A DNA stretch of 64,000 nucleotides from NCBI RefSeq assembly GCF_000517085.1, contig NZ_KI912107.1:4957980-5021979 (forward strand), given 5' to 3'. Below the pieces are notes generated by a model. It was not told the origin of the DNA. It saw only the letters and a program-made list of their open reading frames with translations, and did no database searches. Positions 1 to 64,000 of the stretch are shown in pieces (within the stretch, counting starts at the first letter, position 1; every line of letters starts with the position of its first letter). Source of the stretch: Saccharicrinis fermentans DSM 9555 = JCM 21142 (lineage in GTDB: Bacteria; Bacteroidota; Bacteroidia; Bacteroidales; Marinilabiliaceae). Made by a program: the position numbers and the translations under genes.

Positions 1-1
1 A

Positions 2-3000
2 ATTGATTCTTTGGAAGACTCGTGTGTATTATTACCTGATAACCATGGTTTGATTTTTGCTAATGGATATTATTTGCAAACAGGTGAAATAAAGATATTT
101 GATAGCGATTTGAGAGGGATGACCTATTTGCGTCGAATTCCTTCGCCCAATGGAGAGGGTTATTTGTATGTTTTTTACAGTCAATTATTGGGTAAGTATG
201 TGATGTTGTCATATAATTTAATTTCACAGCAAGTTGAAACGCCTATCATCTGTAATGGTTATTCTTTGTTTGAAAATGGTGAACTGTGTTATTTTAAGAC
301 AGATGGTACTCCTAAAAAGCATCATGTTTTGCAAATATGGAAAACGCCTTACCTGGACAGTAACTATCAATCAGAGTTAGAATCTAATGAAACATCCTTT
401 CTTTACAAAGTGGGAAATAAGGATATTGTTCGGGGGATGTCGGAATGTAATGAAGTGTTGAAACTGATTCATAAAGAAGATAGTTACGCGAATCTTTATT
501 TTGATATTCAGAAGGCAGCTGGTGATATTTTGGATACCTATTATTGGATTGGCAACAAGGAGATGTTTAGTCTTCAGGATCCTTTGGAAGGTATTAAAGA
601 GACTGCTCATAATGCTATCGAAGAATATGAAAAGGTAGTTAGTATCAAGAAAAATTCGGCAGGGGAAGTGGCTCGAGTGATGGAGCTGATTGATTCTGTT
701 ACGAAAAAAATTAAGCTGACATCTTTTTCTTCTATCAATGCGTATGTGGATGTGTTGGCTTCGCTTCGTACCTTGCGTGGAGAAACTATCTCACTCAAAG
801 AACTGCGCTATGTTGATGTAGCTCGTATTGAAAGTGAAGAAGAAAAATTGGAAGTGTTTAATCATGATATTTCCAATGACTGTGTTCAGTTTCTACTGAA
901 ACCGGAAGCCTTGCGGCCTTATGATAGTAAGGTTGAAGAGCTGAAAACAAAAATTCAGGAAGTGAAGAAAGTGGTGAAGGCCAATGAGATTGAAGAAAAG
1001 TTGACTCAAACTTCGGCTGAGTTGGAAATGCTCATTGAGATTGTCAGTAATCTAAAAATTGATGATGCCACAGAAACCACTCGTATCATTGATAATATTT
1101 CAACTATTTATTCTAGCTTTAATCAGGTAAATGCAGCATTGAAGCGTAAGCGGAAAGAACTACTGAGTTTGGAAGGAACCGCTGAGTTCAATGCGCAAAT
1201 AAAGCTGATTAGTCAAGGTCTTACTAATTACTTGGAGCTTTCAGATTCTCCGGAAAAGTGTGTGGAATTTCAAACGAAGCTCATGGTTCAGATTGAAGAG
1301 TTGGAAGGTAAGTTCTCTGAGTTTGATGAGTTTATTGATAAAATAGCAACTAAGCGCGACGAAATATATAACTCTTTTGAATCGAAAAAAATTAGTTTGG
1401 TAGAAGCCCGTAATAAACGAGCTAATACTTTATTTCAATCGTCCGAACGGATATTAAAGGCCATACAAAATAGGGTGAGTAAGTTTACTGATGTAAATGA
1501 AATTAATGGTTACTATGCTTCCGATTTAATGATCGAAAAGATTCGGACAGTGGTCAGCGAATTGATTGAACTGGAGGACTCAGTAAAAGCAGATTCTATT
1601 CAGAGTCAGTTGAAAACCATTAGGGAAGAGGCCATTCGTCAGTTAAAAGACAAAACAGAACTGTTTGTGGATGGAGAAAATATTATTCGTTTTGGAGAGC
1701 ACCATTTTTCGGTGAATACACAACCTTGTGAATTAACCATGGTGTATAAGGGCGACGAAATGTTTTTTCACCTCACAGGAACTAACTTTTATGAGCATGT
1801 TGATGATAAGCAGTTCTATGATTTTAAAGATCTGTGGGATCAGAGTATTCCTTCTGAGAATAAAGAAGTTTATCGGGGCGAATATCTTGCTTACAAGGTG
1901 TTTGAAAAATGTCAGCAGGAATTTAATGGTAATTTGATTTCCCTTAGAGAAGAGGAGATACTTAGCTATATCCGTGAGTTCATGGGACAGCGTTATAATG
2001 AGGGCTATGTAAAAGGGGTGCATGATATGGATGCTCTTATTATTGTAAAAGAGCTAATAGAGCTAATTAAAACAGCCGGTTTGTTGAAGTATTCAACTCA
2101 GGCGCGTGCTTGTGCTGTTCTGTTCTGGAATAAATTTGCTTTGGCAGAAATGAAGGAAAGCTATTATAAGCAGTTAAAGGGTGTAGGTGCCTTGTTAGAG
2201 GTGTTCCCCGATGCACAGGAATTTAAGTATATTGTGGATGGCTTAACTAGGCATATTCGTGATTTTGTTGAAGAAACAGCTTTGTTTAACCCTATTTATG
2301 TGCAGGAAGCTGCTGAGTATTTTTTTTATGAGGTAATTGTAGATGAAAATTTTGTTATAGATAGTGAGGCTGCAGGTTTGTATCAATCTTTTCTTTCCTT
2401 CTTGAAAGATAAAAAGGCCGTTGCGAATTATCAGCAGTCAGTGGAAGAGTTAGATAAAGAGCCTGTTGCTCAATTTAAGTTGATACAGAAATGGTTGCGG
2501 GCTTTTGTGGAAAATTCCAGTCACGATGGAAAATACCAGTACGTGGATGAAGTGGCGGTGTTGTTAATGCTTCATTGTTTTGATAAAAATAATGTGATTA
2601 AGGCTACATTACGAAAAGAGTTGATGGGAATGCAGGGAACACATGGTGTTTTGAACGAAGGAAAATATGCATTTGATTATAATCAATTTATTGCGAAATT
2701 GAAGGCTTATGAAATAAATACGGCTTCTCGTTTTGTGACCTTCACGGAGGTGAAAAAACAATTGATTCGAGACTTTGAAGAAGAATTGCGTTTGCAAGAG
2801 TTTAAACCAAAGGTGCTGTCTTCCTTTGTACGTAATAAATTAATAGATCGGGTTTACTTGCCTTTGATAGGTGATAATCTGGCCAAGCAATTGGGGACAG
2901 CTGGAGAAGGTAAACGTACCGACTTGATGGGAATGCTCTTGTTGATTTCTCCTCCGGGATACGGAAAAACTACCTTGATGGAGTACATTGCCAGTAGACT

Positions 3001-4024
3001 GGGTATCATCTTTATGAAGATTAATGGTCCCGCCATAGGTCATGAAGTCACTTCCTTGGATCCGGATGAGGCAGGTAATGCCAGTGCTCGTGAGGAACTA
3101 AAAAAGCTAAATCTATCCTTTGAAATGGGAGACAATGTGATGATTTATCTGGATGATATACAACATTGTAATCCGGAATTTTTGCAGAAGTTCATTTCTC
3201 TTTGTGATGCTCAACGTAAAATTGAAGGGGTATATAAAGGGCGAAGCAAAACTTACGATTTTCGGGGAAGAAAGGTGTGTGTGGTGATGGCTGGAAATCC
3301 ATATACAGAAAGTGGAGATAAATTTCAGATTCCGGATATGTTGGCCAACCGTGCTGACATTTATAATCTGGGAGATATTTTAGGAGATACGGCTGATGTG
3401 TTTAATATGAGTTATATAGAGAATTCTCTTACCTCCAATAAGGTGTTGAATCAACTGGCAGCCAAGAGTCATAATGATATTTATCCATTGCTTAAATTAG
3501 CCGACTCAGGAAGTATGGATGGGTTAGAATTGGAAGCCAGTCATAGCCAAGGACAAATCAATGATTATGTGAATATCCTGAAAAAGTTGATGATCATTCG
3601 GGATGTGATCTCAAAGGTGAATCAGCAATATATTGCATCGGCAGCACAGGCTGAAGAATATAGAACAGAGCCTCCATTTAAGTTGCAGGGTTCTTATCGT
3701 AATATGAATAAGATCACCGAAAAGGTGGTAACCATCATGAATGATGAGGAGTTGGAAACTTTGATTATGTCACATTATGAGGGAGAGTCGCAAACCTTGA
3801 CTGCAGGAGCCGAAGCTAATATGTTGAAATTTAAAGAAATTGTGGGTAAGCTGTCGGAGGAAGAAGCAAAGCGGTGGGAAGACATAAAAGCCACATTCCG
3901 TAAAAATCAGAAATTAAAAGCAGGAGGTAACAACCAAACGGCACAGGTGTTAGAGGGTATGGAAAATGTGACGGAGAGTATTCATCAGGTTTCAGAAACA
4001 TTAAGAAAGTGTATGGGCAAGTGA
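2..4024 (+). CDS. DUF3686-type AAA+ 'DNA repair ATPase' (5' partial)
   Basis: A very large protein of which about 1,340 residues are visible. The frame is open to the left edge (no stop in bases 2-10; the first possible start is TTG at 11), so the true start lies outside the window. The N-terminal half is mostly charged helical, coiled-coil-like sequence. The C-terminal third has a AAA+ module: Walker A PPGYGKTT near residue 985 and a Walker B-like stretch MIYLDDIQ near 1043, followed by a sensor-like MAGNPY. This layout matches the Bacteroidota DUF3686 family annotated as an ATPase involved in DNA repair; that role comes from family annotation and is not shown by the sequence. It ends 56 bases before the convergent histidine kinase. 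The family call is fairly sure, the function is not. Confidence 0.75.
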   Translation: MDSLEDSCVLLPDNHGLIFANGYYLQTGEIKIFDSDLRGMTYLRRIPSPNGEGYLYVFYSQLLGKYVMLSYNLISQQVETPIICNGYSLFENGELCYFKTDGTPKKHHVLQIWKTPYLDSNYQSELESNETSFLYKVGNKDIVRGMSECNEVLKLIHKEDSYANLYFDIQKAAGDILDTYYWIGNKEMFSLQDPLEGIKETAHNAIEEYEKVVSIKKNSAGEVARVMELIDSVTKKIKLTSFSSINAYVDVLASLRTLRGETISLKELRYVDVARIESEEEKLEVFNHDISNDCVQFLLKPEALRPYDSKVEELKTKIQEVKKVVKANEIEEKLTQTSAELEMLIEIVSNLKIDDATETTRIIDNISTIYSSFNQVNAALKRKRKELLSLEGTAEFNAQIKLISQGLTNYLELSDSPEKCVEFQTKLMVQIEELEGKFSEFDEFIDKIATKRDEIYNSFESKKISLVEARNKRANTLFQSSERILKAIQNRVSKFTDVNEINGYYASDLMIEKIRTVVSELIELEDSVKADSIQSQLKTIREEAIRQLKDKTELFVDGENIIRFGEHHFSVNTQPCELTMVYKGDEMFFHLTGTNFYEHVDDKQFYDFKDLWDQSIPSENKEVYRGEYLAYKVFEKCQQEFNGNLISLREEEILSYIREFMGQRYNEGYVKGVHDMDALIIVKELIELIKTAGLLKYSTQARACAVLFWNKFALAEMKESYYKQLKGVGALLEVFPDAQEFKYIVDGLTRHIRDFVEETALFNPIYVQEAAEYFFYEVIVDENFVIDSEAAGLYQSFLSFLKDKKAVANYQQSVEELDKEPVAQFKLIQKWLRAFVENSSHDGKYQYVDEVAVLLMLHCFDKNNVIKATLRKELMGMQGTHGVLNEGKYAFDYNQFIAKLKAYEINTASRFVTFTEVKKQLIRDFEEELRLQEFKPKVLSSFVRNKLIDRVYLPLIGDNLAKQLGTAGEGKRTDLMGMLLLISPPGYGKTTLMEYIASRLGIIFMKINGPAIGHEVTSLDPDEAGNASAREELKKLNLSFEMGDNVMIYLDDIQHCNPEFLQKFISLCDAQRKIEGVYKGRSKTYDFRGRKVCVVMAGNPYTESGDKFQIPDMLANRADIYNLGDILGDTADVFNMSYIENSLTSNKVLNQLAAKSHNDIYPLLKLADSGSMDGLELEASHSQGQINDYVNILKKLMIIRDVISKVNQQYIASAAQAEEYRTEPPFKLQGSYRNMNKITEKVVTIMNDEELETLIMSHYEGESQTLTAGAEANMLKFKEIVGKLSEEEAKRWEDIKATFRKNQKLKAGGNNQTAQVLEGMENVTESIHQVSETLRKCMGK

Positions 4025-4080
4025 TGTCATGGAGCCAATAAGAAAGATGGAGTCTGTTGTGTGAGGTGTGGTATTTATTA

Positions 4081-5922
4081 TTATTTTTTGTTATTCTCGA
4101 AGATGATGGTGAAACAAGTTCCTTTGTTAAGTTTACTGTCAACGGATATGGAGGCTCCACTGTTTTTAATAAATTCACAAACCAACTGAAGTCCTAAACC
4201 TACACCTTTTTCGTTTTGGGTGCCATAGGTGCTATTTATTATCCTGGAATTAAGGAAGCTATCTTTTTGTTCTGGCGTCATACCTTTGCCTGAGTCCGCA
4301 ATTTTTAGTGCCACTTTATTATTTATAACTGCGGTAGAAATGGTTACCGTACCTTGTGGCGCCGTGAATTTAATGGCATTGTTGATCAGGTTTCGGATGG
4401 TGATGCCCAGCTTGGCTTGGTCATTAATTGTAGTTAACTCTGGATCGATGTGGGTGCGAATATCGATTTGTTTTTTGGAAGCCACATGATGTAGGTGTTG
4501 AATTTCTGTGAGAACGGCCTCCTTCAGGTTGATGGCTGTTGGTAATATTCTTACCGTTTCCATTTGGTATACTCCCCATTGTAATAAATTGTCCAGTAAA
4601 TCCAATAGGTTAGCAGAGGATGATAACATTTCCTGAGAAATCATTATAAGCTGTTCTACTTCGTTGTTTTTTGCACAAATTTCGATTATCTCAGAGTAGC
4701 TGTGAAAGGTAGCCAAAGGGCTCCTTAAATCGTGTGATAATATGGAGAAAAACCTATTTTTTGTAGCGTTGGCTATTTCGAGTTCTTTACGTTGTTCTTC
4801 TAATTTTAGATTGGTACGTTTGCGTTCTTTGTTAGTTTTGATACCAAAGAAACTAAGTACCAATAATAAACTCAATACAGAAACAGATAAAGCTGTGACT
4901 GTAATGTATCGTTCCTTTTCTTCTTTTTCTTTGTCTACCTCTTTTTGCTTTTGGGCAACTAAGTATTTGGTATTGAATTGGGCTATTTTACGTATGGTTT
5001 CTTCATTATTAATGCTGTCGCGGTACCTTACGTATTGTTTGTGGTGGAGGTAGGCCTTTTTATAATTTTTTTTTACTTGGTAAATATCAGATAAGCGCAG
5101 ACAGGCATCACGCATTTGTTCTATTAGCCCATACTCTTCTGCCAAATGAAGACTTTTGTGAGCTATTTGTTCTGCCTTATTGTATTGTCCTTTTTTTAAG
5201 TAGATATGGGCTAAACCATCCAAATAAGAAGAAGTGGCATAGTTATCGTTTTGAAGTGCTAATATTTCAATAGCTTTGTTTAGGAGGAGTTTGGCACTGT
5301 CCAGTTTGTTTTGTGCGGTATATACAAGACCAATGTTACCTTGAATGTAGGCGAGAGTGCTGTTCGTGAGTGAGTCATTTTGGTAATGTGCAGCCAAATT
5401 AAAATGATGTAATGCATCATTTAATTTATTTGTATGGCGATATAGTTCGCCTAGGTTTATATGCGCAATGCTTATTTTTAAAGAGTCTTCTAGCACTTTT
5501 AATCGAGCAATGGCTTTTAAGTAGGAATGCTCAGATAGTTGGAAATCGCGATTGTTCTCATAAATGCCTGCTAGTTTTAATAGGCAGGTGGCTATTCCAC
5601 TTTTACTATTTGATTGGGTGTAAAGCTTTTTTGCCTCTAATAGGGAAGCGATAGCTTTATCTAATTTGCCCATTGCTGCATACGGATATGACTCTAAAAA
5701 TTTAGATGCTGCTTGATTTTGTAAATCTCCGAATTTAATACTGTGTTGATAGGCTAAAATAGCGTATTTTAAAGCTGTTTGTGGATGGTTCGCAGCATAT
5801 GAAATGTTATAACATAACTGGTAAGCCAAGGAGTCGTTTTTATTATTCCAAGAAGTTCTTTCGTATTTGTAAATTAAACTATCTACATAACGACTTTCTC
5901 CCCAAACATTGGTTTGCAGCAT
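4081..5922 (-). CDS. TPR-containing sensor histidine kinase
   Basis: Hybrid-free sensor kinase of the Bacteroidota TPR type. Residues about 35-300 are TPR-like helical repeats, expected in the periplasm. A coiled coil leads to one membrane segment (about 339-360), then a HisKA domain with phospho-acceptor His397 (SHDLRSPLA), and an HATPase domain with N box (NLINNAIKF), G1 (DSGKGM) and G2 (GVGLGL). The ATG at 5922 gives MLQTNVWGES, which is only the tail of a signal peptide: the frame continues upstream for another 11-12 codons of hydrophobic sequence (IRTTLYIFIIW) with no ATG, GTG or TTG before a stop, so an ATT or ATC start near 5955-5958 or a base error is possible. No response regulator gene lies next to it, so its partner is unknown. 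Confidence 0.9.
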   Translation of the reverse strand: MLQTNVWGESRYVDSLIYKYERTSWNNKNDSLAYQLCYNISYAANHPQTALKYAILAYQHSIKFGDLQNQAASKFLESYPYAAMGKLDKAIASLLEAKKLYTQSNSKSGIATCLLKLAGIYENNRDFQLSEHSYLKAIARLKVLEDSLKISIAHINLGELYRHTNKLNDALHHFNLAAHYQNDSLTNSTLAYIQGNIGLVYTAQNKLDSAKLLLNKAIEILALQNDNYATSSYLDGLAHIYLKKGQYNKAEQIAHKSLHLAEEYGLIEQMRDACLRLSDIYQVKKNYKKAYLHHKQYVRYRDSINNEETIRKIAQFNTKYLVAQKQKEVDKEKEEKERYITVTALSVSVLSLLLVLSFFGIKTNKERKRTNLKLEEQRKELEIANATKNRFFSILSHDLRSPLATFHSYSEIIEICAKNNEVEQLIMISQEMLSSSANLLDLLDNLLQWGVYQMETVRILPTAINLKEAVLTEIQHLHHVASKKQIDIRTHIDPELTTINDQAKLGITIRNLINNAIKFTAPQGTVTISTAVINNKVALKIADSGKGMTPEQKDSFLNSRIINSTYGTQNEKGVGLGLQLVCEFIKNSGASISVDSKLNKGTCFTIIFENNKK

Positions 5923-6006
5923 CCAAATAATAAATATGTATAATGTGGTTCTAATGATTGTATGGTATAAATGACATGGACAATGGCTAAGTCATGTGCG
6001 AAACAA

Positions 6007-6450
6007 TTAATGGGTAGGTGGTTTAACTTTCACTTGAGGATCATCCGTATATACAACTCCGTCTTTATATCTGAAATCAACATTATACGAAGCTTTTTCA
6101 AAGGCTTGGTTAGAGACTATTGCTTCCCAATCTGTTGTGCCCTCAATACTATGTGGCTTTTCAGAATAAATATTAGGGCTGCCTACTTTTTTATAAATAT
6201 CAACAATTTGAATAATATCACTGTCTTTGTCTAACGTCCAGGTGATCTTGCTTCCTGGGTTTACTTCTGATGTGATTGATTTTTCGTGTATATGTCCTTC
6301 ATTGTCTTTTAAGTGAAGGATTATTTTTCCATCATCGTGTATAATGGCTTTTAGTTTGATGATTACATGTTTTGACTCCATTCGATTGTTTTGATAGGTG
6401 AAAAATATTAGAAACGAATATATACTAAAAAGTTTGATTTTGTGTCTCAT
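6007..6450 (-). CDS. hypothetical protein, possibly secreted
   Basis: A 147-residue protein with no family I recognise. The first 20 residues (KIKLFSIYSFLIFFTY) are hydrophobic enough for a signal peptide or anchor; an internal Met at residue 24 (MESKHVIIK) is an alternative start that would give a cytoplasmic protein. The rest alternates charged and beta-prone residues, with a proline-rich end (VKVKPPTH). It lies 84 bases downstream of the histidine kinase start on the same strand, so it would be transcribed first and could share a message with the kinase. That makes a link to the signalling gene possible but unproven. Confidence 0.55.
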   Translation of the reverse strand: MRHKIKLFSIYSFLIFFTYQNNRMESKHVIIKLKAIIHDDGKIILHLKDNEGHIHEKSITSEVNPGSKITWTLDKDSDIIQIVDIYKKVGSPNIYSEKPHSIEGTTDWEAIVSNQAFEKASYNVDFRYKDGVVYTDDPQVKVKPPTH

Positions 6451-6709
6451 ATCTGCGGGAATTATTCTGTGATGTTATTCTGCCAATAGAAGAATAGCCA
6501 TTAATCATGATTGTTATTGACTATTTCGGTGATGGATTTTACCATTTCGTCCTTAATTTCTATAAATAAAATATGCTCAATATTACATTTGTTGTATATT
6601 AAGTTATTGTTAACAGTCGATTTGGTAAAACATTATTTGAGTACTTCATTTGTTTTTACTGTGGTATTTTTAATAATAACCGATGTATTTGTATATGACA
6701 CTGGGTAAT
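6451..6709. other. divergent intergenic region
   Basis: A 259-base AT-rich gap between the small minus-strand gene and the first gene of the plus-strand lipid run. It should hold promoters for both directions. I see no clear TAnnTTTG -7 element and no convincing gene here. Confidence 0.4.
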
Positions 6710-7315
6710 ATGAATCAAGTGAAAAAATGTTTGACTTTGCTGTGCTGTTTTATAATGGTGAATCAGATTTGGGCACAAGGTAATAAGAGGTCAATAAAGT
6801 ATAATATCAAGGCTTTAGGTATGAATCTAGGGCAGTTTTCTGTACTGCAAAATAGTCAGGGCGGAAGGGTAAGTATAGAGGGAGTTACGGATGTGGAAGT
6901 GAAATTGTTTTTTACATATCAGGTGAAGTATATTCAAAAAACAATTCATGAAGATGGTCGGTTGGTGAGTTCTCATCTGCAAACTATGAAGAATGGAAAG
7001 GTTAACTCCGACACTTGGTTAATTGCCGATACAAATAATTATATCCTTATTCAGGAGGGTGATACCTCCTTGATTCATGATGATATTAGTTATACTGGAA
7101 GTTTACTGTATTTCAATGAACCGGTACATGCTAAGTTTTTGTATAAAGAAAAAAGTGGAGAGAAGCGGGGAGTAAGAGTCATTGGGGAGCATAAATACGC
7201 ATTGGTCAATGATGAAGGAAAAACAACGCACGAATATACTTTTAAAGATGGAATAATGGTATATGCCAAGATTAAGTATCCGCTGGCAGATATACATTTA
7301 GAATATTGTCAATAG
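6710..7315 (+). CDS. DUF6134-like exported protein
   Basis: About 201 residues from the ATG at 6710; the longer in-frame start at 6683 adds a poor N-terminus, while MNQVKKCLTLLCCFIMVNQIWAQ is a good signal peptide with cleavage after WAQ. The mature part is beta-rich (RSIKYNIKALGMNLGQF...) and resembles the DUF6134 family of periplasmic or outer-membrane-associated proteins in Bacteroidota. The role is unknown. It opens the plus-strand lipid run, only 10 bases before the TSUP transporter gene, so the two are very probably co-transcribed. Family assignment is by recall of the sequence pattern. Confidence 0.7.
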   Translation: MNQVKKCLTLLCCFIMVNQIWAQGNKRSIKYNIKALGMNLGQFSVLQNSQGGRVSIEGVTDVEVKLFFTYQVKYIQKTIHEDGRLVSSHLQTMKNGKVNSDTWLIADTNNYILIQEGDTSLIHDDISYTGSLLYFNEPVHAKFLYKEKSGEKRGVRVIGEHKYALVNDEGKTTHEYTFKDGIMVYAKIKYPLADIHLEYCQ

Positions 7316-7325
7316 ACCAGGAAAT

Positions 7326-8117
7326 ATGATTTTTCATTCAGCTATAGAACCTATCTATTTTTTACTGCCAGTCATTGGTCTGGTGGTTGGTTTATTTGCA
7401 ACAGTGCTGGGTGGAGGAGGCGGATTTTTCTTTCTCCCGGTGTTAACTTTGGTGTTGGATGTTCCGGCCCAAACGGCGGTTATAACTTCGTTGGTTGCTA
7501 CCCTACCCATAGGATTCGTAGGGGTGTTGGGACACCATAAAAAGGGAAACGTAGATTTTAGAATGGGGGCTGTTTTTTCAATTTTTGGTGTCGTGGGCGC
7601 CTTCGCGGGTGCCTATTATACCAGTAAAATTGATACGGAGCTTCTTCAACATTGCTTTGGAATATATACTTGGTTTTTAGCAATTAATATAATATATGGC
7701 TCGCTTAAGAAAGTTAAAAATAATGACGTGGGTGTAATGAATCGCAACGACTATACAAGAAATATAAAATCTGCATTGTTCGGTTTCTTTGGAGGAACTA
7801 TTTCTGGGAGTTTTGGCACCAGTGGTACCGGCCCGGTTTTAGCGGGTTTGTTATCTATGCGGATACCTTTGAAAATGGTGATTGGTACTTCTTTATTCAT
7901 TGTGACCATTAATGCGCTGTCGGCTATAACGGCGCATGTGTTGGTTGGATATATCGATTTGACATTAATCGTTTTTTTAACAGTAGGTTCGTTGATAGGT
8001 TCCCTCATGGGGCCAAGACTTATATCTCAAGCCCATACCGATAATAAGGAAGGTATAGCACGGTATATTTATGCACTTGTTTTGGTGGTGATAGGATTGC
8101 TCATGGTCATAAAATAA
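7326..8117 (+). CDS. TSUP (TauE/SafE) family membrane transporter
   Basis: A 263-residue integral membrane protein with about eight hydrophobic segments in two homologous halves. Each half carries the glycine-rich repeat typical of TSUP carriers (VLGGGGGFFFLPVL near residue 30; GTISGSFGTSGTGPVLAGLL near residue 160). Family members export or import small organic sulfur compounds or other anions, but the substrate cannot be read from sequence. Its place at the head of a lipid-enzyme cluster suggests it moves a precursor, head-group donor or by-product of that pathway. It starts 10 bases after the DUF6134-like gene and stops 8 bases before the CdsA-like gene. Confidence 0.85.
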   Translation: MIFHSAIEPIYFLLPVIGLVVGLFATVLGGGGGFFFLPVLTLVLDVPAQTAVITSLVATLPIGFVGVLGHHKKGNVDFRMGAVFSIFGVVGAFAGAYYTSKIDTELLQHCFGIYTWFLAINIIYGSLKKVKNNDVGVMNRNDYTRNIKSALFGFFGGTISGSFGTSGTGPVLAGLLSMRIPLKMVIGTSLFIVTINALSAITAHVLVGYIDLTLIVFLTVGSLIGSLMGPRLISQAHTDNKEGIARYIYALVLVVIGLLMVIK

Positions 8118-8125
8118 ATGATAAG

Positions 8126-8854
8126 ATGATAGAGGTTATATATATAATAATAATTAGTTATTTCATTTTAGGAGGTGTAGGTTTTTATTTTATCAACCGC
8201 AATAAGGAGCCAGAAGTGGCGCGTAAGAGTTATGTGAAATTTGCCTCTTATTTTGTGATTATCCATATTCTGTTTTTTAGCATTGTTGTCAATACTTTGT
8301 ATTTTAGGTATTTAAGTTTTGTGATTGTGGGGGTGGGCTTTTTTGAATTGTTGTATGTTTTTTATGTCAACCAAAGGAAGTATATTTTATTCTATTTGTT
8401 CTCGTGTTTAATATATTGTGTTTTAGCATTGGGGATGTTCTTTTTTAGTGTTTTGTCTAAAGAGATTATTTTGTTCGCGTTTCTCATCTTGTCTATTTTT
8501 GATAGTTTCAGCCAGATAACTGGACAGATTTGGGGGAAAACAAAGCCATTTCCTGCTATCAGTCCGAATAAAACAGTGGGAGGTATGGTTGGTGGTGGTG
8601 TCATCGCTATGGGTAGTTCTTTGTTGCTCAATAATCTTTATAGTGCTTCTTTTTTTCAAACAATCTTATTAGCCTTTGGTATTGTGGTGTTTGCATTAGT
8701 GGGTGACTTGGCCGCTTCATTCTATAAGCGAAAGTTTCATGTAAAAGATTATAATCATATCATACCCGGCCACGGTGGTTTTTTGGATCGGTTTGATAGT
8801 TTAATAGTTGGGGGAGCCTGGGTTGGCTTCTTTTTTTATGTATTTAGTTTTTAA
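8126..8854 (+). CDS. CdsA-like phosphatidate cytidylyltransferase
   Basis: A 242-residue multispanning protein. The C-terminal part has the CDP-diglyceride synthetase signature: SPNKTVGG around residue 150 and, from about residue 192, GDLAASFYKR followed by KDYNHIIPGHGGFLDRFDS. CdsA enzymes use CTP and a phosphatidic acid to make a CDP-activated lipid at the inner membrane. At 242 residues it is on the short side for CdsA, and the setting suggests a specialised second copy rather than the housekeeping enzyme. The CDP-alcohol phosphatidyltransferase at 10997 would be the natural user of its product. Tightly coupled to its neighbours (8 and 15 bases). Confidence 0.85.
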   Translation: MIEVIYIIIISYFILGGVGFYFINRNKEPEVARKSYVKFASYFVIIHILFFSIVVNTLYFRYLSFVIVGVGFFELLYVFYVNQRKYILFYLFSCLIYCVLALGMFFFSVLSKEIILFAFLILSIFDSFSQITGQIWGKTKPFPAISPNKTVGGMVGGGVIAMGSSLLLNNLYSASFFQTILLAFGIVVFALVGDLAASFYKRKFHVKDYNHIIPGHGGFLDRFDSLIVGGAWVGFFFYVFSF

Positions 8855-8869
8855 TGGGATAAATATTGA

Positions 8870-9550
8870 ATGATAATGGGAAATATAATGGTAATGTCGG
8901 CGATCTATTTTGTTGGGATAGCCTTGCTCTTAATAGCCAATGAATTAGGGTATAGAAAATATAGTATAAAAGGAGAGGTAACTCGAAAAATTGCTCATTT
9001 TTTATCAATCATAGCTACCATTCCACTTCCTTATTTGTTTAGTTCTCATTGGTACATATTGGGTCTGGCAATTATATTTTTTGCAGCATTGTATATAACC
9101 CAATTTAGCAAACAGTTAAATTCTATTCATGATATAGAGCGTAAATCCATTGGGAGTTATTTATTGCCCCTTTCTATATATGTTATATTTCTCATAGCTA
9201 GTTTGTTAGATAATAAGTTCGTTTATATTTTACCCATGCTAATTTTAGCTGTATGTGACCCAATGGCCGCTATTGTAGGCATGAGTGTGAAAAAGAATAA
9301 CAGGAAGATACGAATTTTTAGTAGGCAGTTTGATAAAACGTGGTTTGGATCAGGTGCTTTTTTTCTTATGAGTTTCATTATAGGGTTAGTTGCCTTGTAT
9401 TACGTTCGAGATGTATTCGATTTTAAAACAATCTATTTGGCTTTGAGTGTGGCTTTGGCAGGTACTACGGGCGAGTTTTTAAGCTGGAGAGGTTCGGATA
9501 ATTTATCTATACCATTGTTTATTGTTATTGTTTTGGTTGTGTTACTGTAA
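8870..9550 (+). CDS. dolichol-kinase / phosphatidate-cytidylyltransferase-like membrane protein
   Basis: A 226-residue protein with about seven membrane segments. It shows the features of the SEC59/VTE5 (dolichol and phytol kinase) branch of the cytidylyltransferase clan: RKIAHFLS near residue 43, CDPMAAIVG with Asp130, and KTWFGSGAFF near 160. Relatives phosphorylate long-chain lipid alcohols using CTP. Two or three start codons lie close together (ATG at 8870, 8876, 8888). Together with the CdsA-like gene 15 bases upstream it suggests CTP-dependent phosphorylation and activation of an unusual lipid. The exact substrate is unknown. Confidence 0.75.
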   Translation: MIMGNIMVMSAIYFVGIALLLIANELGYRKYSIKGEVTRKIAHFLSIIATIPLPYLFSSHWYILGLAIIFFAALYITQFSKQLNSIHDIERKSIGSYLLPLSIYVIFLIASLLDNKFVYILPMLILAVCDPMAAIVGMSVKKNNRKIRIFSRQFDKTWFGSGAFFLMSFIIGLVALYYVRDVFDFKTIYLALSVALAGTTGEFLSWRGSDNLSIPLFIVIVLVVLL

Positions 9551-9610
9551 ATGATATTCGGTTTGATAATGGAAAATAGTAAATAATATAAATATATGAA
9601 GCGAGCCGTT

Positions 9611-9688
9611 GGAATTGTTTAGAGCATAGGTAGATGACTAAGTATGGCGAGTTTTATATGATCATTGAAAAATAAATTTAAACAGATG
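9611..9688 (+). promoter_or_regulatory. promoter-like leader element R1 (copy of R2)
   Basis: The 60 bases from 9611 match 10921-10980 at about 43 positions without gaps, and each copy ends in an ATGAAACA about 75 bases after its start. Both have TTG (9615-9617 here) followed 21 bases later by a one-mismatch form of the Bacteroidota -7 box TAnnTTTG (TAAGTATG, 9639-9646). In this copy the downstream ATG at 9686 opens only a 15-codon mini-ORF that stops before the SDR start at 9759. I infer an internal promoter and leader. Confidence 0.5.
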
Positions 9689-9758
9689 AAACAGGCATGG
9701 TCAGCGCAAATGATTAAATTTTGTATTGGCTAGTGGAGTTTCGCTAATTTTTAAACAG

Positions 9759-10871
9759 ATGAAAAGAATAATCGTTAATGGAGCCAATGGGTATGTAGCC
9801 TCTAATTTCATCAATCAATTGTTAATGGATGATTATGAGGTGGTAGCATTGGTTAGGGGCAGTGCTAAAATGTCGGCTGAAGATAGGGTGCATGCAGCTC
9901 TCTCTGAGATAAATGGAGGCGTGTTTGATAAGGGAGAAAGGCTTAAAGTCTGTTCATATTCTTTAACGGATGAAAATTTTGCCTTAACCAATGAGCAACT
10001 ACAAGAAATTTTTAATGGTGTGTTTGATTATTATCATTTTGCAGCGAGCTTAAAGTATGATTTTAAATCAAGGGATCAGATATTTGCTACCAACATTGAT
10101 GGTGTTAAGAATTCGTTGAAGGTATATAGGAAATATTCCAATGATAATTCGCGTTTTTTCTTTATCAGCACAGCTTATTCTTGCGGTAATCGCGAAGGGT
10201 TGTTTCAGGAGAAATTCTATGATAATGAGGAAATTTCGGGTTTTAGAAATTACTACGAGCAATCAAAAAGATTTGCCGAAAATGTTATTAAGGATTCCAT
10301 TGAAAAAGAGGGTGTAAAGGCGCATATAATCCGACTTTCTCAAGTGGTTGGTAATAGTGATACAGGTGTTACAAATACCGATTATGGTATTTTTGATTTT
10401 GCAAAGAGGATGTACGGTCTGGCTCATCGCTATCCCAACGAGACAGTTCGATTGAAGGTAGACCCTCAAGCTACGCAAAATTTGATTCCCATTAATACAG
10501 TGGTTCGTTATTTAATGAAAACGGTGCAGTTGGAAGAGGTGCCTGGTATTATGAATTTTATTGCCAAACAATCCGTTAAGAATAGTCATATTATTGGTTG
10601 TGTAACTGAACTAATGCCCATTAATATAGTGCCGGTAGTGGAGCTGAAAAAAGAAGAAATGACTTCCATTGAACGATTGGTTTCTGTAGGGATGTCTTTT
10701 ACTGGGCGTTATGTGGATACGCGTCTTTCTTTTGATACCAGTAACCTGGAGTCTATTGTTGCAGTGGATGATCATATTACCGATGAAGAATCAATTACAA
10801 AGATGTTGTCGCATTTTGTGGGTAAATTATCGGTTCATAAAAAAGAGAAGTCCATTAGCGTAGCAAGTTAA
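9759..10871 (+). CDS. extended SDR: NAD-dependent epimerase/dehydratase or acyl reductase-like
   Basis: About 370 residues from the ATG at 9759, which directly precedes KRIIVNGANGYVASNF; the upstream in-frame TTG at 9726 adds nothing conserved. The N-terminus is a Rossmann fold with GANGYVA, and the catalytic pair is Tyr166-x3-Lys170 (YEQSK) preceded by FFISTAYS. The length and C-terminal region fit extended SDRs, including the fatty acyl-CoA/thioester reductase and ceramide reductase-like groups, but I cannot choose a substrate. It sits between two CTP-lipid enzymes and a CDP-alcohol transferase, so a lipid keto or acyl substrate is likely. R1 lies upstream. Confidence 0.8.
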   Translation: MKRIIVNGANGYVASNFINQLLMDDYEVVALVRGSAKMSAEDRVHAALSEINGGVFDKGERLKVCSYSLTDENFALTNEQLQEIFNGVFDYYHFAASLKYDFKSRDQIFATNIDGVKNSLKVYRKYSNDNSRFFFISTAYSCGNREGLFQEKFYDNEEISGFRNYYEQSKRFAENVIKDSIEKEGVKAHIIRLSQVVGNSDTGVTNTDYGIFDFAKRMYGLAHRYPNETVRLKVDPQATQNLIPINTVVRYLMKTVQLEEVPGIMNFIAKQSVKNSHIIGCVTELMPINIVPVVELKKEEMTSIERLVSVGMSFTGRYVDTRLSFDTSNLESIVAVDDHITDEESITKMLSHFVGKLSVHKKEKSISVAS

Positions 10872-10920
10872 TATTATACCTTGTTTTATTCAAAGTATGG
10901 TCGATGAATCTTGACAGTAT

Positions 10921-10999
10921 GGAATTGTTTCGCACATAAGGAAATGATTTATTTTGGTGAGTTCCATATGGCCTCTGAAAGAAAAATTATTATCATATG
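10921..10999 (+). promoter_or_regulatory. promoter-like leader element R2 (copy of R1)
   Basis: Second copy of the leader described at 9611. TTG at 10925-10927 is followed after 21 bases by TTATTTTG (10949-10956), one mismatch from TAnnTTTG, and the copy ends at the start codon of the CDP-alcohol phosphatidyltransferase (10997). The matching flanks (GGAATTGTTT on the left, GAGTTnnATATG on the right) could also bind a regulator. This divides the lipid run into separately startable units. Confidence 0.5.
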
Positions 11000-11593
11000 A
11001 AACAAATATTAGTGAAAGGGGAAAACATATTGAATGTCCCCAATTTAATCAGTCTTTATCGTCTTCTTGTATTTCCAGTCATTATGTACATGGCGCTTAC
11101 GGAGCAAGAGAATTGGTTTGTTATTTTGCTGTGTATAAGCTTGGTTAGTGATGTGTTAGACGGTAATATTGCGCGCTTTTTTAAGTTGCAAACGCATTTT
11201 GGCGCAGCGCTGGATAACTTGGCCGATATATGCACCTATGCCATGGCTTTGTTAGGATTATTTCTGTTTAAATGGACAGAGATAGAACCGCATGCACTGA
11301 TTCTATATATCTTTTTAAGCTTTTTTGTGTTGAGTTATTTTGTGTCTTTTTTTCGTTTTGGAAAAATACCTGGATTGCATTTGTACTCAGCAGTGTCGGC
11401 TGGGTATATACAAAGTATCTTTTTCTTTGTGCTTTTTGTGTTTGGCTTTTATCCTTGGATGTATTATCTGGCAGTAGGTTGGGGTGCCATTGCTTATATG
11501 GAAAAGATATTGGTTCTTTTTAAGTTGAAGGACATCGAAATTGGTGTTAAAGGACTTTATTGGATTATAAAAAAAGAAAAAAATAATCAGTAA
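10997..11593 (+). CDS. CDP-alcohol phosphatidyltransferase
   Basis: A 198-residue membrane protein with the full CDP-alcohol phosphatidyltransferase signature: D52, D55-G56-x2-A59-R60, G69-x3-D73-x3-D77 (DVLDGNIAR ... GAALDNLAD). These enzymes swap the CMP of a CDP-lipid for an alcohol such as serine, glycerol phosphate or inositol phosphate at the inner membrane. The head group cannot be told from sequence. It probably acts after the CdsA-like enzyme of the same run. The start is the ATG at 10997 just behind leader R2, and its stop is 10 bases before the ATG of the DUF5686 gene. Confidence 0.9.
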   Translation: MKQILVKGENILNVPNLISLYRLLVFPVIMYMALTEQENWFVILLCISLVSDVLDGNIARFFKLQTHFGAALDNLADICTYAMALLGLFLFKWTEIEPHALILYIFLSFFVLSYFVSFFRFGKIPGLHLYSAVSAGYIQSIFFFVLFVFGFYPWMYYLAVGWGAIAYMEKILVLFKLKDIEIGVKGLYWIIKKEKNNQ

Positions 11594-11602
11594 TTGTTTT
11601 GT

Positions 11603-14050
11603 ATGAAGTCGAGGGTTTCAGTGGTTATTTTATGCCTTATTTCTTTTACGGGTATCTTTGCGCAAAATATTTCCGGTTTTGTAAAGGAGCAGGGAAGTGA
11701 TGAGGCTATTCCATTTGCCAATGTATGGATTAAAGGTACCACAGAAGGAATCTTGACAGATGAGAATGGATATTTTGCCATTGAAAACCCAACGAATGAT
11801 ACATTATGTGCTTCGTCTGTTGGGTTTGTTTCAAATGAAGTATTGTTTAAGCGGAATGTGGACCGTACAAAAAATATCTATCTTAAAAAGGATGTACAGT
11901 TAATTGATGATGTTACTATTAACGCCAAGATGCCCATTGTAAAGGTAATCTTTAAAAGGATCCAAGCGCATAAGAAGGAAAATAGGGAGCAAATCAATGA
12001 GGTAAAAGATTATAAGTCTCTCGAAAATACAACCGTTTATGTGGCTATTGATTCGACAGCTGGCGTAACACGTATTTTTGATGATATCAATGAGGTGACT
12101 GTGAAAATGGATCATCAGCAATTAAGATTTTCTCCTATTTACTTGTATGAACAGGCCTTGAGTGTTGAAAATAATAAAGATAGCGTTATTTATAGTAAGA
12201 AGGATGGTATATTTCCACGTATAAATCAGGCTATTGAGACTTATGTTCTTCAGAATGTTGCAGTGGATTTAGATTTCTATAAAGAACAAATTTTTATTAT
12301 GGATAGAGGTTTTATCTCGCCCATAAGTAGCGCTGCAATGATGTACTATAATTTGTATTTTAATGATAGTACCAGGGTCAACAACAAGAAGTATTATCAC
12401 TTTACTTTTGCGCCTAAAAATAGGTATAACTCTTTGTTTTCTGGTCAGTTTACTGTTGAGGAAGGTAGTTATGCTCTCACGGATATTGTGGCACATATTC
12501 CAGGAGAGGCCAATCTGAATTTTATTAATGGTTTCAAGGGGCATGTGCGTTACCAACGTCTGCCCAATGGAAAATGGTTTTATGGTGCCCGACAGGTGGA
12601 TATTAATATGTCCTTGACGCTCAATAAAGATACTGCCACTGTTTATGATTCGCAACGTGTGAATGAAGTGTCTAGTGGTAATTGGTTGATTAACAAATCA
12701 ACTGTCTATTCTACTTCAGCACAGTTGGATCATGTAAAGGCAAGTGAGTGGAAGGACCAAACGGCGTTTAAATCCAATCAGTTGGCTGAGAGTACCTATA
12801 AGAGAGTTGAGAATTTAAAGGATAACAGCTATGTGAAAGCTGTCGATGCCATTGGAGGTATGGCATTGTCGGGTTATATGAATGTGGGCAAACTAGATAT
12901 AGGTCCAGTCTTTGATATTTACAGTACCAATACCATAGAAGGAACGCGTTTAACGGTTCCTCTTAGAACCAGTGAAAAGATGTGGGAAGATTTTTATGTG
13001 GGTGGTTTTTTAGGTTATGGAACTAAAAATAAGGAAGTGAAGCATGGTGTGAATGTGGCTTATAGACCACTTCTTGATGACAAGTTTATTCTTCGGTTGG
13101 CTTATAGTAATGATTATAATTTGGTTTCTCAGGATAAGTTTTTACGTTTTGTCAAAAATAATCCAAATACAAAAGGCAATAGTAACTTTATTGCTGCTTT
13201 TACGACAAAGGAGAAAAATCCATATCTTAAAGAAGAAAAGAGTGTTGAGCTGCGTGTGGAGTATAATGCCGAAAATGATTTTCATGTGGAGATATCTCCA
13301 TATTATCTAAAAAGTTATCATACACCAGCGGTTACATTTCAAAAGAATGGAGTGATGTTTGACAATTATAGTAACTACGGTGTACTGACTAATTTTAGAT
13401 ATGCTTTTGGACAGGATTATGATTTGTATTTCTTTAATCGTGTGTACTATGCAACGCCCATACCTATCGTCAATTTGGGTTTCGATCTGGGACAAGCTTT
13501 GTTGCCTGGTGGAAAGATGAGTAAAGCAGGATGGTATGGGCAGATTCATGGTTCAGTACAAGGCCGTTTGATAATGGGACAGGTGTTTATGAACTATATG
13601 CTCAATGGTGGTTATTTGTTTGGAGATGCACCATATGACTTACTGGATCAACCGGTTGGTTCTATGTCTTTGGGCTATGCCAAATATCGTTTTAACTTGC
13701 TGCACCACGCTGCCTTTGCACATAATATCTATGCGAATACGCATTTTCATATTAATGGTGGGGGGCTCATTTTGAACCGGATACCTCTTATCCGAAAGTT
13801 AAAGCTGAGAGAAGTGGTTTCTTTTAAAGGTCATTATGGAAGAATAACTGACTCTTATTCGGGGGTTTTTGATTTGCCAGGGTATTATTCAAATGATTCG
13901 AACACACCTTATGCCGAAATAGGATTCGGCTTAACCAATATATTTAAAGTGTTGCGAGTAGAGTATGCGCGATTGGTGGGAAGTGCATATGAGGGGAAAA
14001 GTTATACGGATAAAAATGGGATATTCTTTAGAGCTGAAATGAGTTTTTAA
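11603..14050 (+). CDS. DUF5686 outer-membrane protein with carboxypeptidase-like N-terminal domain
   Basis: About 815 residues from the ATG at 11603 (MKSRVSVVILCLISFTGIFA is a signal peptide; the upstream in-frame TTG is unlikely). Residues about 22-105 form a CarboxypepD_reg-like beta-sandwich (ISGFVKEQGSDEAIPFANVW). The rest is the long beta-rich region typical of DUF5686, ending in an aromatic-terminated outer-membrane barrel strand (GIFFRAEMSF). Family members occur widely in Bacteroidota outer membranes without a settled function. Its place inside a lipid operon suggests a role in placing or moving the lipid product at the outer membrane, which is inference. Confidence 0.8.
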   Translation: MKSRVSVVILCLISFTGIFAQNISGFVKEQGSDEAIPFANVWIKGTTEGILTDENGYFAIENPTNDTLCASSVGFVSNEVLFKRNVDRTKNIYLKKDVQLIDDVTINAKMPIVKVIFKRIQAHKKENREQINEVKDYKSLENTTVYVAIDSTAGVTRIFDDINEVTVKMDHQQLRFSPIYLYEQALSVENNKDSVIYSKKDGIFPRINQAIETYVLQNVAVDLDFYKEQIFIMDRGFISPISSAAMMYYNLYFNDSTRVNNKKYYHFTFAPKNRYNSLFSGQFTVEEGSYALTDIVAHIPGEANLNFINGFKGHVRYQRLPNGKWFYGARQVDINMSLTLNKDTATVYDSQRVNEVSSGNWLINKSTVYSTSAQLDHVKASEWKDQTAFKSNQLAESTYKRVENLKDNSYVKAVDAIGGMALSGYMNVGKLDIGPVFDIYSTNTIEGTRLTVPLRTSEKMWEDFYVGGFLGYGTKNKEVKHGVNVAYRPLLDDKFILRLAYSNDYNLVSQDKFLRFVKNNPNTKGNSNFIAAFTTKEKNPYLKEEKSVELRVEYNAENDFHVEISPYYLKSYHTPAVTFQKNGVMFDNYSNYGVLTNFRYAFGQDYDLYFFNRVYYATPIPIVNLGFDLGQALLPGGKMSKAGWYGQIHGSVQGRLIMGQVFMNYMLNGGYLFGDAPYDLLDQPVGSMSLGYAKYRFNLLHHAAFAHNIYANTHFHINGGGLILNRIPLIRKLKLREVVSFKGHYGRITDSYSGVFDLPGYYSNDSNTPYAEIGFGLTNIFKVLRVEYARLVGSAYEGKSYTDKNGIFFRAEMSF

Positions 14051-14074
14051 TAGCGAATAGCAATAGAGCCAAAA

Positions 14075-14869
14075 ATGAAAGATCTAAAAGATAAAGTAGT
14101 ATGGATTACAGGGGCATCTTCAGGAATAGGTGAGGAGCTGGCTTATGCTTTGGCACGAGAGGGAGCACGTCTGGTGTTAACGGCTCGTAATAAAGCGCAA
14201 ATTGAAAAAGTAAAAAGCAAATGTTTGTTGCATACTTCTTATTGTTGGATACAGTTGATGGATTTGTCAAAGGTAGAGCAAATAGATAGTGCCGTGAAAG
14301 AAGTGCTTGAACAGACAGGAAAGATAGATGTATTGATTAATAATGCAGGCAGAAGTCAGCGTTCGCTGGCCAAACACACACCACTGGGTATTGACAGAAG
14401 TATTATGGAGCTCAACTTCTTTAGTATGGTGGCTTTAACAAAGTCTGTTTTGCCATCGATGTTGCATCACGGAAGTGGACATATAGTGGCGGTGAGTAGT
14501 ATAACGGGAAAGTTTGGATTTCCTTGGCGTACCGCTTATGCAGCCTCAAAACATGCGGTGCAAGGTTTCTTTGAGTCGTTGAGAGCTGAACTTAATCAGG
14601 ATCATATTCATGTTACTATTGTTTCCCCAGGAAGAATTAAAACAGATATTTCATTAAAGGCGCTGACCGAGAATGGACAAGCGTATAATATAATGGATAA
14701 GGGACAGCTCAATGGAATGGGAGCTGATGCCTGTGCCAGGCAGATTGTGAAGGCGATTAAAAAAAATCGAAAAGATATATTGGTGGGACGTCAGGAATTG
14801 GGGATGGTATATATACGTAAATTATGGCCGTCATTATATCATCGTTTGGTTTTAAAAATAAAGAACTGA
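14075..14869 (+). CDS. classical short-chain dehydrogenase/reductase
   Basis: A 264-residue cytoplasmic SDR. The cofactor motif TGASSGIG is at residues 12-19, NNAG follows near residue 90, and the catalytic set is Ser142, Tyr155 and Lys159 (YAASK), with the usual 13-residue Ser-Tyr spacing. This group (DltE/DHRS7-like) often reduces or oxidises lipid or ketone substrates. The gene lies 24 bases after the DUF5686 gene, with only a short gap before the VOC gene, and is the second reductase of the cluster. The substrate is unknown. Confidence 0.88.
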   Translation: MKDLKDKVVWITGASSGIGEELAYALAREGARLVLTARNKAQIEKVKSKCLLHTSYCWIQLMDLSKVEQIDSAVKEVLEQTGKIDVLINNAGRSQRSLAKHTPLGIDRSIMELNFFSMVALTKSVLPSMLHHGSGHIVAVSSITGKFGFPWRTAYAASKHAVQGFFESLRAELNQDHIHVTIVSPGRIKTDISLKALTENGQAYNIMDKGQLNGMGADACARQIVKAIKKNRKDILVGRQELGMVYIRKLWPSLYHRLVLKIKN

Positions 14870-14954
14870 TAGTAGAACAAGAACGTAATATAAAAAAACC
14901 TGCATATCCGGTTCATATTGATATGGGGTGTATGGGTTGTTAATTTTTAAACAT

Positions 14955-16010
14955 ATGGAAAAAAATATATGTGGAATCCAGCAAATTGGAGTAGGTGTTA
15001 AGAATGCCAAAGAAGCTTGGAAATGGTATCGGAGCGCTTTTGGAATGGATATTAATGTTTTTGAAGATACGGCTGTTGCAAAATTAATGCTTCCGTACAC
15101 CAATGGTCAACAATGTGAGCGTTATGCTGCATTGGCCATGAATATGGAAGGGGGCGGAGGATTCGAAATATGGCAACATACGGGTATTGAACCTAAGAAA
15201 CCGGTATTTGATGTGCAGTTAGGTGATTGTGGTATTTTTATAGCGAAAATGAAATGTAGAAATGTGCATCGGGCTTTTGAAAAACATCGCGAAATGGGTG
15301 TGAACATATTGGGTGCTTTATCAGAAAACCCCGTGGGGCAACTCCATTATTTTATGAAGGATCCTTATGATAATATCTTTGAGGTGGTGCATGATACAGA
15401 TAATTATATGAATCAGAAATCATTAACCGGAGGAAATGCAGGTGCTGTGATTGGGGTGTCTGATATTGAAGAAGCTAAAAAGGTGTACCTGGATATTCTT
15501 CAATATAATGAAGTGATTTATGATAAGTCGGGTGTTTTTGAAGATTTTAAGGAGCTGCCAGGTGGAGATCAAAAATATCGTCGGGTACTGTTAAAACATA
15601 AACCAAGAACAGGTCCTTTTAGTAAGTTGTTGGGACCTACACAAATAGAGCTTGTTCAGGCACTGGAGCGAAGACCGCGAAAGATATTTCAAAACCGTAT
15701 CTGGGGTGAGTTGGGTTTTATTCATTTGTGTTTTGATATCATGGGCATGGAGGCTTTAAAGGAAGAATGTAAAGTAAAAGGATTTCCTTTTACGGTTAAT
15801 AGTGCCGATAGCTTTGATATGGGAGTGGCCGCTGGGCACTTCTCCTATATATCAGACCCGGATGGAACACCCATTGAATTTGTTGAAACCCATAAGTTGC
15901 CCATAGTGGAAAAATTGGGATGGTATATGAATCTTAAAGGAAGAAATCCCAAAAAATCATTGCCTAACTGGATGATTAAGACGCTTTTATTCAGTAGGGT
16001 GAAGGATTGA
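14955..16010 (+). CDS. VOC (glyoxalase/dioxygenase superfamily) protein
   Basis: About 351 residues from the ATG at 14955, chosen because MEKNICGIQQIGVGV is a normal VOC opening; the upstream in-frame ATG at 14928 adds nine non-conserved residues. Two VOC units can be traced (about 5-135 and 145-320), as in two-domain dioxygenases of the HPPD type. The first-strand metal ligand, usually His, is Gln in the first unit (QQIGVGV), whereas GFIHLCFDI and DGTPIEFVETH in the second could supply His and Glu. The substrate is unknown. It is the last gene before a strong terminator and probably belongs to the lipid run. Confidence 0.75.
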   Translation: MEKNICGIQQIGVGVKNAKEAWKWYRSAFGMDINVFEDTAVAKLMLPYTNGQQCERYAALAMNMEGGGGFEIWQHTGIEPKKPVFDVQLGDCGIFIAKMKCRNVHRAFEKHREMGVNILGALSENPVGQLHYFMKDPYDNIFEVVHDTDNYMNQKSLTGGNAGAVIGVSDIEEAKKVYLDILQYNEVIYDKSGVFEDFKELPGGDQKYRRVLLKHKPRTGPFSKLLGPTQIELVQALERRPRKIFQNRIWGELGFIHLCFDIMGMEALKEECKVKGFPFTVNSADSFDMGVAAGHFSYISDPDGTPIEFVETHKLPIVEKLGWYMNLKGRNPKKSLPNWMIKTLLFSRVKD

Positions 16011-16053
16011 GAGCTGCAGTTTTCTGTGTAGAGTGAATTTACAATGGATATAT

Positions 16054-16096
16054 AATGGCATATGCTGAGAATCATCAGTGTATGCCATTTTTTTTT
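16054..16096 (+). terminator. rho-independent terminator after the lipid run
   Basis: A stem of 15 pairs (16054-16068 with 16075-16089, two of them G-U) around a six-base loop, followed by an unbroken run of T to 16096. It lies 44 bases past the VOC stop and marks the 3' end of the plus-strand lipid run. Confidence 0.85.
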
Positions 16097-16275
16097 GGGG
16101 CGTTTTCTGGTTATTACGTAGAGGGGGTGTGTTTGGAATTTCTGTTTTAATCCGGATGATGCATTGGAACATCGTAATGATTTTTCTAGTGCTTTTTTTA
16201 GTTTAATGGATTAAATAATTGACTTATAGTGGTTTTTTTTCTTACATTGAAGAGGAACATTAAAACTTCTATTTT

Positions 16276-17577
16276 ATGAATCCCATTCAATTTGTTTCTA
16301 CAGAACAGCTCAGTCAGAGTCTAGATGATCCTAATATTAAACTTATCGATATCCGTCCTGTAGATGCCTATAATGGTTGGCGGCTTATGGACGAAGAAAG
16401 AGGAGGACACATAAAAAACGCCAAGTCTCTACCTTTTAAATGGATCAGTTATATGGATTGGATTGAAGTGGTTCATGCAAAACAGATCCGTTGGGATCAG
16501 CGAATAATTATTTATGGTTACTCCGATGAAGAATGTGAGAAGGTGGCGTCTTTGTTTCAAAAAGCTGGTTATGATGATGTCAGTATCTATTCACATTTTC
16601 TATCGCAATGGGTTCGTAACGCCCAGCTTCCTATGCAACATCTTGCCAGATATCAGCAACTGGTTTCTGCGGAGTGGGTAAAGGAAGTGGTGGACGGTAA
16701 AGTGCCACACACACATCCCGGAGGCAATACCGTTATCTGTCATTCGCATTACAGAAACAGAGAAGCCTACCTGAGTGGTCATATTCTTGGCGCTATTGAT
16801 ATCGATACTTTGTCTTTGGAAGCACCTGAAACATGGAATCGGCGATCTCCGGATGAATTGAAAAAGGCCTTAGAGGAACATGGTATTACTTCTGAAACGA
16901 CAGTTATTTTGTATGGTAAATTCATGTGGCCGGATAATGGTGATGAGTTCCCGGGAAGTGCAGCAGGGCATATTGGAGCAATTCGGAATGCCTTTATTAT
17001 GTTGTATGCAGGAGTTAAAGATGTGCGTGTGCTCAATGGAGGTTTTCAAAGCTGGAAGGATGCTGGTTTCGAAATAAGTAGAGTGGATGAACCCAAGAAG
17101 AAAGTGGTAGATTTTGGGGTTGATATTCCTGCTCAACCACAATTGGCTGTTGATGTGCCTGAAGCCAAAAAGATGATCGAAGCGGATGATGCAGATGTTG
17201 TTTGTGTGCGAAGTTATCCTGAGTATATAGGTCAGGTAAGTGGTTACAATTATATCAAAAAAAAGGGCCGTATTCCCGGGGCTATATTTGGTAATTGCGG
17301 TTCGGATGCATATCACATGGAAAACTACCGTAATGTTGATCATACCACACGTGAATATCATGAAGTGGAAGAGCAGTGGAAAGAGTTAGGTATTACGCCG
17401 GATAAGCATTTGGCTTTCTATTGTGGAACAGGCTGGCGAGGTAGTGAAGCCTTTTTTAATGCTTGGCTGATGGGGTGGCCTAGGGTATCCGTTTATGATG
17501 GTGGATGGTTTGAGTGGAGCAATGATCCTGCTAATCCTTATGAAACGGGTGTGCCCAAGGAAGTGTCGATATTATAA
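16276..17577 (+). CDS. eanB: three-module rhodanese; probable EanB (hercynine sulfur transferase)
   Basis: A 433-residue cytoplasmic protein made of three rhodanese modules (about 8-120, 135-275, 290-425). Only the last has a catalytic cysteine: Cys383 in CGTGWR. The active-site loops of the first two carry Gly in its place (IYGYSDEE; LYGKFM), so they are structural. The architecture and the gene next door (an EgtD-type methyltransferase 40 bases downstream) match the anaerobic ergothioneine pair described in Chlorobium, where EanB moves polysulfide sulfur onto hercynine through a rhodanese Cys without oxygen. No EgtB-like oxidative enzyme is present. The alternative is an ordinary thiosulfate sulfurtransferase. 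Module calls are firm; the ergothioneine role is inferred from context. Confidence 0.72.
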   Translation: MNPIQFVSTEQLSQSLDDPNIKLIDIRPVDAYNGWRLMDEERGGHIKNAKSLPFKWISYMDWIEVVHAKQIRWDQRIIIYGYSDEECEKVASLFQKAGYDDVSIYSHFLSQWVRNAQLPMQHLARYQQLVSAEWVKEVVDGKVPHTHPGGNTVICHSHYRNREAYLSGHILGAIDIDTLSLEAPETWNRRSPDELKKALEEHGITSETTVILYGKFMWPDNGDEFPGSAAGHIGAIRNAFIMLYAGVKDVRVLNGGFQSWKDAGFEISRVDEPKKKVVDFGVDIPAQPQLAVDVPEAKKMIEADDADVVCVRSYPEYIGQVSGYNYIKKKGRIPGAIFGNCGSDAYHMENYRNVDHTTREYHEVEEQWKELGITPDKHLAFYCGTGWRGSEAFFNAWLMGWPRVSVYDGGWFEWSNDPANPYETGVPKEVSIL

Positions 17578-17604
17578 TTGTACCCCCATGTAATATAGCT
17601 TAAA

Positions 17605-17610
17605 AAGGAG
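17605..17610 (+). promoter_or_regulatory. Shine-Dalgarno that fixes the methyltransferase start
   Basis: AAGGAG at 17605-17610 lies seven bases before the ATG at 17618. A strong Shine-Dalgarno is unusual for this phylum and supports 17618 over the in-frame TTG at 17612. Confidence 0.6.
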
Positions 17611-17617
17611 ATTGGTT

Positions 17618-18619
17618 ATGAGTGTTAATGATGAGGTTTTGTTAATTCATGAGTTTGTTGAGAATATTAAAGTCCTGCATAAGGATGCCAGGCAACAAGT
17701 CATTGAAGAAATACGCGAAGGTTTAAGTGCTCCCCAAAAATATATAGCACCTAAGTTTTTTTATGATGAGATAGGCTCTGAGTTATTTGAAGAGATTACT
17801 CACCTTCAAGAGTATTATCCAACCCTTACGGAGAAAAAAATTATATCAGGACTTTATCCTGATCTAGGTATTGATTTTCGTGGTTTAAATGTGATTGAGC
17901 TGGGTAGTGGAGATCATTCCAAAATAAATCTTTTGTTGAGTCAAGTACCAAAGAAGATATTGCCGACCATAAGGTATTATCCCATTGATATCAGTAAAAC
18001 GGCCATTATTCGAGCAACGAGTCATTTAAGTTTGCAATTGCCAGATTTGAAAGTATCCGGAGTGGTGGCTGATTTTATACATCAGTTGCCACAACTGTCC
18101 TTTCCCGGACGTAGCTTGTTTTTGTTTTTTGGGAGTACAATAGGTAATCTTCTGCCGTCTGAAATGAAGGCATTTATGGAAGATATATCCTCCATAATGC
18201 AGCCAGGTGATTATTTATTAATGGGTATGGATTTGGTGAAAGATATTTCTGTACTTGAGAAGGCCTACAATGATTCTAAGGAGATAACAGCAAAATTTAA
18301 TAAAAACGTGTTACGTGTGATAAACAAGCTTACCGGAAGCGATTTGTGTAGCCATCAATTTAAGCATAAGGCTTTTTTTAATGAAAAAATGAGTCGTATT
18401 GAAATGCATTTGGAGGCGAAAGTAAGCATGTGCATGGATTTTCCTTTGTTAAATAAAAGGGTTCAATTTAAAGAAGGAGAAACCATTCATACAGAAAACT
18501 CGCATAAATTCACCAAGGAATCCATTAAAGTAATTGCAGAGCTTGGATGTCTCCATCTAGAAAATATTTTTATGGACGAAAAAAAATGGTTTAGTTTAGC
18601 TTTATGCAGCAAACGATAG
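17618..18619 (+). CDS. eanA: L-histidine N-alpha-methyltransferase (EgtD/EanA)
   Basis: About 333 residues. It carries the EgtD-type methyltransferase fold: APKFFYDEIGSELFEEIT near residue 45, SAM motif ELGSGDHSK (94-102), YYPIDIS, FFGSTIGNL and LLMGMDLVKD. EgtD trimethylates histidine to hercynine with three SAM. The substrate-binding segments and length match the family. The gene follows the rhodanese gene by 40 bases on the same strand, so hercynine made here would be the sulfur acceptor of EanB. It ends eight bases before the convergent malic enzyme gene. The start is set by the ATG at 17618. The histidine methyltransferase call is strong; use in ergothioneine is inferred from the pairing. 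Confidence 0.88.
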   Translation: MSVNDEVLLIHEFVENIKVLHKDARQQVIEEIREGLSAPQKYIAPKFFYDEIGSELFEEITHLQEYYPTLTEKKIISGLYPDLGIDFRGLNVIELGSGDHSKINLLLSQVPKKILPTIRYYPIDISKTAIIRATSHLSLQLPDLKVSGVVADFIHQLPQLSFPGRSLFLFFGSTIGNLLPSEMKAFMEDISSIMQPGDYLLMGMDLVKDISVLEKAYNDSKEITAKFNKNVLRVINKLTGSDLCSHQFKHKAFFNEKMSRIEMHLEAKVSMCMDFPLLNKRVQFKEGETIHTENSHKFTKESIKVIAELGCLHLENIFMDEKKWFSLALCSKR

Positions 18620-18627
18620 GTGGCGCT

Positions 18628-20922
18628 TTATTGTGAGCTATCCAATGTTGATTTAATTTGTGCATCAACGGTGGCAATGGTAATCATATTGAGTATCTCA
18701 CGTACAGAACTGCCCATTTGTAAAATATGCACAGGTCGTTTCATGCCAAGAATGATAGGACCTATCGCTTCACCACTCTTCATTACCTGTAATAATTTGT
18801 AGGCGATGTTAGCGGATGTGAGTGTTGGGAAAACCAGTACATTGGGTTCGTTTCCTATTAAATCAGAAAAGGGGTAGTTTTCCTTTAATTCGTCCTGATT
18901 AAATGCAAAGTTGGCTTGTATTTCTCCGTCGGATATAATCTCGGGATAGTTTTGTTTCATCAAAGCTGCAGCTTTGCGGACCAATGTGGGTTCTGCATCG
19001 TCTGATGAGCCAAAGTTTGAGTAGGCTAAGAATGCTACTTTAGGCTCTATGTTCATCATTTGTTTGACGGCTTTGGCTGCCTGGTAGGCAATGTCAACCA
19101 GTTCTTCTGATGTAGGCTTGGGGATCATGGTTGTGTCAGTGAAGAAAAGAGGACCACGTTTGGTAAGCATCAGGTACATGCTGGATACTTTTTGCCCAGG
19201 GCCATTGGTGCCAATAATCTGGAGTGCAGGTTTGATTGTTTGGGTGTATTTTCTGCTGATACCTGAAATAATAGCATCGGCCTCTCCGGTTTCCACCATC
19301 ATACAACCAAAGTAGTTGCGTTTCTTCATCTCATTGTAGGCTTCGTACGGGTTGTATCCTCTTCTTTGTCGTTTGTCGAAAAAGAATTTTCCGTAGCGCT
19401 CCACTATGTGAGCTGATTCTTTGCTTTGAGGATTGATTATTGCTGTGTCATGTAGTTCTAACTGGTGTTTTTCTATCAAGGCTTTAATTTTATCTTCATC
19501 ACCCAATAAAATAGGATGGGCAATGCCTTCATCCATGGCAATTTGGGCAGCTTTTAAAACCCGGTAATCTTCGGCTTCGGCAAAAACAATTCTTTTGGGG
19601 TGCTGTTTGGCTTTGTTGGTTAAACGACGTATGATCATGTCGTCATGTCCTAGCCGCTTAACTAAGCTGACTTTGTATGCATCCCAATCTGTAATAGGAT
19701 TTTTTGCTACTCCACTGTCCATTGCGGCTTTTGCAACTGCAGGTGCAACAACGGTTAATAGTCTTGGGTCAAGCGGCTTGGGGATGATGTAGTCACGCCC
19801 AAAAGTAATATTGTCTTTGTTATACGCTTTTATGACCACCTCGGGTACTGGTTCGCGAGCTAGCTCAGCTAATGCTTTTACGGCAGCTAGCTTCATGGCC
19901 TCGTTAATTTCGGTAGCTCTCACATCCAAGGCACCTCTAAATATAAAAGGAAAACCCAATACATTGTTCACCTGATTAGGATGGTCGGAGCGGCCAGTAG
20001 CCATGAGTACATCATCGCGGGTAGCCATGGCCAGGTCGTAGGCAATCTCAGGATCCGGATTGGCCAGGGCAAAAACAATGGGATTGGGTGCCATGGATTT
20101 AAGCATCTCAGGTTTCATTACATTTCCTTTGGATAATCCGAGAAATACATCGGCATTCACAAGTGCATCTTCTAGTTGCCATAGGTCCTGGTCGGTTGCA
20201 AATTCCTTTTTTGAGGATACTAAGTCTGCCCTGTCGGAACGGATAACTCCCTTGGAATCGCAAATTACAATGTTCTTCTTACGAACTCCCAGTTCTATTA
20301 ATATTTTGGTGCATGAAATAGCAGAAGCACCTGCTCCCGATACAACGACCCTTACTTCATGTGATTTTTTGTTTACCAGTTTTAAAGCGTTCAGCATGGC
20401 TGCTCCGGATATGATGGCTGTTCCGTGCTGGTCGTCGTGCATAATCGGTATATTAAGCTCTGCTTTTAACCTTCTTTCAATTTCAAAGCAGTCCGGGGCT
20501 TTTATATCCTCCAGATTGATGCCGCCAAAGGTAGGTTCCAAAGCTTTTACAACGGTAATGAATTCTTCGATATTGGTGGAGTTTATTTCCAGATCGAATA
20601 CGTCTATTCCTGCAAATATTTTAAAGAGCAGCCCTTTTCCTTCCATTACAGGTTTGGATGCTTCGGGACCAATATCTCCAAGTCCTAAAACTGCTGTTCC
20701 GTTTGAAATGACGGCTACTAAATTTCCCTTGGCCGTATATTTATATACATCATCCACATTAGCAGCAATCTTTCGGCAGGGCTCGGCTACTCCCGGCGAA
20801 TAAGCCAGCGCCAAGTCTCGCTGTGTCTTGGTTGCTTTTGTGGGAATGACTTCAATCTTTCCAGGTGTACCTTTGGTATGGTAGTCCAATGCATCTTGGA
20901 TTCTGATTTTTGAGTCGGCCAT
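18628..20922 (-). CDS. maeB: NADP-dependent malic enzyme with phosphotransacetylase-like domain
   Basis: A 764-residue fusion of full length for MaeB. Residues 1 to about 425 are malic enzyme: AYSPGVAEPCR near the N-terminus, a Lys/Asp active site region (GNLVAVISNGTAVLGLG), MHDDQHGTA metal and substrate site, and VVSGAGASAIS Rossmann motif. Residues about 430-764 are a phosphate acetyl/butyryl transferase-like domain that in MaeB proteins is regulatory and senses acetyl-CoA. It converts malate to pyruvate with NADP reduction. It is transcribed alone towards the methyltransferase gene. Nothing unusual is seen in the active-site motifs. Confidence 0.96.
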   Translation of the reverse strand: MADSKIRIQDALDYHTKGTPGKIEVIPTKATKTQRDLALAYSPGVAEPCRKIAANVDDVYKYTAKGNLVAVISNGTAVLGLGDIGPEASKPVMEGKGLLFKIFAGIDVFDLEINSTNIEEFITVVKALEPTFGGINLEDIKAPDCFEIERRLKAELNIPIMHDDQHGTAIISGAAMLNALKLVNKKSHEVRVVVSGAGASAISCTKILIELGVRKKNIVICDSKGVIRSDRADLVSSKKEFATDQDLWQLEDALVNADVFLGLSKGNVMKPEMLKSMAPNPIVFALANPDPEIAYDLAMATRDDVLMATGRSDHPNQVNNVLGFPFIFRGALDVRATEINEAMKLAAVKALAELAREPVPEVVIKAYNKDNITFGRDYIIPKPLDPRLLTVVAPAVAKAAMDSGVAKNPITDWDAYKVSLVKRLGHDDMIIRRLTNKAKQHPKRIVFAEAEDYRVLKAAQIAMDEGIAHPILLGDEDKIKALIEKHQLELHDTAIINPQSKESAHIVERYGKFFFDKRQRRGYNPYEAYNEMKKRNYFGCMMVETGEADAIISGISRKYTQTIKPALQIIGTNGPGQKVSSMYLMLTKRGPLFFTDTTMIPKPTSEELVDIAYQAAKAVKQMMNIEPKVAFLAYSNFGSSDDAEPTLVRKAAALMKQNYPEIISDGEIQANFAFNQDELKENYPFSDLIGNEPNVLVFPTLTSANIAYKLLQVMKSGEAIGPIILGMKRPVHILQMGSSVREILNMITIATVDAQIKSTLDSSQ

Positions 20923-21104
20923 AGTAGTTGTTTTAGATATGAAATTAAAAATAAAGATTTTACTTCAGGTATTCAATGAGTAAGATCAATTGTTTTCCAT
21001 ACCAAAACAATAGAATTTAATAAAGGTTTAGAATAAACACTTTTCAATAATTGCTTATAAACGAGTGGATTTAGCTATTATATTGTTAATCAGAAAATTT
21101 ATTA

Positions 21105-21128
21105 CGAAGTTCTAATGCATCATTTGGG
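21105..21128. repeat. short repeat shared with 61429-61452
   Basis: Twenty of 24 bases match 61429-61452. Read on the minus strand both lie in short open stretches with related peptides (YPNDALEL here, IPDDVLEL there), each ending in a nearby stop. This suggests relics of one gene or element, but the evidence is slight. Confidence 0.3.
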
Positions 21129-21199
21129 TATGAAACAGGGATGGTTTGAAAACCATTTGCGTATTTGCTTTTGTGTCACAATGTTTTTGAGATACTTAT

Positions 21200-22078
21200 T
21201 TAATTTTGTGTTCCTGCATTTCCTATTTTATATTCGTAATTGCCAATTGTTACGGTGGATGATGAGGAACAGTCGGCAATTTGATCCTCATTTTCGTCTA
21301 CAAAATAGTTGATATTTATATCTGGACTGTTGTCAATATAGACATCAACAATGCCACTTTTGATATAGGGGCAGATGGGTGCTACTTCCAAAGGGTTGTT
21401 ATCGCGTATGGTAAGTAGGTAAGTAATGCCGTTAGAGCATATTCCGGATTGAACCCCTTCTATTAAATATGAATCATCCCAAATATTCAAAGGTGTATCG
21501 TCACCTGTTATGCAGGTGCGTGTGGTTTGTTGTTCAAAATGAAGTACCTGTCCTTGTTCATTGGTCACTTGGCCGTTACTCACTTCTACTTTAAAAACTA
21601 AATGTCCGTTGCTATCTTTTCCTAGGTTATTAACGGTATGGATACCTTCAATCTGATGATCATTTTGAAAGTAATTCTCGAAAGTGGCAATGTACTTCGA
21701 TCCCTGTTGATTGAACCATGTGTTTTCAAGTTGAATATGTATTTTCCCTTTTCGTACCCTTCCATCAAGCCCTAGTGTTCCATTGGTACCGTAGTCTACC
21801 GTTATGGATAATGGGAAGGTAGCTAAGTCACTTGGTGAATAGATAATATCCGGACCTGTAATGGATTTTGTATTATTGTCTTCTTTGTTCTCAGAATATG
21901 AAACTACATAATCACAAGCGTTATTAACTCCTTGGAAATGGCGGGCTGCCTGTGTGTAGTCGGTCATTGCATCAATTGCTTCCACCGTGCTAATGGATGC
22001 ATTTTCGGTTTCTATCTGGTCGCAATTATATACACTTAATCCTATGGCAACCGTACTTAACAATAGTTTTGTCTTCAT
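21200..22078 (-). CDS. hypothetical exported protein, possible lipoprotein
   Basis: A 292-residue protein of unknown family. The N-terminus (MKTKLLLSTVAIGLSVYNC) is a signal peptide; Cys19 could be lipidated, but Asn at -1 is atypical for a lipobox. The mature part is beta-rich, Asn/Thr/Ser-rich and lacks obvious catalytic motifs (for example TFENYFQNDHQIEG, NLGKDSNGHLVFKVEV). It probably sits in the periplasm or on the outer membrane. It is flanked by maeB and hydG on the same strand with gaps of 277 and 113 bases, so it is likely its own unit. Confidence 0.65.
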   Translation of the reverse strand: MKTKLLLSTVAIGLSVYNCDQIETENASISTVEAIDAMTDYTQAARHFQGVNNACDYVVSYSENKEDNNTKSITGPDIIYSPSDLATFPLSITVDYGTNGTLGLDGRVRKGKIHIQLENTWFNQQGSKYIATFENYFQNDHQIEGIHTVNNLGKDSNGHLVFKVEVSNGQVTNEQGQVLHFEQQTTRTCITGDDTPLNIWDDSYLIEGVQSGICSNGITYLLTIRDNNPLEVAPICPYIKSGIVDVYIDNSPDININYFVDENEDQIADCSSSSTVTIGNYEYKIGNAGTQN

Positions 22079-22191
22079 TCTAAAGAAATTATTAATGCAA
22101 GTTCTACGAAGAATTATATTTTAGGTTTCCTTAGTGACTATTTTTGTGCTATATGCCGATTATGATGGGAATGTGAAGTTAGCCTGATGTG

Positions 22192-23625
22192 TTAAAAGTA
22201 TAAATCACGTTTTCCTTTTTTTATCTTTTCCAAACGTTTTATTAGTTTTTCTTTGAAGTGAATATCTTCATAGGCCTCGAGTTCTTTTTCGATGAGTTGA
22301 TATCCTTTTGTTTTGGTTTTTTGGGGTGCGTAATCCTCTAAATACTCTGCCAGAGTGAGGATGGCATTAGGTTGACAAAAACGTTTTATAAAACCGGGAA
22401 CTGAAAATTCCATAAAATGTTCTCCGGTTCTGTTTAGTCGGTAGCAAGCGGTGCAGAATGACGGAATAAAACCGTTGTCTACCAGCTCTTCCATTATTTC
22501 ATTGAGGGAGCGCTTGTCTTTTATTTCAAATTGTTCTTTGTCAATGTTTTGTTGTTCATCGTCCTTAGAATATCCTCTCATTTCAATATTTGTACCACCA
22601 TCAATTTGTGAAACACCATATTGAAGCACTTCGTCCCGGATATGCGCCGGTTCCCGAGCAGTGAGTATGAGTCCGGTATAAGGAACGGCCAGCCGTAGTA
22701 TGGCCACTAATTTGGTGAAGTCTTCATCAGAAACGATCCACCGCGGATCCATTTCAATACCAGATGCATCTTGTATTCTTGGGAAAGAGATGGTGTGTGG
22801 ACCCACATTAAACACCGCTTCAAAGTGGTTTACATGACGAATCAAACCCATTATTTCGTAACGCCAATCATAAAGTCCGAGCAATGCTCCAATGCCCAGA
22901 TCATCAATGCCTCCTTCCATGGCTCGGTCCAAGCCTGTAATGCGCCAGTCGTAATCTCGTTTGAGCCCACTTTTATGTACCTTTAAGTAGGTTTCACGAT
23001 GGTAGGTCTCTTGAAATATCTGATAGGTTCCAATGCCTGCTTCTTGAACGATTCTAAATCCATCAATATCCAAAGGAGCTGCGTTGATATTAACACGTCT
23101 TATTTCTCCGTTTTTATGCTTAACCGAATATACCGTTTGAACCGATTCTGCTATGAAATGTGCATTGTATTTGGGGTGTTCTCCATATACGAGGATGAGG
23201 CGTTTGTGGCCGGCATCTTCCAATGCAGTTACCTCTTGTTTTAGATCATCACTAGTGAGAGTTGTTCTTTTTTGGGCTGTATTCTCGGCTTTAAAGCCAC
23301 AGTAGGTGCAGTTGTTGATGCACAGGTTACCTATGTAAAGCGGTGCAAAAAGAACGATTCTTTTTCCGTAAATGTTTTGCTTTAAGGTTTTGGCTGCGTC
23401 CTTAATTTCTGCGACCAATGTGGGGTCATTGGCATTCACCAAAAGGGCTGTGTCGAATAGAGAGAGTCGTTGCTTGTTCAATGACTTCTGAATGATAGTT
23501 TTTACTTGTTCTTGGGTGGGATTTCTTGTGGCTTCTAATATCTCAATGATTTCGTCGTGATCGATAAAATTCTTCATCGACTCATCTTTGATTTTATATT
23601 CTTGGGGATGGTAAATTATAGACAT
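22192..23625 (-). CDS. hydG: [FeFe] hydrogenase maturase HydG (tyrosine lyase)
   Basis: A 477-residue radical-SAM enzyme that splits tyrosine to make the CO and cyanide ligands of the [FeFe]-hydrogenase H cluster. The SAM iron-sulfur site is Cys102-x3-Cys106-x2-Cys109 (CINNCTYCGF), and the second cluster site is the exact C-terminal CX2CX22C (CTACYRLNR ... RFC) that separates HydG from ThiH. Length is normal. ATG at 23625 is used; an internal Met at residue 17 is possible. A TAATTTTG promoter box lies just upstream. HydE, HydF and the hydrogenase are not in this window, so HydG stands apart from its partners. Confidence 0.95.
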   Translation of the reverse strand: MSIIYHPQEYKIKDESMKNFIDHDEIIEILEATRNPTQEQVKTIIQKSLNKQRLSLFDTALLVNANDPTLVAEIKDAAKTLKQNIYGKRIVLFAPLYIGNLCINNCTYCGFKAENTAQKRTTLTSDDLKQEVTALEDAGHKRLILVYGEHPKYNAHFIAESVQTVYSVKHKNGEIRRVNINAAPLDIDGFRIVQEAGIGTYQIFQETYHRETYLKVHKSGLKRDYDWRITGLDRAMEGGIDDLGIGALLGLYDWRYEIMGLIRHVNHFEAVFNVGPHTISFPRIQDASGIEMDPRWIVSDEDFTKLVAILRLAVPYTGLILTAREPAHIRDEVLQYGVSQIDGGTNIEMRGYSKDDEQQNIDKEQFEIKDKRSLNEIMEELVDNGFIPSFCTACYRLNRTGEHFMEFSVPGFIKRFCQPNAILTLAEYLEDYAPQKTKTKGYQLIEKELEAYEDIHFKEKLIKRLEKIKKGKRDLYF

Positions 23626-23651
23626 GTTTTTGCGTTCGCGGTTAACTGGTG

Positions 23652-23659
23652 CAAAATTA
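23652..23659 (-). promoter_or_regulatory. -7 promoter element of hydG
   Basis: Read on the minus strand the bases are TAATTTTG, a perfect TAnnTTTG. They lie 26 bases upstream of the hydG start codon. No clear TTG is seen at -33. Confidence 0.45.
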
Positions 23660-23843
23660 AGGTCTTTTGCCGATAAAGTGCTATTACAGGGCTTATTTGT
23701 TTGTTGATTATTGAAAAAAGGATGAGAAGAGGTGATTTTCTCACCGGTTAGTGTAGTTACTAACCGATGAGTTTTATTGTTTTATGCCACACGTATTGTT
23801 TTGGGCGTTTTCTGTACGATCGTTATTTTATATGGTTTGTCTT

Positions 23844-25388
23844 TTATTTTTCATATCCAGTTGCGTGAACTTCTTCTGTCTTTACAGGTGTAGATTTGTT
23901 GGAGGAAGATTCTTTTGACTGAATAAGTATGACGCCATTTTTGCCTTCTACACCATATTTTTGTGTGGCTTGTTTGTCTTTAAGTATGTTAATGGATGCA
24001 ATGTTTTCGTTGGAAATTTTGATCAACTCAGCTTTTGTTATTTTTTTTCCATCTAAAATAACTAATGGATCTATGTCTTTTAAAGTGTTTTCATCCATTA
24101 AATTACTTTCGCTATTGTCATTTATTTGTAATTTAAAATTAATAGGGATGGTATATGATACTTTCACTGCTTTTCCCTTGTGGATTCCAGGCTTCCACTG
24201 AGGCATTGAGCTGACGACTCTGAGTGCTTCTTCATCTATGGACTGATGGACCCCTCGGGCTATATTGACATCTGTAACATAGCCTTCTTCATCAACAATA
24301 AACTTAACATAAACGTTACCCTGTATATTATTTTCCTGGGCATACACCGGGTATTTCACTTTTTGGGCTATGAATTCTCTAATCGCCTGATCGCCACCTG
24401 GAAATTTTGGTATGGAGTCAGTAATAAAGTATACGCGGGTGGAATCTCCCAGTATATAACTGTTATTGTTGGATGTTGATTTTAAGCTCAGGATATCTTC
24501 AGTATTTTCTATGTCGGAGCTTAGTTCGTTGTCACATGCAAAAAAGAACCCTACGCCAGCGATCATTAATATGGCTGTAATGGTTTTTACCAATGCTTTG
24601 TTTGTAAGAATTTTATTTGTCATCATTTTGAATCGTTTTTTAGTAATTGATTGATTAAAGTTGTTGACAGGCAGTAATTGGGCCCCAGTGGCCTGACATA
24701 ACAACAGTTTTTTGTAAGAGCCGATTGTTGTTCCTTTTTGTAATACAGAATGGTCGGCTTGAAATTCGTGCAACTCCTTTAGCAAAATCTTTATTAACCA
24801 GGCAAAGGGGTTGAACCATTGAACAATGAGAAGAGTCTCAAACAGTAGTACATCCAATGAATGTCGATGTTTGATGTGTGCCATTTCATGAACCATAATT
24901 TTATTCAGATCGTCATCGGAATAGCGTGATCGGTTGATGAAAATGATATGAAAAAACGAAAAAGGATTGAATTTGCCAGATAAGTCGGCTATTCTTAGTC
25001 CTTTATATTTATGCCAAGTTGCTTTTTGTGATAATCCACCCAATTGAATGATGCTCCATAGTAATCTGGTTACAAGGAAAATGGAACCTATCCAATACAG
25101 CCAGGCGAAAGATTTATTTTCGGCAATTACCGGAACAACCATTTTACGCATGTCCTCTGAAAATACGTTTACTGAATCGAGTAGTACTACAATATTAGAT
25201 GTTTCTGTATTTACCGTGTAAAAAGAGATATGAACTAAGGGAATGGTAGATGCCAATAGTAATGAGAATAATAAGAAAAATCTATTGAATTTAAAAAGAG
25301 GTTCGTAGTGTAGTACAAAGCGATAAAATAGGGTTAATATTCCCAATATTATCGAGGCCTCTATTAGGTAACTGATGAAATTTTCCAT
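23844..25388 (-). CDS. BlaR1-type M56 metallopeptidase sensor with TonB and plug-like C-terminus
   Basis: A 514-residue membrane sensor. Four membrane segments surround an M56 zinc peptidase with His167-Glu168-x2-His171 (HEMAH) and a third-ligand region HEFQAD near 207. After a further membrane segment (about 262-284) comes a TonB C-terminal-type domain (about 330-420; FPGGDQAIREF, GNVYVKFIVDEEG, MPQWKPG). The last 70 residues (PLVILDGKK, SINILKDKQATQKYGVEGKNGVILI) resemble the plug motif of SusC receptors. BlaR1 relatives cleave the partner BlaI-type repressor when they sense an envelope signal. The BlaI-type gene is 49 bases upstream in the same unit. The inducing ligand is unknown; nothing nearby encodes a beta-lactamase. 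Confidence 0.9.
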   Translation of the reverse strand: MENFISYLIEASIILGILTLFYRFVLHYEPLFKFNRFFLLFSLLLASTIPLVHISFYTVNTETSNIVVLLDSVNVFSEDMRKMVVPVIAENKSFAWLYWIGSIFLVTRLLWSIIQLGGLSQKATWHKYKGLRIADLSGKFNPFSFFHIIFINRSRYSDDDLNKIMVHEMAHIKHRHSLDVLLFETLLIVQWFNPFAWLIKILLKELHEFQADHSVLQKGTTIGSYKKLLLCQATGAQLLPVNNFNQSITKKRFKMMTNKILTNKALVKTITAILMIAGVGFFFACDNELSSDIENTEDILSLKSTSNNNSYILGDSTRVYFITDSIPKFPGGDQAIREFIAQKVKYPVYAQENNIQGNVYVKFIVDEEGYVTDVNIARGVHQSIDEEALRVVSSMPQWKPGIHKGKAVKVSYTIPINFKLQINDNSESNLMDENTLKDIDPLVILDGKKITKAELIKISNENIASINILKDKQATQKYGVEGKNGVILIQSKESSSNKSTPVKTEEVHATGYEK

Positions 25389-25437
25389 TGATTAAATTTG
25401 ATTCATTTAGTTTTGATCATTGGGATCTTAGTAACGG

Positions 25438-25821
25438 CTATGATGGTTTCTCTGTGTTTTGATCTAGTTCTTCTTTCACATCATTCATTAATTCTTCAAA
25501 TTCTGAAATGTCCATCTTACCTTCTTTGGCGAAAAAGGATACCATCTCTTTGAATGAACCTTGGAAGTAGTTAGATATGAGCCGTTTCATAAATTTCTTT
25601 TTGTACTGTTCTTTGGATACCAACGGAAAATATATGTACCCCTTGCCAGCCTTCTGGTGATCAACAAAGCCTTTGTTCTCTAAAATTCTAACAATAGTTG
25701 ATATGGTATTGTATGCTGGTTTAGGTTCTGGTAGTTTTTCTATAATGCCTTTAACATTGGTTTCTTTTAGTTCCCAAAGTTGCTGCATTACTTGTTCTTC
25801 CGCTTTTGTGAGTTCTTTCAT
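25438..25821 (-). CDS. BlaI/MecI/CopY-family repressor
   Basis: A 127-residue winged-helix repressor. The N-terminal region (LTKAEEQVMQQLWELKETNVKGI, then YNTISTIVRILENKGFV) is the BlaI helix-turn-helix and wing, and the acidic C-terminal helices serve dimerisation. It should bind as a dimer to palindromes, three of which lie immediately upstream of the gene (25832-25901), and should be inactivated by proteolysis driven by the neighbouring M56 sensor. First gene of a two-gene unit. Confidence 0.93.
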   Translation of the reverse strand: MKELTKAEEQVMQQLWELKETNVKGIIEKLPEPKPAYNTISTIVRILENKGFVDHQKAGKGYIYFPLVSKEQYKKKFMKRLISNYFQGSFKEMVSFFAKEGKMDISEFEELMNDVKEELDQNTEKPS

Positions 25822-25831
25822 TTTTCTATAA

Positions 25832-25901
25832 AACTAAAATATTAGTTCAAACTTACAACTAATATTTTAGTTCTACAATTTTTTAAACTAAAATTTCAGT
25901 T
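25832..25901 (-). promoter_or_regulatory. three BlaI-type operators over the blaI promoter
   Basis: Three near-palindromes of the form AACTAA-n4-TTAGTT: 25832-25847, 25857-25872 (the exact reverse complement of the first) and 25886-25901 (one variant base). On the minus strand TTG (25878-25876), a 20-base spacer and a perfect -7 box TAAGTTTG (25855-25848) form the promoter. Operator 2 lies in the spacer and operator 1 over the start point, so repressor binding would block RNA polymerase. Confidence 0.85.
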
Positions 25902-25924
25902 TGTGTAGGATGGGGAGGGGCAAA

Positions 25925-25957
25925 AAAAAGCCATACCTTTTTTAGGTATGGCTTTTA
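25925..25957 (-). terminator. hairpin terminator of yebC
   Basis: A 13-pair stem (25926-25938 with 25944-25956) around five T, flanked by runs of A on the left, which read as T on the minus strand. It lies 19 bases past the yebC stop and keeps yebC transcription out of the blaI operators. Confidence 0.8.
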
Positions 25958-25974
25958 TGTAAGGGATATTTTTA

Positions 25975-26691
25975 TTACAGTCCTTCAGCTGTATGATATA
26001 CGTTGGTTACATCATCGTCTTCATCAAATTTACCCAACATTTTTTCAAACACAGCCACCTCTTCTTCGCTTAGCTTTTTTGTTGTAGTAGGGAAGCGTTC
26101 GAATTCAGAGCTTATAATTTCGAAGTCATTTTCTTCTAAGAAACTTTGGATGGATCCATAGCTCTCAAATTCGCCATAAATAATTATTTTACCGTCCTCT
26201 TCAAATATTTCATTGGCACCGGCATCAATCATTTCCAGTTCTAATTCTTCTAGATCGAGCCCTTCTTTTGATTCAACCTTGAAGTGACATTTGCGTTCAA
26301 ACATATACTCTACACTTCCTGTAGTTCCTAAAGAACCACCTGCCTTACTGAAATAACTGCGTACAGCACCCACTGTTCGGGTATTGTTGTTGGTAGTCGT
26401 TTCAACTAAAACGGCGATGCCAAAGGGTCCATATCCTTCATAAACAATTTCTTTCCAGTCGTCTGTATTTTTTTCAGTGGCTTTTTTAATGGCTCTTTCT
26501 ACATTGTCCTTGGGCATATTAGCAGCCTTGGCATTTTGTATAAGCATTCTCAGGCGTGGGTTAGATTCCGGATCAGGCCCGCTATCCTTTGCTGCCATTG
26601 TTATTTGTCGTCCTAGCTTGGTAAATGTTTTAGCCATGCCAGCCCACCGCTTCATTTTGGTGGCTTTTCTGTATTCAAATGCGCGTCCCAT
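25975..26691 (-). CDS. yebC: YebC/PmpR-family protein
   Basis: A 238-residue cytoplasmic protein that opens with GRAFEYRKATKMKRWAGMAKTFTKLGRQI and continues with the conserved PRLRMLIQNAKAANMPKDNVERAI region and YEGYGPFGIAVLVE, all typical of YebC/TACO1 proteins. Length is normal. The family has been treated as transcription regulators and, more recently, as ribosome-associated factors easing translation of proline-rich stretches. Transcribed alone. Confidence 0.95.
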   Translation of the reverse strand: MGRAFEYRKATKMKRWAGMAKTFTKLGRQITMAAKDSGPDPESNPRLRMLIQNAKAANMPKDNVERAIKKATEKNTDDWKEIVYEGYGPFGIAVLVETTTNNNTRTVGAVRSYFSKAGGSLGTTGSVEYMFERKCHFKVESKEGLDLEELELEMIDAGANEIFEEDGKIIIYGEFESYGSIQSFLEENDFEIISSEFERFPTTTKKLSEEEVAVFEKMLGKFDEDDDVTNVYHTAEGL

Positions 26692-26917
26692 TGTTTATAT
26701 TTTATTTCTGCCTTTAACTTTTTTGCAGGACAAATCTATAATTCCTACGCTAGAAAATCAAACTTAACATGTGTAATTCAACATAGATAGAAATAAAATT
26801 GTATGTTAGAGCTTTTGTTTAATATAGATTATTGGCAATGAATGAATGTCATTAGATGGTTTTTTAAGTGTGAGAATGTGGCGTTTGAAAGTCTTTTTAG
26901 GTGTTAAATTGAAAGTA

Positions 26918-28147
26918 ATGAATAAAAGATTAAAATGGTTTCCATTGTTTAGTACCAATTTTATGGGTGTATTAAATGATAATTTATTGAAAACACTTAT
27001 TGGTTTTGTATGTGTGTCATGGCTCAGTCCAGACAGCAAGGCGACCTTGGTTTCTGTTGCTGCTGCTTTGTTGGTGCTACCCTATATTTTTTTATCACCA
27101 TGGGCAGGAAAGCTCGCCAAAGAATATCCCAAAGCTAAAATTATTCAGTGGGCAAAGTTGTCAGAGATTCCCATTATGGTGATTGCAGCATTAGGCTTTA
27201 TGCTGAGTAACATTTATGTGGTGATGATCAGTATGTTTTTAATGGGCTTGCAGAGTTGCCTTTATTCACCTAGTAAGTACGGTATTATTCGTGATATTGG
27301 GGGTAGAGGTGGTATTTCCTTTGGTACGGGAGCTATGGAAATGATTACTTTTGTGGCGGTTTTGTTAGGGACTTTCTTGGGAGGTTTTATTTCTGATTTA
27401 GATCGTTATTTTTCTAAACCCATATATGTCCTTTTGGTGTTGTGTGCTGTGCTTATATTGTTGGCAGTGGTAGGATGGTTCGCTAGTTTAGGCATTCATC
27501 CGCAAGAAACAGCTCCGGAAGATGACTCTGATGATACCTTAAATCCCTTTTTGTTTCCGGTGAAATGGTATCGGTGGAGTAAGCAAATTTCAGGATTAAA
27601 TTATACTGTTTTGGGCTTGTCTATGTTTTGGTTGATAGGTTCTATGGTGCAGATGAATCTTTATATTTATTGTGAAGATTTTCTAAATTTGTCTAATACT
27701 GCTACGGGATTTATCATGGCTTTGGTGGCTGTCGGTATTGGTGTGGGGTGCTATGTTGCCGGAGTTATATCGAACCATCAAGTGAAAACAAAACTGGTGA
27801 CCATCGGGGGAGTGGGTATGACCATTGCTATGTTGGGGATTTTTGTAATGAAACCGGATGTTACTGTTTTTACTATTCTGATTGTTGTTTTTGCATTTTT
27901 TGCCGGATTGTTTAAAATACCTCTAAATGCTTTTATGCAAGATAGGGTTAAAGGAAGGGAACTTGGACCTGTGCTGGCTTATAATAATCAAATGGTATTT
28001 GTTGCTATTTTGTTTTCAGCTGGTATTTTTTCTGTGATTGAAGGACAATTTGATGCAGCCATGGTTTTTGTGGCTATTTTGTTTATAACAATTTTAACTA
28101 CCATTATTGCATTTTTAAAAATACCAGGAGCAGGTATGCGCGCCTGA
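26918..28147 (+). CDS. MFS transporter, LplT (lysophospholipid) type
   Basis: About 409 residues from the ATG at 26918 (MNKRLKWFPLFSTNFMGVLNDNLLKT); the long upstream in-frame extension is positively charged and not conserved in character. Around twelve membrane segments and the FSTNFMGVLNDN opening match the LplT branch of MFS carriers, which flip lysophospholipids into the cell for re-acylation. The acyltransferase gene 78 bases downstream supports this reading. The alternative is a general MFS carrier. Confidence 0.75.
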   Translation: MNKRLKWFPLFSTNFMGVLNDNLLKTLIGFVCVSWLSPDSKATLVSVAAALLVLPYIFLSPWAGKLAKEYPKAKIIQWAKLSEIPIMVIAALGFMLSNIYVVMISMFLMGLQSCLYSPSKYGIIRDIGGRGGISFGTGAMEMITFVAVLLGTFLGGFISDLDRYFSKPIYVLLVLCAVLILLAVVGWFASLGIHPQETAPEDDSDDTLNPFLFPVKWYRWSKQISGLNYTVLGLSMFWLIGSMVQMNLYIYCEDFLNLSNTATGFIMALVAVGIGVGCYVAGVISNHQVKTKLVTIGGVGMTIAMLGIFVMKPDVTVFTILIVVFAFFAGLFKIPLNAFMQDRVKGRELGPVLAYNNQMVFVAILFSAGIFSVIEGQFDAAMVFVAILFITILTTIIAFLKIPGAGMRA

Positions 28148-28225
28148 GTGTTATTTACAATTGTCAAAATGGTAGTGTACGGTGTTATTTTTGTTTTTTG
28201 AATTATGTAAGCAACGAATATACTT

Positions 28226-28996
28226 ATGAAAGAAAAACATCCGATAGTCAAGGCAATGGCTCAATTTATTTTTTGGTTGGGACGACTTATGTTGTCGTTA
28301 CGATACAGGGTGAGGTTGTTGAATATGGATATGGTAGATAAAGACAAGCCTGTGTTGTTTTTACCTAATCATCAGGCGGTGGTTGATCCTATGCTGTTGG
28401 TCAGTTTTGTGTATCCGCATAAAAATATTGTGCCTGTGGTGACGGCAACTTATTATGATTTGCCTATTATTAATAAGTTCTTTAAAAAATGGGGCGCCGT
28501 TCGAGTAAGCGATCTTGGGGCAGGAAGCAGGAATCTTCATGTTTTAAATGATATAACCCAATCGGCAATGCTTGCCTTTGACTCTAAACGCAGTCTGGTG
28601 ATTTATCCTTCAGGACAGATTGCTTCTCAGGGATTTGAGAGAATTCTTAATAAAAAGGCGGCCTATGAAATTGTTAAAGACTTGCCTGAGGATGTTCAAA
28701 TTGTGGGGGTTAGGATTAATGGCCTGTGGGGAAGTATGTGGTCTAAGGCATGGACAGGTAAATCGCCTGATTTTGTTTCTTCCATAGGGAAAGGCATCGG
28801 GTATGCACTGGCTAACTTATTGTTTTTTTGTCCTAAACGGCATGTTTCCATGGTGTTTGAGGATATTACTTCAGAATGTAGACAGAGGGCAGTGGGTACA
28901 GACCGGAAAATATTTAATGATTATCTGGAAGGTTTTTATAATGTGAATGGGGAAGAATCACCCACATTTGTGAAGCATTATTTTTTTACCAGATAA
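28226..28996 (+). CDS. PlsC-type 1-acyl-glycerol-3-phosphate acyltransferase
   Basis: A 256-residue membrane-associated acyltransferase. Motif I is His49-x4-Asp54 (NHQAVVD), and motif III appears as VIYPSGQIA. The N-terminus is hydrophobic. It would transfer an acyl group to a lysophospholipid or lysophosphatidic acid. With the LplT-like carrier upstream it resembles the separated halves of the LplT-Aas lysophospholipid repair route, without the acyl-ACP synthetase part. Its 3' end overlaps the convergent ung gene by 11 bases. Confidence 0.85.
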   Translation: MKEKHPIVKAMAQFIFWLGRLMLSLRYRVRLLNMDMVDKDKPVLFLPNHQAVVDPMLLVSFVYPHKNIVPVVTATYYDLPIINKFFKKWGAVRVSDLGAGSRNLHVLNDITQSAMLAFDSKRSLVIYPSGQIASQGFERILNKKAAYEIVKDLPEDVQIVGVRINGLWGSMWSKAWTGKSPDFVSSIGKGIGYALANLLFFCPKRHVSMVFEDITSECRQRAVGTDRKIFNDYLEGFYNVNGEESPTFVKHYFFTR

Positions 28997-29648
28997 TTTC
29001 TTGTAAGCCTTTGCTCCTTAAGTAGGCATTTGTTTTACTAAAATGCTTGTTGCCTATAAAGCCACGGTGGGCAGACAAGGGAGAAGGATGTGCGGATGTT
29101 AAAATGTAATGTTTTGTAGGGTTAATGTAGGCCGATTTCTTGCCGGCATAGGCACCCCATAGAATAAAAACTAGGTTTTCTTTTTCTTGGGCCAATAATT
29201 TTATGACGCTATCGGTAAATTTTTCCCAGCCTTGTTTTTGGTGCGATCCGGCTTGGTGGGCTCTGACTGTTAATGTGGCATTTAGAAGTAATACGCCTTG
29301 TTTGGCCCATCGTTCCAAATTTCCACTGGAAGGAGGAGGGGTGCCGTAGTCGTTTTTTATTTCTTTAAATATGTTTACCAATGATGGAGGTGTTTTAACG
29401 CCCTCGTTAACTGAAAAGCAGAGGCCGTGTGCCTGATTTTCACCATGGTAAGGATCCTGGCCTAATATGACCACTCTGGTCTTGTTGAGTGGGCATAAGT
29501 TAAAAGCATTGAATATTTTAGTTGCAGGTGGGAAGATAGTTTGTTTGTCATATTCTTCTCTGACAAATTTACTGAGATTGATAAAATAGGCTTTGTTAAA
29601 TTCTTCTTTTAACAGATTTTTCCAACCTGCTTCTATTTTTACTTCCAT
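28986..29648 (-). CDS. ung: uracil-DNA glycosylase
   Basis: About 220 residues from the ATG at 29648 (MEVKIEAGWKNLL); the in-frame extension upstream is hydrophobic and unlike Ung. Family-1 motifs are clear: GQDPYHG with catalytic Asp65, FSVN, LLLNATLTV and the HPSPLSAHRGF loop. It removes uracil from DNA as the first step of base-excision repair. The 3' end overlaps the acyltransferase tail. Confidence 0.96.
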   Translation of the reverse strand: MEVKIEAGWKNLLKEEFNKAYFINLSKFVREEYDKQTIFPPATKIFNAFNLCPLNKTRVVILGQDPYHGENQAHGLCFSVNEGVKTPPSLVNIFKEIKNDYGTPPPSSGNLERWAKQGVLLLNATLTVRAHQAGSHQKQGWEKFTDSVIKLLAQEKENLVFILWGAYAGKKSAYINPTKHYILTSAHPSPLSAHRGFIGNKHFSKTNAYLRSKGLQEIIW

Positions 29649-29766
29649 GGGACTCGTTTTTTTACAAAAAAAATAAAAAATGATGAGAAATGCCATTAGT
29701 ATTTAATTACTTTACATGTTAAACGAAGTTTAAGTCATTTTACCAGATGTATTATAGGGTGTGTTC

Positions 29767-31368
29767 ATGATAAAGTATTTTTGTTTTCTATTTTTATTGT
29801 TTTTCTCCACTGTATCTACTATTAATGCAATGGACAGGTATGCTGAACTGGATAGGCTGATAGAAAATGAAAATTTCTTTAATGGCAAGAAGGAACGAAG
29901 GTTAGATTCGCTTAAGTCAGAAATTTTGGAGAGACAGGTCAAGGGAAAGGAATGGGAATGCTACCAACTTTATAAAAAGGTGGCGGATGAATATGCTACT
30001 TATGTTTTTGATTCGGCCATGTTTTATTTTCGAGGTGCCATCGATTTAGCTTATCGCATGAATCATCAAAAGGCTATTGCCCAGTGTCAGTCGAGCTTTG
30101 GTCACTTGTTGGTTTCGGTAGGATACTATAAGGAGGCCATTGATACCTTAAATAAGGTCAGTGTTGATCAGTTACCAGAGGGAGAGCGTCAGGATTATTT
30201 TAGTTATAAAGTGAGAGCTTATTATGATTTGGCGGATTATATCAATGATGATTTTTATTCCCCTGTTTATAGGGAAATAGCAGAGGGTTATGTGGATTCG
30301 GTTTTAGAATATCGGATGCCAAACTCTGTTCAGCCTTTGATAACCAAAGCTTTGAGGTTTTTAGCTAAGTGGCAGCCCGATTCTGCAGCCTACTATTATA
30401 CCATGGCCGGGAGAATGCCGCTAAGCATGCACGAGCAGGCTGTAGTTCATTCCTGTCTGGGATATATTTGTATAAGGCAAGGAAAAGATGCTTTGGGAAA
30501 AGAGCATCTAATAAAGTCGACCATGGCTGATATTAAAACGGCCACCAAAGAAGCCATATCATTAATGGTGTTGGCCGATTTTCTAATGGAGCATGGCGAA
30601 ATAGAACGTGCTTATGAATACATTCAAAAGGCAAAGGAGGATGCTGCATTCTTTGGGTCTAAGCAAAGAATGTTACAGGTTGCTGAAATATTTCCGGTCA
30701 TTGAAGTGGCTAGGTTGTTACAGGAGGAAAAAAAACGACAAAAGGCGGTCAGGTACATTTGGATTGTTTCCGCCTTGGTTATTGTTGTGTTGATTTTTTT
30801 ATTGTTTGTCTATCGTCAATTGTTTAATCTCCGAAAAATATGGATGGTGATCCAACAAAATAATAAGGAGCTAAAGGTTTTGAATGTTCGACTTAAGGAG
30901 GCCAATAAAATAAAGGAGCGGTATATTGGTCACTTTTTTAATATGGGATCGCTGTTTGTTGGTAAGTTGGAAGATGTTTCCAAGTCCTTAAATACCTTAC
31001 TGGTTTCAAATGATCCCCATAAACTTAAAGCCATACTAAAAACAATTAACCCCAAAAAAGAGCGAGATGAACTGTTTCATAACTTTGATGAGGTCTTTTT
31101 AAAACTCTTTCCCTCTTTTATTCAGGAGGTGAATGAATTGGTAGAAGCCAAAAATAACTATGTTTTACGATCCGGCCAGCTCCTAAATACTGAATTAAGA
31201 ATTTTGGCTTTGATCCGGCTTGGGGTCGAGGACAATGAAACCATGTCGCAAGTACTTGGTGTATCCATCAATACCATCTATACTTATAAAACCAAAGCGA
31301 GAAATAAGTCTGCCCTCTCTGCTGAATTGTTTTTCGAAAGACTTAAGGCTATCAAATCTGATCGCTAA
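29767..31368 (+). CDS. DUF6377 TPR-type membrane regulator with LuxR-like HTH
   Basis: About 533 residues from the ATG at 29767 (MIKYFCFLFLLFFSTVSTINA signal sequence; GTG at 29761 is an alternative). Residues about 25-320 are TPR-like helices, followed by one membrane segment (about 328-350), a coiled coil and, at the C-terminus, a LuxR-like helix-turn-helix (TELRILALIRLG, MSQVLGVSINTIYTYKTKARNKS). This is the DUF6377 architecture of Bacteroidota regulators found beside SusCD loci. The DNA-binding end is predicted in the cytoplasm and the TPR end in the periplasm. It probably regulates the susC unit 857 bases downstream. Confidence 0.85.
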   Translation: MIKYFCFLFLLFFSTVSTINAMDRYAELDRLIENENFFNGKKERRLDSLKSEILERQVKGKEWECYQLYKKVADEYATYVFDSAMFYFRGAIDLAYRMNHQKAIAQCQSSFGHLLVSVGYYKEAIDTLNKVSVDQLPEGERQDYFSYKVRAYYDLADYINDDFYSPVYREIAEGYVDSVLEYRMPNSVQPLITKALRFLAKWQPDSAAYYYTMAGRMPLSMHEQAVVHSCLGYICIRQGKDALGKEHLIKSTMADIKTATKEAISLMVLADFLMEHGEIERAYEYIQKAKEDAAFFGSKQRMLQVAEIFPVIEVARLLQEEKKRQKAVRYIWIVSALVIVVLIFLLFVYRQLFNLRKIWMVIQQNNKELKVLNVRLKEANKIKERYIGHFFNMGSLFVGKLEDVSKSLNTLLVSNDPHKLKAILKTINPKKERDELFHNFDEVFLKLFPSFIQEVNELVEAKNNYVLRSGQLLNTELRILALIRLGVEDNETMSQVLGVSINTIYTYKTKARNKSALSAELFFERLKAIKSDR

Positions 31369-31465
31369 TACCTCCTTGGGATTATTCCTGTTTGTCAATT
31401 TCAACATCTCAATCCGTGTTTTTGCTAGGATGACATACTAGAATTATTGTAATATGTTTTGTTGT

Positions 31466-31666
31466 ACATTCCTGACACTTGTTATATAGTGGCTGCAAGA
31501 AAACTACTGTTTTTTCTGTCTTTGATAAGAAAGCTTCAAAGACAAGGCTTTCGATATTTTTGAAACCAAGGAGTTTACTGATTGTAAATGACTGTTTCAA
31601 AAATGAGAATAACGCAGTATTTGGAGTTTTCTTGCAAAGACTATATATGACAAGTGTCAGGAATGT
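31466..31666. mobile_element. MITE-like element with 40-42 bp terminal inverted repeats
   Basis: The left end (31466-31505) and right end (31625-31666) are inverted copies: both read ACATTCCTGACACTTGT and end in GCAAGAAAACT, with a few changes and a two-base gap between. The 119-base core carries a further inverted pair (ATTTTTGAAAC and GTTTCAAAAAT), so the whole 201 bases could fold as one long hairpin. No transposase is encoded and I see no clear target-site duplication. It fits a non-autonomous element moved in trans; a large structured RNA or a bidirectional terminator is the alternative. Confidence 0.65.
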
Positions 31667-32178
31667 AGCTGTGGTGTGATTTGTGTTAAAATATGTAATG
31701 ATTTTGTTTGGTATTTATTATGCAAATAATAGTATAAAAAATAAGGGGTATGGTTCTGAGAAAATACAAACTGATACGAAATGGATCTAAAAAATAGAGG
31801 TCTATTTTGTTTCCATTGAAAAATATTGTATTTTTGATTTTGGATTATGACGATTTGAGTATAATAGATTATTATTTGAATGTATCTGTAAGTTTTAATT
31901 ATTAAAAAATAATCCTAAAAAGTAGATGAATTATTAATTGCAATAAATATTGGCTATTTGTGTAAGAAGAGTGTTCCCCCACTGGTGTAAGTAGCTAACC
32001 TTTAAAGTAAAATAATTGAAAATAATCAACAAAAACCGTTTAATCGATGCGTGATGAGAATGAAGATACTTAAGTAATAGATTGGTCGTTTATGGAATGA
32101 ACAGTCCATTGCTTTTTCTATGTAAAATAGATTTTTAGAAAAATAGCAATAGAGTATTTTATTACTATTTCAAAAATT

Positions 32179-32225
32179 GCATTGTCTTTTTTAAATATAC
32201 ATTTATTAATTTAACCTTTTGTTTT
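32179..32225 (+). promoter_or_regulatory. conserved susC leader (copy 1)
   Basis: From GCATTGTCTTTT on, these bases match 54673-54721 almost fully (TTATTAATTTAA, CCTTTTGTTTT before ATG). The identity continues through the signal peptide codons, marking two paralogous leaders. Confidence 0.6.
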
Positions 32226-35200
32226 ATGCGGAAATTAGCATTATTTCTGTCTATGGTTCTTTTTTTAGGCCTACAGACTTTAAATGCCCAAACAAAAGCT
32301 ATTTCCGGAAAAGTTGTCGACAATTACGGCGACCCGATTCCGGGAGTATCTATTATTGTTAAGGGAACAACCTCAGGGACAGTTTCTCGTCCAGATGGAT
32401 CTTACTTATTGAATGTGCCTCAGGATGCCGAAATCATTGTATTCACATTCGTTGGGATGGAAACCAAGGAGATCATGATTGGTGATCGGTCTAGTATTAA
32501 TGTAATGCTCGCATCGAGTGCTATTGATGTAGATGAAGTAGTTGTAACTGCGCTGGGAATATCCCGAGAAAAGAAATCATTGGGGTATGCATCACAAGGT
32601 GTGTCTGAAGATGATTTGATGGCTGCGAATGATGTAAATGCCATCGCTTCTTTATCTGGTAAAGTAGCGGGTTTAAGTGTTTCTGGTCAAAATTTTGCTG
32701 GATCGCAGAATATATTGATTAGGGGAGCTAGCTCCTTTAGTGGAAACAACCAACCTTTATTTGTAGTTGATGGGGTGCCTATCAGTAATGAGGGTTTTAA
32801 TGATGTTGAAACACAAAGTGGTGGCGGTGGATATGACTATGGTTCAATGGTCGCTGACTTGAACTCATATGACATTGCCAATGTTGAGGTGCTTAAGGGA
32901 AGTGCGGCATCTGCTCTTTACGGTAGTAGGGGGCAGAATGGTGTGATCATGATTACAACCAAGTCAGGCAGAAAAGGTAAAAAAACTTTTTCTGTGGACA
33001 TTAATTCTGGCGTTACCATTGATAGGGTAAGTATTTTGCCCGAACTACAAGATAAATATGGTGGTGGTTACGGTGGTTTTGGTTCAACAACAATCGATGG
33101 CGTGGAGTATCAAACAGTAAGTTATGCTGTCGATGAAAGCTGGGGGCCTAAATTCGAAGGCCAGGATGTTCTGCATTGGTGGGGTATTGCTGATTATGAG
33201 CAAGGTCTTACGAGTGCTCCTGTCACCGGGAAATGGGAGGCTTCGAAAAATGATGTGGAAGATTTTTACGAAACAGGCATTACTTATCAAAATAGTATTA
33301 ACGTTGTTAGTACTTCCGAAAATTCGGCATTACGTATTGGTTATACCAATATTTCGATGGAAGGAATTGTTCCAAATTCTAAACAGAATAAAAACACCTT
33401 CAATATTAATGGAAATACTTCTGTGTTAGATGGATTCGTGGAACTTAATTCCAATGTTACATTTGTTCATACAGATACCAAAGGTCGTCCACAGTTTGGT
33501 TATGGAGATAATTCTCAATCGCAAAAATTCTTTCAATGGGGACAACGTCAGTTGGACATGGATAAGTTGAAAAACTATGCGAACCCTGATGGAACCAATA
33601 GAACATGGAACCGTACTTCTGCGAGTGATGCAACACCTAAATATTCTGATAACCCCTATTGGACAGCCTATAAGAATTATCAGGACGATGATAGAACTCG
33701 TATTTTTGGAACGGTAGGTGGTAAAATTAACTTGACTGATTATTTATCAGCTTCTGGTAATGTTTACTTAGATACTTATACGTTTAACGCGCGCGAAAGA
33801 GTTGCTATTGGTTCTCAGGCACAATCTATGTTTAAACAAGTTCAACGCCAGGCCATAGAAACAAATTATGAAGGAAAATTAAATTTCCAAAAAAGATTTG
33901 GAGACTTGGATGTTTTAGGATTTGTAGGAGGCAATATCCGGAAAGAAAATTATTCTCGTTTCGAAGGAGAAACAGACGGTGGTCTGGTAATTGATGGTCT
34001 GTATAACCTGAATAACTCTGCGAATCAGCCTATCTTGGATGATTACGATAGAGAGAAGCGAGTGAATAGTTGGTTTGGAATGGCCAGTGTGGGCTATAAA
34101 AGTTTTGCTTACCTAGAAGCAACCTATCGTACCGATTATGATTCTACATTGCCGGAGGAACATAATGAATATAGTTATGCATCAGTTTCCGGAAGTGTTA
34201 TCTTGTCTCAGTTATTGAAATATAGCTGGATGAATAATCTTAAAGTACGATTGAACTATGGTGAAACAGGTAATGGTACTGACCCTTATCAAGTATATAA
34301 TACTTATGAAATAAGTGATCCTTTTCAAGGGAATCCACAGTTTACAAATCTGGATCGTTTAAAAAATGAGAACTTGAAACCAGAGTTAACACAAGAGGTG
34401 GAATTCGGTGTTGAAGGTTCTTTCTTGCATAATAGAGCCGGGTTTGATTTTACCTACTATACTAGGGATACAGAAAACCAAATTGTTCCAGTAGAAGTTT
34501 CTGGGTCTACAGGTTATATTGAGCAGGTGATTAATGCTGGTTTGATAAATAATAGAGGTATTGAATTAATGGTTTATGGTACGCCGCTTAAAGTTGGAGA
34601 CTTTAGTTGGGAGTTGGGTATCAACTACGCTAAAAATACCAATGAGGTAAAAGAACTTCCTGCATCATTAGGTGGTAAATTACAGTTGGCAAGTGCTCCT
34701 TTTGGAGGCGCCTACATTAATTCGGTAGAAGGAAAAACATTCCAGGAATTATATGCTTATGACTTTGTTTATGATGATAATGGCAATAAAGTAATTAATT
34801 CTGAAACCGGATTTTATGAAATGGGTGATTTACAATCCATGGGATCGGTATTGCCTGATTATACAGCTGGTCTTAAAAGTACATTCCGATATAAGAATAT
34901 AGATTTGGGTGTGTTGATCGATATGTCTAAAGGAGGAAAATATTACTCTTTAACAAATATGTGGTCTATGTACTCGGGTATGGCCGAGGCGACTGCAACA
35001 GCTACCTCAAATGGAAACACGATTCGTGAGGATGGACTTGTGTTGGATGGAGTTGTTGATAAGGGTAATGGATATGAAGAAAATGATATGCATTTAAGTG
35101 CCATTGATTATGGTGAATATCATTATCATGGCTATGATACACCTAGTGCAACAAGTGTATTTGATGCAGATTATGTGAAACTTCGTGAGGTGACTATTGG

Positions 35201-35402
35201 TTATACTTTGCCTAAAGTTGTTGATGTTATTAAATCAATCAGGGTTTCTGCCTATGGAAGAAATCTTGCGATTTGGGGATTAGATAATAAAGGTATAGAT
35301 CCAGAGACCATTGTTGGAGGTAATGGAAATATTCAAGGACTAGAAGGAGGTATCGTTCCTGGAAGCAAATCGTATGGTTTCAATGTTCAAATTAAATTTT
35401 AA
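32226..35402 (+). CDS. SusC/RagA-family TonB-dependent outer-membrane transporter 1
   Basis: A 1,058-residue outer-membrane transporter. Signal peptide of about 21 residues (cut after LNAQ), then a CarboxypepD_reg-like domain (AISGKVVDNYGDPIPGVSI), a TonB-box-like stretch (IDVDEVVVTALG), a plug with FVVDGVPIS and LKGSAASALYGSRGQNGVIMI, and a 22-strand barrel ending in Phe (NVQIKF). Imports an oligosaccharide or similar ligand captured by the SusD lipoprotein encoded 16 bases downstream. The ligand cannot be told from sequence. The first about 65 residues are nearly those of the second SusC at 54722. Confidence 0.95.
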   Translation: MRKLALFLSMVLFLGLQTLNAQTKAISGKVVDNYGDPIPGVSIIVKGTTSGTVSRPDGSYLLNVPQDAEIIVFTFVGMETKEIMIGDRSSINVMLASSAIDVDEVVVTALGISREKKSLGYASQGVSEDDLMAANDVNAIASLSGKVAGLSVSGQNFAGSQNILIRGASSFSGNNQPLFVVDGVPISNEGFNDVETQSGGGGYDYGSMVADLNSYDIANVEVLKGSAASALYGSRGQNGVIMITTKSGRKGKKTFSVDINSGVTIDRVSILPELQDKYGGGYGGFGSTTIDGVEYQTVSYAVDESWGPKFEGQDVLHWWGIADYEQGLTSAPVTGKWEASKNDVEDFYETGITYQNSINVVSTSENSALRIGYTNISMEGIVPNSKQNKNTFNINGNTSVLDGFVELNSNVTFVHTDTKGRPQFGYGDNSQSQKFFQWGQRQLDMDKLKNYANPDGTNRTWNRTSASDATPKYSDNPYWTAYKNYQDDDRTRIFGTVGGKINLTDYLSASGNVYLDTYTFNARERVAIGSQAQSMFKQVQRQAIETNYEGKLNFQKRFGDLDVLGFVGGNIRKENYSRFEGETDGGLVIDGLYNLNNSANQPILDDYDREKRVNSWFGMASVGYKSFAYLEATYRTDYDSTLPEEHNEYSYASVSGSVILSQLLKYSWMNNLKVRLNYGETGNGTDPYQVYNTYEISDPFQGNPQFTNLDRLKNENLKPELTQEVEFGVEGSFLHNRAGFDFTYYTRDTENQIVPVEVSGSTGYIEQVINAGLINNRGIELMVYGTPLKVGDFSWELGINYAKNTNEVKELPASLGGKLQLASAPFGGAYINSVEGKTFQELYAYDFVYDDNGNKVINSETGFYEMGDLQSMGSVLPDYTAGLKSTFRYKNIDLGVLIDMSKGGKYYSLTNMWSMYSGMAEATATATSNGNTIREDGLVLDGVVDKGNGYEENDMHLSAIDYGEYHYHGYDTPSATSVFDADYVKLREVTIGYTLPKVVDVIKSIRVSAYGRNLAIWGLDNKGIDPETIVGGNGNIQGLEGGIVPGSKSYGFNVQIKF

Positions 35403-35418
35403 TTATAAAGCAACAACT

Positions 35419-36948
35419 ATGAATAAAATAAAATATATCATTGTTATTCTGGTGGCTATAGTAACATTTTCTTGCGATGTGGATTACTATGGAAGTCCGA
35501 ACGAACCAGAAGTAGCACCTACCTATGGAATAATGAATAGGGTGCAGAAAAGATTGATGGATGATACCCGTGATGAATGGTTTTCCGGCAGAATGTCTTT
35601 GTTATGGGTTCAGTATTGGAACCAAACAGCTTATACCGAGGAGGATCGATATCAGTATAGAGAAACGGTTAATAAAGCAGGTTGGGAAGACTTGTATAAA
35701 AACGCGCAGGATTTAAGGGATATTATTGAGCTGAATACGAGCGAGGCGACAAAAGATGCTATGGCAGCATACGGACCTAATGAAAATCAGATTGCGGCTG
35801 CTCGTATAATGCTTGTTTATATTTATCAAATAGCCACAGAGATGTGGGGCGATGTACCCTATTATTCTTATGGAAATGATGATGAAACATTTCAGGCAAA
35901 CTCAATCAAGGATGCTGGCATTACAACACCGGCCTATGCTAAGCAGTCTGCTATCTATGCTGATATGCTTAAAGAGTTGGATGAGGCTCAGGCAATGATT
36001 ATGCTTGATGAAAATATGATTGATGGTGATAATTTCTATGGTGGTGATGCTGTTCAATGGAAAAAGTTTGCAAACTCATTAAGATTGAGAATTGCGAACC
36101 GTGTGAAGGATGTGTATCCGGACGCATTAAACCATATGTCATCAGCTATTGCAGCAGGTGTAATGGAGAGTAATGCGGATAATGCCGGAGTGGCTTATGA
36201 AAATACTTCATTAAATGGGGCGCCTATGTATCGTGCCTTTTATGTGGAAAACAGAATAGATTTTGCTCCTTCCTGGTCTTTTGTTGAGTTGTTGCAAGGG
36301 GAAAGAGGTCCGTTTGTGGCTGATCCGCGCTTGGATATCTTTGTGGATGATAATGAAGATGGATTTAAAGTAGGTATTCCTTTGACGAGTAATAACGGAG
36401 AAGTAGGTGGTTTTGTAAAAGAGTCGCTTCCTGGAGCTGCCATTCTAGCTGCAGATTACACTGAAATTTATATGGAGTATGCCGAAGTTTGTTTTATTCT
36501 GAGTGAATATAATGGTTGGGATCAAACTTGGTATGAAATGGGAGTAAAAGCCTCCATGTCGAGATGGGGAGTTGATGCTGCTGCAATCGATGCTTATGTA
36601 GCTGCTTTACCTCCAGCGAGTGAAGAAACAGTCTTAACTCAAAAGTATATTGCCCTTTATATGCAACCAATGGAGGCATGGAGTGAATACAGAAGAACTG
36701 GTTATCCTAACACGCTTATTAAGCCCAATGAAACATACGATTATACTTATCTGGTGAAAGATGACCTTGGTATTGTAAGTGAGGTAACAGAAAAGTATAC
36801 TTATGGTGTGGGGAGTTTATCATCAGATGTGCCCAATAGGGTTAGTTACTTGCTCAACGAATACAGTGTAAATAAAGCGAATGTTGAAGCTGCAAAATCT
36901 TCTATGGGCGGAGATGAAATCACTACTAAAATGTGGTGGCAAAATTAA
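35419..36948 (+). CDS. SusD/RagB-like outer-membrane lipoprotein 1
   Basis: About 509 residues from the ATG at 35419 (the longer frame starts inside susC). Signal peptide with lipobox VTFSC, then an Asp/Tyr-rich start (CDVDYYGSPNEPEVAP) as in the SusD_2 family. TPR-like helices follow (IAAARIMLVYIYQIATEMWGDVPYY, MEAWSEYRRTGYPN). It is the surface lid and ligand-binding partner of the upstream SusC. Spacing to the next gene is 23 bases, so the three form one unit. Confidence 0.93.
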   Translation: MNKIKYIIVILVAIVTFSCDVDYYGSPNEPEVAPTYGIMNRVQKRLMDDTRDEWFSGRMSLLWVQYWNQTAYTEEDRYQYRETVNKAGWEDLYKNAQDLRDIIELNTSEATKDAMAAYGPNENQIAAARIMLVYIYQIATEMWGDVPYYSYGNDDETFQANSIKDAGITTPAYAKQSAIYADMLKELDEAQAMIMLDENMIDGDNFYGGDAVQWKKFANSLRLRIANRVKDVYPDALNHMSSAIAAGVMESNADNAGVAYENTSLNGAPMYRAFYVENRIDFAPSWSFVELLQGERGPFVADPRLDIFVDDNEDGFKVGIPLTSNNGEVGGFVKESLPGAAILAADYTEIYMEYAEVCFILSEYNGWDQTWYEMGVKASMSRWGVDAAAIDAYVAALPPASEETVLTQKYIALYMQPMEAWSEYRRTGYPNTLIKPNETYDYTYLVKDDLGIVSEVTEKYTYGVGSLSSDVPNRVSYLLNEYSVNKANVEAAKSSMGGDEITTKMWWQN

Positions 36949-36971
36949 TGTGTTTATTAAATATTGATAAT

Positions 36972-38048
36972 ATGAAAAATAAATTAATATACGGCTTGTT
37001 TTCTTTGGTGTTCTTGTTGGCTGCATGCGACGATGACGATAGTAACGAGTTTTTTGAATCCGCAACGGTTTCTATTGATGTGTCAGAGGTTACTATATTT
37101 GATAGTCCTTTTGATATTGAGTTAACAGTGTCGAACCCTGGCGTTGATATGTTGACTTTAACGGGAGGAGAATTGGTGAGTGAGGAGCTGAGCGTTGAGG
37201 ATATGTCTGCTTCAAAGAGTCTTTCTGCACTCGATTTTGGAGGATATTGGAAGGCAGATTCATCTCTTGTGTTGACTACTACTATTGACTTCGATTCTTA
37301 CATGAGCACTTCGCAGCACTCTATTGATGTGGTGGATGCTATTGCAGCAACTGGAGGTGATATGATTTATGAATATGATTCTGTTTATAGTCGTGTTTCT
37401 TTTGATGTTGAAACAATGTTTAATGATATAGAGTCTATCGTTGTTGAGAAAAAAGTAATCACAAGTGTTGATGCAGATCCTGCGTTTGTAGAGATGGAAA
37501 GCAAGTCAGCAATGATGACATATATGTTTAAAGACTCTGTGTATGGGGTGGACTTTAATTTGGAGGATACTATCGTTTATAAGATTACCGCCATGTCGGG
37601 TGCTTATATGGAAACGAAGATGATTGAGATTCCGGTGGGCGCTCAGTCTTTAGTAGTTGAAGATCCAGGTGTCTTATCTGATTCAAAGGATTCATTTGAA
37701 TTAGTGAAAGACGCGGGTGAAATTACATTTACATCTACTGATATAAGCAGGGGTTTTACATCTTCAGATGTAGCGTTTGTGAAGGTTGAAATAGGAGATG
37801 AGTTTGAAACTGAGGAAGATGTTTATAATTTGTCGAAAGTGGTAGATGTAGTGGAAGCTGCTAGCTTGGTTTCTTCTGTAGATAATGTAGTTATTGGAGA
37901 GATGTATGCCTATAAGTTTGATTATATGGGCAATGTGATGTATGGAGTATTGACTGTTTCTGAAGTTACTTCTACTGTTATTGGCGATGATGAAAATTCA
38001 ATCACTTTCTCTTATTCACAAGCCGTGAAATATGAGAAAGATAAATAA
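36972..38048 (+). CDS. hypothetical surface lipoprotein of the SusCD-1 unit
   Basis: About 358 residues from the ATG at 36972 (the frame's earlier start lies in the susD tail). Lipoprotein signal with lipobox LLAAC, followed by a run of Asp (CDDDDSNEF) typical of surface-exported Bacteroidota lipoproteins. The body is acidic and Ser/Val/Asp-rich, apparently beta-sandwich, with no motif I recognise. Its place behind susC and susD is that of SusE/SusF-like glycan-binding proteins, so an accessory ligand-binding role is likely. Confidence 0.75.
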   Translation: MKNKLIYGLFSLVFLLAACDDDDSNEFFESATVSIDVSEVTIFDSPFDIELTVSNPGVDMLTLTGGELVSEELSVEDMSASKSLSALDFGGYWKADSSLVLTTTIDFDSYMSTSQHSIDVVDAIAATGGDMIYEYDSVYSRVSFDVETMFNDIESIVVEKKVITSVDADPAFVEMESKSAMMTYMFKDSVYGVDFNLEDTIVYKITAMSGAYMETKMIEIPVGAQSLVVEDPGVLSDSKDSFELVKDAGEITFTSTDISRGFTSSDVAFVKVEIGDEFETEEDVYNLSKVVDVVEAASLVSSVDNVVIGEMYAYKFDYMGNVMYGVLTVSEVTSTVIGDDENSITFSYSQAVKYEKDK

Positions 38049-38101
38049 AACAACTAAGGCTGTGGTGGGACACAGCAGACTAAAGGTTTAGTTGTGTGAG
38101 T

Positions 38102-38139
38102 GGGGCAGATCCAATGGGGTCTGCCCTTATTTTTTTTTA
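38102..38139 (+). terminator. terminator of the SusCD-1 unit
   Basis: An 11-pair GC-rich stem (38102-38112 with 38117-38127) and a short loop, followed by a long T run. It lies about 50 bases past the lipoprotein stop and faces the convergent cobU. Confidence 0.85.
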
Positions 38140-38186
38140 TGGTATTCTTTTTAATGGATTTGTGTTTGGTCTTTGTTTGTATTTCG

Positions 38187-38696
38187 TCACTTTATTTTTA
38201 CATCAATACCACTTACCATTAGTATAACCTCGTTGGCTTTCTGTGCTATGTACTGGTTCATCCATCCTTGTAAGTCCGTAAACTTCCTTTGTATCTCATT
38301 TTCAGGCATGCCACCTAGCCCGATCTCGTTGGTGACAATGATGAAATGGGCATCTTGTTTCAGGAGAGCATCAAATTCTTTTTGTGCCTGAGACAGCGAT
38401 AGGTCAATGTCGCTTTTGTTATCAAAGAAAAAGTTGGTAAGCCATAGTGTAATGCAATCAATTAGTACTACTTTCCCTTTGAAGTTATGGGTGGAAATAA
38501 ATTTTTCCTCTTCTATGTTTACCCAACGTTCATCCCTATCTGCCTTGTGTCTCTCAATGCGCTTTCTGTGTTCTTCATCCCATATTCTGGAGGTTGCTAG
38601 ATAAATGGGCTGACTGCTTAATTGTGTTGCGTATTTTTGAGCGTAGGAGCTCTTACCTGAACGTTGTCCTCCTGTTATTAATGTTAATTGAGCCAT
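38187..38696 (-). CDS. cobU: adenosylcobinamide kinase / guanylyltransferase
   Basis: A 169-residue P-loop enzyme: GGQRSGKSS (residues 9-17) is the CobU Walker A, and RHKADRDERWVNIEE carries the His used for GMP attachment in this family. It phosphorylates adenosylcobinamide and adds GMP to form AdoCbi-GDP. Length is normal. Last gene of the minus-strand cobT-cobS-cobC-cobU group, 24 bases after cobC. Confidence 0.94.
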   Translation of the reverse strand: MAQLTLITGGQRSGKSSYAQKYATQLSSQPIYLATSRIWDEEHRKRIERHKADRDERWVNIEEEKFISTHNFKGKVVLIDCITLWLTNFFFDNKSDIDLSLSQAQKEFDALLKQDAHFIIVTNEIGLGGMPENEIQRKFTDLQGWMNQYIAQKANEVILMVSGIDVKIK

Positions 38697-38720
38697 GTTT
38701 TTTATATTCCTGATGATGTT

Positions 38721-39293
38721 TTATTTTATGAAATCGACCTCCTCAAAGCTTTCATGAAGGGTAATTTTAATCACTGCTCCATAATTTAGTTTTAGGCTAA
38801 ATATCTTATCCATAGGAATATGCAAATACCGAGATATAAGGCATCGCATAATACCTGAATGGGTAACCATCGCTATCTTCGAATGCTCTTTCAAAGGAAG
38901 AATGTCGTTGTCGATAAAATGGCTGGCTCTGGAGAAGAGTTGGTTAAAGTTTTCGCCGTTTGGAGTGGACTTATGAACAAAATCATCACTCCATATTTTT
39001 AGCACTTCCTTATCTATGTCTTTCCAAGGTTTCATCTCCCAATCTCCAAAATTTAATTCCTTTAGTCTGTTATCGTAATGAATCACTGAACCTGGAAATA
39101 AGGCTTCGCCTAATTTCCGACATCTGATCAATGGACTGGAGAAGATATATGCAGGGGTGAGGTTGATGAGCAAGTTTTTGATTTTTTCAGCCTCCTCTTT
39201 AAAGCTGTCCGCCACGTCCAGATCAGAATCTCCATAACATATACCAGGTTCAATGTTTGGGGTGGTATGTCTGATTATATATAACTCTTTCAT
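38721..39293 (-). CDS. cobC: histidine phosphatase, alpha-ribazole phosphatase (CobC)
   Basis: A 190-residue histidine phosphatase with the catalytic RHT motif (YIIRHTTP, His9), the second-site stretch FSSPLIRCRKL and MVTHSGIMRCLI. In cobalamin salvage CobC removes the phosphate from alpha-ribazole phosphate or cobalamin phosphate. The family alone is broad; its placement between cobS and cobU gives the specific call. Confidence 0.88.
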   Translation of the reverse strand: MKELYIIRHTTPNIEPGICYGDSDLDVADSFKEEAEKIKNLLINLTPAYIFSSPLIRCRKLGEALFPGSVIHYDNRLKELNFGDWEMKPWKDIDKEVLKIWSDDFVHKSTPNGENFNQLFSRASHFIDNDILPLKEHSKIAMVTHSGIMRCLISRYLHIPMDKIFSLKLNYGAVIKITLHESFEEVDFIK

Positions 39294-39429
39294 ACGATTT
39301 GTTTTTTTAAGGACACATTGAATTTCTCATGTGTATTAGCTTGTCGTGTTGGAAAAATTGTGGCATAACCCATTTTTTTTGTTTGGGGTGCTCCTTTTAT
39401 GAGTAAGGACTTGTGGAACTGTATCCTGA

Positions 39430-40197
39430 TCAAAAGAACTGTAGTAAAGTTCCTAAGGCAAGTAAACTTAAATAAAAAATCACTTCGGTAACCTGTTGCA
39501 TCGTACCTAAGCAATCGCCAACATAACCACCTATCCATTTATTAAAGTATCTTTCGAGCCAGTATTTTGCGATCAAAAGAGGTATTAAGGTAAGGTAGAC
39601 TTCCCAATTTCTAAAAATTAAAAGCGATATGAGACCCATTATTATGGCTATCCACAAATCTGTGATATGTAAATTTTTTGTCACAGGTTTCGATTTACTT
39701 AATTCATCTTCGCGCACATAGGATAGACTGTACATTGTAGAAACAGCAAAGGTACGACTAATGCTGTGTGCAACAATGAGCGAGGGTATCACCAAAGAAT
39801 TTGGTAATGCGTTGAGAGCAAGGAATTTTAGCATTAAAAGCAAAATCATGCCAATCATACCATAGGCACCTACTCTGGAATCTTTCATGATCTCCAGAAT
39901 TTTTTCTTTGTTCCAACCGCCGCCAAAGCCATCACATACATCGGCAAATCCGTCTTCGTGAAAGGCGCCAGTTAATAGAATGGTTGCTATCATTGATAAT
40001 ATGATGGCAATAGGAGGCGTAAAAATTAGATTGGCGAGCCAGAATACCAATCCTCCCATGGCGCCTATGATTATTCCTACCAATGGAAAATATCGGTTGC
40101 ATTTATTTAATCGATCCTCTGAGTAACCAACCCATTTAGGAACGGGTATGCGGGTTATGAACATGAGGGCTGTAAAAAAAAGTTTTATTTGCTTCAT
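39430..40197 (-). CDS. cobS: adenosylcobinamide-GDP ribazoletransferase (cobalamin synthase)
   Basis: A 255-residue inner-membrane protein with six or so membrane segments and the CobS motif GAFHEDGFADVCDGFGGGWNKEK (Asp-rich metal site). It joins AdoCbi-GDP to alpha-ribazole, the last step of the nucleotide loop. A 136-base gap to cobC holds no gene I accept. It lies 60 bases after cobT. Confidence 0.94.
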   Translation of the reverse strand: MKQIKLFFTALMFITRIPVPKWVGYSEDRLNKCNRYFPLVGIIIGAMGGLVFWLANLIFTPPIAIILSMIATILLTGAFHEDGFADVCDGFGGGWNKEKILEIMKDSRVGAYGMIGMILLLMLKFLALNALPNSLVIPSLIVAHSISRTFAVSTMYSLSYVREDELSKSKPVTKNLHITDLWIAIIMGLISLLIFRNWEVYLTLIPLLIAKYWLERYFNKWIGGYVGDCLGTMQQVTEVIFYLSLLALGTLLQFF

Positions 40198-40257
40198 GGT
40201 TTGTGTTCCAAGATATACTATTTAAGATGATCGTTCTCTTTTGTTGTATTCTATTGA

Positions 40258-41289
40258 TTATCGGTTACTAACTCCTGCATCTTCAAAACTGCTCATCCTA
40301 TTTAGGAACTGGATGGCACTTTCGATGATGGGATATGCCACAGCACTACCAGTTCCTTCACCAAGGCGCATATCTAAATCTAAGATAGGTTCTGCTTGTA
40401 GGTAATTTAACATTAGGTCGTGTCCGTTTTCGTGTGATTTATGTGAGAATATGCAATAGTCAAGTATATTATTGTTAATTTTATAAGCGGCCAGCAGAGC
40501 AGATGTAACAATGAAACCATCTATCATGATTGTCATTTTATATTTGGCTGCCTGAAGCATAGCCCCTGTTATGGTTGCCATTTCAAAGCCTCCCAGTGCA
40601 GCTAGTATATGCATTGGGTCTTTTAACTCTTTGTGGAGTTGGAGTGCTATTTCAATAACGGAGGCTTTGTGGGCAATACCTTTTTCATCCAGACCAGTTC
40701 CTGCACCTGCTGCTTTATTCGGTGTACATCCAGTGTATGCACATAATAGTGCAGCTGCGGCAGTGGTATTGCCGATACCCATCTCTCCAAACCCAATAAT
40801 ATTGGTACCTTTCTTTTGGAGCTCATCTACGAGGCCAGCGCCGTTGTTCAATGCTTTGTCGCATTGTTTTTGTGTCATTGCCGGTCCTTTGGTGAAGTTT
40901 TTAGTTCCGTAAGCAATTTTTTTATCTATTAGGTGAGGGTGGCTTTCAAAATCAAAATTTACACCAGTATCTACCAATAATAAATCTATATTATTCTGCT
41001 TTGTAAAAACGTTGATGGCAGCTCCTCCACTGAGGTAGTTCATCACCATCTGAAAGGTTACTTCTTGAGGAAAGGGGCTAATGCCTTCTTCTGTTACGCC
41101 GTGATCTCCTGCACAAACGATAATGGTAGGATTTATTAGTTTGGGAGTTAAGGTATTTTGAATTTCACTTATTTTTAATGCAATACTTTCCAGTTTTCCC
41201 AGTGAACCTAGCGGTTTGGTTTTGGTATTGATTTTATGTGTTATTTTTTCTGAGAGTTCTGATTTTAATGCTTGAATATTGAATTCCAT
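40258..41289 (-). CDS. cobT: nicotinate-nucleotide--dimethylbenzimidazole phosphoribosyltransferase
   Basis: A 343-residue enzyme with clear CobT blocks: KTKPLGSLGKLE, CAGDHGVTEEGIS, GEMGIGNTTAAAA, and the conserved C-terminal Glu (LRLGEGTGSA). It activates the lower-ligand base for attachment to cobinamide. First gene of the salvage group. No cobalamin riboswitch was recognised upstream; instead a hairpin with a T tract lies directly before the start. Confidence 0.95.
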   Translation of the reverse strand: MEFNIQALKSELSEKITHKINTKTKPLGSLGKLESIALKISEIQNTLTPKLINPTIIVCAGDHGVTEEGISPFPQEVTFQMVMNYLSGGAAINVFTKQNNIDLLLVDTGVNFDFESHPHLIDKKIAYGTKNFTKGPAMTQKQCDKALNNGAGLVDELQKKGTNIIGFGEMGIGNTTAAAALLCAYTGCTPNKAAGAGTGLDEKGIAHKASVIEIALQLHKELKDPMHILAALGGFEMATITGAMLQAAKYKMTIMIDGFIVTSALLAAYKINNNILDYCIFSHKSHENGHDLMLNYLQAEPILDLDMRLGEGTGSAVAYPIIESAIQFLNRMSSFEDAGVSNR

Positions 41290-41302
41290 ATGTGACGATA
41301 TT

Positions 41303-41343
41303 AAAAAAAAATAGAAAGGCGCAATGAAAAATTCAATGCGCCT
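41303..41343 (-). terminator. hairpin plus T tract immediately before cobT
   Basis: On the minus strand an 11-of-12-pair stem (41343-41332 with 41328-41317) with a three-base loop is followed by nine T (41311-41303), 13 bases before the cobT start codon. As a terminator it would cut off any upstream promoter, so it may be an attenuator or the end of the preceding unit. Confidence 0.6.
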
Positions 41344-41400
41344 GTAAAAATATAATTATTAATTGGTCTATTTCTAAAGGTAGTCTTATTTTTAGAAATT

Positions 41401-41663
41401 TCATCCATTCCGTATTCCCATGGTTAGGACTAATGGAAATTCGTCAATATTACCAATGAAAGGCTTATGTAAATCTAAGCTAGAATTATCTTGTCCTAAT
41501 CCATATCCAATACAAACAAAGCAATCTGCCCAAAAGTTGTATTCGAAAATCTATTTCTGGACGAATGTAAGTTTCCTTTGGTATGTGGGTAGATTTTTGT
41601 TCTCGGATATAGTAATCGGTATTTTTTATGCCACCTATACAAAAACTCCAGATTCACTTTATT
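41401..41663 (-). pseudogene. relic of an outer-membrane beta-barrel protein (C-terminal fragment)
   Basis: Two overlapping minus-strand frames read as one broken beta-barrel end. The first gives IGGIKNTDYYIREQ and ETYIRPEIDF; after a one-base slip near 41540-41550 the other frame gives YNFWADCFVCIGYGLGQDN and DEFPLVLTMGIRNG followed by a stop at 41401. The alternating hydrophobic pattern is that of barrel strands. No start is left, and the 5' part is replaced by the end of lolA at 41677. The protein family is not identified. Confidence 0.45.
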
Positions 41664-41676
41664 TAATACAATGAAG

Positions 41677-42315
41677 TTATCTCATATCTATAATATCCAC
41701 ATTGGGGTTAGCATTCTCGTCATACACAAACATACTATCATCCATGGGAGTATTACTTTCTAGTTGATCGATGGAAATAGTGTAATTGTTTCCATCCTTT
41801 CCAATCTGTTGGATTTTGTTGATTTGTAGAGCCTCTTTTTTAATATCCAAGCGAATGCGAGAATATGGTTTATCGCGGTTGAGTGGATAAAGGTCTATGG
41901 AGTATATGGCCGTGCCATTAATTTCCTTTTCTCCTAAATAAGCATATTTAAAACCAGTTTGGTAAATGGTAAAAATAGAAGCCGGATTTAGGGTTTCTTC
42001 ATCATCTGGGTCTGGCTCATCAATGTTTACCTCTTCGGCGTCAATCATGTGTGTCCAAAGTGTTTTTCCATCAAAATAGGTATCTACATCCATTAAGTTG
42101 GCTTTGTATTTATCGCCTTTGATGGAGATGGTGCCTGCGTATTCTTCCTGAATATTTTCTTGAAGATTTTCCAGTTTGAATGAAAAGCTGGCTTTAATCG
42201 TTTTGTATGTTTTTGTTTTTGCTGTCACTTGATCCAAGATCTTCTTTGCTTGTTCCGGGTTTTGAGCAAACACGAATCCGGGAATTAAAGCCACTAGTAA
42301 AAGTATTTTTTTCAT
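41677..42315 (-). CDS. lolA: LolA-like outer-membrane lipoprotein carrier
   Basis: About 212 residues from the ATG at 42315 (MKKILLLVALIPGFVFAQ signal peptide; the longer frame starts without one). The mature protein has the LolA pattern: an N-terminal helix with QAKKILDQVTAK, a half-barrel with TIKASFSF, GDKYKANLMDVDTYFDGKTLWTH and SRIRLDIKK. It ferries lipoproteins through the periplasm. It begins 71 bases after ftsK, a pairing seen widely in Bacteroidota. Confidence 0.9.
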   Translation of the reverse strand: MKKILLLVALIPGFVFAQNPEQAKKILDQVTAKTKTYKTIKASFSFKLENLQENIQEEYAGTISIKGDKYKANLMDVDTYFDGKTLWTHMIDAEEVNIDEPDPDDEETLNPASIFTIYQTGFKYAYLGEKEINGTAIYSIDLYPLNRDKPYSRIRLDIKKEALQINKIQQIGKDGNNYTISIDQLESNTPMDDSMFVYDENANPNVDIIDMR

Positions 42316-42386
42316 TTTGTATAAATTATTTGAACTTATGTACGATATATTGAGGAGTAAGGTTTTCAAAAACAGTACCAAAAATT

Positions 42387-44849
42387 TTATAAGCTTTTTA
42401 AAAGGTGTTCCAACGATAGTTCATCAGGTATAAGAACCTGACGTGCCTTACTGCCTTCAAAGGGTCCAACTATTCCGGCAGCTTCCAGTTGGTCTATGAT
42501 TCTTCCGGCTCTGTTATAGCCGATGGAGAATCTTCGTTGAATCAATGATGTGGAACCCGACTGGTTCGCAACTACCACCCGTGCAGCTTCTTCAAAAAAG
42601 GCATCTTTGTTGCCCAGGTCTACTTCACCTGGTTCATTTGAAGAACTCTCGCCAATATATTCGGGCAAAAGCAATGCGCTGGCGTATCCTTTTTGTGAGC
42701 CAATAAAATCATTTATTTTTTCTACCTCGGGCGTATCAACGAAAGCACATTGTACGCGCACTAGATCACCTCCTTGTGAGATTAGCATATCACCTCTACC
42801 TATAAGCTGGTTGGCTCCAGGAGAATCAAGGATGGTCCTGGAGTCTATCATAGAGGCGACTTTAAAAGCTACTCTGGTAGGGAAGTTGGCTTTGATAACG
42901 CCCGTAATGATATTGGTTGATGGACGTTGGGTGGCTACAATCATATGTATTCCTACCGCACGGGCAAGTTGAGCTATTCGTGCGATGGGCATTTCTACCT
43001 CCTTGCCTGCTGTCATTATGAGGTCGGCAAATTCGTCAATGATGACTACAATATAAGGCAAAAAGCGGTGCCCATTTTCTGGATTCAAGGTGCGCTTTAC
43101 AAACTTATGGTTATATTCTTTAATGTTACGAGCGTGTGCTTTCTTTAGTAGATCATATCTCGTATCCATTTCAATGGTAAGCGAATTTAATGTGGCCACA
43201 ACCTTTTGCACGTCGGTGATGATAGCTTCGTCATCATCATCTGGTAACTTAGCCAAGAAATGACGTTCAATCTTGCTGTAGATGTTAAGTTCTACTTTTT
43301 TCGGGTCTACTAAAACGAACTTTAACTGAGATGGATGTTTTTTATACAGAAGAGAGGTGATGATGGCATTTAATCCCACTGATTTTCCTTGCCCAGTGGC
43401 ACCTGCTACCAGCATATGAGGTGCCTTTGTTAAATCGATAACAAAGGTCTCATTGGATATGGTTTTTCCCAATGCGATGGGAAGCTCGTATTTTGTGGTT
43501 TGAAACTTCTTGGCTGCAATGATAGTTTTCATGGAAACTACTTCGGGCTCGCTGTTGGGAACTTCGATACCAATGGTTCCTTTTCCTGGTATTGGTGCAA
43601 TAATACGTATGCCTAGCGCTGCTAGCGATAGGGCAATGTCGTCTTCTAAGTTTTTGATTTTAGATATCCGAACACCTGGGGCTGGAACAATTTCGTATAA
43701 TGTAACAGTGGGACCAACAGTTGCTTTAATACTTTTGATCTCAATTTTGTAGTCAATCAGTGTATTTACAATTTTATCTTTATTGGAATTGAGCTCCTGA
43801 TCTGTAACGGGTTCGTTACCTGCATGATGATCTTCTAATAGATCTATGGTTGGAAGTTGGTAAGAAGAAAGGTCTAAGGTTGGGTCGTAATCACCCTGAG
43901 GCATGTGTGATTTAACTTCAAAGTCTTCTTCTTCCTCTATTTTTTCGATGGTGAATTTATCGTCTTCATGCAAATGCGCTGAGCCTTCGTTGTCAGAAAT
44001 GTCCAACTCGATGGCCTCGTTCTGCACGTTTTCGTGGATGACAGGATCGGGAGTTTTCTTTTTGACTATGAATTCTTGTTCGGGCTCTGCCTTCTCTACC
44101 TCTGGTGTTGGATTTGGTTTTTCGTGAGGGATGTGGCTATCCTCATTGTCTGTTTCAGGAACATTTAGTAGTGAGGTGTCTTCGCTTTGTGTGTCTTCGC
44201 TTTTTACTGGTATAGTTACTTTTGCACCTCCAGAAGCAAATGCTTGTTTTATAAAAGGAAGAAAATTGTCAAATGTGAAGGTCAAATAAATGATAAGTGT
44301 GAAAAATAGGAATAGAATAATTCCGATGTGACCGATGGCTGATATGAACCACTTGCTCATGAAGTAGCCCATTTCTCCTCCTAATAATATATAATGGTCA
44401 TTTACAGCATTCATACTTAGGTATCCTAATAGGATCGAAAACCAGACTCCAGTGTAAAAACAGTGTAATATGGTTTTTTTTAGGGAAGCAATGTTAATAT
44501 TTAGTAGTTTAAATGCCAGTACGATGAGCGCTGCAATGATTACCACAGCAGAAATGCCGATGCCGGAATTGATAAATAGATCGGCAAAATATGCCCCTAG
44601 TTTACCTGTTCGATTCTCTACGTTGATATCAGAATTGAATATAAATTCAAAAAAGTTGATGTTGAATTTGCTGTGATCTGCTCCACCTGTAAAGACAAAT
44701 GAAATAAAGGCGATCAGTAAAAATAATGAATAGACGATTAAAAACAAGCCAATAAAAAAACGTACTCTGAAGTCACTGATCTTATTTTTGAAATCGGCTA
44801 TGATATTATTTTTATTTTTTGATTTAGGTCGTTTACTTTTTACTCCCAT
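42387..44849 (-). CDS. ftsK: FtsK/SpoIIIE DNA translocase
   Basis: An 820-residue translocase. The N-terminus has four membrane segments (about 30-190), followed by an acidic, low-complexity linker (about 205-330) and the alpha/beta motor with Walker A AGATGQGKS near residue 489 and Walker B IVVIIDEFADLI. The last 65 residues are the winged-helix gamma domain (SLIQRRFSIGYNRAGRI). It pumps chromosome termini through the division septum. The shorter linker than in E. coli FtsK is normal for the phylum. Confidence 0.96.
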   Translation of the reverse strand: MGVKSKRPKSKNKNNIIADFKNKISDFRVRFFIGLFLIVYSLFLLIAFISFVFTGGADHSKFNINFFEFIFNSDINVENRTGKLGAYFADLFINSGIGISAVVIIAALIVLAFKLLNINIASLKKTILHCFYTGVWFSILLGYLSMNAVNDHYILLGGEMGYFMSKWFISAIGHIGIILFLFFTLIIYLTFTFDNFLPFIKQAFASGGAKVTIPVKSEDTQSEDTSLLNVPETDNEDSHIPHEKPNPTPEVEKAEPEQEFIVKKKTPDPVIHENVQNEAIELDISDNEGSAHLHEDDKFTIEKIEEEEDFEVKSHMPQGDYDPTLDLSSYQLPTIDLLEDHHAGNEPVTDQELNSNKDKIVNTLIDYKIEIKSIKATVGPTVTLYEIVPAPGVRISKIKNLEDDIALSLAALGIRIIAPIPGKGTIGIEVPNSEPEVVSMKTIIAAKKFQTTKYELPIALGKTISNETFVIDLTKAPHMLVAGATGQGKSVGLNAIITSLLYKKHPSQLKFVLVDPKKVELNIYSKIERHFLAKLPDDDDEAIITDVQKVVATLNSLTIEMDTRYDLLKKAHARNIKEYNHKFVKRTLNPENGHRFLPYIVVIIDEFADLIMTAGKEVEMPIARIAQLARAVGIHMIVATQRPSTNIITGVIKANFPTRVAFKVASMIDSRTILDSPGANQLIGRGDMLISQGGDLVRVQCAFVDTPEVEKINDFIGSQKGYASALLLPEYIGESSSNEPGEVDLGNKDAFFEEAARVVVANQSGSTSLIQRRFSIGYNRAGRIIDQLEAAGIVGPFEGSKARQVLIPDELSLEHLLKSL

Positions 44850-45105
44850 TTCAATATTTTGTTAATTAGATGTGTTGATGCGTAGGCAAAAATAATAAAT
44901 GTAGATTCTAAATTACAATAGATTGTTATATTTTAGATAATAGACAAGGTAAATGTGGCTAAGGTGTTTGTTAATAGTCGTCTCCTTGAGGTAAGTTGAA
45001 ATAGTTCTTTCACAATTGAAGGCTTTCCTCAATTATTTACATACGCAACAGTATCTGTTTTTGGTATTTTATAGCTATTTACACAGAGGTTTGGTCTTGT
45101 TAATT

Positions 45106-45796
45106 TTATTGAAAGCTTTCAATCATGGTCAATATGAGTGCTTCTATTTCTTTTTCAGGAGTAGGTGTAGCGTCCTCCGGGATGTTGAAGGTCGATTTCT
45201 TGGGGCTATCATAGCTGATGTCGGAGGCTTTAAATAAAAAGCGTATACCATTAAAGTCAATATGAAATTCCATTAATACGCCAGGGACTTTTCTAAAAGG
45301 GGTATGCCTGTTGGGTTGATCAATGTGTATGTCGTTGGTGTAGAATACTTCAAATGGATCACCTGAATCAAATTGCACCATCGCTTTTTTGCATTGGATG
45401 CCTGCCACTTCTTTGCTTTCATCGTTTATATATGTGATGGTTGGGGTTGGTGTTGTTGCCAAAGAAAAAGAAATTGGAGTCTGTTGAGCCTGTGTGTAAA
45501 AGGTTGTTATCCATAAATCGAAAGACGGTAGCACATGAGTCTTTGGTTGATAGGGAATAAAAATCTAAAGAAAAGATGTTAAAACTACCTTTAAAACTAA
45601 AGCGTGTCTGGTTATCTTTAAAGCTTAGCTTTAATATACGAGGCATTAAACTCCCCGTTGGCGACTTAGTAATTTCTTCGGGATAAATAATGGTGTAGCT
45701 AATTACACCCGCAGTGGGATATTCGGATTTATTGGATTTGTTTTTACACCCCTGTATCAATACAGAAAGTAATACTATATATGCAGTATATTTCAT
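45106..45796 (-). pseudogene. frameshifted lipoprotein gene (GLPGLI/DUF4412-like)
   Basis: Two overlapping minus-strand reading frames form one protein. The 5' frame (from ATG 45796) gives a lipoprotein signal (VLLSVLIQGC) and runs to SFNIFSLDF; the 3' frame then continues FIPYQPKTHVLPSFDLW and runs to 45106. Removing one base from the run of five A at 45559-45563 restores a single frame of about 230 codons. The joined sequence (VISYTIIYPEE, TYINDESKEVAGIQCKKAMV) resembles GLPGLI/DUF4412 proteins. Either a real mutation or a homopolymer sequencing error. Confidence 0.75.
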
Positions 45797-45987
45797 TCAG
45801 GTTTCATTGGAACAGGCTACCGAAAATGATTACCATTAATTTTTATATTCAAAAATACGGATAATTAATGAACCTACCCTTCATTTGGTAATCATTTCAT
45901 CTTGGTTTGTCAAAAAATATACTTTTTTCCGAAACCTGATGGATGTATTAGAACTTTGTAATTTGGTTTCTAATACACTTTGCGGGT

Positions 45988-46923
45988 TTAAACATGGCAA
46001 TGGTGTTTTTGGGGGAGAAATATTTCGGATATCATACATCTGGCACTCCCGCCTCCAATTTTCTCAATGGTTTGTATATGCATGGGAAATGGCTCACAGT
46101 AGTTTTCTAGTGCTGATCTTTGCTTTTTTGTTAACACTTGATAAGCACTTTGCGACATTACCAATATTTCTTCTCCTTTTCGTGTTACTAAGGATAGCAT
46201 ATTGCCGGCAAAATGATTGACCTGTTCAAGCGAAATGTCTATGATCTGGTGACCTGTGTGCTCCAAAGAGTGGATGACGGTGTTTCTCTCTTCTTGGTTG
46301 TGAATGCTTTCTAGGCAGATTACGGAGAACTTTTCGCTTACGCACATCATAACGTTGGTATGATATATTTCCTGACCTGTTTTGTCTGTGGCAGTGAAAG
46401 ATATGGGTTTGTAATGTATCGAATCACATAGTTTTATGAAAAGATCCTTGTTTGTTCGGGGTGATAAACCGGCGTAAGCTATTTTGTGAAGATGGTCGAA
46501 TATAATACTACCTGTCCCTTCTAGTGCGAAGCCTTCCTCTTCATACCTTGAGAAGTCTATTATCTCCTTGATATCAAAGTGTTTTTTGATACACTCAATA
46601 ATATCAGGTCTTTTTTCCACTTGACGATTGGGTGTGGCCATGGGGTATAATATGACGGTGCCATCTGCGTGAAAGGACCCCCAGTTATTGGGAAAAATAG
46701 CGTCTGGTTTAATGGGAGTGTCCGTATCTTGTATCACCATAACATTTACTCCTTTGTCCTTTAGGCGATTTGCAAATGTGTCGAATTCTTTTAGTACTTG
46801 TTTTTTGATTTCAGCAGCGTCCATGTCAACAGTGTTCTGGAATGCATTGGAAATAGCTGTTTGAGGGTTGAAGCCAAAATTAGCAGGACGTACCAATAAA
46901 ATATTTGAAGTTGCTTGCGTCAT
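45988..46923 (-). CDS. ctlX: citrulline utilisation hydrolase CtlX-type (arginine deiminase fold)
   Basis: About 311 residues from the ATG at 46923 (MTQATSNILLVRPANFGFNPQT); the longer frame adds an unconserved segment. The guanidino-group modifying fold shows in PDAIFPNNWGSFH, EGTGSIIFDH and the C-terminal nucleophile Cys in GGGSARCMISEIFLP. The family name CtlX comes from a citrulline-using operon; other members may act on different guanidino or ureido compounds. Transcribed alone between two terminator-like hairpins. Confidence 0.85.
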   Translation of the reverse strand: MTQATSNILLVRPANFGFNPQTAISNAFQNTVDMDAAEIKKQVLKEFDTFANRLKDKGVNVMVIQDTDTPIKPDAIFPNNWGSFHADGTVILYPMATPNRQVEKRPDIIECIKKHFDIKEIIDFSRYEEEGFALEGTGSIIFDHLHKIAYAGLSPRTNKDLFIKLCDSIHYKPISFTATDKTGQEIYHTNVMMCVSEKFSVICLESIHNQEERNTVIHSLEHTGHQIIDISLEQVNHFAGNMLSLVTRKGEEILVMSQSAYQVLTKKQRSALENYCEPFPMHIQTIEKIGGGSARCMISEIFLPQKHHCHV

Positions 46924-47097
46924 CTCAGGTTTAATATTTAAATAAATGTTGTAGTGGATCACCAAATGAAACAAGCCGGGAACTTCAACCTTTCAATGTT
47001 TATAAACAAAGGCTTTATTGAAGCTTTATTTGCGCGTTTCTTTTGATGGCTGAAAATTAAATGTTATACAGAAAATAAAAGATGACAAAAATTAGGG

Positions 47098-47131
47098 TAT
47101 AAAAAAGCTGTTATATTTAAATAACAGCTTT
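47098..47131 (-). terminator. terminator of the M3 peptidase gene
   Basis: An 11-pair stem (47104-47114 with 47121-47131) around six bases; on the minus strand it is followed by a run of T. It lies about 80 bases past the peptidase stop. Confidence 0.8.
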
Positions 47132-47210
47132 CTTATTTTATTTCAATCATGATGGCAGGTGGTTGATTGTTTGTCTGGGGCATGTTGCTTTCGGAGCTCC
47201 TTATGTGTGA

Positions 47211-49316
47211 TTAAATCAAGCCTCGGTCCTTTAACAAAGCTTTCTCATCGGGTTCTGCGCCTCTAAATTTTTTGTATAGTACCATAGGGTCTTCTGTACC
47301 CCCTCTTTCCAGTATGTTTTTTCTGAATTTAGTGGCTGTTTCTTTGTCAAAAATACCATTTTCTCTAAAAGCCTGAAATGCATCAGAATCTAAAATGGCT
47401 GACCAAATGTAGGCATAGTAACCTGCGGAATAGCCGCCTGAGAAGACATGGTTGAAATATGTGCTTCTGTAACGACTTACTATTTCAGGGATCAAATTCA
47501 TCTTATCCAGCGATTCCTTTTCAAATGTGTTGGGATCTATGGCTAAGGGTTCTGTGAGTGTGTGGTAATCCATATCCAAAATAGCTGCAGCTAAATACTC
47601 TGTTGTCATAAAGCCCTGATTGAATTTGGCGCTTTTCTGAATTTTAGCAATGAGTTCGTCGGAGATAACTTCGCCGGTTTGGTAATGCTTTCCGTATACT
47701 TTTAATAGCTCAGGTTGTGCTGCCCAATGTTCCATTACTTGCGAAGGTAGTTCTACAAAGTCTCTAGGTACCGATGTGCCCGACAGGCTGTAGTAGTGAC
47801 ATTTTGAAAGTAAGCCGTGGAGGGCGTGTCCAAACTCGTGAAATAGGGTAGTGACTTCGTCAAAGCTTAAGAGAGCAGGCGTGTCGTTAGTAGGTTTAGT
47901 GAAGTTACAAACCATGGTAATGATAGGTGTAATGCTGGCTCCGTTTTTAATTTCTTGTTTACGGTAAGAGCTCATCCAGGCACCGCCTCTTTTGCTCGCG
48001 CGTGGGTGAAAGTCCATGAATAAAATACCGATGTGTGATCCGTCGGCTTCTTTTACTTCATAGGAGATGGCATCGGGATGGGGAGTTGGAAGATCTGTTC
48101 TTCTTTCGAATTTAAGTCCGTAGAGATTATTCGCCGTATAAAATATTCCTTTTACCACATTATTTAGCTCAAAATATGGTCTTATCTCGCTTTCGTCTAA
48201 ATCGTACTTTTCTTTTTTTACCTTCTCAGCGTAGTACCACCAATCCCAAGGTTGTAGTTTGAAATTTCCACCCTCGGCATCTATTAAACGTTGCATGTCA
48301 GCTAGTTCTTGTTTGGCTACCTTAAGCGATTTTTTCATTAAGGCCGCTAGTTTTTCGTTGACTGTTTCCGGTGTTTTGGCCATGTTTTGTTCTAAGATAT
48401 AGGCAGCATGGTTCTTGTAGCCCAGTAATTGGGCTCTTTTAACACGTAGCGAGACTATTTTCTGGATGTTTTCTTTGTTGTCGAATTGGTTATTATTGTC
48501 GCCCCTGTTAATATATGCTTTAAATAATTTCTCTCTCAATTTCCTATTAGTCGAATACTGTAGAAACGGGGTTATGCTTGGACGTTGTGTGGTAAATGCC
48601 CATTTTCCTTCGTGGCCATTTTCCTGTGCTGTTTTGGCCGCAGCATCTATCTGACCTTTACTTAAACCTGCTAGTTCTTCTTTGTTATCGACAAGCATTA
48701 TGTAGTTGTTGGTCTCGTTTAATACATTATCACCAAACTGTAAAGTGAGTATAGAAAGTTCTTCGTTGATTCTTCTGAACTCATCTTTTGATTCAGCGGG
48801 AAGGTTTGCCCCACCTCGAACGAATGCCTTATGTTTCTTTTCTAAAAGCATTGCCTGTTCTGAGGTTAAGTTTAGTTGGTCCTTGTTGCTATAAAGAGTT
48901 TTGATACGTGAAAATAGTGATTCATTTAAATAAATATCGTCGTTTAATTTGGATAATAAAGGTGCTACTTGTTGGGCAATTGCTTTTAAGGAGTCATTGG
49001 TGTTCGCTCCTGTAAGGTTGTAAAAAACACTGCTAACTTTTGTCAATAATGGATTGCTGTATTCTAAGGCCTCAATGGTATTCGCAAAAGTGGGTGTTTC
49101 CGGATTTTCTGCGATGGCCTTGATGTTCTGTTGTTGTTGTTTGATGCCGGCTTCAAAGGCGGGCATAAAATGTGCCGGTTTTATTTGTTCAAAGGGCGCA
49201 ATCTCAAAGGGTGTGTTGTAGGCTTCTAATAATGGGTTTGTATCCATGGAAGGCTCTGTTTTGCACGCGCTCGTAAGAGTGAGTGCGAGTATTAAAATAA
49301 AAGTGATTTTTTGCAT
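47211..49316 (-). CDS. M3-family metallopeptidase (Dcp / oligopeptidase A type) lipoprotein
   Basis: A 701-residue zinc peptidase. HEFGH at residues 493-497 is the M3 active site, with the third ligand Glu about 25 residues on (DFVELPSQVMEH). The N-terminus is a lipoprotein signal (LTLTSACKTEP), so the enzyme is envelope-anchored, unlike cytoplasmic OpdA. Family members cut peptides up to about 15 residues or release dipeptides from C-termini. It probably serves in peptide nutrition. Divergent from mce. Confidence 0.93.
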   Translation of the reverse strand: MQKITFILILALTLTSACKTEPSMDTNPLLEAYNTPFEIAPFEQIKPAHFMPAFEAGIKQQQQNIKAIAENPETPTFANTIEALEYSNPLLTKVSSVFYNLTGANTNDSLKAIAQQVAPLLSKLNDDIYLNESLFSRIKTLYSNKDQLNLTSEQAMLLEKKHKAFVRGGANLPAESKDEFRRINEELSILTLQFGDNVLNETNNYIMLVDNKEELAGLSKGQIDAAAKTAQENGHEGKWAFTTQRPSITPFLQYSTNRKLREKLFKAYINRGDNNNQFDNKENIQKIVSLRVKRAQLLGYKNHAAYILEQNMAKTPETVNEKLAALMKKSLKVAKQELADMQRLIDAEGGNFKLQPWDWWYYAEKVKKEKYDLDESEIRPYFELNNVVKGIFYTANNLYGLKFERRTDLPTPHPDAISYEVKEADGSHIGILFMDFHPRASKRGGAWMSSYRKQEIKNGASITPIITMVCNFTKPTNDTPALLSFDEVTTLFHEFGHALHGLLSKCHYYSLSGTSVPRDFVELPSQVMEHWAAQPELLKVYGKHYQTGEVISDELIAKIQKSAKFNQGFMTTEYLAAAILDMDYHTLTEPLAIDPNTFEKESLDKMNLIPEIVSRYRSTYFNHVFSGGYSAGYYAYIWSAILDSDAFQAFRENGIFDKETATKFRKNILERGGTEDPMVLYKKFRGAEPDEKALLKDRGLI

Positions 49317-49669
49317 AATGCTTTATTTGTTTAAAGTTCATAGCAAAGATAGTTAATCTTAGGGCATTTTTTTATGAAGTTTTTTTGTTGATTCATTTTT
49401 TTTGCCACAATGAAGGGTTGGAGCTTTTGTTATATATGTTGGAGAATAACTCTTTTTGTATAAATAAAGAAAAAATTCTCTAATTATTTGGGATACAATT
49501 AGTTTACGATGTAATGAGGGGTTAAAATGTTGATAATTAACTTGTCACGGGCGTAATTTATGTTGTAAAACAATTTTTTTTAGGTGTTTATCATGCGATA
49601 GGTCGTTTATTAGTTTTATTTTTGTGGCTCAAAATTGTAGTACACAATAAATTTTAAATTTTTATAGAT
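49317..49669. other. divergent promoter region between peptidase and mce
   Basis: 353 AT-rich bases without a gene. It contains the mce promoter (49617-49624). No other structure stands out. Confidence 0.5.
49617..49624 (+). promoter_or_regulatory. -7 promoter element of the mce-mmd operon
   Basis: TATTTTTG is a perfect TAnnTTTG and lies 46 bases before the mce start codon. The -33 TTG is not clear. Confidence 0.5.
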
Positions 49670-50080
49670 ATGAAACCATCGCACATTGAGCACATTGGAA
49701 TTGCGGTTAAGAGTTTAGATGAGGCTATTCCTTTTTATGAGAAAGCATTCGGATTAGAATGTTACGCTGTTGAGGAAGTTGCAGAACAGAAAGTGAAGAC
49801 TGCTTTTTTTAAGGTTGGACAAACAAAAATTGAGTTGTTGGAATCTACAGATCCTGAAGGACCGGTGGGTAAGTTCATTGAGAAAAAAGGAGAAGGTGTT
49901 CATCACGTTGCTTTTGCGGTTGAAAACCTTGCAGAAAAATTAGTTTCTATTCAGGAAGCTGGAGTTAGAGTGATTGATAAGACGCCGCGCCAGGGTGCTG
50001 AGGGATTAAATATTGGTTTTTTGCATCCCAAATCAACTTTTGGTGTATTAACAGAGTTGTGCGAAGATCCTTCTAAATAA
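49670..50080 (+). CDS. mce: methylmalonyl-CoA epimerase
   Basis: A 136-residue VOC protein with the epimerase pattern: EHIGIAVKSLDEAIPFYEKAFG carries metal ligand His8, VHHVAFAV the second His and TELCED the Glu. It interconverts the R and S forms of methylmalonyl-CoA, linking the B12-dependent mutase to the decarboxylase encoded next. First gene of the five-gene unit, 124 bases before mmdA. Confidence 0.95.
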   Translation: MKPSHIEHIGIAVKSLDEAIPFYEKAFGLECYAVEEVAEQKVKTAFFKVGQTKIELLESTDPEGPVGKFIEKKGEGVHHVAFAVENLAEKLVSIQEAGVRVIDKTPRQGAEGLNIGFLHPKSTFGVLTELCEDPSK

Positions 50081-50204
50081 AGTAACATAGCGTAGAGAAG
50101 TTAAGCTGAGAAGACAGCTGTTTTGAGCGCTATTGTAATTTATGATGAATCTGTACACAAGGCAAAAGATGCCTAATGGTATATGAATTAGTAAATAATA
50201 TTTC

Positions 50205-51764
50205 ATGTCAAGTCAAGATAAAGTAAAAAAGTTAATAGACCTCAGGACAGAGGCTAAATTAGGTGGTGGTCAAAAAAGAATTGACAGCCAGCATGCAAAA
50301 GGAAAAATGACTGCTCGCGAGCGTATTGAAGCGCTTGTGGATGATGGTAGTTTCGAAGAATTCGATATGTTCGTTACGCATCGTTGTGTCAATTTTGGAA
50401 TGGAGAAAAATAAAATACTAGGTGACGGTGTGGTTACAGGTCATGGTACCATAGATGGTCGTGTAGTTTATTTGTTTGCTCAGGACTTTACGGTATTAGG
50501 AGGTTCTCTTTCTGAGACTTTTGCACAAAAAATATGTAAGGTAATGGATATGGCCATGAAAGTGGGGGCGCCTCTTATCGGTATCAACGATAGCGGTGGT
50601 GCTCGTATTCAGGAGGGGGTTACCTCATTGGCCGGGTATGCCGAAATATTCCAACGTAACATTGAAGCTTCCGGTGTTATTCCCCAGATCTCTGCTATCT
50701 TTGGACCATGCGCCGGTGGTGCGGTGTATTCTCCTGCTTTAACGGACTTTATTATGATGACAGAGGATTCTAGTTACATGTTTGTGACAGGACCTAAGGT
50801 TGTTAAAACTGTTACTGGAGAGGATATTACGACCGAGGATTTAGGGGGAGCAGCTGTTCATGCTTCTAAATCAGGTGTGTCTCATTTTCAGTTAGAAAAT
50901 GAGGAAGAAGGTATCTTATTAATAAGAAAGTTACTTTCTTACATGCCTCAAAATAACCTGGAAGAACCACCTATGGTTGAAACGAACGATCCTATTGATC
51001 GTATGGTGGATACCCTAAATGAGATTATTCCAGATAATCCTAATCAGCCTTACGATATGAAGGAGGTGATTTATGCCATGGCTGATGATGCAGAGTTTTT
51101 AGAAGTGCACCGCAACTATGCTAAAAATATTATCGTGGGATTCTGTCGTATGGGCGGTATGTCTGTGGGTGTTGTGGCTAATCAACCAAGTTTTCTTGCT
51201 GGTGTTCTTGATTGTGATGCGTCGCGCAAGGCAGCCCGTTTCGTGCGTTTTTGTGATGCCTTTAATATTCCTATTCTAACCTTGGTTGATGTTCCTGGAT
51301 TCTTGCCCGGAAGTGGACAAGAGTATGCTGGTATTATTACGCATGGAGCCAAGTTAATGTTTGCTTATGGTGAGGCTACAGTTCCAAAAATAACAGTTAC
51401 CCTTCGTAAATCGTATGGTGGTGCACATGATGTAATGAGTTGTAAACAATTGCGTGGCGACTTGAACTACGCATGGCCTACTGCTGAAATTGCGGTGATG
51501 GGTGCTAAAGGAGCTATCGAGGTGCTTGAAGGACGTGCAATGTCTAAAATAGAAGATTCTGCTGAAAAAGCTAAATATGCCGCGGATAAGGAAGCTGAAT
51601 ATACAGAGAAGTTTGCTAACCCTTATCAGGCAGCAGCTTATGGTTATATTGATGATGTGATTGAACCGAGAAACTCTCGTTTCCGTATTATTAGGGGATT
51701 CCAAAGTTTGCAAACGAAAAAATTAAGTTTGCCTCCTAAGAAGCATGGTAATATTCCATTGTAA
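50205..51764 (+). CDS. mmdA: methylmalonyl-CoA decarboxylase alpha subunit (carboxyltransferase)
   Basis: A 519-residue carboxyltransferase of the acyl-CoA carboxylase beta type, with the two crotonase-fold halves: [37 protein letters not shown] in the first and [31 protein letters not shown] in the second. It moves the carboxyl group of methylmalonyl-CoA to biotin on the carrier protein. The genes for the Na+-pump subunits behind it show it works as decarboxylase rather than propionyl-CoA carboxylase. A strong hairpin separates it from the next gene. Confidence 0.94.
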
Positions 51765-51778
51765 TAGATATATTTGCT

Positions 51779-51814
51779 AACGAAACCGGAAACATTTTAG
51801 TGTCCGGTTTCGTT
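51779..51814 (+). other. strong hairpin without T tract between mmdA and oadG-like gene
   Basis: A perfect 12-pair stem (51779-51790 with 51803-51814) with a 12-base loop, 14 bases past the mmdA stop and 40 before the next start. It is followed by AATGC and not by T, so it is more likely an mRNA processing or stability element than a full terminator. Confidence 0.65.
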
Positions 51815-51853
51815 AATGCTTAGACGGTTTTACAATAATAAAAACATATTGAG

Positions 51854-52213
51854 ATGAATTTTTTAGCAGTAACCAGCGATACCTGGACTATAACGCTTTT
51901 GGGGTGGTTGATTGTATTTGCGGCTTTATTGTTCCTAGTAGGCATCTTTTTATTGGTTCCCAAAATTATTAAATGGGGCGTAAAAAGAAACTTGCGTTAT
52001 CAAGGAAGAAATGCTGTGGATACAGAAGAGCACCTTGATATAACAGGTGAAACAAATGCGGCTATTGCCACTGCTTTGTGTTTGTTCTTTAACGAGATGC
52101 ATGATGAAGAGAGTAACGTTATAACGATCAAACAAGTGCGACGACGTTATTCGCCGTGGAACTCAAAATTGTATGGTATGAATAATGTAGCTTACGATAA
52201 AAACAAGAGATAA
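51854..52213 (+). CDS. OadG/MmdD-like gamma or delta subunit of the Na+-pumping decarboxylase
   Basis: A 119-residue protein with one membrane segment near the N-terminus (TITLLGWLIVFAALLFLVGI) and a charged, cytoplasmic tail. This is the OadG/MmdD layout: a small anchor that holds the carboxyltransferase and carrier to the beta subunit. Sequence conservation in the family is low, so the call rests on layout and position between mmdA and mmdC (six bases to the next gene). Confidence 0.8.
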   Translation: MNFLAVTSDTWTITLLGWLIVFAALLFLVGIFLLVPKIIKWGVKRNLRYQGRNAVDTEEHLDITGETNAAIATALCLFFNEMHDEESNVITIKQVRRRYSPWNSKLYGMNNVAYDKNKR

Positions 52214-52219
52214 TAAGCA

Positions 52220-52642
52220 ATGAGAAAATTTGAATTTACAATAGCTGGTAACCGATATAATGTAGATATCAAGGATTTTGAGGATTCTGTGGCTACCATT
52301 AGTGTGAACGGGACTACATACGAAGTAGAAGTTCATCAAGAAGTGAAAAAAAGTAAAACGCCTAAGTTGGTTCGTAAACCTGTTGAGCGAAAACCTGGTG
52401 AGGGTGCTGTGCCTCAAAAATCTACTGGGGCTGGATCTGTAAAGGCGCCACTTCCGGGTAATGTATTTAAAATTGGAGTGGCTGTGGGAGACTCTGTTAA
52501 GAAAGGTGATGTGTTGATGGTAATGGAAGCCATGAAGATGGAGAATAACGTGTTGGCAGAAAAAGATGGTGTGATTAAGTCTATTAAAGTGGGATTGGGT
52601 GATGCTGTGCTACAAAATGATATTTTAATAGAATTTGAATAG
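52220..52642 (+). CDS. mmdC: biotin carboxyl carrier protein of the decarboxylase
   Basis: A 140-residue carrier. The C-terminal biotinyl domain begins after a Lys/Pro/Gly linker (about 42-73) and has EAMKMEN with biotin acceptor Lys106. The N-terminal about 40 residues match those of other Bacteroidota MmdC/PccB-type carriers. It shuttles the carboxyl group from MmdA to the membrane pump MmdB. The mmdB start codon follows its stop by one base. Confidence 0.94.
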   Translation: MRKFEFTIAGNRYNVDIKDFEDSVATISVNGTTYEVEVHQEVKKSKTPKLVRKPVERKPGEGAVPQKSTGAGSVKAPLPGNVFKIGVAVGDSVKKGDVLMVMEAMKMENNVLAEKDGVIKSIKVGLGDAVLQNDILIEFE

Positions 52643-52643
52643 T

Positions 52644-53894
52644 ATGAGGAAGCTAGTTATTCTATTTATAGTATTGGCTGTGGTTTTTGGAATTCAAATG
52701 ATATTTGGATCTGATGTTATGGCAGCCATTGGTAATGTACCTGAGGGTGCAGATAGTGGTGCGTTAAATGGTCTGCGTAAATTGTGGGAATTTACTGGTT
52801 TTGCCAATGTTCAGTTAGGGCATTTGGTTATGATCGCTGTGGGTCTGTTCTTTATTTTTTTGGGTATTAAGTATAATTATGAACCACTATTGCTGATTCC
52901 TATTGGAACAGGTATATTACTTGGAAATATACCTTTTGTAGAGGGGTATAAAATTGGTTTGTATGAAGAGGGCTCAGTGTTGAGCTACCTCTACTTTGGG
53001 GTTAAGCAAGGTGTGTATCCGCCACTGATATTTTTGGGAATTGGGGCCATGACAGATTTTTCTTCGCTTATTTCTAATCCAAAATTAATGATTTTAGGTG
53101 CAGCTGCACAAATTGGTATTTTTGCGACATTCTTAGGAGCATCCGCACTTGGTTTTACGCCTCAAGAGGCTGGTGCTATTGGTATTATTGGAGGTGCAGA
53201 TGGTCCTACGGCTATCTTTCTTTCGTCCAAATTAGCTCCAAGTTTAATGGGGGCTATTGCAATTGCCGCCTATTCCTATATGGCACTGGTGCCTGTAATA
53301 CAGCCTCCTATTATGCGCTTAATCGTTCCTAAAAAAGAACGAGCCATAAAGATGAAACCTCCCCGAGCAGTTTCTAAAACAGAAAAAGTGTTATTTCCTC
53401 TGATAGGATTGTTGCTTACGACTTTTATATCGCCTTCTGCGTTACCTCTCCTAGGTATGCTCTTTTTTGGTAATTTATTGAAGGAATCGGGAGTGACTGA
53501 GCGGTTGGCTGATACAGCCCGTAATTCTATGATTAATATTGTTACCATATTGTTGGGCTTAACCGTAGGGGCATCTACGCAAGCGGATTATTTTTTAACA
53601 ACCGATTCTTTGAAGATATTTGCATTAGGTGCCTTGTCGTTTATGGTTGCTACTGCTGGTGGTTTGTTGTTTGCCAGATTGCTTAATTTATTCCTCAGAA
53701 AGGATAATAAAATAAATCCTTTGATCGGTGCCGCTGGAGTTTCTGCAGTGCCGGATTCGGCTCGTGTGGTTCAGCATGAGGGTTTAAAGACCGATCCTAA
53801 TAACCATCTGTTAATGCATGCCATGGCTCCCAACGTTTCGGGGGTGATTGGTTCTGCAGTTGCGGCTGGTATCATGTTAAGTTTTCTATTGTAA
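52644..53894 (+). CDS. mmdB: Na+-translocating decarboxylase beta subunit
   Basis: About 416 residues from the ATG at 52644 (the in-frame TTG at 52635 overlaps mmdC and is less likely). Around ten membrane segments; the sodium and carboxyl site is marked by IGGADGPTAIF and NPLIGAAGVSAVPDSARV. It decarboxylates carboxybiotin and exports Na+, saving energy in the succinate-to-propionate route. Compared with OadB/MmdB elsewhere it has a longer N-terminal part of about 50 residues. Last gene of the unit, ended by a strong terminator. Confidence 0.94.
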   Translation: MRKLVILFIVLAVVFGIQMIFGSDVMAAIGNVPEGADSGALNGLRKLWEFTGFANVQLGHLVMIAVGLFFIFLGIKYNYEPLLLIPIGTGILLGNIPFVEGYKIGLYEEGSVLSYLYFGVKQGVYPPLIFLGIGAMTDFSSLISNPKLMILGAAAQIGIFATFLGASALGFTPQEAGAIGIIGGADGPTAIFLSSKLAPSLMGAIAIAAYSYMALVPVIQPPIMRLIVPKKERAIKMKPPRAVSKTEKVLFPLIGLLLTTFISPSALPLLGMLFFGNLLKESGVTERLADTARNSMINIVTILLGLTVGASTQADYFLTTDSLKIFALGALSFMVATAGGLLFARLLNLFLRKDNKINPLIGAAGVSAVPDSARVVQHEGLKTDPNNHLLMHAMAPNVSGVIGSAVAAGIMLSFLL

Positions 53895-53919
53895 AAGATA
53901 TATCAGTATTTTATTTTTT

Positions 53920-53952
53920 AAGGCTGTCCTTTTCCGGACAGCCTTTTTTTTC
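53920..53952 (+). terminator. terminator of the mce-mmd operon
   Basis: A perfect 10-pair stem (53920-53929 with 53936-53945), six-base loop and T run. It lies 25 bases past the mmdB stop. Confidence 0.92.
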
Positions 53953-54404
53953 GTTAATTACTTGGATGAGTTTCAACGAGGGTGCGCTACCTATTGTTTT
54001 GTATACTGTTAAGGGGGAGAAGGTGTTTTGCTTTTTTTTAGCGCTTGCATTAATTTACAAAAATTAACAAAAAGAAATAAAAATTTGCATATGTGAAATT
54101 TTATTTTAATTTTGTATGAGTTTTGTCAAAGTATGATATATGGCGTAAAAAGTTTAAAAAAAACGTTTATTTAAATCTATACCCCCCTAAAATGTGTTTT
54201 TTCACTTATTAAAAATGAATATTTTTTTAACAGGTGTTATAAGTAGGGGTATTTGGAAAAATAATATAAATGTTTTAGCTTTGACCCTTGAAATAATAGT
54301 GTTGTTTGTTCGAAAATAGTGAAATTGGATGTGTGCGATGGATAGTGATAAAAAGGCTAATTTTAATAACGAATTGAAACAACTTGTATATTCCATTTGC
54401 TAAA

Positions 54405-54438
54405 TTGTTACATGGTATCAAAATTAATTATATATTTG
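54405..54438 (+). promoter_or_regulatory. promoter of the second SusCD unit
   Basis: TTG at 54405-54407, a 23-base spacer and a perfect -7 box TATATTTG at 54431-54438. Transcription from here would give a leader of about 275 bases that starts just before the shared GTGTTCCCCCAC block (54461). Confidence 0.6.
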
Positions 54439-54672
54439 CCAATATATTTACGAATTATAAGTGTTCCCCCACTTTCGTAAATAATTTAACTCACATAATG
54501 AAAATACTAATTACAAAAACCTTTAGTCGTATGGAAGTCGAAAAAATAATCTCAAAACAATTTACTACTTAGGAGATATTCAAATGCTCCTTGAAGAGTT
54601 ATCTGACACAATCGCTGTGTCTGGTTGAGAAATGTCGCGTACAGTTTTTTTTGTATGCTGTAGTTCTAAATA

Positions 54673-54721
54673 GCATTGTCTTTTAATAAATACACAATTA
54701 TTAATTTAAACCTTTTGTTTT
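54673..54721 (+). promoter_or_regulatory. conserved susC leader (copy 2)
   Basis: Counterpart of 32179-32225: GCATTGTCTTTT, TTATTAATTTAA and CCTTTTGTTTT are shared, as are the codons for MRKLALFLS that follow. Confidence 0.6.
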
Positions 54722-57700
54722 ATGCGGAAATTAGCATTATTTCTGTCGTTGATTCTTTTTGTAGGATCACAGACTTTGACAGCCCAAACAAAAGCTATTG
54801 CAGGAAAAGTTGTCGACAATTTTGGCGAAGCAATTCCTGGAGTATCTATTGTAGTGAAGGGCACAACAATCGGGACTATTTCCCGTCCGGATGGTACTTA
54901 TCAGTTAAATGTACCAGAAGATGCAGCGAGCATCGTTTTTACTTTTGTTGGAATGGCAACGCAGGAAGTTGCATTAACCGGCCAGTCTACTATTAATGTA
55001 ACCATGGAGTCTGATTCAGAAGATATCGATGAGGTAGTGGTTACGGCTATGGGGATTAAGAGAAGTGAAAAAACCTTGGGATATGCTGCAACGACTGTTA
55101 ATAATGAAGAATTAATTAAGGCTCGTAATACGAATGTTTCGAGTTCCTTGTCTGGAAAAGTAGCAGGAGTTCAAGTACAGACTAATTCTTCAGATCCAGG
55201 TGCTGCTTCATCTGTTGTTATTAGGGGCTTTAGTTCGATTAATGGAAGTAATCAGCCATTGTATGTTGTGGATGGTATACCTTTACAAAGTAGTACTCTA
55301 AACTTGAATGAATTAGATAAATCAGGTCAAGCTGTTAGCACGAGTGGATTGTCTAATGTGTCTGCTGATGATATTGAATCTATGACCGTTCTTAAAGGTG
55401 CAGCTGCAACAGCCTTGTATGGTAGTCGCGCTTCTAATGGAGTGATTATTATTACAACCAAAACGGGTAAGAAAGGTAAGGAAAAGAACTTTACGGTTAC
55501 TTATAATGGAGGTCTTCAGTTTCGTGAAGTGTCATTATTACCTGATTTTCAAAATGACTTTGGACAAGGATGGAATGGCAAGCAGACCTATATAGAAAAT
55601 GGTTCTTGGGGACCAGCTTTGGATGGATCCACTCAGGTTTACGGACCTATCTACAATAATGAACAATTAATTCATACTTATTCAGCAAAGAATGATAATG
55701 TGAAAGATTTCTTTGAAATAGGAGTTTCCCAAAGTCACAGTTTGTCTATTAGTGGGATCTCTGAAGATGAAAAGATGGATTACTACCTATCTTATGCGTA
55801 TTCAAACGATGATGGTATTATGCCTTCAGATGCTGACTCATATAAACGGAATACGATTGCCTATCGTACTAATTATAAAGCGACAGAATGGTTGAAGATT
55901 TCATCTTCAGTGAATTTTGCTCGTTCTGAAACAGATTTAGTGAGTAGCTATCAAGGAACATCAGTTATTGATGGTCTTTATGAAATGCCACGTGATATTT
56001 CAATTGTAGATATGGAGGATACTTCTAGTCCTTTTAATCAGCCTCAGGCTTATTTTACGCCTTATGGTGTTACGAATCCATATTGGTCGTTAGAGAATAA
56101 TTATAACCATCTTGATTCTAAACAGATATATGGTAAGTTGCAGTTGGATATTAATCCAATAAAAGATTTGACACTTACTTATAGGTTTGGTTTTGATTAT
56201 AGTGATTATGATTTGAAAATTGGAACGCCTCAAATTGCTGTTGACGATGAGTTGATCAATGAAGATTATGGTTATTCGCCAGTGAATATGAACCAAGATG
56301 GTAATGTGTATGCGAGGTATCGTCGTTCTTATGAGTTGAATCATGACTTTTTAGCTAATTATGATACTAAATTTAATAATATATCATTTGCAGCTATTGG
56401 AGGTGTTAATATAAATGAAACGAGTGCCACAGCTTTAATTGGGCAAACAGATGTTTTGACTTTCGATACAGGTTTTTGGGATTTAAGTAATGGTTCTACT
56501 AAATCAACATTGGGGGAAGCTCAACAAAAAAAACGTGTAATAGGATTATTTGGGGATGCTACATTTGGTTACAATGAAATGTTATTCCTTAATTTAAGTG
56601 CCCGTAATGATTGGTCATCTACCTTACCGATTGATGATAATAGTTATTTCTATTATGGAACAACACTAAGTTGGTTATTCACAGAATTATTGCCTAGAAA
56701 TAATGTCCTGTCTTTCGGGAAAATTAGATTGGCATATGGTAAAACGGGAAATGATGCAGATGTGTATCAAACGGGTACTCGTTATGTACAAGGATATGCT
56801 CATGGATATTATGGTTCTAATATTGCTTCATTTCCTATGAATAGTAGTAACTCATTTATTGCATCAACGATTGCAGGGAGTGCTACTTTAAGTCCTGAAA
56901 TGACTACCGAATCCGAAATCGGAATGAATTTACAATTCTTAAATGGTCGTCTTGGTCTAGATGCATCTTATTACAATAGAAAAACTGATAAGCAAATTTT
57001 TGAGTTGCCAGTTGATCCATCAACTGGATATTCATATAATGTTTTAAACTTTGGAGAGGTAGAAAATAAAGGTTTCGAATTATTGTTGAGTACTACACCT
57101 ATTAGGACTAATAATTTTAGATGGGATGTTGATGTTAACTTTTCAGTTAATAAAAACAAGGTACTTAGTTTACCTGAAAGCGTAGAAGGAGGTAAAGTGC
57201 AAATATATCGATTTGCTGCAGGAGATGATGCAGTTTATATGTATGCAGAGGAAGGTAAACCAATGGGACAGTACTATACATACTTGCCTCAATATGTTAC
57301 TGATGATGAAAGTGAATTTTTTGGTAGTCCTATCGTAGATAGTCATGGTCAGCCAGTTTTAGGTGAGGATGTTGAAGATACTGGACGCGATATGAACCAT
57401 GATTGGACTGGAGGTGTTAATACAACATTATCAGCCTATGGATTTTCTTTGAGTGCAGCATTGGATGTTCGTTATGGAGGTACTATGTTTTCACGTACTA
57501 AAAATTTGATGCAGTTTACTGGGAACGGGATAGCTACAACATACAACAATAGGAATCCATTTATCATACCTAATTCGGTTCAAGCTACCGATAATGGGGA
57601 TGGAACAATGTCATATAGTGAAAATACGGAAGTTCTTAAGCTAAGCGATAGTAGTATTCAAGATTACTATAATAAATTTGGTTATGGAAATGGAGGCGAG

Positions 57701-57967
57701 GCCTATTTAGTGGATAGAACATATGCGAAAATTAGAAACATTACACTATCTTATAATGTTCCTAAGAAATGGTTGATGTCAACTCCTTTGAGTGATGTTT
57801 CAGTCTCTGCTTTTTGTAATAATGCTTTCATTTGGACTGCTGATGACAATTATTACGTTGATCCTGAAAGTAGCACAACAGGGACGGATTTAGAAGGACA
57901 GTTCGGTGAATTATACGTGAATCCCGCAAACCGTATCTATGGCTTTAACCTAAAAATAACTTATTAA
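54722..57967 (+). CDS. SusC/RagA-family TonB-dependent outer-membrane transporter 2
   Basis: A 1,081-residue outer-membrane transporter with the same order as the first: signal peptide (cut after LTAQ), CarboxypepD_reg-like domain (AIAGKVVDNFGEAIPGVSI), TonB-box-like IDEVVVTAMG, plug with YVVDGIPLQ and LKGAAATALYGSRASNGVIII, and a barrel ending NLKITY. The barrel differs strongly from the first SusC, so the ligand probably differs. The SusD gene follows by 11 bases. The likely ligand may be linked to the GH31 enzyme encoded downstream. Confidence 0.95.
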   Translation: MRKLALFLSLILFVGSQTLTAQTKAIAGKVVDNFGEAIPGVSIVVKGTTIGTISRPDGTYQLNVPEDAASIVFTFVGMATQEVALTGQSTINVTMESDSEDIDEVVVTAMGIKRSEKTLGYAATTVNNEELIKARNTNVSSSLSGKVAGVQVQTNSSDPGAASSVVIRGFSSINGSNQPLYVVDGIPLQSSTLNLNELDKSGQAVSTSGLSNVSADDIESMTVLKGAAATALYGSRASNGVIIITTKTGKKGKEKNFTVTYNGGLQFREVSLLPDFQNDFGQGWNGKQTYIENGSWGPALDGSTQVYGPIYNNEQLIHTYSAKNDNVKDFFEIGVSQSHSLSISGISEDEKMDYYLSYAYSNDDGIMPSDADSYKRNTIAYRTNYKATEWLKISSSVNFARSETDLVSSYQGTSVIDGLYEMPRDISIVDMEDTSSPFNQPQAYFTPYGVTNPYWSLENNYNHLDSKQIYGKLQLDINPIKDLTLTYRFGFDYSDYDLKIGTPQIAVDDELINEDYGYSPVNMNQDGNVYARYRRSYELNHDFLANYDTKFNNISFAAIGGVNINETSATALIGQTDVLTFDTGFWDLSNGSTKSTLGEAQQKKRVIGLFGDATFGYNEMLFLNLSARNDWSSTLPIDDNSYFYYGTTLSWLFTELLPRNNVLSFGKIRLAYGKTGNDADVYQTGTRYVQGYAHGYYGSNIASFPMNSSNSFIASTIAGSATLSPEMTTESEIGMNLQFLNGRLGLDASYYNRKTDKQIFELPVDPSTGYSYNVLNFGEVENKGFELLLSTTPIRTNNFRWDVDVNFSVNKNKVLSLPESVEGGKVQIYRFAAGDDAVYMYAEEGKPMGQYYTYLPQYVTDDESEFFGSPIVDSHGQPVLGEDVEDTGRDMNHDWTGGVNTTLSAYGFSLSAALDVRYGGTMFSRTKNLMQFTGNGIATTYNNRNPFIIPNSVQATDNGDGTMSYSENTEVLKLSDSSIQDYYNKFGYGNGGEAYLVDRTYAKIRNITLSYNVPKKWLMSTPLSDVSVSAFCNNAFIWTADDNYYVDPESSTTGTDLEGQFGELYVNPANRIYGFNLKITY

Positions 57968-57978
57968 ATTTAGGACAC

Positions 57979-59463
57979 ATGAAAAATATTATATTCTTAT
58001 TAATTTTTACATTAGGTATCACAGCCTGTGATGATTATCTTGATATTAATCAGGATCCTAACTCTCCGACTGAAGAGAATATTACTTCTGATATGGTATT
58101 GCCGGGTGTTGAAATGAACTTGGCATCCAGTTATGGTAACTTTCTTCGTATTGTAGGTGGGTATTATGCACAACATTATGCACATAACTTTGGGACAAGT
58201 AATTATCTTGACTATTCTGAGTTTAAAATGTCTGCGACAAGGTCAAGTGGGACTTATACTCAGTTGACTGCACGTGTGCTTAATAATATAAAAACTATTC
58301 TAAAATTGTCTGAGGAAAATGAGGAATGGGGTACTTATCTTGCTGCAACTACTTTGAGAGTTTTTACCTATCAGGTGTTGGTAGATTGTTATGGTGAAGT
58401 TCCTTATACAGAAGCTTTGGATATTACTAATCTCTCTCCAAATTACGATGAGGGCATTGATGTTTATAAAGCGATACTTGCAGAATTGGATAATGCTTTG
58501 TCATTAGTTAGCCCTACAGATGCTGTGGCAACTAATTTTCTTTTTGGTACAACAACTGCTAAAGAATGGATCTCATTTGCAAAGGCGCTAAAACTTAAAT
58601 TGTTGATGAGGATGAGTAGTACTTCAGACGTTAGTAGTGAGTTAGCTGCTCTAATTGCTGAGGATGATTTCCCAACAAGTGATGTGTCTTATGATGATTG
58701 TTGGACAGATGAAACAGGTAAGGCTAGCCCGTTTTACCAAGAAGAGTATGCCAATTATTTCGGATCAACTCAAATTAATGTTATAGGAAATATTGCACTT
58801 ATGCAAACTATGATTGATAGTAATGACGGACGTTTGAGTCAATTTTTTGAAAAAAGTGACAAGGGAGAATATAAAGGAGGTGTTTCTGGAACTAATTTTG
58901 GCACATCTACACAGTATAAATCTGATTATTTCTGCCGTCCTGTATTTACTTATGATATGCCCGTTTACTTAATTTCTGTTTCGGAAATAGAGTTCTTCTT
59001 AGCAGAATATCATGCACGTTTTGGAACTGAAGCGAATGCCAAAATGCACTATGAAAATGCTATAAAGGCTTCCTTTGAATCTGCAGGAGTGAGCGGAATG
59101 GCTGAAAATATTTATTCAGACACGTATCCATATGACCAAGCTAACTATAAAGAGTTGATTGGAATTCAAAAATGGATTGCGTTGGGAGGAACAAATAACT
59201 TTGAAGCGTGGTGCGAGATGCGTCGATTAAATTACCCAGCATTTGGTACAGTAACCGGTGATGCAATTTATGATGAAGGCAGCGATGTTTTCCAGCAAGA
59301 TCTTTATGTTCCAGGCTCATTATATACGCCAATAAAAATGAATACAAGTTTAGGCGATAATGAAATTCTTCAACGGTTTCCTTATGCAGAAAGCTCTTCT
59401 AGTAGGAATAGTAATACCCCCGAATACAAAGGTGATGATAGCCCCGTATTTTGGGCCGAATAG
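57979..59463 (+). CDS. SusD-like outer-membrane lipoprotein 2
   Basis: A 494-residue lipoprotein with lipobox GITAC (Cys17) and the SusD-like start CDDYLDINQDPNSPTEENI found in the SusD-like_2 family. Helical body with LAATTLRVFTYQVLVDCYGEVPYTEAL and FEAWCEMRRLNYP. It captures the ligand for the upstream SusC. The next gene follows by 27 bases, so they are one unit. Confidence 0.94.
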   Translation: MKNIIFLLIFTLGITACDDYLDINQDPNSPTEENITSDMVLPGVEMNLASSYGNFLRIVGGYYAQHYAHNFGTSNYLDYSEFKMSATRSSGTYTQLTARVLNNIKTILKLSEENEEWGTYLAATTLRVFTYQVLVDCYGEVPYTEALDITNLSPNYDEGIDVYKAILAELDNALSLVSPTDAVATNFLFGTTTAKEWISFAKALKLKLLMRMSSTSDVSSELAALIAEDDFPTSDVSYDDCWTDETGKASPFYQEEYANYFGSTQINVIGNIALMQTMIDSNDGRLSQFFEKSDKGEYKGGVSGTNFGTSTQYKSDYFCRPVFTYDMPVYLISVSEIEFFLAEYHARFGTEANAKMHYENAIKASFESAGVSGMAENIYSDTYPYDQANYKELIGIQKWIALGGTNNFEAWCEMRRLNYPAFGTVTGDAIYDEGSDVFQQDLYVPGSLYTPIKMNTSLGDNEILQRFPYAESSSSRNSNTPEYKGDDSPVFWAE

Positions 59464-59490
59464 ATTTTAAATGGTTAAAATTTACGAAAT

Positions 59491-60204
59491 ATGAAAGATA
59501 AATTAATATTAAAAATATTTATAATTACGCTTATTTCTTTAATTAGTTTAAGTTGTGATGATGATTCGACAGGTGGGGAGACCGGTTTAACTGTTTACCC
59601 TACACTTGATTTGATTGGAGAGTCTTCTGTAATTATAGAAAAGGGAGTTGATTTCGAGGATCCTGGATATACTTCTTTCTTATCTGGTGAAGATGTTTCA
59701 GATGAGGTTATCGTAACTTCTAATGTTGATGTAAATGTTCCTGGTGTTTATTTAGTAACATACGAGATTACTAATTCAGATGGTTATCCAGTTAGTAAGA
59801 GCAGAACTGTTTATGTAGCAGATACTACACCTTCCGTTATTTCTACAAGTATGCACTCTGTACTAACTGATACGCATCGTATTAATCATGATTCTGACGA
59901 TGCAAGAACTGATTTTGCGGGTTATGAAGTTCTGTTTTTACAGACAGAACCAGGCGTTTTCTATTGTTCTGATTTATTAGGTGGCTATTATGATCAAAGA
60001 GCTGGTTATGGATCGGGTTATGCAATGAATGGATATTTTAAATTAAATGAGGATAATACGATTTCTTTAATTAGTAGTTCTGTGCCATCTTGGGGTGACA
60101 GTGCAGATGGTATGAGAAATGGCTTCTATGATCCATCTACAGGTAACATAGCTTGGACGATTGATTATGCTGGCATTCTTGAGTTTAATATTATTTTTGA
60201 TTAA
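59491..60204 (+). CDS. surface lipoprotein with DUF5011-like Ig domain
   Basis: A 237-residue lipoprotein: signal peptide with SLSCDDDST, so Cys plus an acidic export signal. Residues about 30-110 form an immunoglobulin-like DUF5011/5012-type domain (EKGVDFEDPGYTSF, VDVNVPGVYLVTYEITNSDG). The C-terminal half (about 115-237) is unrecognised and aromatic-rich. It is placed like SusE/SusF and probably binds the glycan at the cell surface. Confidence 0.8.
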   Translation: MKDKLILKIFIITLISLISLSCDDDSTGGETGLTVYPTLDLIGESSVIIEKGVDFEDPGYTSFLSGEDVSDEVIVTSNVDVNVPGVYLVTYEITNSDGYPVSKSRTVYVADTTPSVISTSMHSVLTDTHRINHDSDDARTDFAGYEVLFLQTEPGVFYCSDLLGGYYDQRAGYGSGYAMNGYFKLNEDNTISLISSSVPSWGDSADGMRNGFYDPSTGNIAWTIDYAGILEFNIIFD

Positions 60205-60222
60205 TGTAAAGCAGATTAAATT

Positions 60223-60744
60223 ATGAAAAATATTTATATATATATATTATTTCTGGTTAGCTCCTTTTTGGTTGTTTCCTGTGATAAAGAAGATATTGGA
60301 GGAACGGCTACAGAATCTATGGCTGGAGAATGGTATGTTACAGCTGTAGCGATTGATGCTGATGGAGAAGTTGTCTATGAGGATGAAGATCTTTATAACC
60401 TTGGGTCTTTCCATTTAGATACTTACAATACTGCTGACAATGTTTCCAATGAAATGTGGATTAGCGATAATGGAAATTTCTGGGATTTTAAGGTTAAAGT
60501 CGATATATTAGATGATGAAGAAATGTTGTTTACTGTTGTTGATGGACAAAATGTGGCTTACGATAGTAAGGTCAGTATTTTGGGTGTAATACTACCTAAT
60601 CAAGCTACTACTCCTTCTGGAATGCCGGCTGACAGTATTTCTTTTTTTGTTGAATTTGATGATGATACTAATCCTGCTACCTACGGTTTTGATTCATATA
60701 GAGTTGCGGGATATCGTTATACTGGATTAGCAGGCGATGAATAA
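60223..60744 (+). CDS. small surface lipoprotein, lipid-binding putative hydrolase (PF12888-like)
   Basis: A 173-residue lipoprotein with lipobox VVSCDKED. The body starts with MAGEWYVTAVAID and ends with YRVAGYRYTGLAGDE, a calycin-like pattern found in the Bacteroidota family named 'lipid-binding putative hydrolase'. The family has no proven activity. It is the last gene of the SusCD-2 unit, followed by a terminator. Confidence 0.7.
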   Translation: MKNIYIYILFLVSSFLVVSCDKEDIGGTATESMAGEWYVTAVAIDADGEVVYEDEDLYNLGSFHLDTYNTADNVSNEMWISDNGNFWDFKVKVDILDDEEMLFTVVDGQNVAYDSKVSILGVILPNQATTPSGMPADSISFFVEFDDDTNPATYGFDSYRVAGYRYTGLAGDE

Positions 60745-60845
60745 ATTTATTGTCTAAATCGTTGATTATTAATAGATAGAAATAATCTTAAATAAGGTTT
60801 AATAATGCAAATAGGGTAGGCTTAGCTGGTCTGCCCTTTGAAAAG

Positions 60846-60884
60846 AACTCCGTGTACGATAATATGTCGTGCTCGGAGTTTTTT
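60846..60884 (+). terminator. terminator of the SusCD-2 unit
   Basis: An imperfect stem with outer arms AACTCCG (60846-60852) and CGGAGTT (60874-60880), inner pairs TACGA and TCGTG, followed by T. About 100 bases past the last lipoprotein stop. Confidence 0.75.
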
Positions 60885-61428
60885 ATTTTCGTTTGCATAG
60901 GTCGGATCACGCACTAAAGTTGGGTATGTTAAAAAAGTATTTAGCTGTTACATAGAAACGGATAAAATATATTGTGCAAGAAGAATTATCATCGGTGCTA
61001 CTGGCTTTATTTTTACCAGTAGGGTTATGAAGTTGGCGAGAGCTTATAAGATTGTGAGTTGTCGTAGTTGTTTAAGTTGATGAGTTGTGAGTTGTGTTTT
61101 TGAGATATTGGAAATCTAGGTTTAAAATATAAATCCAAGTAGAACATAGAAGTTTTCAGTTATATAAATCCATATTCAGACCTCTCTATTAATAGATATC
61201 TTCCATTTAGAAACTAAACTATCAATAAAACGACCGCTGGGTTGGCCAGGACAATAGCCGTGGACGGCGGTGGCGAGAGCTGTAACCCGGAAAATGCATT
61301 AGAAAATCTATTACGCCTTTAAATGGCTTCAAAAGAAGTCACGACGTTACTTTTCTTCAACTCACCATGGTAGGTACTATGTCCCGTCTCAGAAAAGTCT
61401 TCTTTTATTGCCATTTCAACGCTCATGA

Positions 61429-61452
61429 TGAAGTTCTAATACATCATCTGGA
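61429..61452. repeat. short repeat shared with 21105-21128
   Basis: Twenty of 24 bases match. It lies at the 3' end of the broken minus-strand frame in this gap. Confidence 0.3.
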
Positions 61453-61765
61453 ATGCAATAGTAAAGGATTTCAGAAGGTAATTCAGAGGTGTTTTTGATG
61501 TAAAGTTCTTCTTGTTCAGAATGGCAAAAATATTTGCAAGACTGCTATAAACAACTTTATCCCCAACTTCTGGCACTGGTTTCATAGGTATGACTGTTAC
61601 ACCTGTATTATGACCGATTATTTATTTTTGTGTATCTATATTAATCTTGTAGTATTGATGTGTATCTATCATGTAATCAGTGTTATATGATATTGTGTAT
61701 TTATATTTTTTTTAGGATTCAATAAATCTTTCGATCTTGCACCCCATCATAAAAAAGATCAAAAT

Positions 61766-64000
61766 ATGCAACAAAAATTCTTCTGGGGAACCTTCATTGT
61801 TTCCATATTAGTCCTAGCCGGCTGCCATTGTCATCAAGAAGAGAGGTATGTTACCGAAGTGGAACAACGTGATTCTTGCCTTTATCTTCAGACGAATGAA
61901 TTTGGAATTTGTTTTAGGCCTTTATCTAATCATGCTATTGAAGTGGAATATTTGATAGACGGACATATAAATCCGCCGTCTTATGCTCTTGTGCATGATA
62001 AAAAAGCGCATATTTCTACCTTTTTTCATAACGACGAGGATATTGTCAGTTATGGTACAGGAAGTATTACTGTTAAAATTCAAAAAAGCCCATTGCATAT
62101 TTCCTATTACCGCGATGGAAGACTTCTTTTTGCTGAAGAACAAGGGCTCGTGATGAATGATTCAGTGAAGGGCTTTAGAATGAGGCTCGAGGATGATGAG
62201 AAGCTGATGGGGGGTGGTGAACGTGTGTTGGGCATGGATCGCCGTGGTAATCGCCTTCGCCTATATAATCAGGCCAGTTATGGCTATGGTACCAAAGCCG
62301 AACTGATGTATTATTCAATGCCCATTGTTATGTCTTCGCATAAATATATGTTACTATTTGATAATACGACGGATGGTTATATGGACTTGGGTAAAACAGA
62401 ACACGACATCTTACAGTTTGAATCGGTAGGTGGAAGGTTGAGCTACGTGGTGACAGCTTCTGACAGCTGGCAGACTTTGACTGAGAATTATATTTGCATA
62501 ACAGGAAAGCAGCCAATGCCTCCTCGTTGGGCCTTAGGTAATATTAGTTCTCGAATGGGATATCGTTCTCAGAAACAAGTGGAAGACGTGGTGGATTTAT
62601 ATCAGAAACATGATTTTCCGTTGGATGGTATAGTTTTGGATTTATATTGGTTTGGTCCCGATTTGAAAGGTCATATGGGTAACCTGGAATGGGATAAAAA
62701 TGCTTTTCCAATGCCTGAGCAAATGATGCAGCGTTTGCATAATAAAGGGGTTAAGACCATCTTGATTACCGAACCTTTTGTTCTTGAGAAGAGTGCTAAA
62801 TTTAAAGAATGTGCTGTCCAGAATCTATTGGGGACTGACTCTCTGGGGCAACCATATATTTATGATTTTTACTTTGGCACTACTGCTCTCTTAGATATTT
62901 TTAAACCAGCGACAAAAGATTGGTTTTGGAGTGTTTACAAAAAGCATACCTTAAGTGGAGTGGACGGATGGTGGGGTGATTTGGGGGAGCCGGAGGTACA
63001 TCCGGATGCGCTTCAACACGTTAATGGACCAGCAAATTTATTGCATAATGTTTATGGACATGAGTGGGCTAAAACGGTTTATGAAGGCTATCAGCGTGAT
63101 TTCTCCAACACGCGTCCAGTGATATTGATGCGATCGGGATTTGCGGGATCGCAGCGTTACGGAATGATACCATGGTCCGGTGATGTTAGCAGGTCATGGG
63201 AAGGCTTACAGTCGCAGGTCGAGATTTCTTTACAAATGGGAATGCAGGGGCTGGCTTATATGCATTCTGACTTGGGTGGTTTTGCGGGTGATTATAAAGA
63301 TGCCGAATTATATACGCGTTGGTTGCAGTATGGTGTTTTTCAACCTGTATATCGTACGCATGCGCAGGAAGATGTGCCTCCTGAACCTGTTTTTTGGGAT
63401 AAACGTACCCAGGATATTACTCGTAGGTACATTAAATTGCGTTATGCACTGACACCATATTTATATACGATGGCTTATGTGAACAGCACAAAAGGAACTC
63501 CTTTAATGCGCCCTTTAATCTATATGGATGATGATAGCGCTTTGTTAAAGGAGAAAAATACTTACTTATGGGGTGATAATTTATTGGTGGCTCCAGTGAC
63601 TGAAAAAGAAGTTAAAGAGTGGAGCGTACAATTCCCTCAGGGAAGTAATTGGTATAATTTTTTTACAGATGAAAAAGTAGAGGGGGGACAGATTAAATCT
63701 ATAAAGGTTGATATCAATAATATTCCAGTTTTTGTAAAAGGAGGATCTTTTGTACCGATGGTTCCTGTTTTTAGCAATATGGAAGCATATAATACCCAAA
63801 AGCTCTTATTGCATTATTATGATGATTCCAGCGTAAAACAGTCACATGATTTTATGTATGAGGATGATGGTAGAACCAGTGGTAGCTGGAAAAATAAGCT
63901 GTATGAGAAATTGTATTTTAATGCATCTAAGGAGGACGATGGCTTACGTATTGATATTAGGAGGGAAGCCTTTGATTACAAAGGGAAGCCTGAGCGTAGA
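61766..64000 (+). CDS. glycoside hydrolase family 31 lipoprotein (3' partial)
   Basis: Open from the ATG at 61766 to the window end (745 codons, no stop). Lipoprotein signal with lipobox VLAGC. GH31 blocks: GGGERVLGMDRRGN, RWALGNISSRMGYRS, nucleophile Asp405 in WWGDLGEPE and acid/base Asp473 in WSGDVSRSW, followed by HSDLGGFAG. GH31 covers alpha-glucosidases, alpha-xylosidases and related retaining enzymes; I cannot choose among them. It is cell-surface or periplasmic by its lipid anchor. It lies 1 kb behind the SusCD-2 unit and probably serves the same glycan, although a terminator and a relic-filled gap lie between them. Confidence 0.93.
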   Translation, partial: MQQKFFWGTFIVSILVLAGCHCHQEERYVTEVEQRDSCLYLQTNEFGICFRPLSNHAIEVEYLIDGHINPPSYALVHDKKAHISTFFHNDEDIVSYGTGSITVKIQKSPLHISYYRDGRLLFAEEQGLVMNDSVKGFRMRLEDDEKLMGGGERVLGMDRRGNRLRLYNQASYGYGTKAELMYYSMPIVMSSHKYMLLFDNTTDGYMDLGKTEHDILQFESVGGRLSYVVTASDSWQTLTENYICITGKQPMPPRWALGNISSRMGYRSQKQVEDVVDLYQKHDFPLDGIVLDLYWFGPDLKGHMGNLEWDKNAFPMPEQMMQRLHNKGVKTILITEPFVLEKSAKFKECAVQNLLGTDSLGQPYIYDFYFGTTALLDIFKPATKDWFWSVYKKHTLSGVDGWWGDLGEPEVHPDALQHVNGPANLLHNVYGHEWAKTVYEGYQRDFSNTRPVILMRSGFAGSQRYGMIPWSGDVSRSWEGLQSQVEISLQMGMQGLAYMHSDLGGFAGDYKDAELYTRWLQYGVFQPVYRTHAQEDVPPEPVFWDKRTQDITRRYIKLRYALTPYLYTMAYVNSTKGTPLMRPLIYMDDDSALLKEKNTYLWGDNLLVAPVTEKEVKEWSVQFPQGSNWYNFFTDEKVEGGQIKSIKVDINNIPVFVKGGSFVPMVPVFSNMEAYNTQKLLLHYYDDSSVKQSHDFMYEDDGRTSGSWKNKLYEKLYFNASKEDDGLRIDIRREAFDYKGKPERR

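Follow-up and report, generated by a model that had tools for sequence, protein, structure and literature searches.

The oxygen-free pathway to the antioxidant ergothioneine was first proven with the enzymes of a green sulfur bacterium. Two PDB entries are used here as references: 6ktv, which we take to be the same protein as 6h9a (Chlorobium limicola EanB), and 4pim, EgtD of Mycobacterium smegmatis. Asn166, Met252, Glu282, and Ser284 of EgtD are histidine-pocket residues. C. limicola EanB is Clim_1149 (PDB 6h9a; PMC7278568). According to excerpts of PMC9103826, Cys412 is its catalytic cysteine and bears the persulfide; the same excerpts and those of PMC10903977 describe Tyr353 as proton donor and acceptor for the imidazole, and assign to Thr414 and Arg417 the orientation of hercynine and the stabilisation of a proposed carbene. 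Another ergothioneine synthase, MES, is presented in an excerpt of PMC9516567 as a metallopterin-dependent enzyme, a metallopterin–desulfurase fusion.

The original prediction held that ergothioneine is little described in anaerobes of the Bacteroidota, which is less true than had been thought. An excerpt of a review (PMC11993508) credits ergothioneine and anaerobic-type genes in Salinibacter ruber to Burn et al. 2017, and excerpts of PMC11767532 report ergothioneine formation with EanAN of a "Bacteroidales bacterium" in Bacillus licheniformis, together with an EanB-like Anaerobacillus protein. No paper of the open-licence library searched here treats ergothioneine, Bacteroidetes, and rhodanese together. 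The gene pair described here is an addition to the already known EanB–EanA pathway, with related cases in print.

The gene pair and its catalytic residues

The window, i.e., the whole stretch of DNA analysed, comprises 64,000 nucleotides of NZ_KI912107.1 (positions 4,957,980–5,021,979; assembly GCF_000517085.1) from Saccharicrinis fermentans DSM 9555 = JCM 21142, a member of the Marinilabiliaceae. Both predicted genes are present where they had been placed, on the plus strand. The first (16276–17577) is an eanB homologue encoding a three-module rhodanese of 433 residues, a predicted hercynine (trimethylhistidine) sulfurtransferase, i.e., ergothioneine synthase. PF00581 matches this protein in three rhodanese stretches with 145.2 bits. 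Its residues 7–428 align with 6ktv at 684 bits (E = 8.8e-205), and 279 of 422 positions (66.1%) are identical to C. limicola EanB in an ungapped alignment. The second gene (17618–18619) is an eanA/egtD homologue encoding a predicted L-histidine N-alpha-methyltransferase of 333 residues, which scores 319.2 bits against PF10017 and matches EgtD 4pim with E = 1.1e-56; at such E values, both structural matches are far beyond chance. The residues aligned to EgtD Asn166, Met252, Glu282, and Ser284 are all kept. Its ATG at 17618 lies 40 bases past the eanB stop, and AAGGAG precedes it in the spacer (17578–17617, plus strand). The histidine methyltransferase expected at this distance is borne out by the EgtD equivalog TIGR03438 (330.1 bits, cut-off 290.9). 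A terminator-like hairpin of 15 pairs followed by a T run (16054–16089, plus strand) separates eanB from an upstream glyoxalase-fold gene, which suggests that eanB and eanA form a transcription unit of their own; such sites were called by consensus match only, with 6 in 15900–18800 vs. 2.2 expected in shuffles.

By alignment, Cys383 (17422–17424, plus strand), in the CGTGWR motif of module 3 (LAFYCGTGWR), corresponds to EanB Cys412, Tyr324 (17245–17247, plus strand) to Tyr353, and Thr385 to Arg388 (17428–17439, plus strand) to Thr414 to Arg417. The position of the catalytic cysteine is occupied by Gly81 in module 1 (16516–16518, plus strand; IIIYGYSDEE) and by Gly214 in module 2 (16915–16917, plus strand; VILYGKFMWP). 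The protein has five cysteines (87, 155, 310, 341, and 383), of which only Cys383 is in a catalytic position, as the original prediction had claimed.

Judged from sequence, gene adjacency, and genome-level co-occurrence, the eanB and eanA genes very probably act together as a unit that makes ergothioneine without oxygen. EanA would use S-adenosylmethionine to put three methyl groups on the alpha-amino nitrogen of L-histidine, which yields hercynine. Cys383 of EanB would take up sulfane sulfur, either from polysulfide or as a persulfide from a desulfurase, and Tyr324 would protonate and deprotonate the hercynine imidazole as the sulfur moves to carbon 2. Hercynine and sulfur would thereby yield ergothioneine in one step without O2. 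We infer the substrate, sulfur donor, and chemistry of the window pair from the Chlorobium enzyme.

Distinction between EanB and YnjE

Alignment with proven EanB, proposed as a check on the prediction, found the equivalents of Tyr353, Cys412, Thr414, and Arg417 in the window protein and in every alignment row that reaches that far. The residues are kept, but their presence is not diagnostic for EanB, because E. coli YnjE (PDB 2wlr) keeps all four. YnjE is also the next relative of known structure to the window protein (324.6 bits). The rhodanese might thus be a YnjE-like sulfurtransferase, acting as a molybdopterin sulfur carrier or in general persulfide transfer, with its EgtD neighbour being incidental. 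The border between the two kinds of enzyme may moreover be soft, as a sulfurtransferase with 38.43% homology to EanB served as an ergothioneine synthase, according to excerpts of PMC11767532. However, the window protein is 66.1% identical to EanB vs. 42.7% to YnjE, i.e., it is not closer to YnjE. EanB-invariant columns were defined as those in which no more than one of 120 EanB rows deviates, the truncated rows L130 and L134 being left out of this count and of the EanB tree. The single YnjE used for contrast differs at 26 such columns, including those in a stretch that YnjE is without, and the window protein carries the EanB letter at 26/26. A PF10017 gene is also present in 41/42 rows with a close relative of the rhodanese (two samples; one genome, G000, is counted twice), and three relatives have the rhodanese and EanA in one frame. 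A YnjE-like function is therefore considered very improbable against these observations, and the assignment as EanB is preferred. The usual check of catalytic residues fails to separate EanB from YnjE, whereas the 26 columns do so in this sample.

Co-occurrence, gene fusions, and phylogeny

Two sets of genomes were compared, a phylum sample of 395 genomes of Bacteroidota and an order sample. EgtD is present in 18/18 EanB-positive genomes vs. 110/377 others in the former, and in 23/24 vs. 11/174 in the latter; the p-values of both samples ignore relatedness. The EanB–EanA arrangement originally proposed is thus supported at two levels, sequence identity and genome-level co-occurrence. EgtD was found in 128 genomes of the phylum sample, of which 110 have EgtB, 16 have EanB, two have both, and none has neither. 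This split leads to a testable claim, namely that making ergothioneine without O2 is a normal option in this phylum and is not peculiar to green sulfur bacteria. The pairing rule for EgtD is incomplete in the order sample, since neither EanB nor EgtB exceeds its cut-off in 9/34 PF10017-positive genomes. In this sample, EanB and EgtD lie on different contigs in 8/24 EanB-positive genomes, and two further genomes from the family of S. fermentans are without EanB.

At 74/120 EanB loci, EanA lies inside the fetched stretch, always on the same strand (74/74) and downstream in 73/74. Labilibacter marinus (L009) and L. sediminis (L010) are relatives that also carry the pair, and Salinimicrobium has EanB and EgtD and no EgtB above the cut-off. 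EanB and EanA share one open frame at three loci, L022 and L063 among them, in one of which the EanA half is incomplete; a single-frame gene of this kind is a candidate for turning histidine into ergothioneine on its own. Fused EanA and EanB were not found in the open-licence library searched, where, in the excerpts retrieved, "fused" and "fusion" refer to expression tags, fusion-protein references, and OvoA/OvoB.

Two groups of EanA accompany EanB (rows of 200 residues or fewer were left out of the EanA tree), and the distances of EanB and EanA correlate in both, with Mantel r values of 0.62 (n = 39) and 0.59 (n = 34) and 0/999 shuffles as high. In the second group, 32/34 rows have Ser at the position of EgtD Met252, and the substrates of the wider family might therefore vary. 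Accordingly, a different product can be envisaged for the window pair, such as another hercynine-derived thiol, or action on another methylated histidine-like compound. Yet the window EanA belongs to the first group, exceeds the EgtD cut-off, and retains Met252 along with the other three pocket residues; such a product is extremely unlikely here, and ergothioneine remains the predicted one.

The tree of EanB describes a sample picked by likeness to the window protein, because its named loci were taken as the top 80 among 313; none of them is named as archaeal or Bacillota. In this tree, Chlorobium EanB nests in a Bacteroidota-dominated set, apart from the window branch. A wider proposal, to which we give slightly less than even odds, is that EanB fully replaces EgtB in oxygen-respiring, facultative, and anaerobic lineages of Bacteroidota in the wide GTDB sense. 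The Chlorobium enzyme, the type of the "anaerobic" pathway, would then have branched off late within a larger radiation of sediment Bacteroidota, and in some of these Bacteroidota EanB and EanA would have become fused into one two-step ergothioneine enzyme.

Host metabolism and comparison with known systems

The reported absence of EgtB near the pair extends to the whole genome of S. fermentans: no protein exceeds the TIGR03440 cut-off of 360 bits, the top stretch reaching 40.2 bits. These low-scoring stretches were dismissed as EgtB on score, and probably belong to the wider formylglycine-enzyme-like family. No second PF10017 gene was found in the genome besides that at 17618–18619. The view of the genome as fermentative stands in part, with a HydG maturase encoded at 22192–23625 of the window. 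However, the genome also encodes two oxidase subunits I, one aa3-like (652.5 bits, slightly below its cut-off, 670.75) and the other a fused protein of the cbb3 type (1142.3 bits, cut-off 1080). A strictly anaerobic or fermentative host was dismissed on account of these oxidases; the host is not simply fermentative, and the gene content makes a pure anaerobe unlikely. A third COX1-family protein (L137, 757 aa) has no NCBIfam match at E 1e-30 and may resemble a quinol nitric oxide reductase. With its respiratory oxidases, S. fermentans joins the predicted oxygen-free ergothioneine makers.

Intact genes might still belong to a pathway that is silent or very weak in S. fermentans. In line with this, an excerpt of a 2018 mBio paper gives no evidence that ergothioneine was a major thiol of the tested Chlorobiaceae (PMC6282198), which is weak counter-evidence because the strains that the paper names as tested differ from those for which it lists EanA. 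Against silence, an excerpt of PMC11993508 lists Salinibacter ruber as a producer. That the frames are open and the residues conserved, both here and in relatives, also suggests selection for function. A silent pathway is accordingly regarded as unlikely, and a working two-gene unit is the favoured reading.

The window EanA resembles EgtD 4pim in family (TIGR03438, PF10017) and histidine-pocket residues, but, unlike the M. smegmatis enzyme, its partner is EanB and not EgtB. The rhodanese has the same four catalytic-site residues as YnjE, from which it is set apart by identity, by the stretch conserved in EanB, and by the 26 columns. EanAN comes from the same broad group as the window EanA, and its partner in the excerpts of PMC11767532 is the Anaerobacillus sulfurtransferase. 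The closest counterpart is C. limicola EanB, with which the window protein shares three rhodanese modules, the catalytic cysteine in module 3, and the equivalents of Tyr353, Thr414, and Arg417, although it comes from a different host lineage and from a host with terminal oxidases.

The eanB–eanA pair and its flanks

The rhodanese gene of the window (16276–17577, + strand) encodes 433 residues with three rhodanese stretches, in which the catalytic-cysteine site is occupied by Gly81 (first module), Gly214 (second), and Cys383 (third). Its best relatives of solved structure are 6ktv, 6h98/6h9a, and their kin; 6ktv, which we take to be the same protein as 6H9A, i.e., Chlorobium limicola EanB, aligned to residues 7–428 with 684 bits (E = 8.8e-205). 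The window protein and C. limicola EanB are identical at 279 of 422 residues. In PMC7278568, 6H9A is described as C. limicola EanB (Clim_1149). The residues critical for EanB, with roles described in PMC10903977 and PMC9103826, are all present: Tyr353, Cys412, Thr414, and Arg417 correspond to Tyr324, Cys383, Thr385, and Arg388 of the window protein, where the EanB numbering was fixed by a three-residue offset, after which all four letters match the published ones. However, this check, which the original prediction had proposed, cannot alone separate EanB from its E. coli cousin YnjE (the one contrast sequence, from NC_000913), because the eight positions compared (353 and 411–417) carry identical letters in YnjE. 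Therefore, columns invariant in EanB (at most one exception among 120 EanB rows) that differ in YnjE were listed. There are 26 such columns among the 98 invariant ones, and the window rhodanese has the EanB letter at 26/26. In addition, a stretch around EanB 248–260, present in the EanB rows shown, is missing from YnjE. Judged by sequence, the window rhodanese is an EanB. The functional border of EanB may be softer than its sequence border, since PMC11767532 reports that ergothioneine was obtained using a sulfurtransferase whose homology to EanB was only 38.43%.

The second gene starts with an ATG at 17618, preceded by AAGGAG and 40 bases past the rhodanese gene, and extends to 18619 on the + strand (333 residues). 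By its profile matches, its product, METHYLTRANSFERASE (window 17618–18619), is an EgtD-type methyltransferase: it passed the NCBIfam equivalog TIGR03438 with 330.1 bits (cut-off 290.9) and matched Pfam PF10017 with 319.2 bits. In the EgtD of M. smegmatis, Asn166, Met252, Glu282, and Ser284 line the histidine pocket, and the window methyltransferase has the same residues at the aligned positions. It is the only PF10017 gene detected in the genome search. The original prediction of an EanB–EanA pair is borne out by sequence and by the co-occurrence across genomes described below.

A terminator-like hairpin (16054–16089, consensus match) lies between a glyoxalase-fold gene and eanB, and a convergent malic-enzyme/phosphotransacetylase-like gene (18628–20922, − strand) lies downstream. 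Since these set the pair off on both sides, eanB–eanA is probably a two-gene unit. The upstream run (9726–16010), from which the hairpin parts eanB, encodes a thioester-reductase-like epimerase, a CDP-alcohol phosphatidyltransferase-like protein, a DUF5686 protein, a short-chain dehydrogenase, and a two-module glyoxalase-fold protein, and is perhaps involved in lipid metabolism.

Host respiration and distribution of EanB, EgtD, and EgtB

EgtB had been noted as absent near the pair, and this holds genome-wide: no EgtB scored over the cut-off anywhere in the 5.98 Mb (4 contigs, 100% complete), the best stretch reaching 40.2 bits against 360. The accompanying view of a fermentative genome stands only in part. 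HydG suggests an FeFe hydrogenase, but the aa3-like and cbb3 oxidase genes speak against a pure fermenter. Three COX1-family genes are present. One encodes an aa3-like subunit I, which scored 652.5 bits to TIGR02891 (slightly under the cut-off of 670.75) and is followed by a subunit III look-alike as judged by eye; another is a fused cbb3 CcoNO (1142.3 bits, cut-off 1080). The third (locus L137, 634–2907; 757 aa, 218 bits) had no NCBIfam match at E 1e-30 and is perhaps a quinol nitric oxide reductase. We infer that a facultative host is the likeliest reading.

A census was made with EanB query P0001 at E ≤ 1e-60, PF10017 at E ≤ 1e-20 for the EgtD family, and EgtB over its cut-off, the window’s genome being counted in both samples. 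Among 395 genomes of the window’s phylum (Bacteroidota in the GTDB sense, by named relatives), EanB was found in 18, the EgtD family in 128, and EgtB in 112. The EgtD family accompanies EanB in 18/18 genomes versus 110/377 others, a co-occurrence whose Fisher values, here and in the order sample, ignore kinship. The 128 EgtD genomes comprise 110 with EgtB only, 16 with EanB only, two with both (G087 and G116), and none with neither. Among the 198 genomes of the order sample, the corresponding numbers were 24, 34, and 4, with the EgtD family in 23/24 EanB genomes versus 11/174 others; in the sole exception (G426), EanB is truncated at a contig start. EanB and EgtD lie within 6 kb in 15 of the 24 and on separate contigs in 8. 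EanB and EgtB occur together in G408 and G523, and the two other genomes of the window’s family in this sample have no EanB.

Nine of the 34 EgtD-family genomes in the order sample have neither EanB nor EgtB (G403, G411, G445, G486, G495, G519, G542, G572, and G586; stretches L157–L165), and some of them are incomplete. Pairing of EgtD with either EanB or EgtB is therefore not a complete rule in this sample. At least some of their proteins are probably not true EgtD, because the methyltransferase of L157 scored 225.2 bits, below the EgtD cut-off of 290.9, and has Gly for the Glu282 equivalent. Some of the nine may use the metallopterin enzyme MES, and some may hold other methyltransferases. 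In L157 (312–1238 and 1295–3205), whose genome had no EanB or EgtB in the order-sample census, the methyltransferase comes after a protein of 637 aa that combines a ferredoxin domain with DUF1858 and a stretch resembling DUF2249; a 637-aa neighbor of the same kind is encoded in L162 (1147–3057).

A scan for relatives, with one genome per species, found 313, of which the best 80 were kept. These best 80 of 313 include Marinilabiliaceae (Labilibacter, Saccharicrinis), Prolixibacteraceae, Flavobacteriaceae (Salinimicrobium, Lutibacter), Ignavibacteriota, Chlorobiota MAGs, and others, and 24 of them lack EanA in the fetched stretch. Searches of 26 genomes (18 of these 24, and eight with linked EanA) detected a PF10017 gene in 25, all but L019; thus, 17 of the 18 without linked EanA carry one elsewhere. 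EgtB exceeded the cut-off in three of the 26 (L012, L019, and L086), and the L032 genome has an EgtB fragment of 338 bits. All nine Salinimicrobium genomes searched have EanB with EgtD elsewhere and no EgtB over the cut-off (loci L029, L036, L039, L042, L048, L058, L059, L062, and L069); oxygen-respiring organisms may thus also use the O2-independent route.

Gene order, trees, and single-frame genes

In 74 of 120 EanB loci (five genomes entered twice, as identical rows), EanA lies within the fetched stretch, always on the same strand and downstream in 73/74. Among the 81 loci examined for it, 20 carry a small DUF427 gene (PF04248) no more than 3 kb away from EanB, e.g., L020 9298–9576; in the window (8001–27000), no frame of at least 80 aa clusters with these genes. 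By identity to the window’s EanA, the 74 linked EanA split into two groups, of 42.5–60.4% (40 loci) and 29.5–34.8% (34 loci). The second group (e.g., L073 9295–10239 and L034 10701–11663) is found next to otherwise similar EanB. It has Ser at the Met252 position in 32/34 rows, and the two members scanned scored 293.3 and 291.1 bits, just above the EgtD cut-off. The two groups cluster strongly on the EanA tree, for which the program gave a long-branch warning, but are not clean clades, since 3 and 2 changes are needed.

In a quick EanB tree of 121 rows, the window EanB clusters with two Labilibacter rows (98*), and C. limicola EanB with three rows of family f19, one of which (L093) is 91.5% identical to it. 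This group lies inside a 35-row set (96*), otherwise composed of Bacteroidota and one row labeled Patescibacteria. That the Chlorobium enzyme is a derived branch is only a lead from this tree, because similarity to the window protein decided which rows entered it, and no row in it is named as archaeal or Bacillota. EanB and EanA distances are correlated within the groups (Mantel r 0.62, n = 39, and 0.59, n = 34; 0/999 shuffles as high), above the value over all (r 0.29, n = 73). Saccharicrinis aurantiacus (L073) combines a second-group EanA with an EanB that falls elsewhere in the tree. Since its genus is very near Labilibacter (as described in PMC6767994) and it differs in both respects, exchange between lineages is likely.

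EanB and EanA share one open frame in three metagenome-assembled or unnamed contigs: L022 (6922–9171, 749 aa), L063 (8001–10247, 748 aa), and L121 (1498–3525, 675 aa). The EanA halves of the former two passed TIGR03438 (342.4 and 348.8 bits, respectively); that of L121 is incomplete, since its frame reaches a stop codon six bases short of where the fetched stretch ends and covers roughly two-thirds of the EanA profile. In the EanB tree, L063 is sister to L121 and L022 branches apart from them, which suggests two fusions. These naturally occurring genes are candidates for a path from histidine to ergothioneine that needs only one gene.

Proposed chemistry and known systems

EanA would convert histidine to hercynine using three SAM, a reaction established for EgtD/EanA. 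Sulfane sulfur would then load on Cys383 of EanB, and Tyr324 would serve as acid/base while the sulfur passes to C2 of hercynine. The EanB step is disputed between nucleophilic substitution and a carbene, as discussed in PMC9516567 and PMC10903977.

No description of an EgtB/EanB partition in Bacteroidota, or of a natural EanB–EanA fusion, was found in the portions of the open-licence literature covered. EanA and EanB from C. limicola are already established; PMC7278568 names methanogens in addition, PMC11993508 presents Salinibacter ruber as a producer with anaerobic-type genes, and PMC11767532 describes the expression of EanA from a ‘Bacteroidales bacterium’. For the Chlorobiaceae tested, PMC6282198 states that there was no evidence of ergothioneine as a major thiol, which says little on gene carriers, because the tested strains it names are not those listed with EanA. 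What deserves to be passed on is the broader census, the finding that the catalytic residues are not diagnostic, and the genes with EanB and EanA in a single frame.
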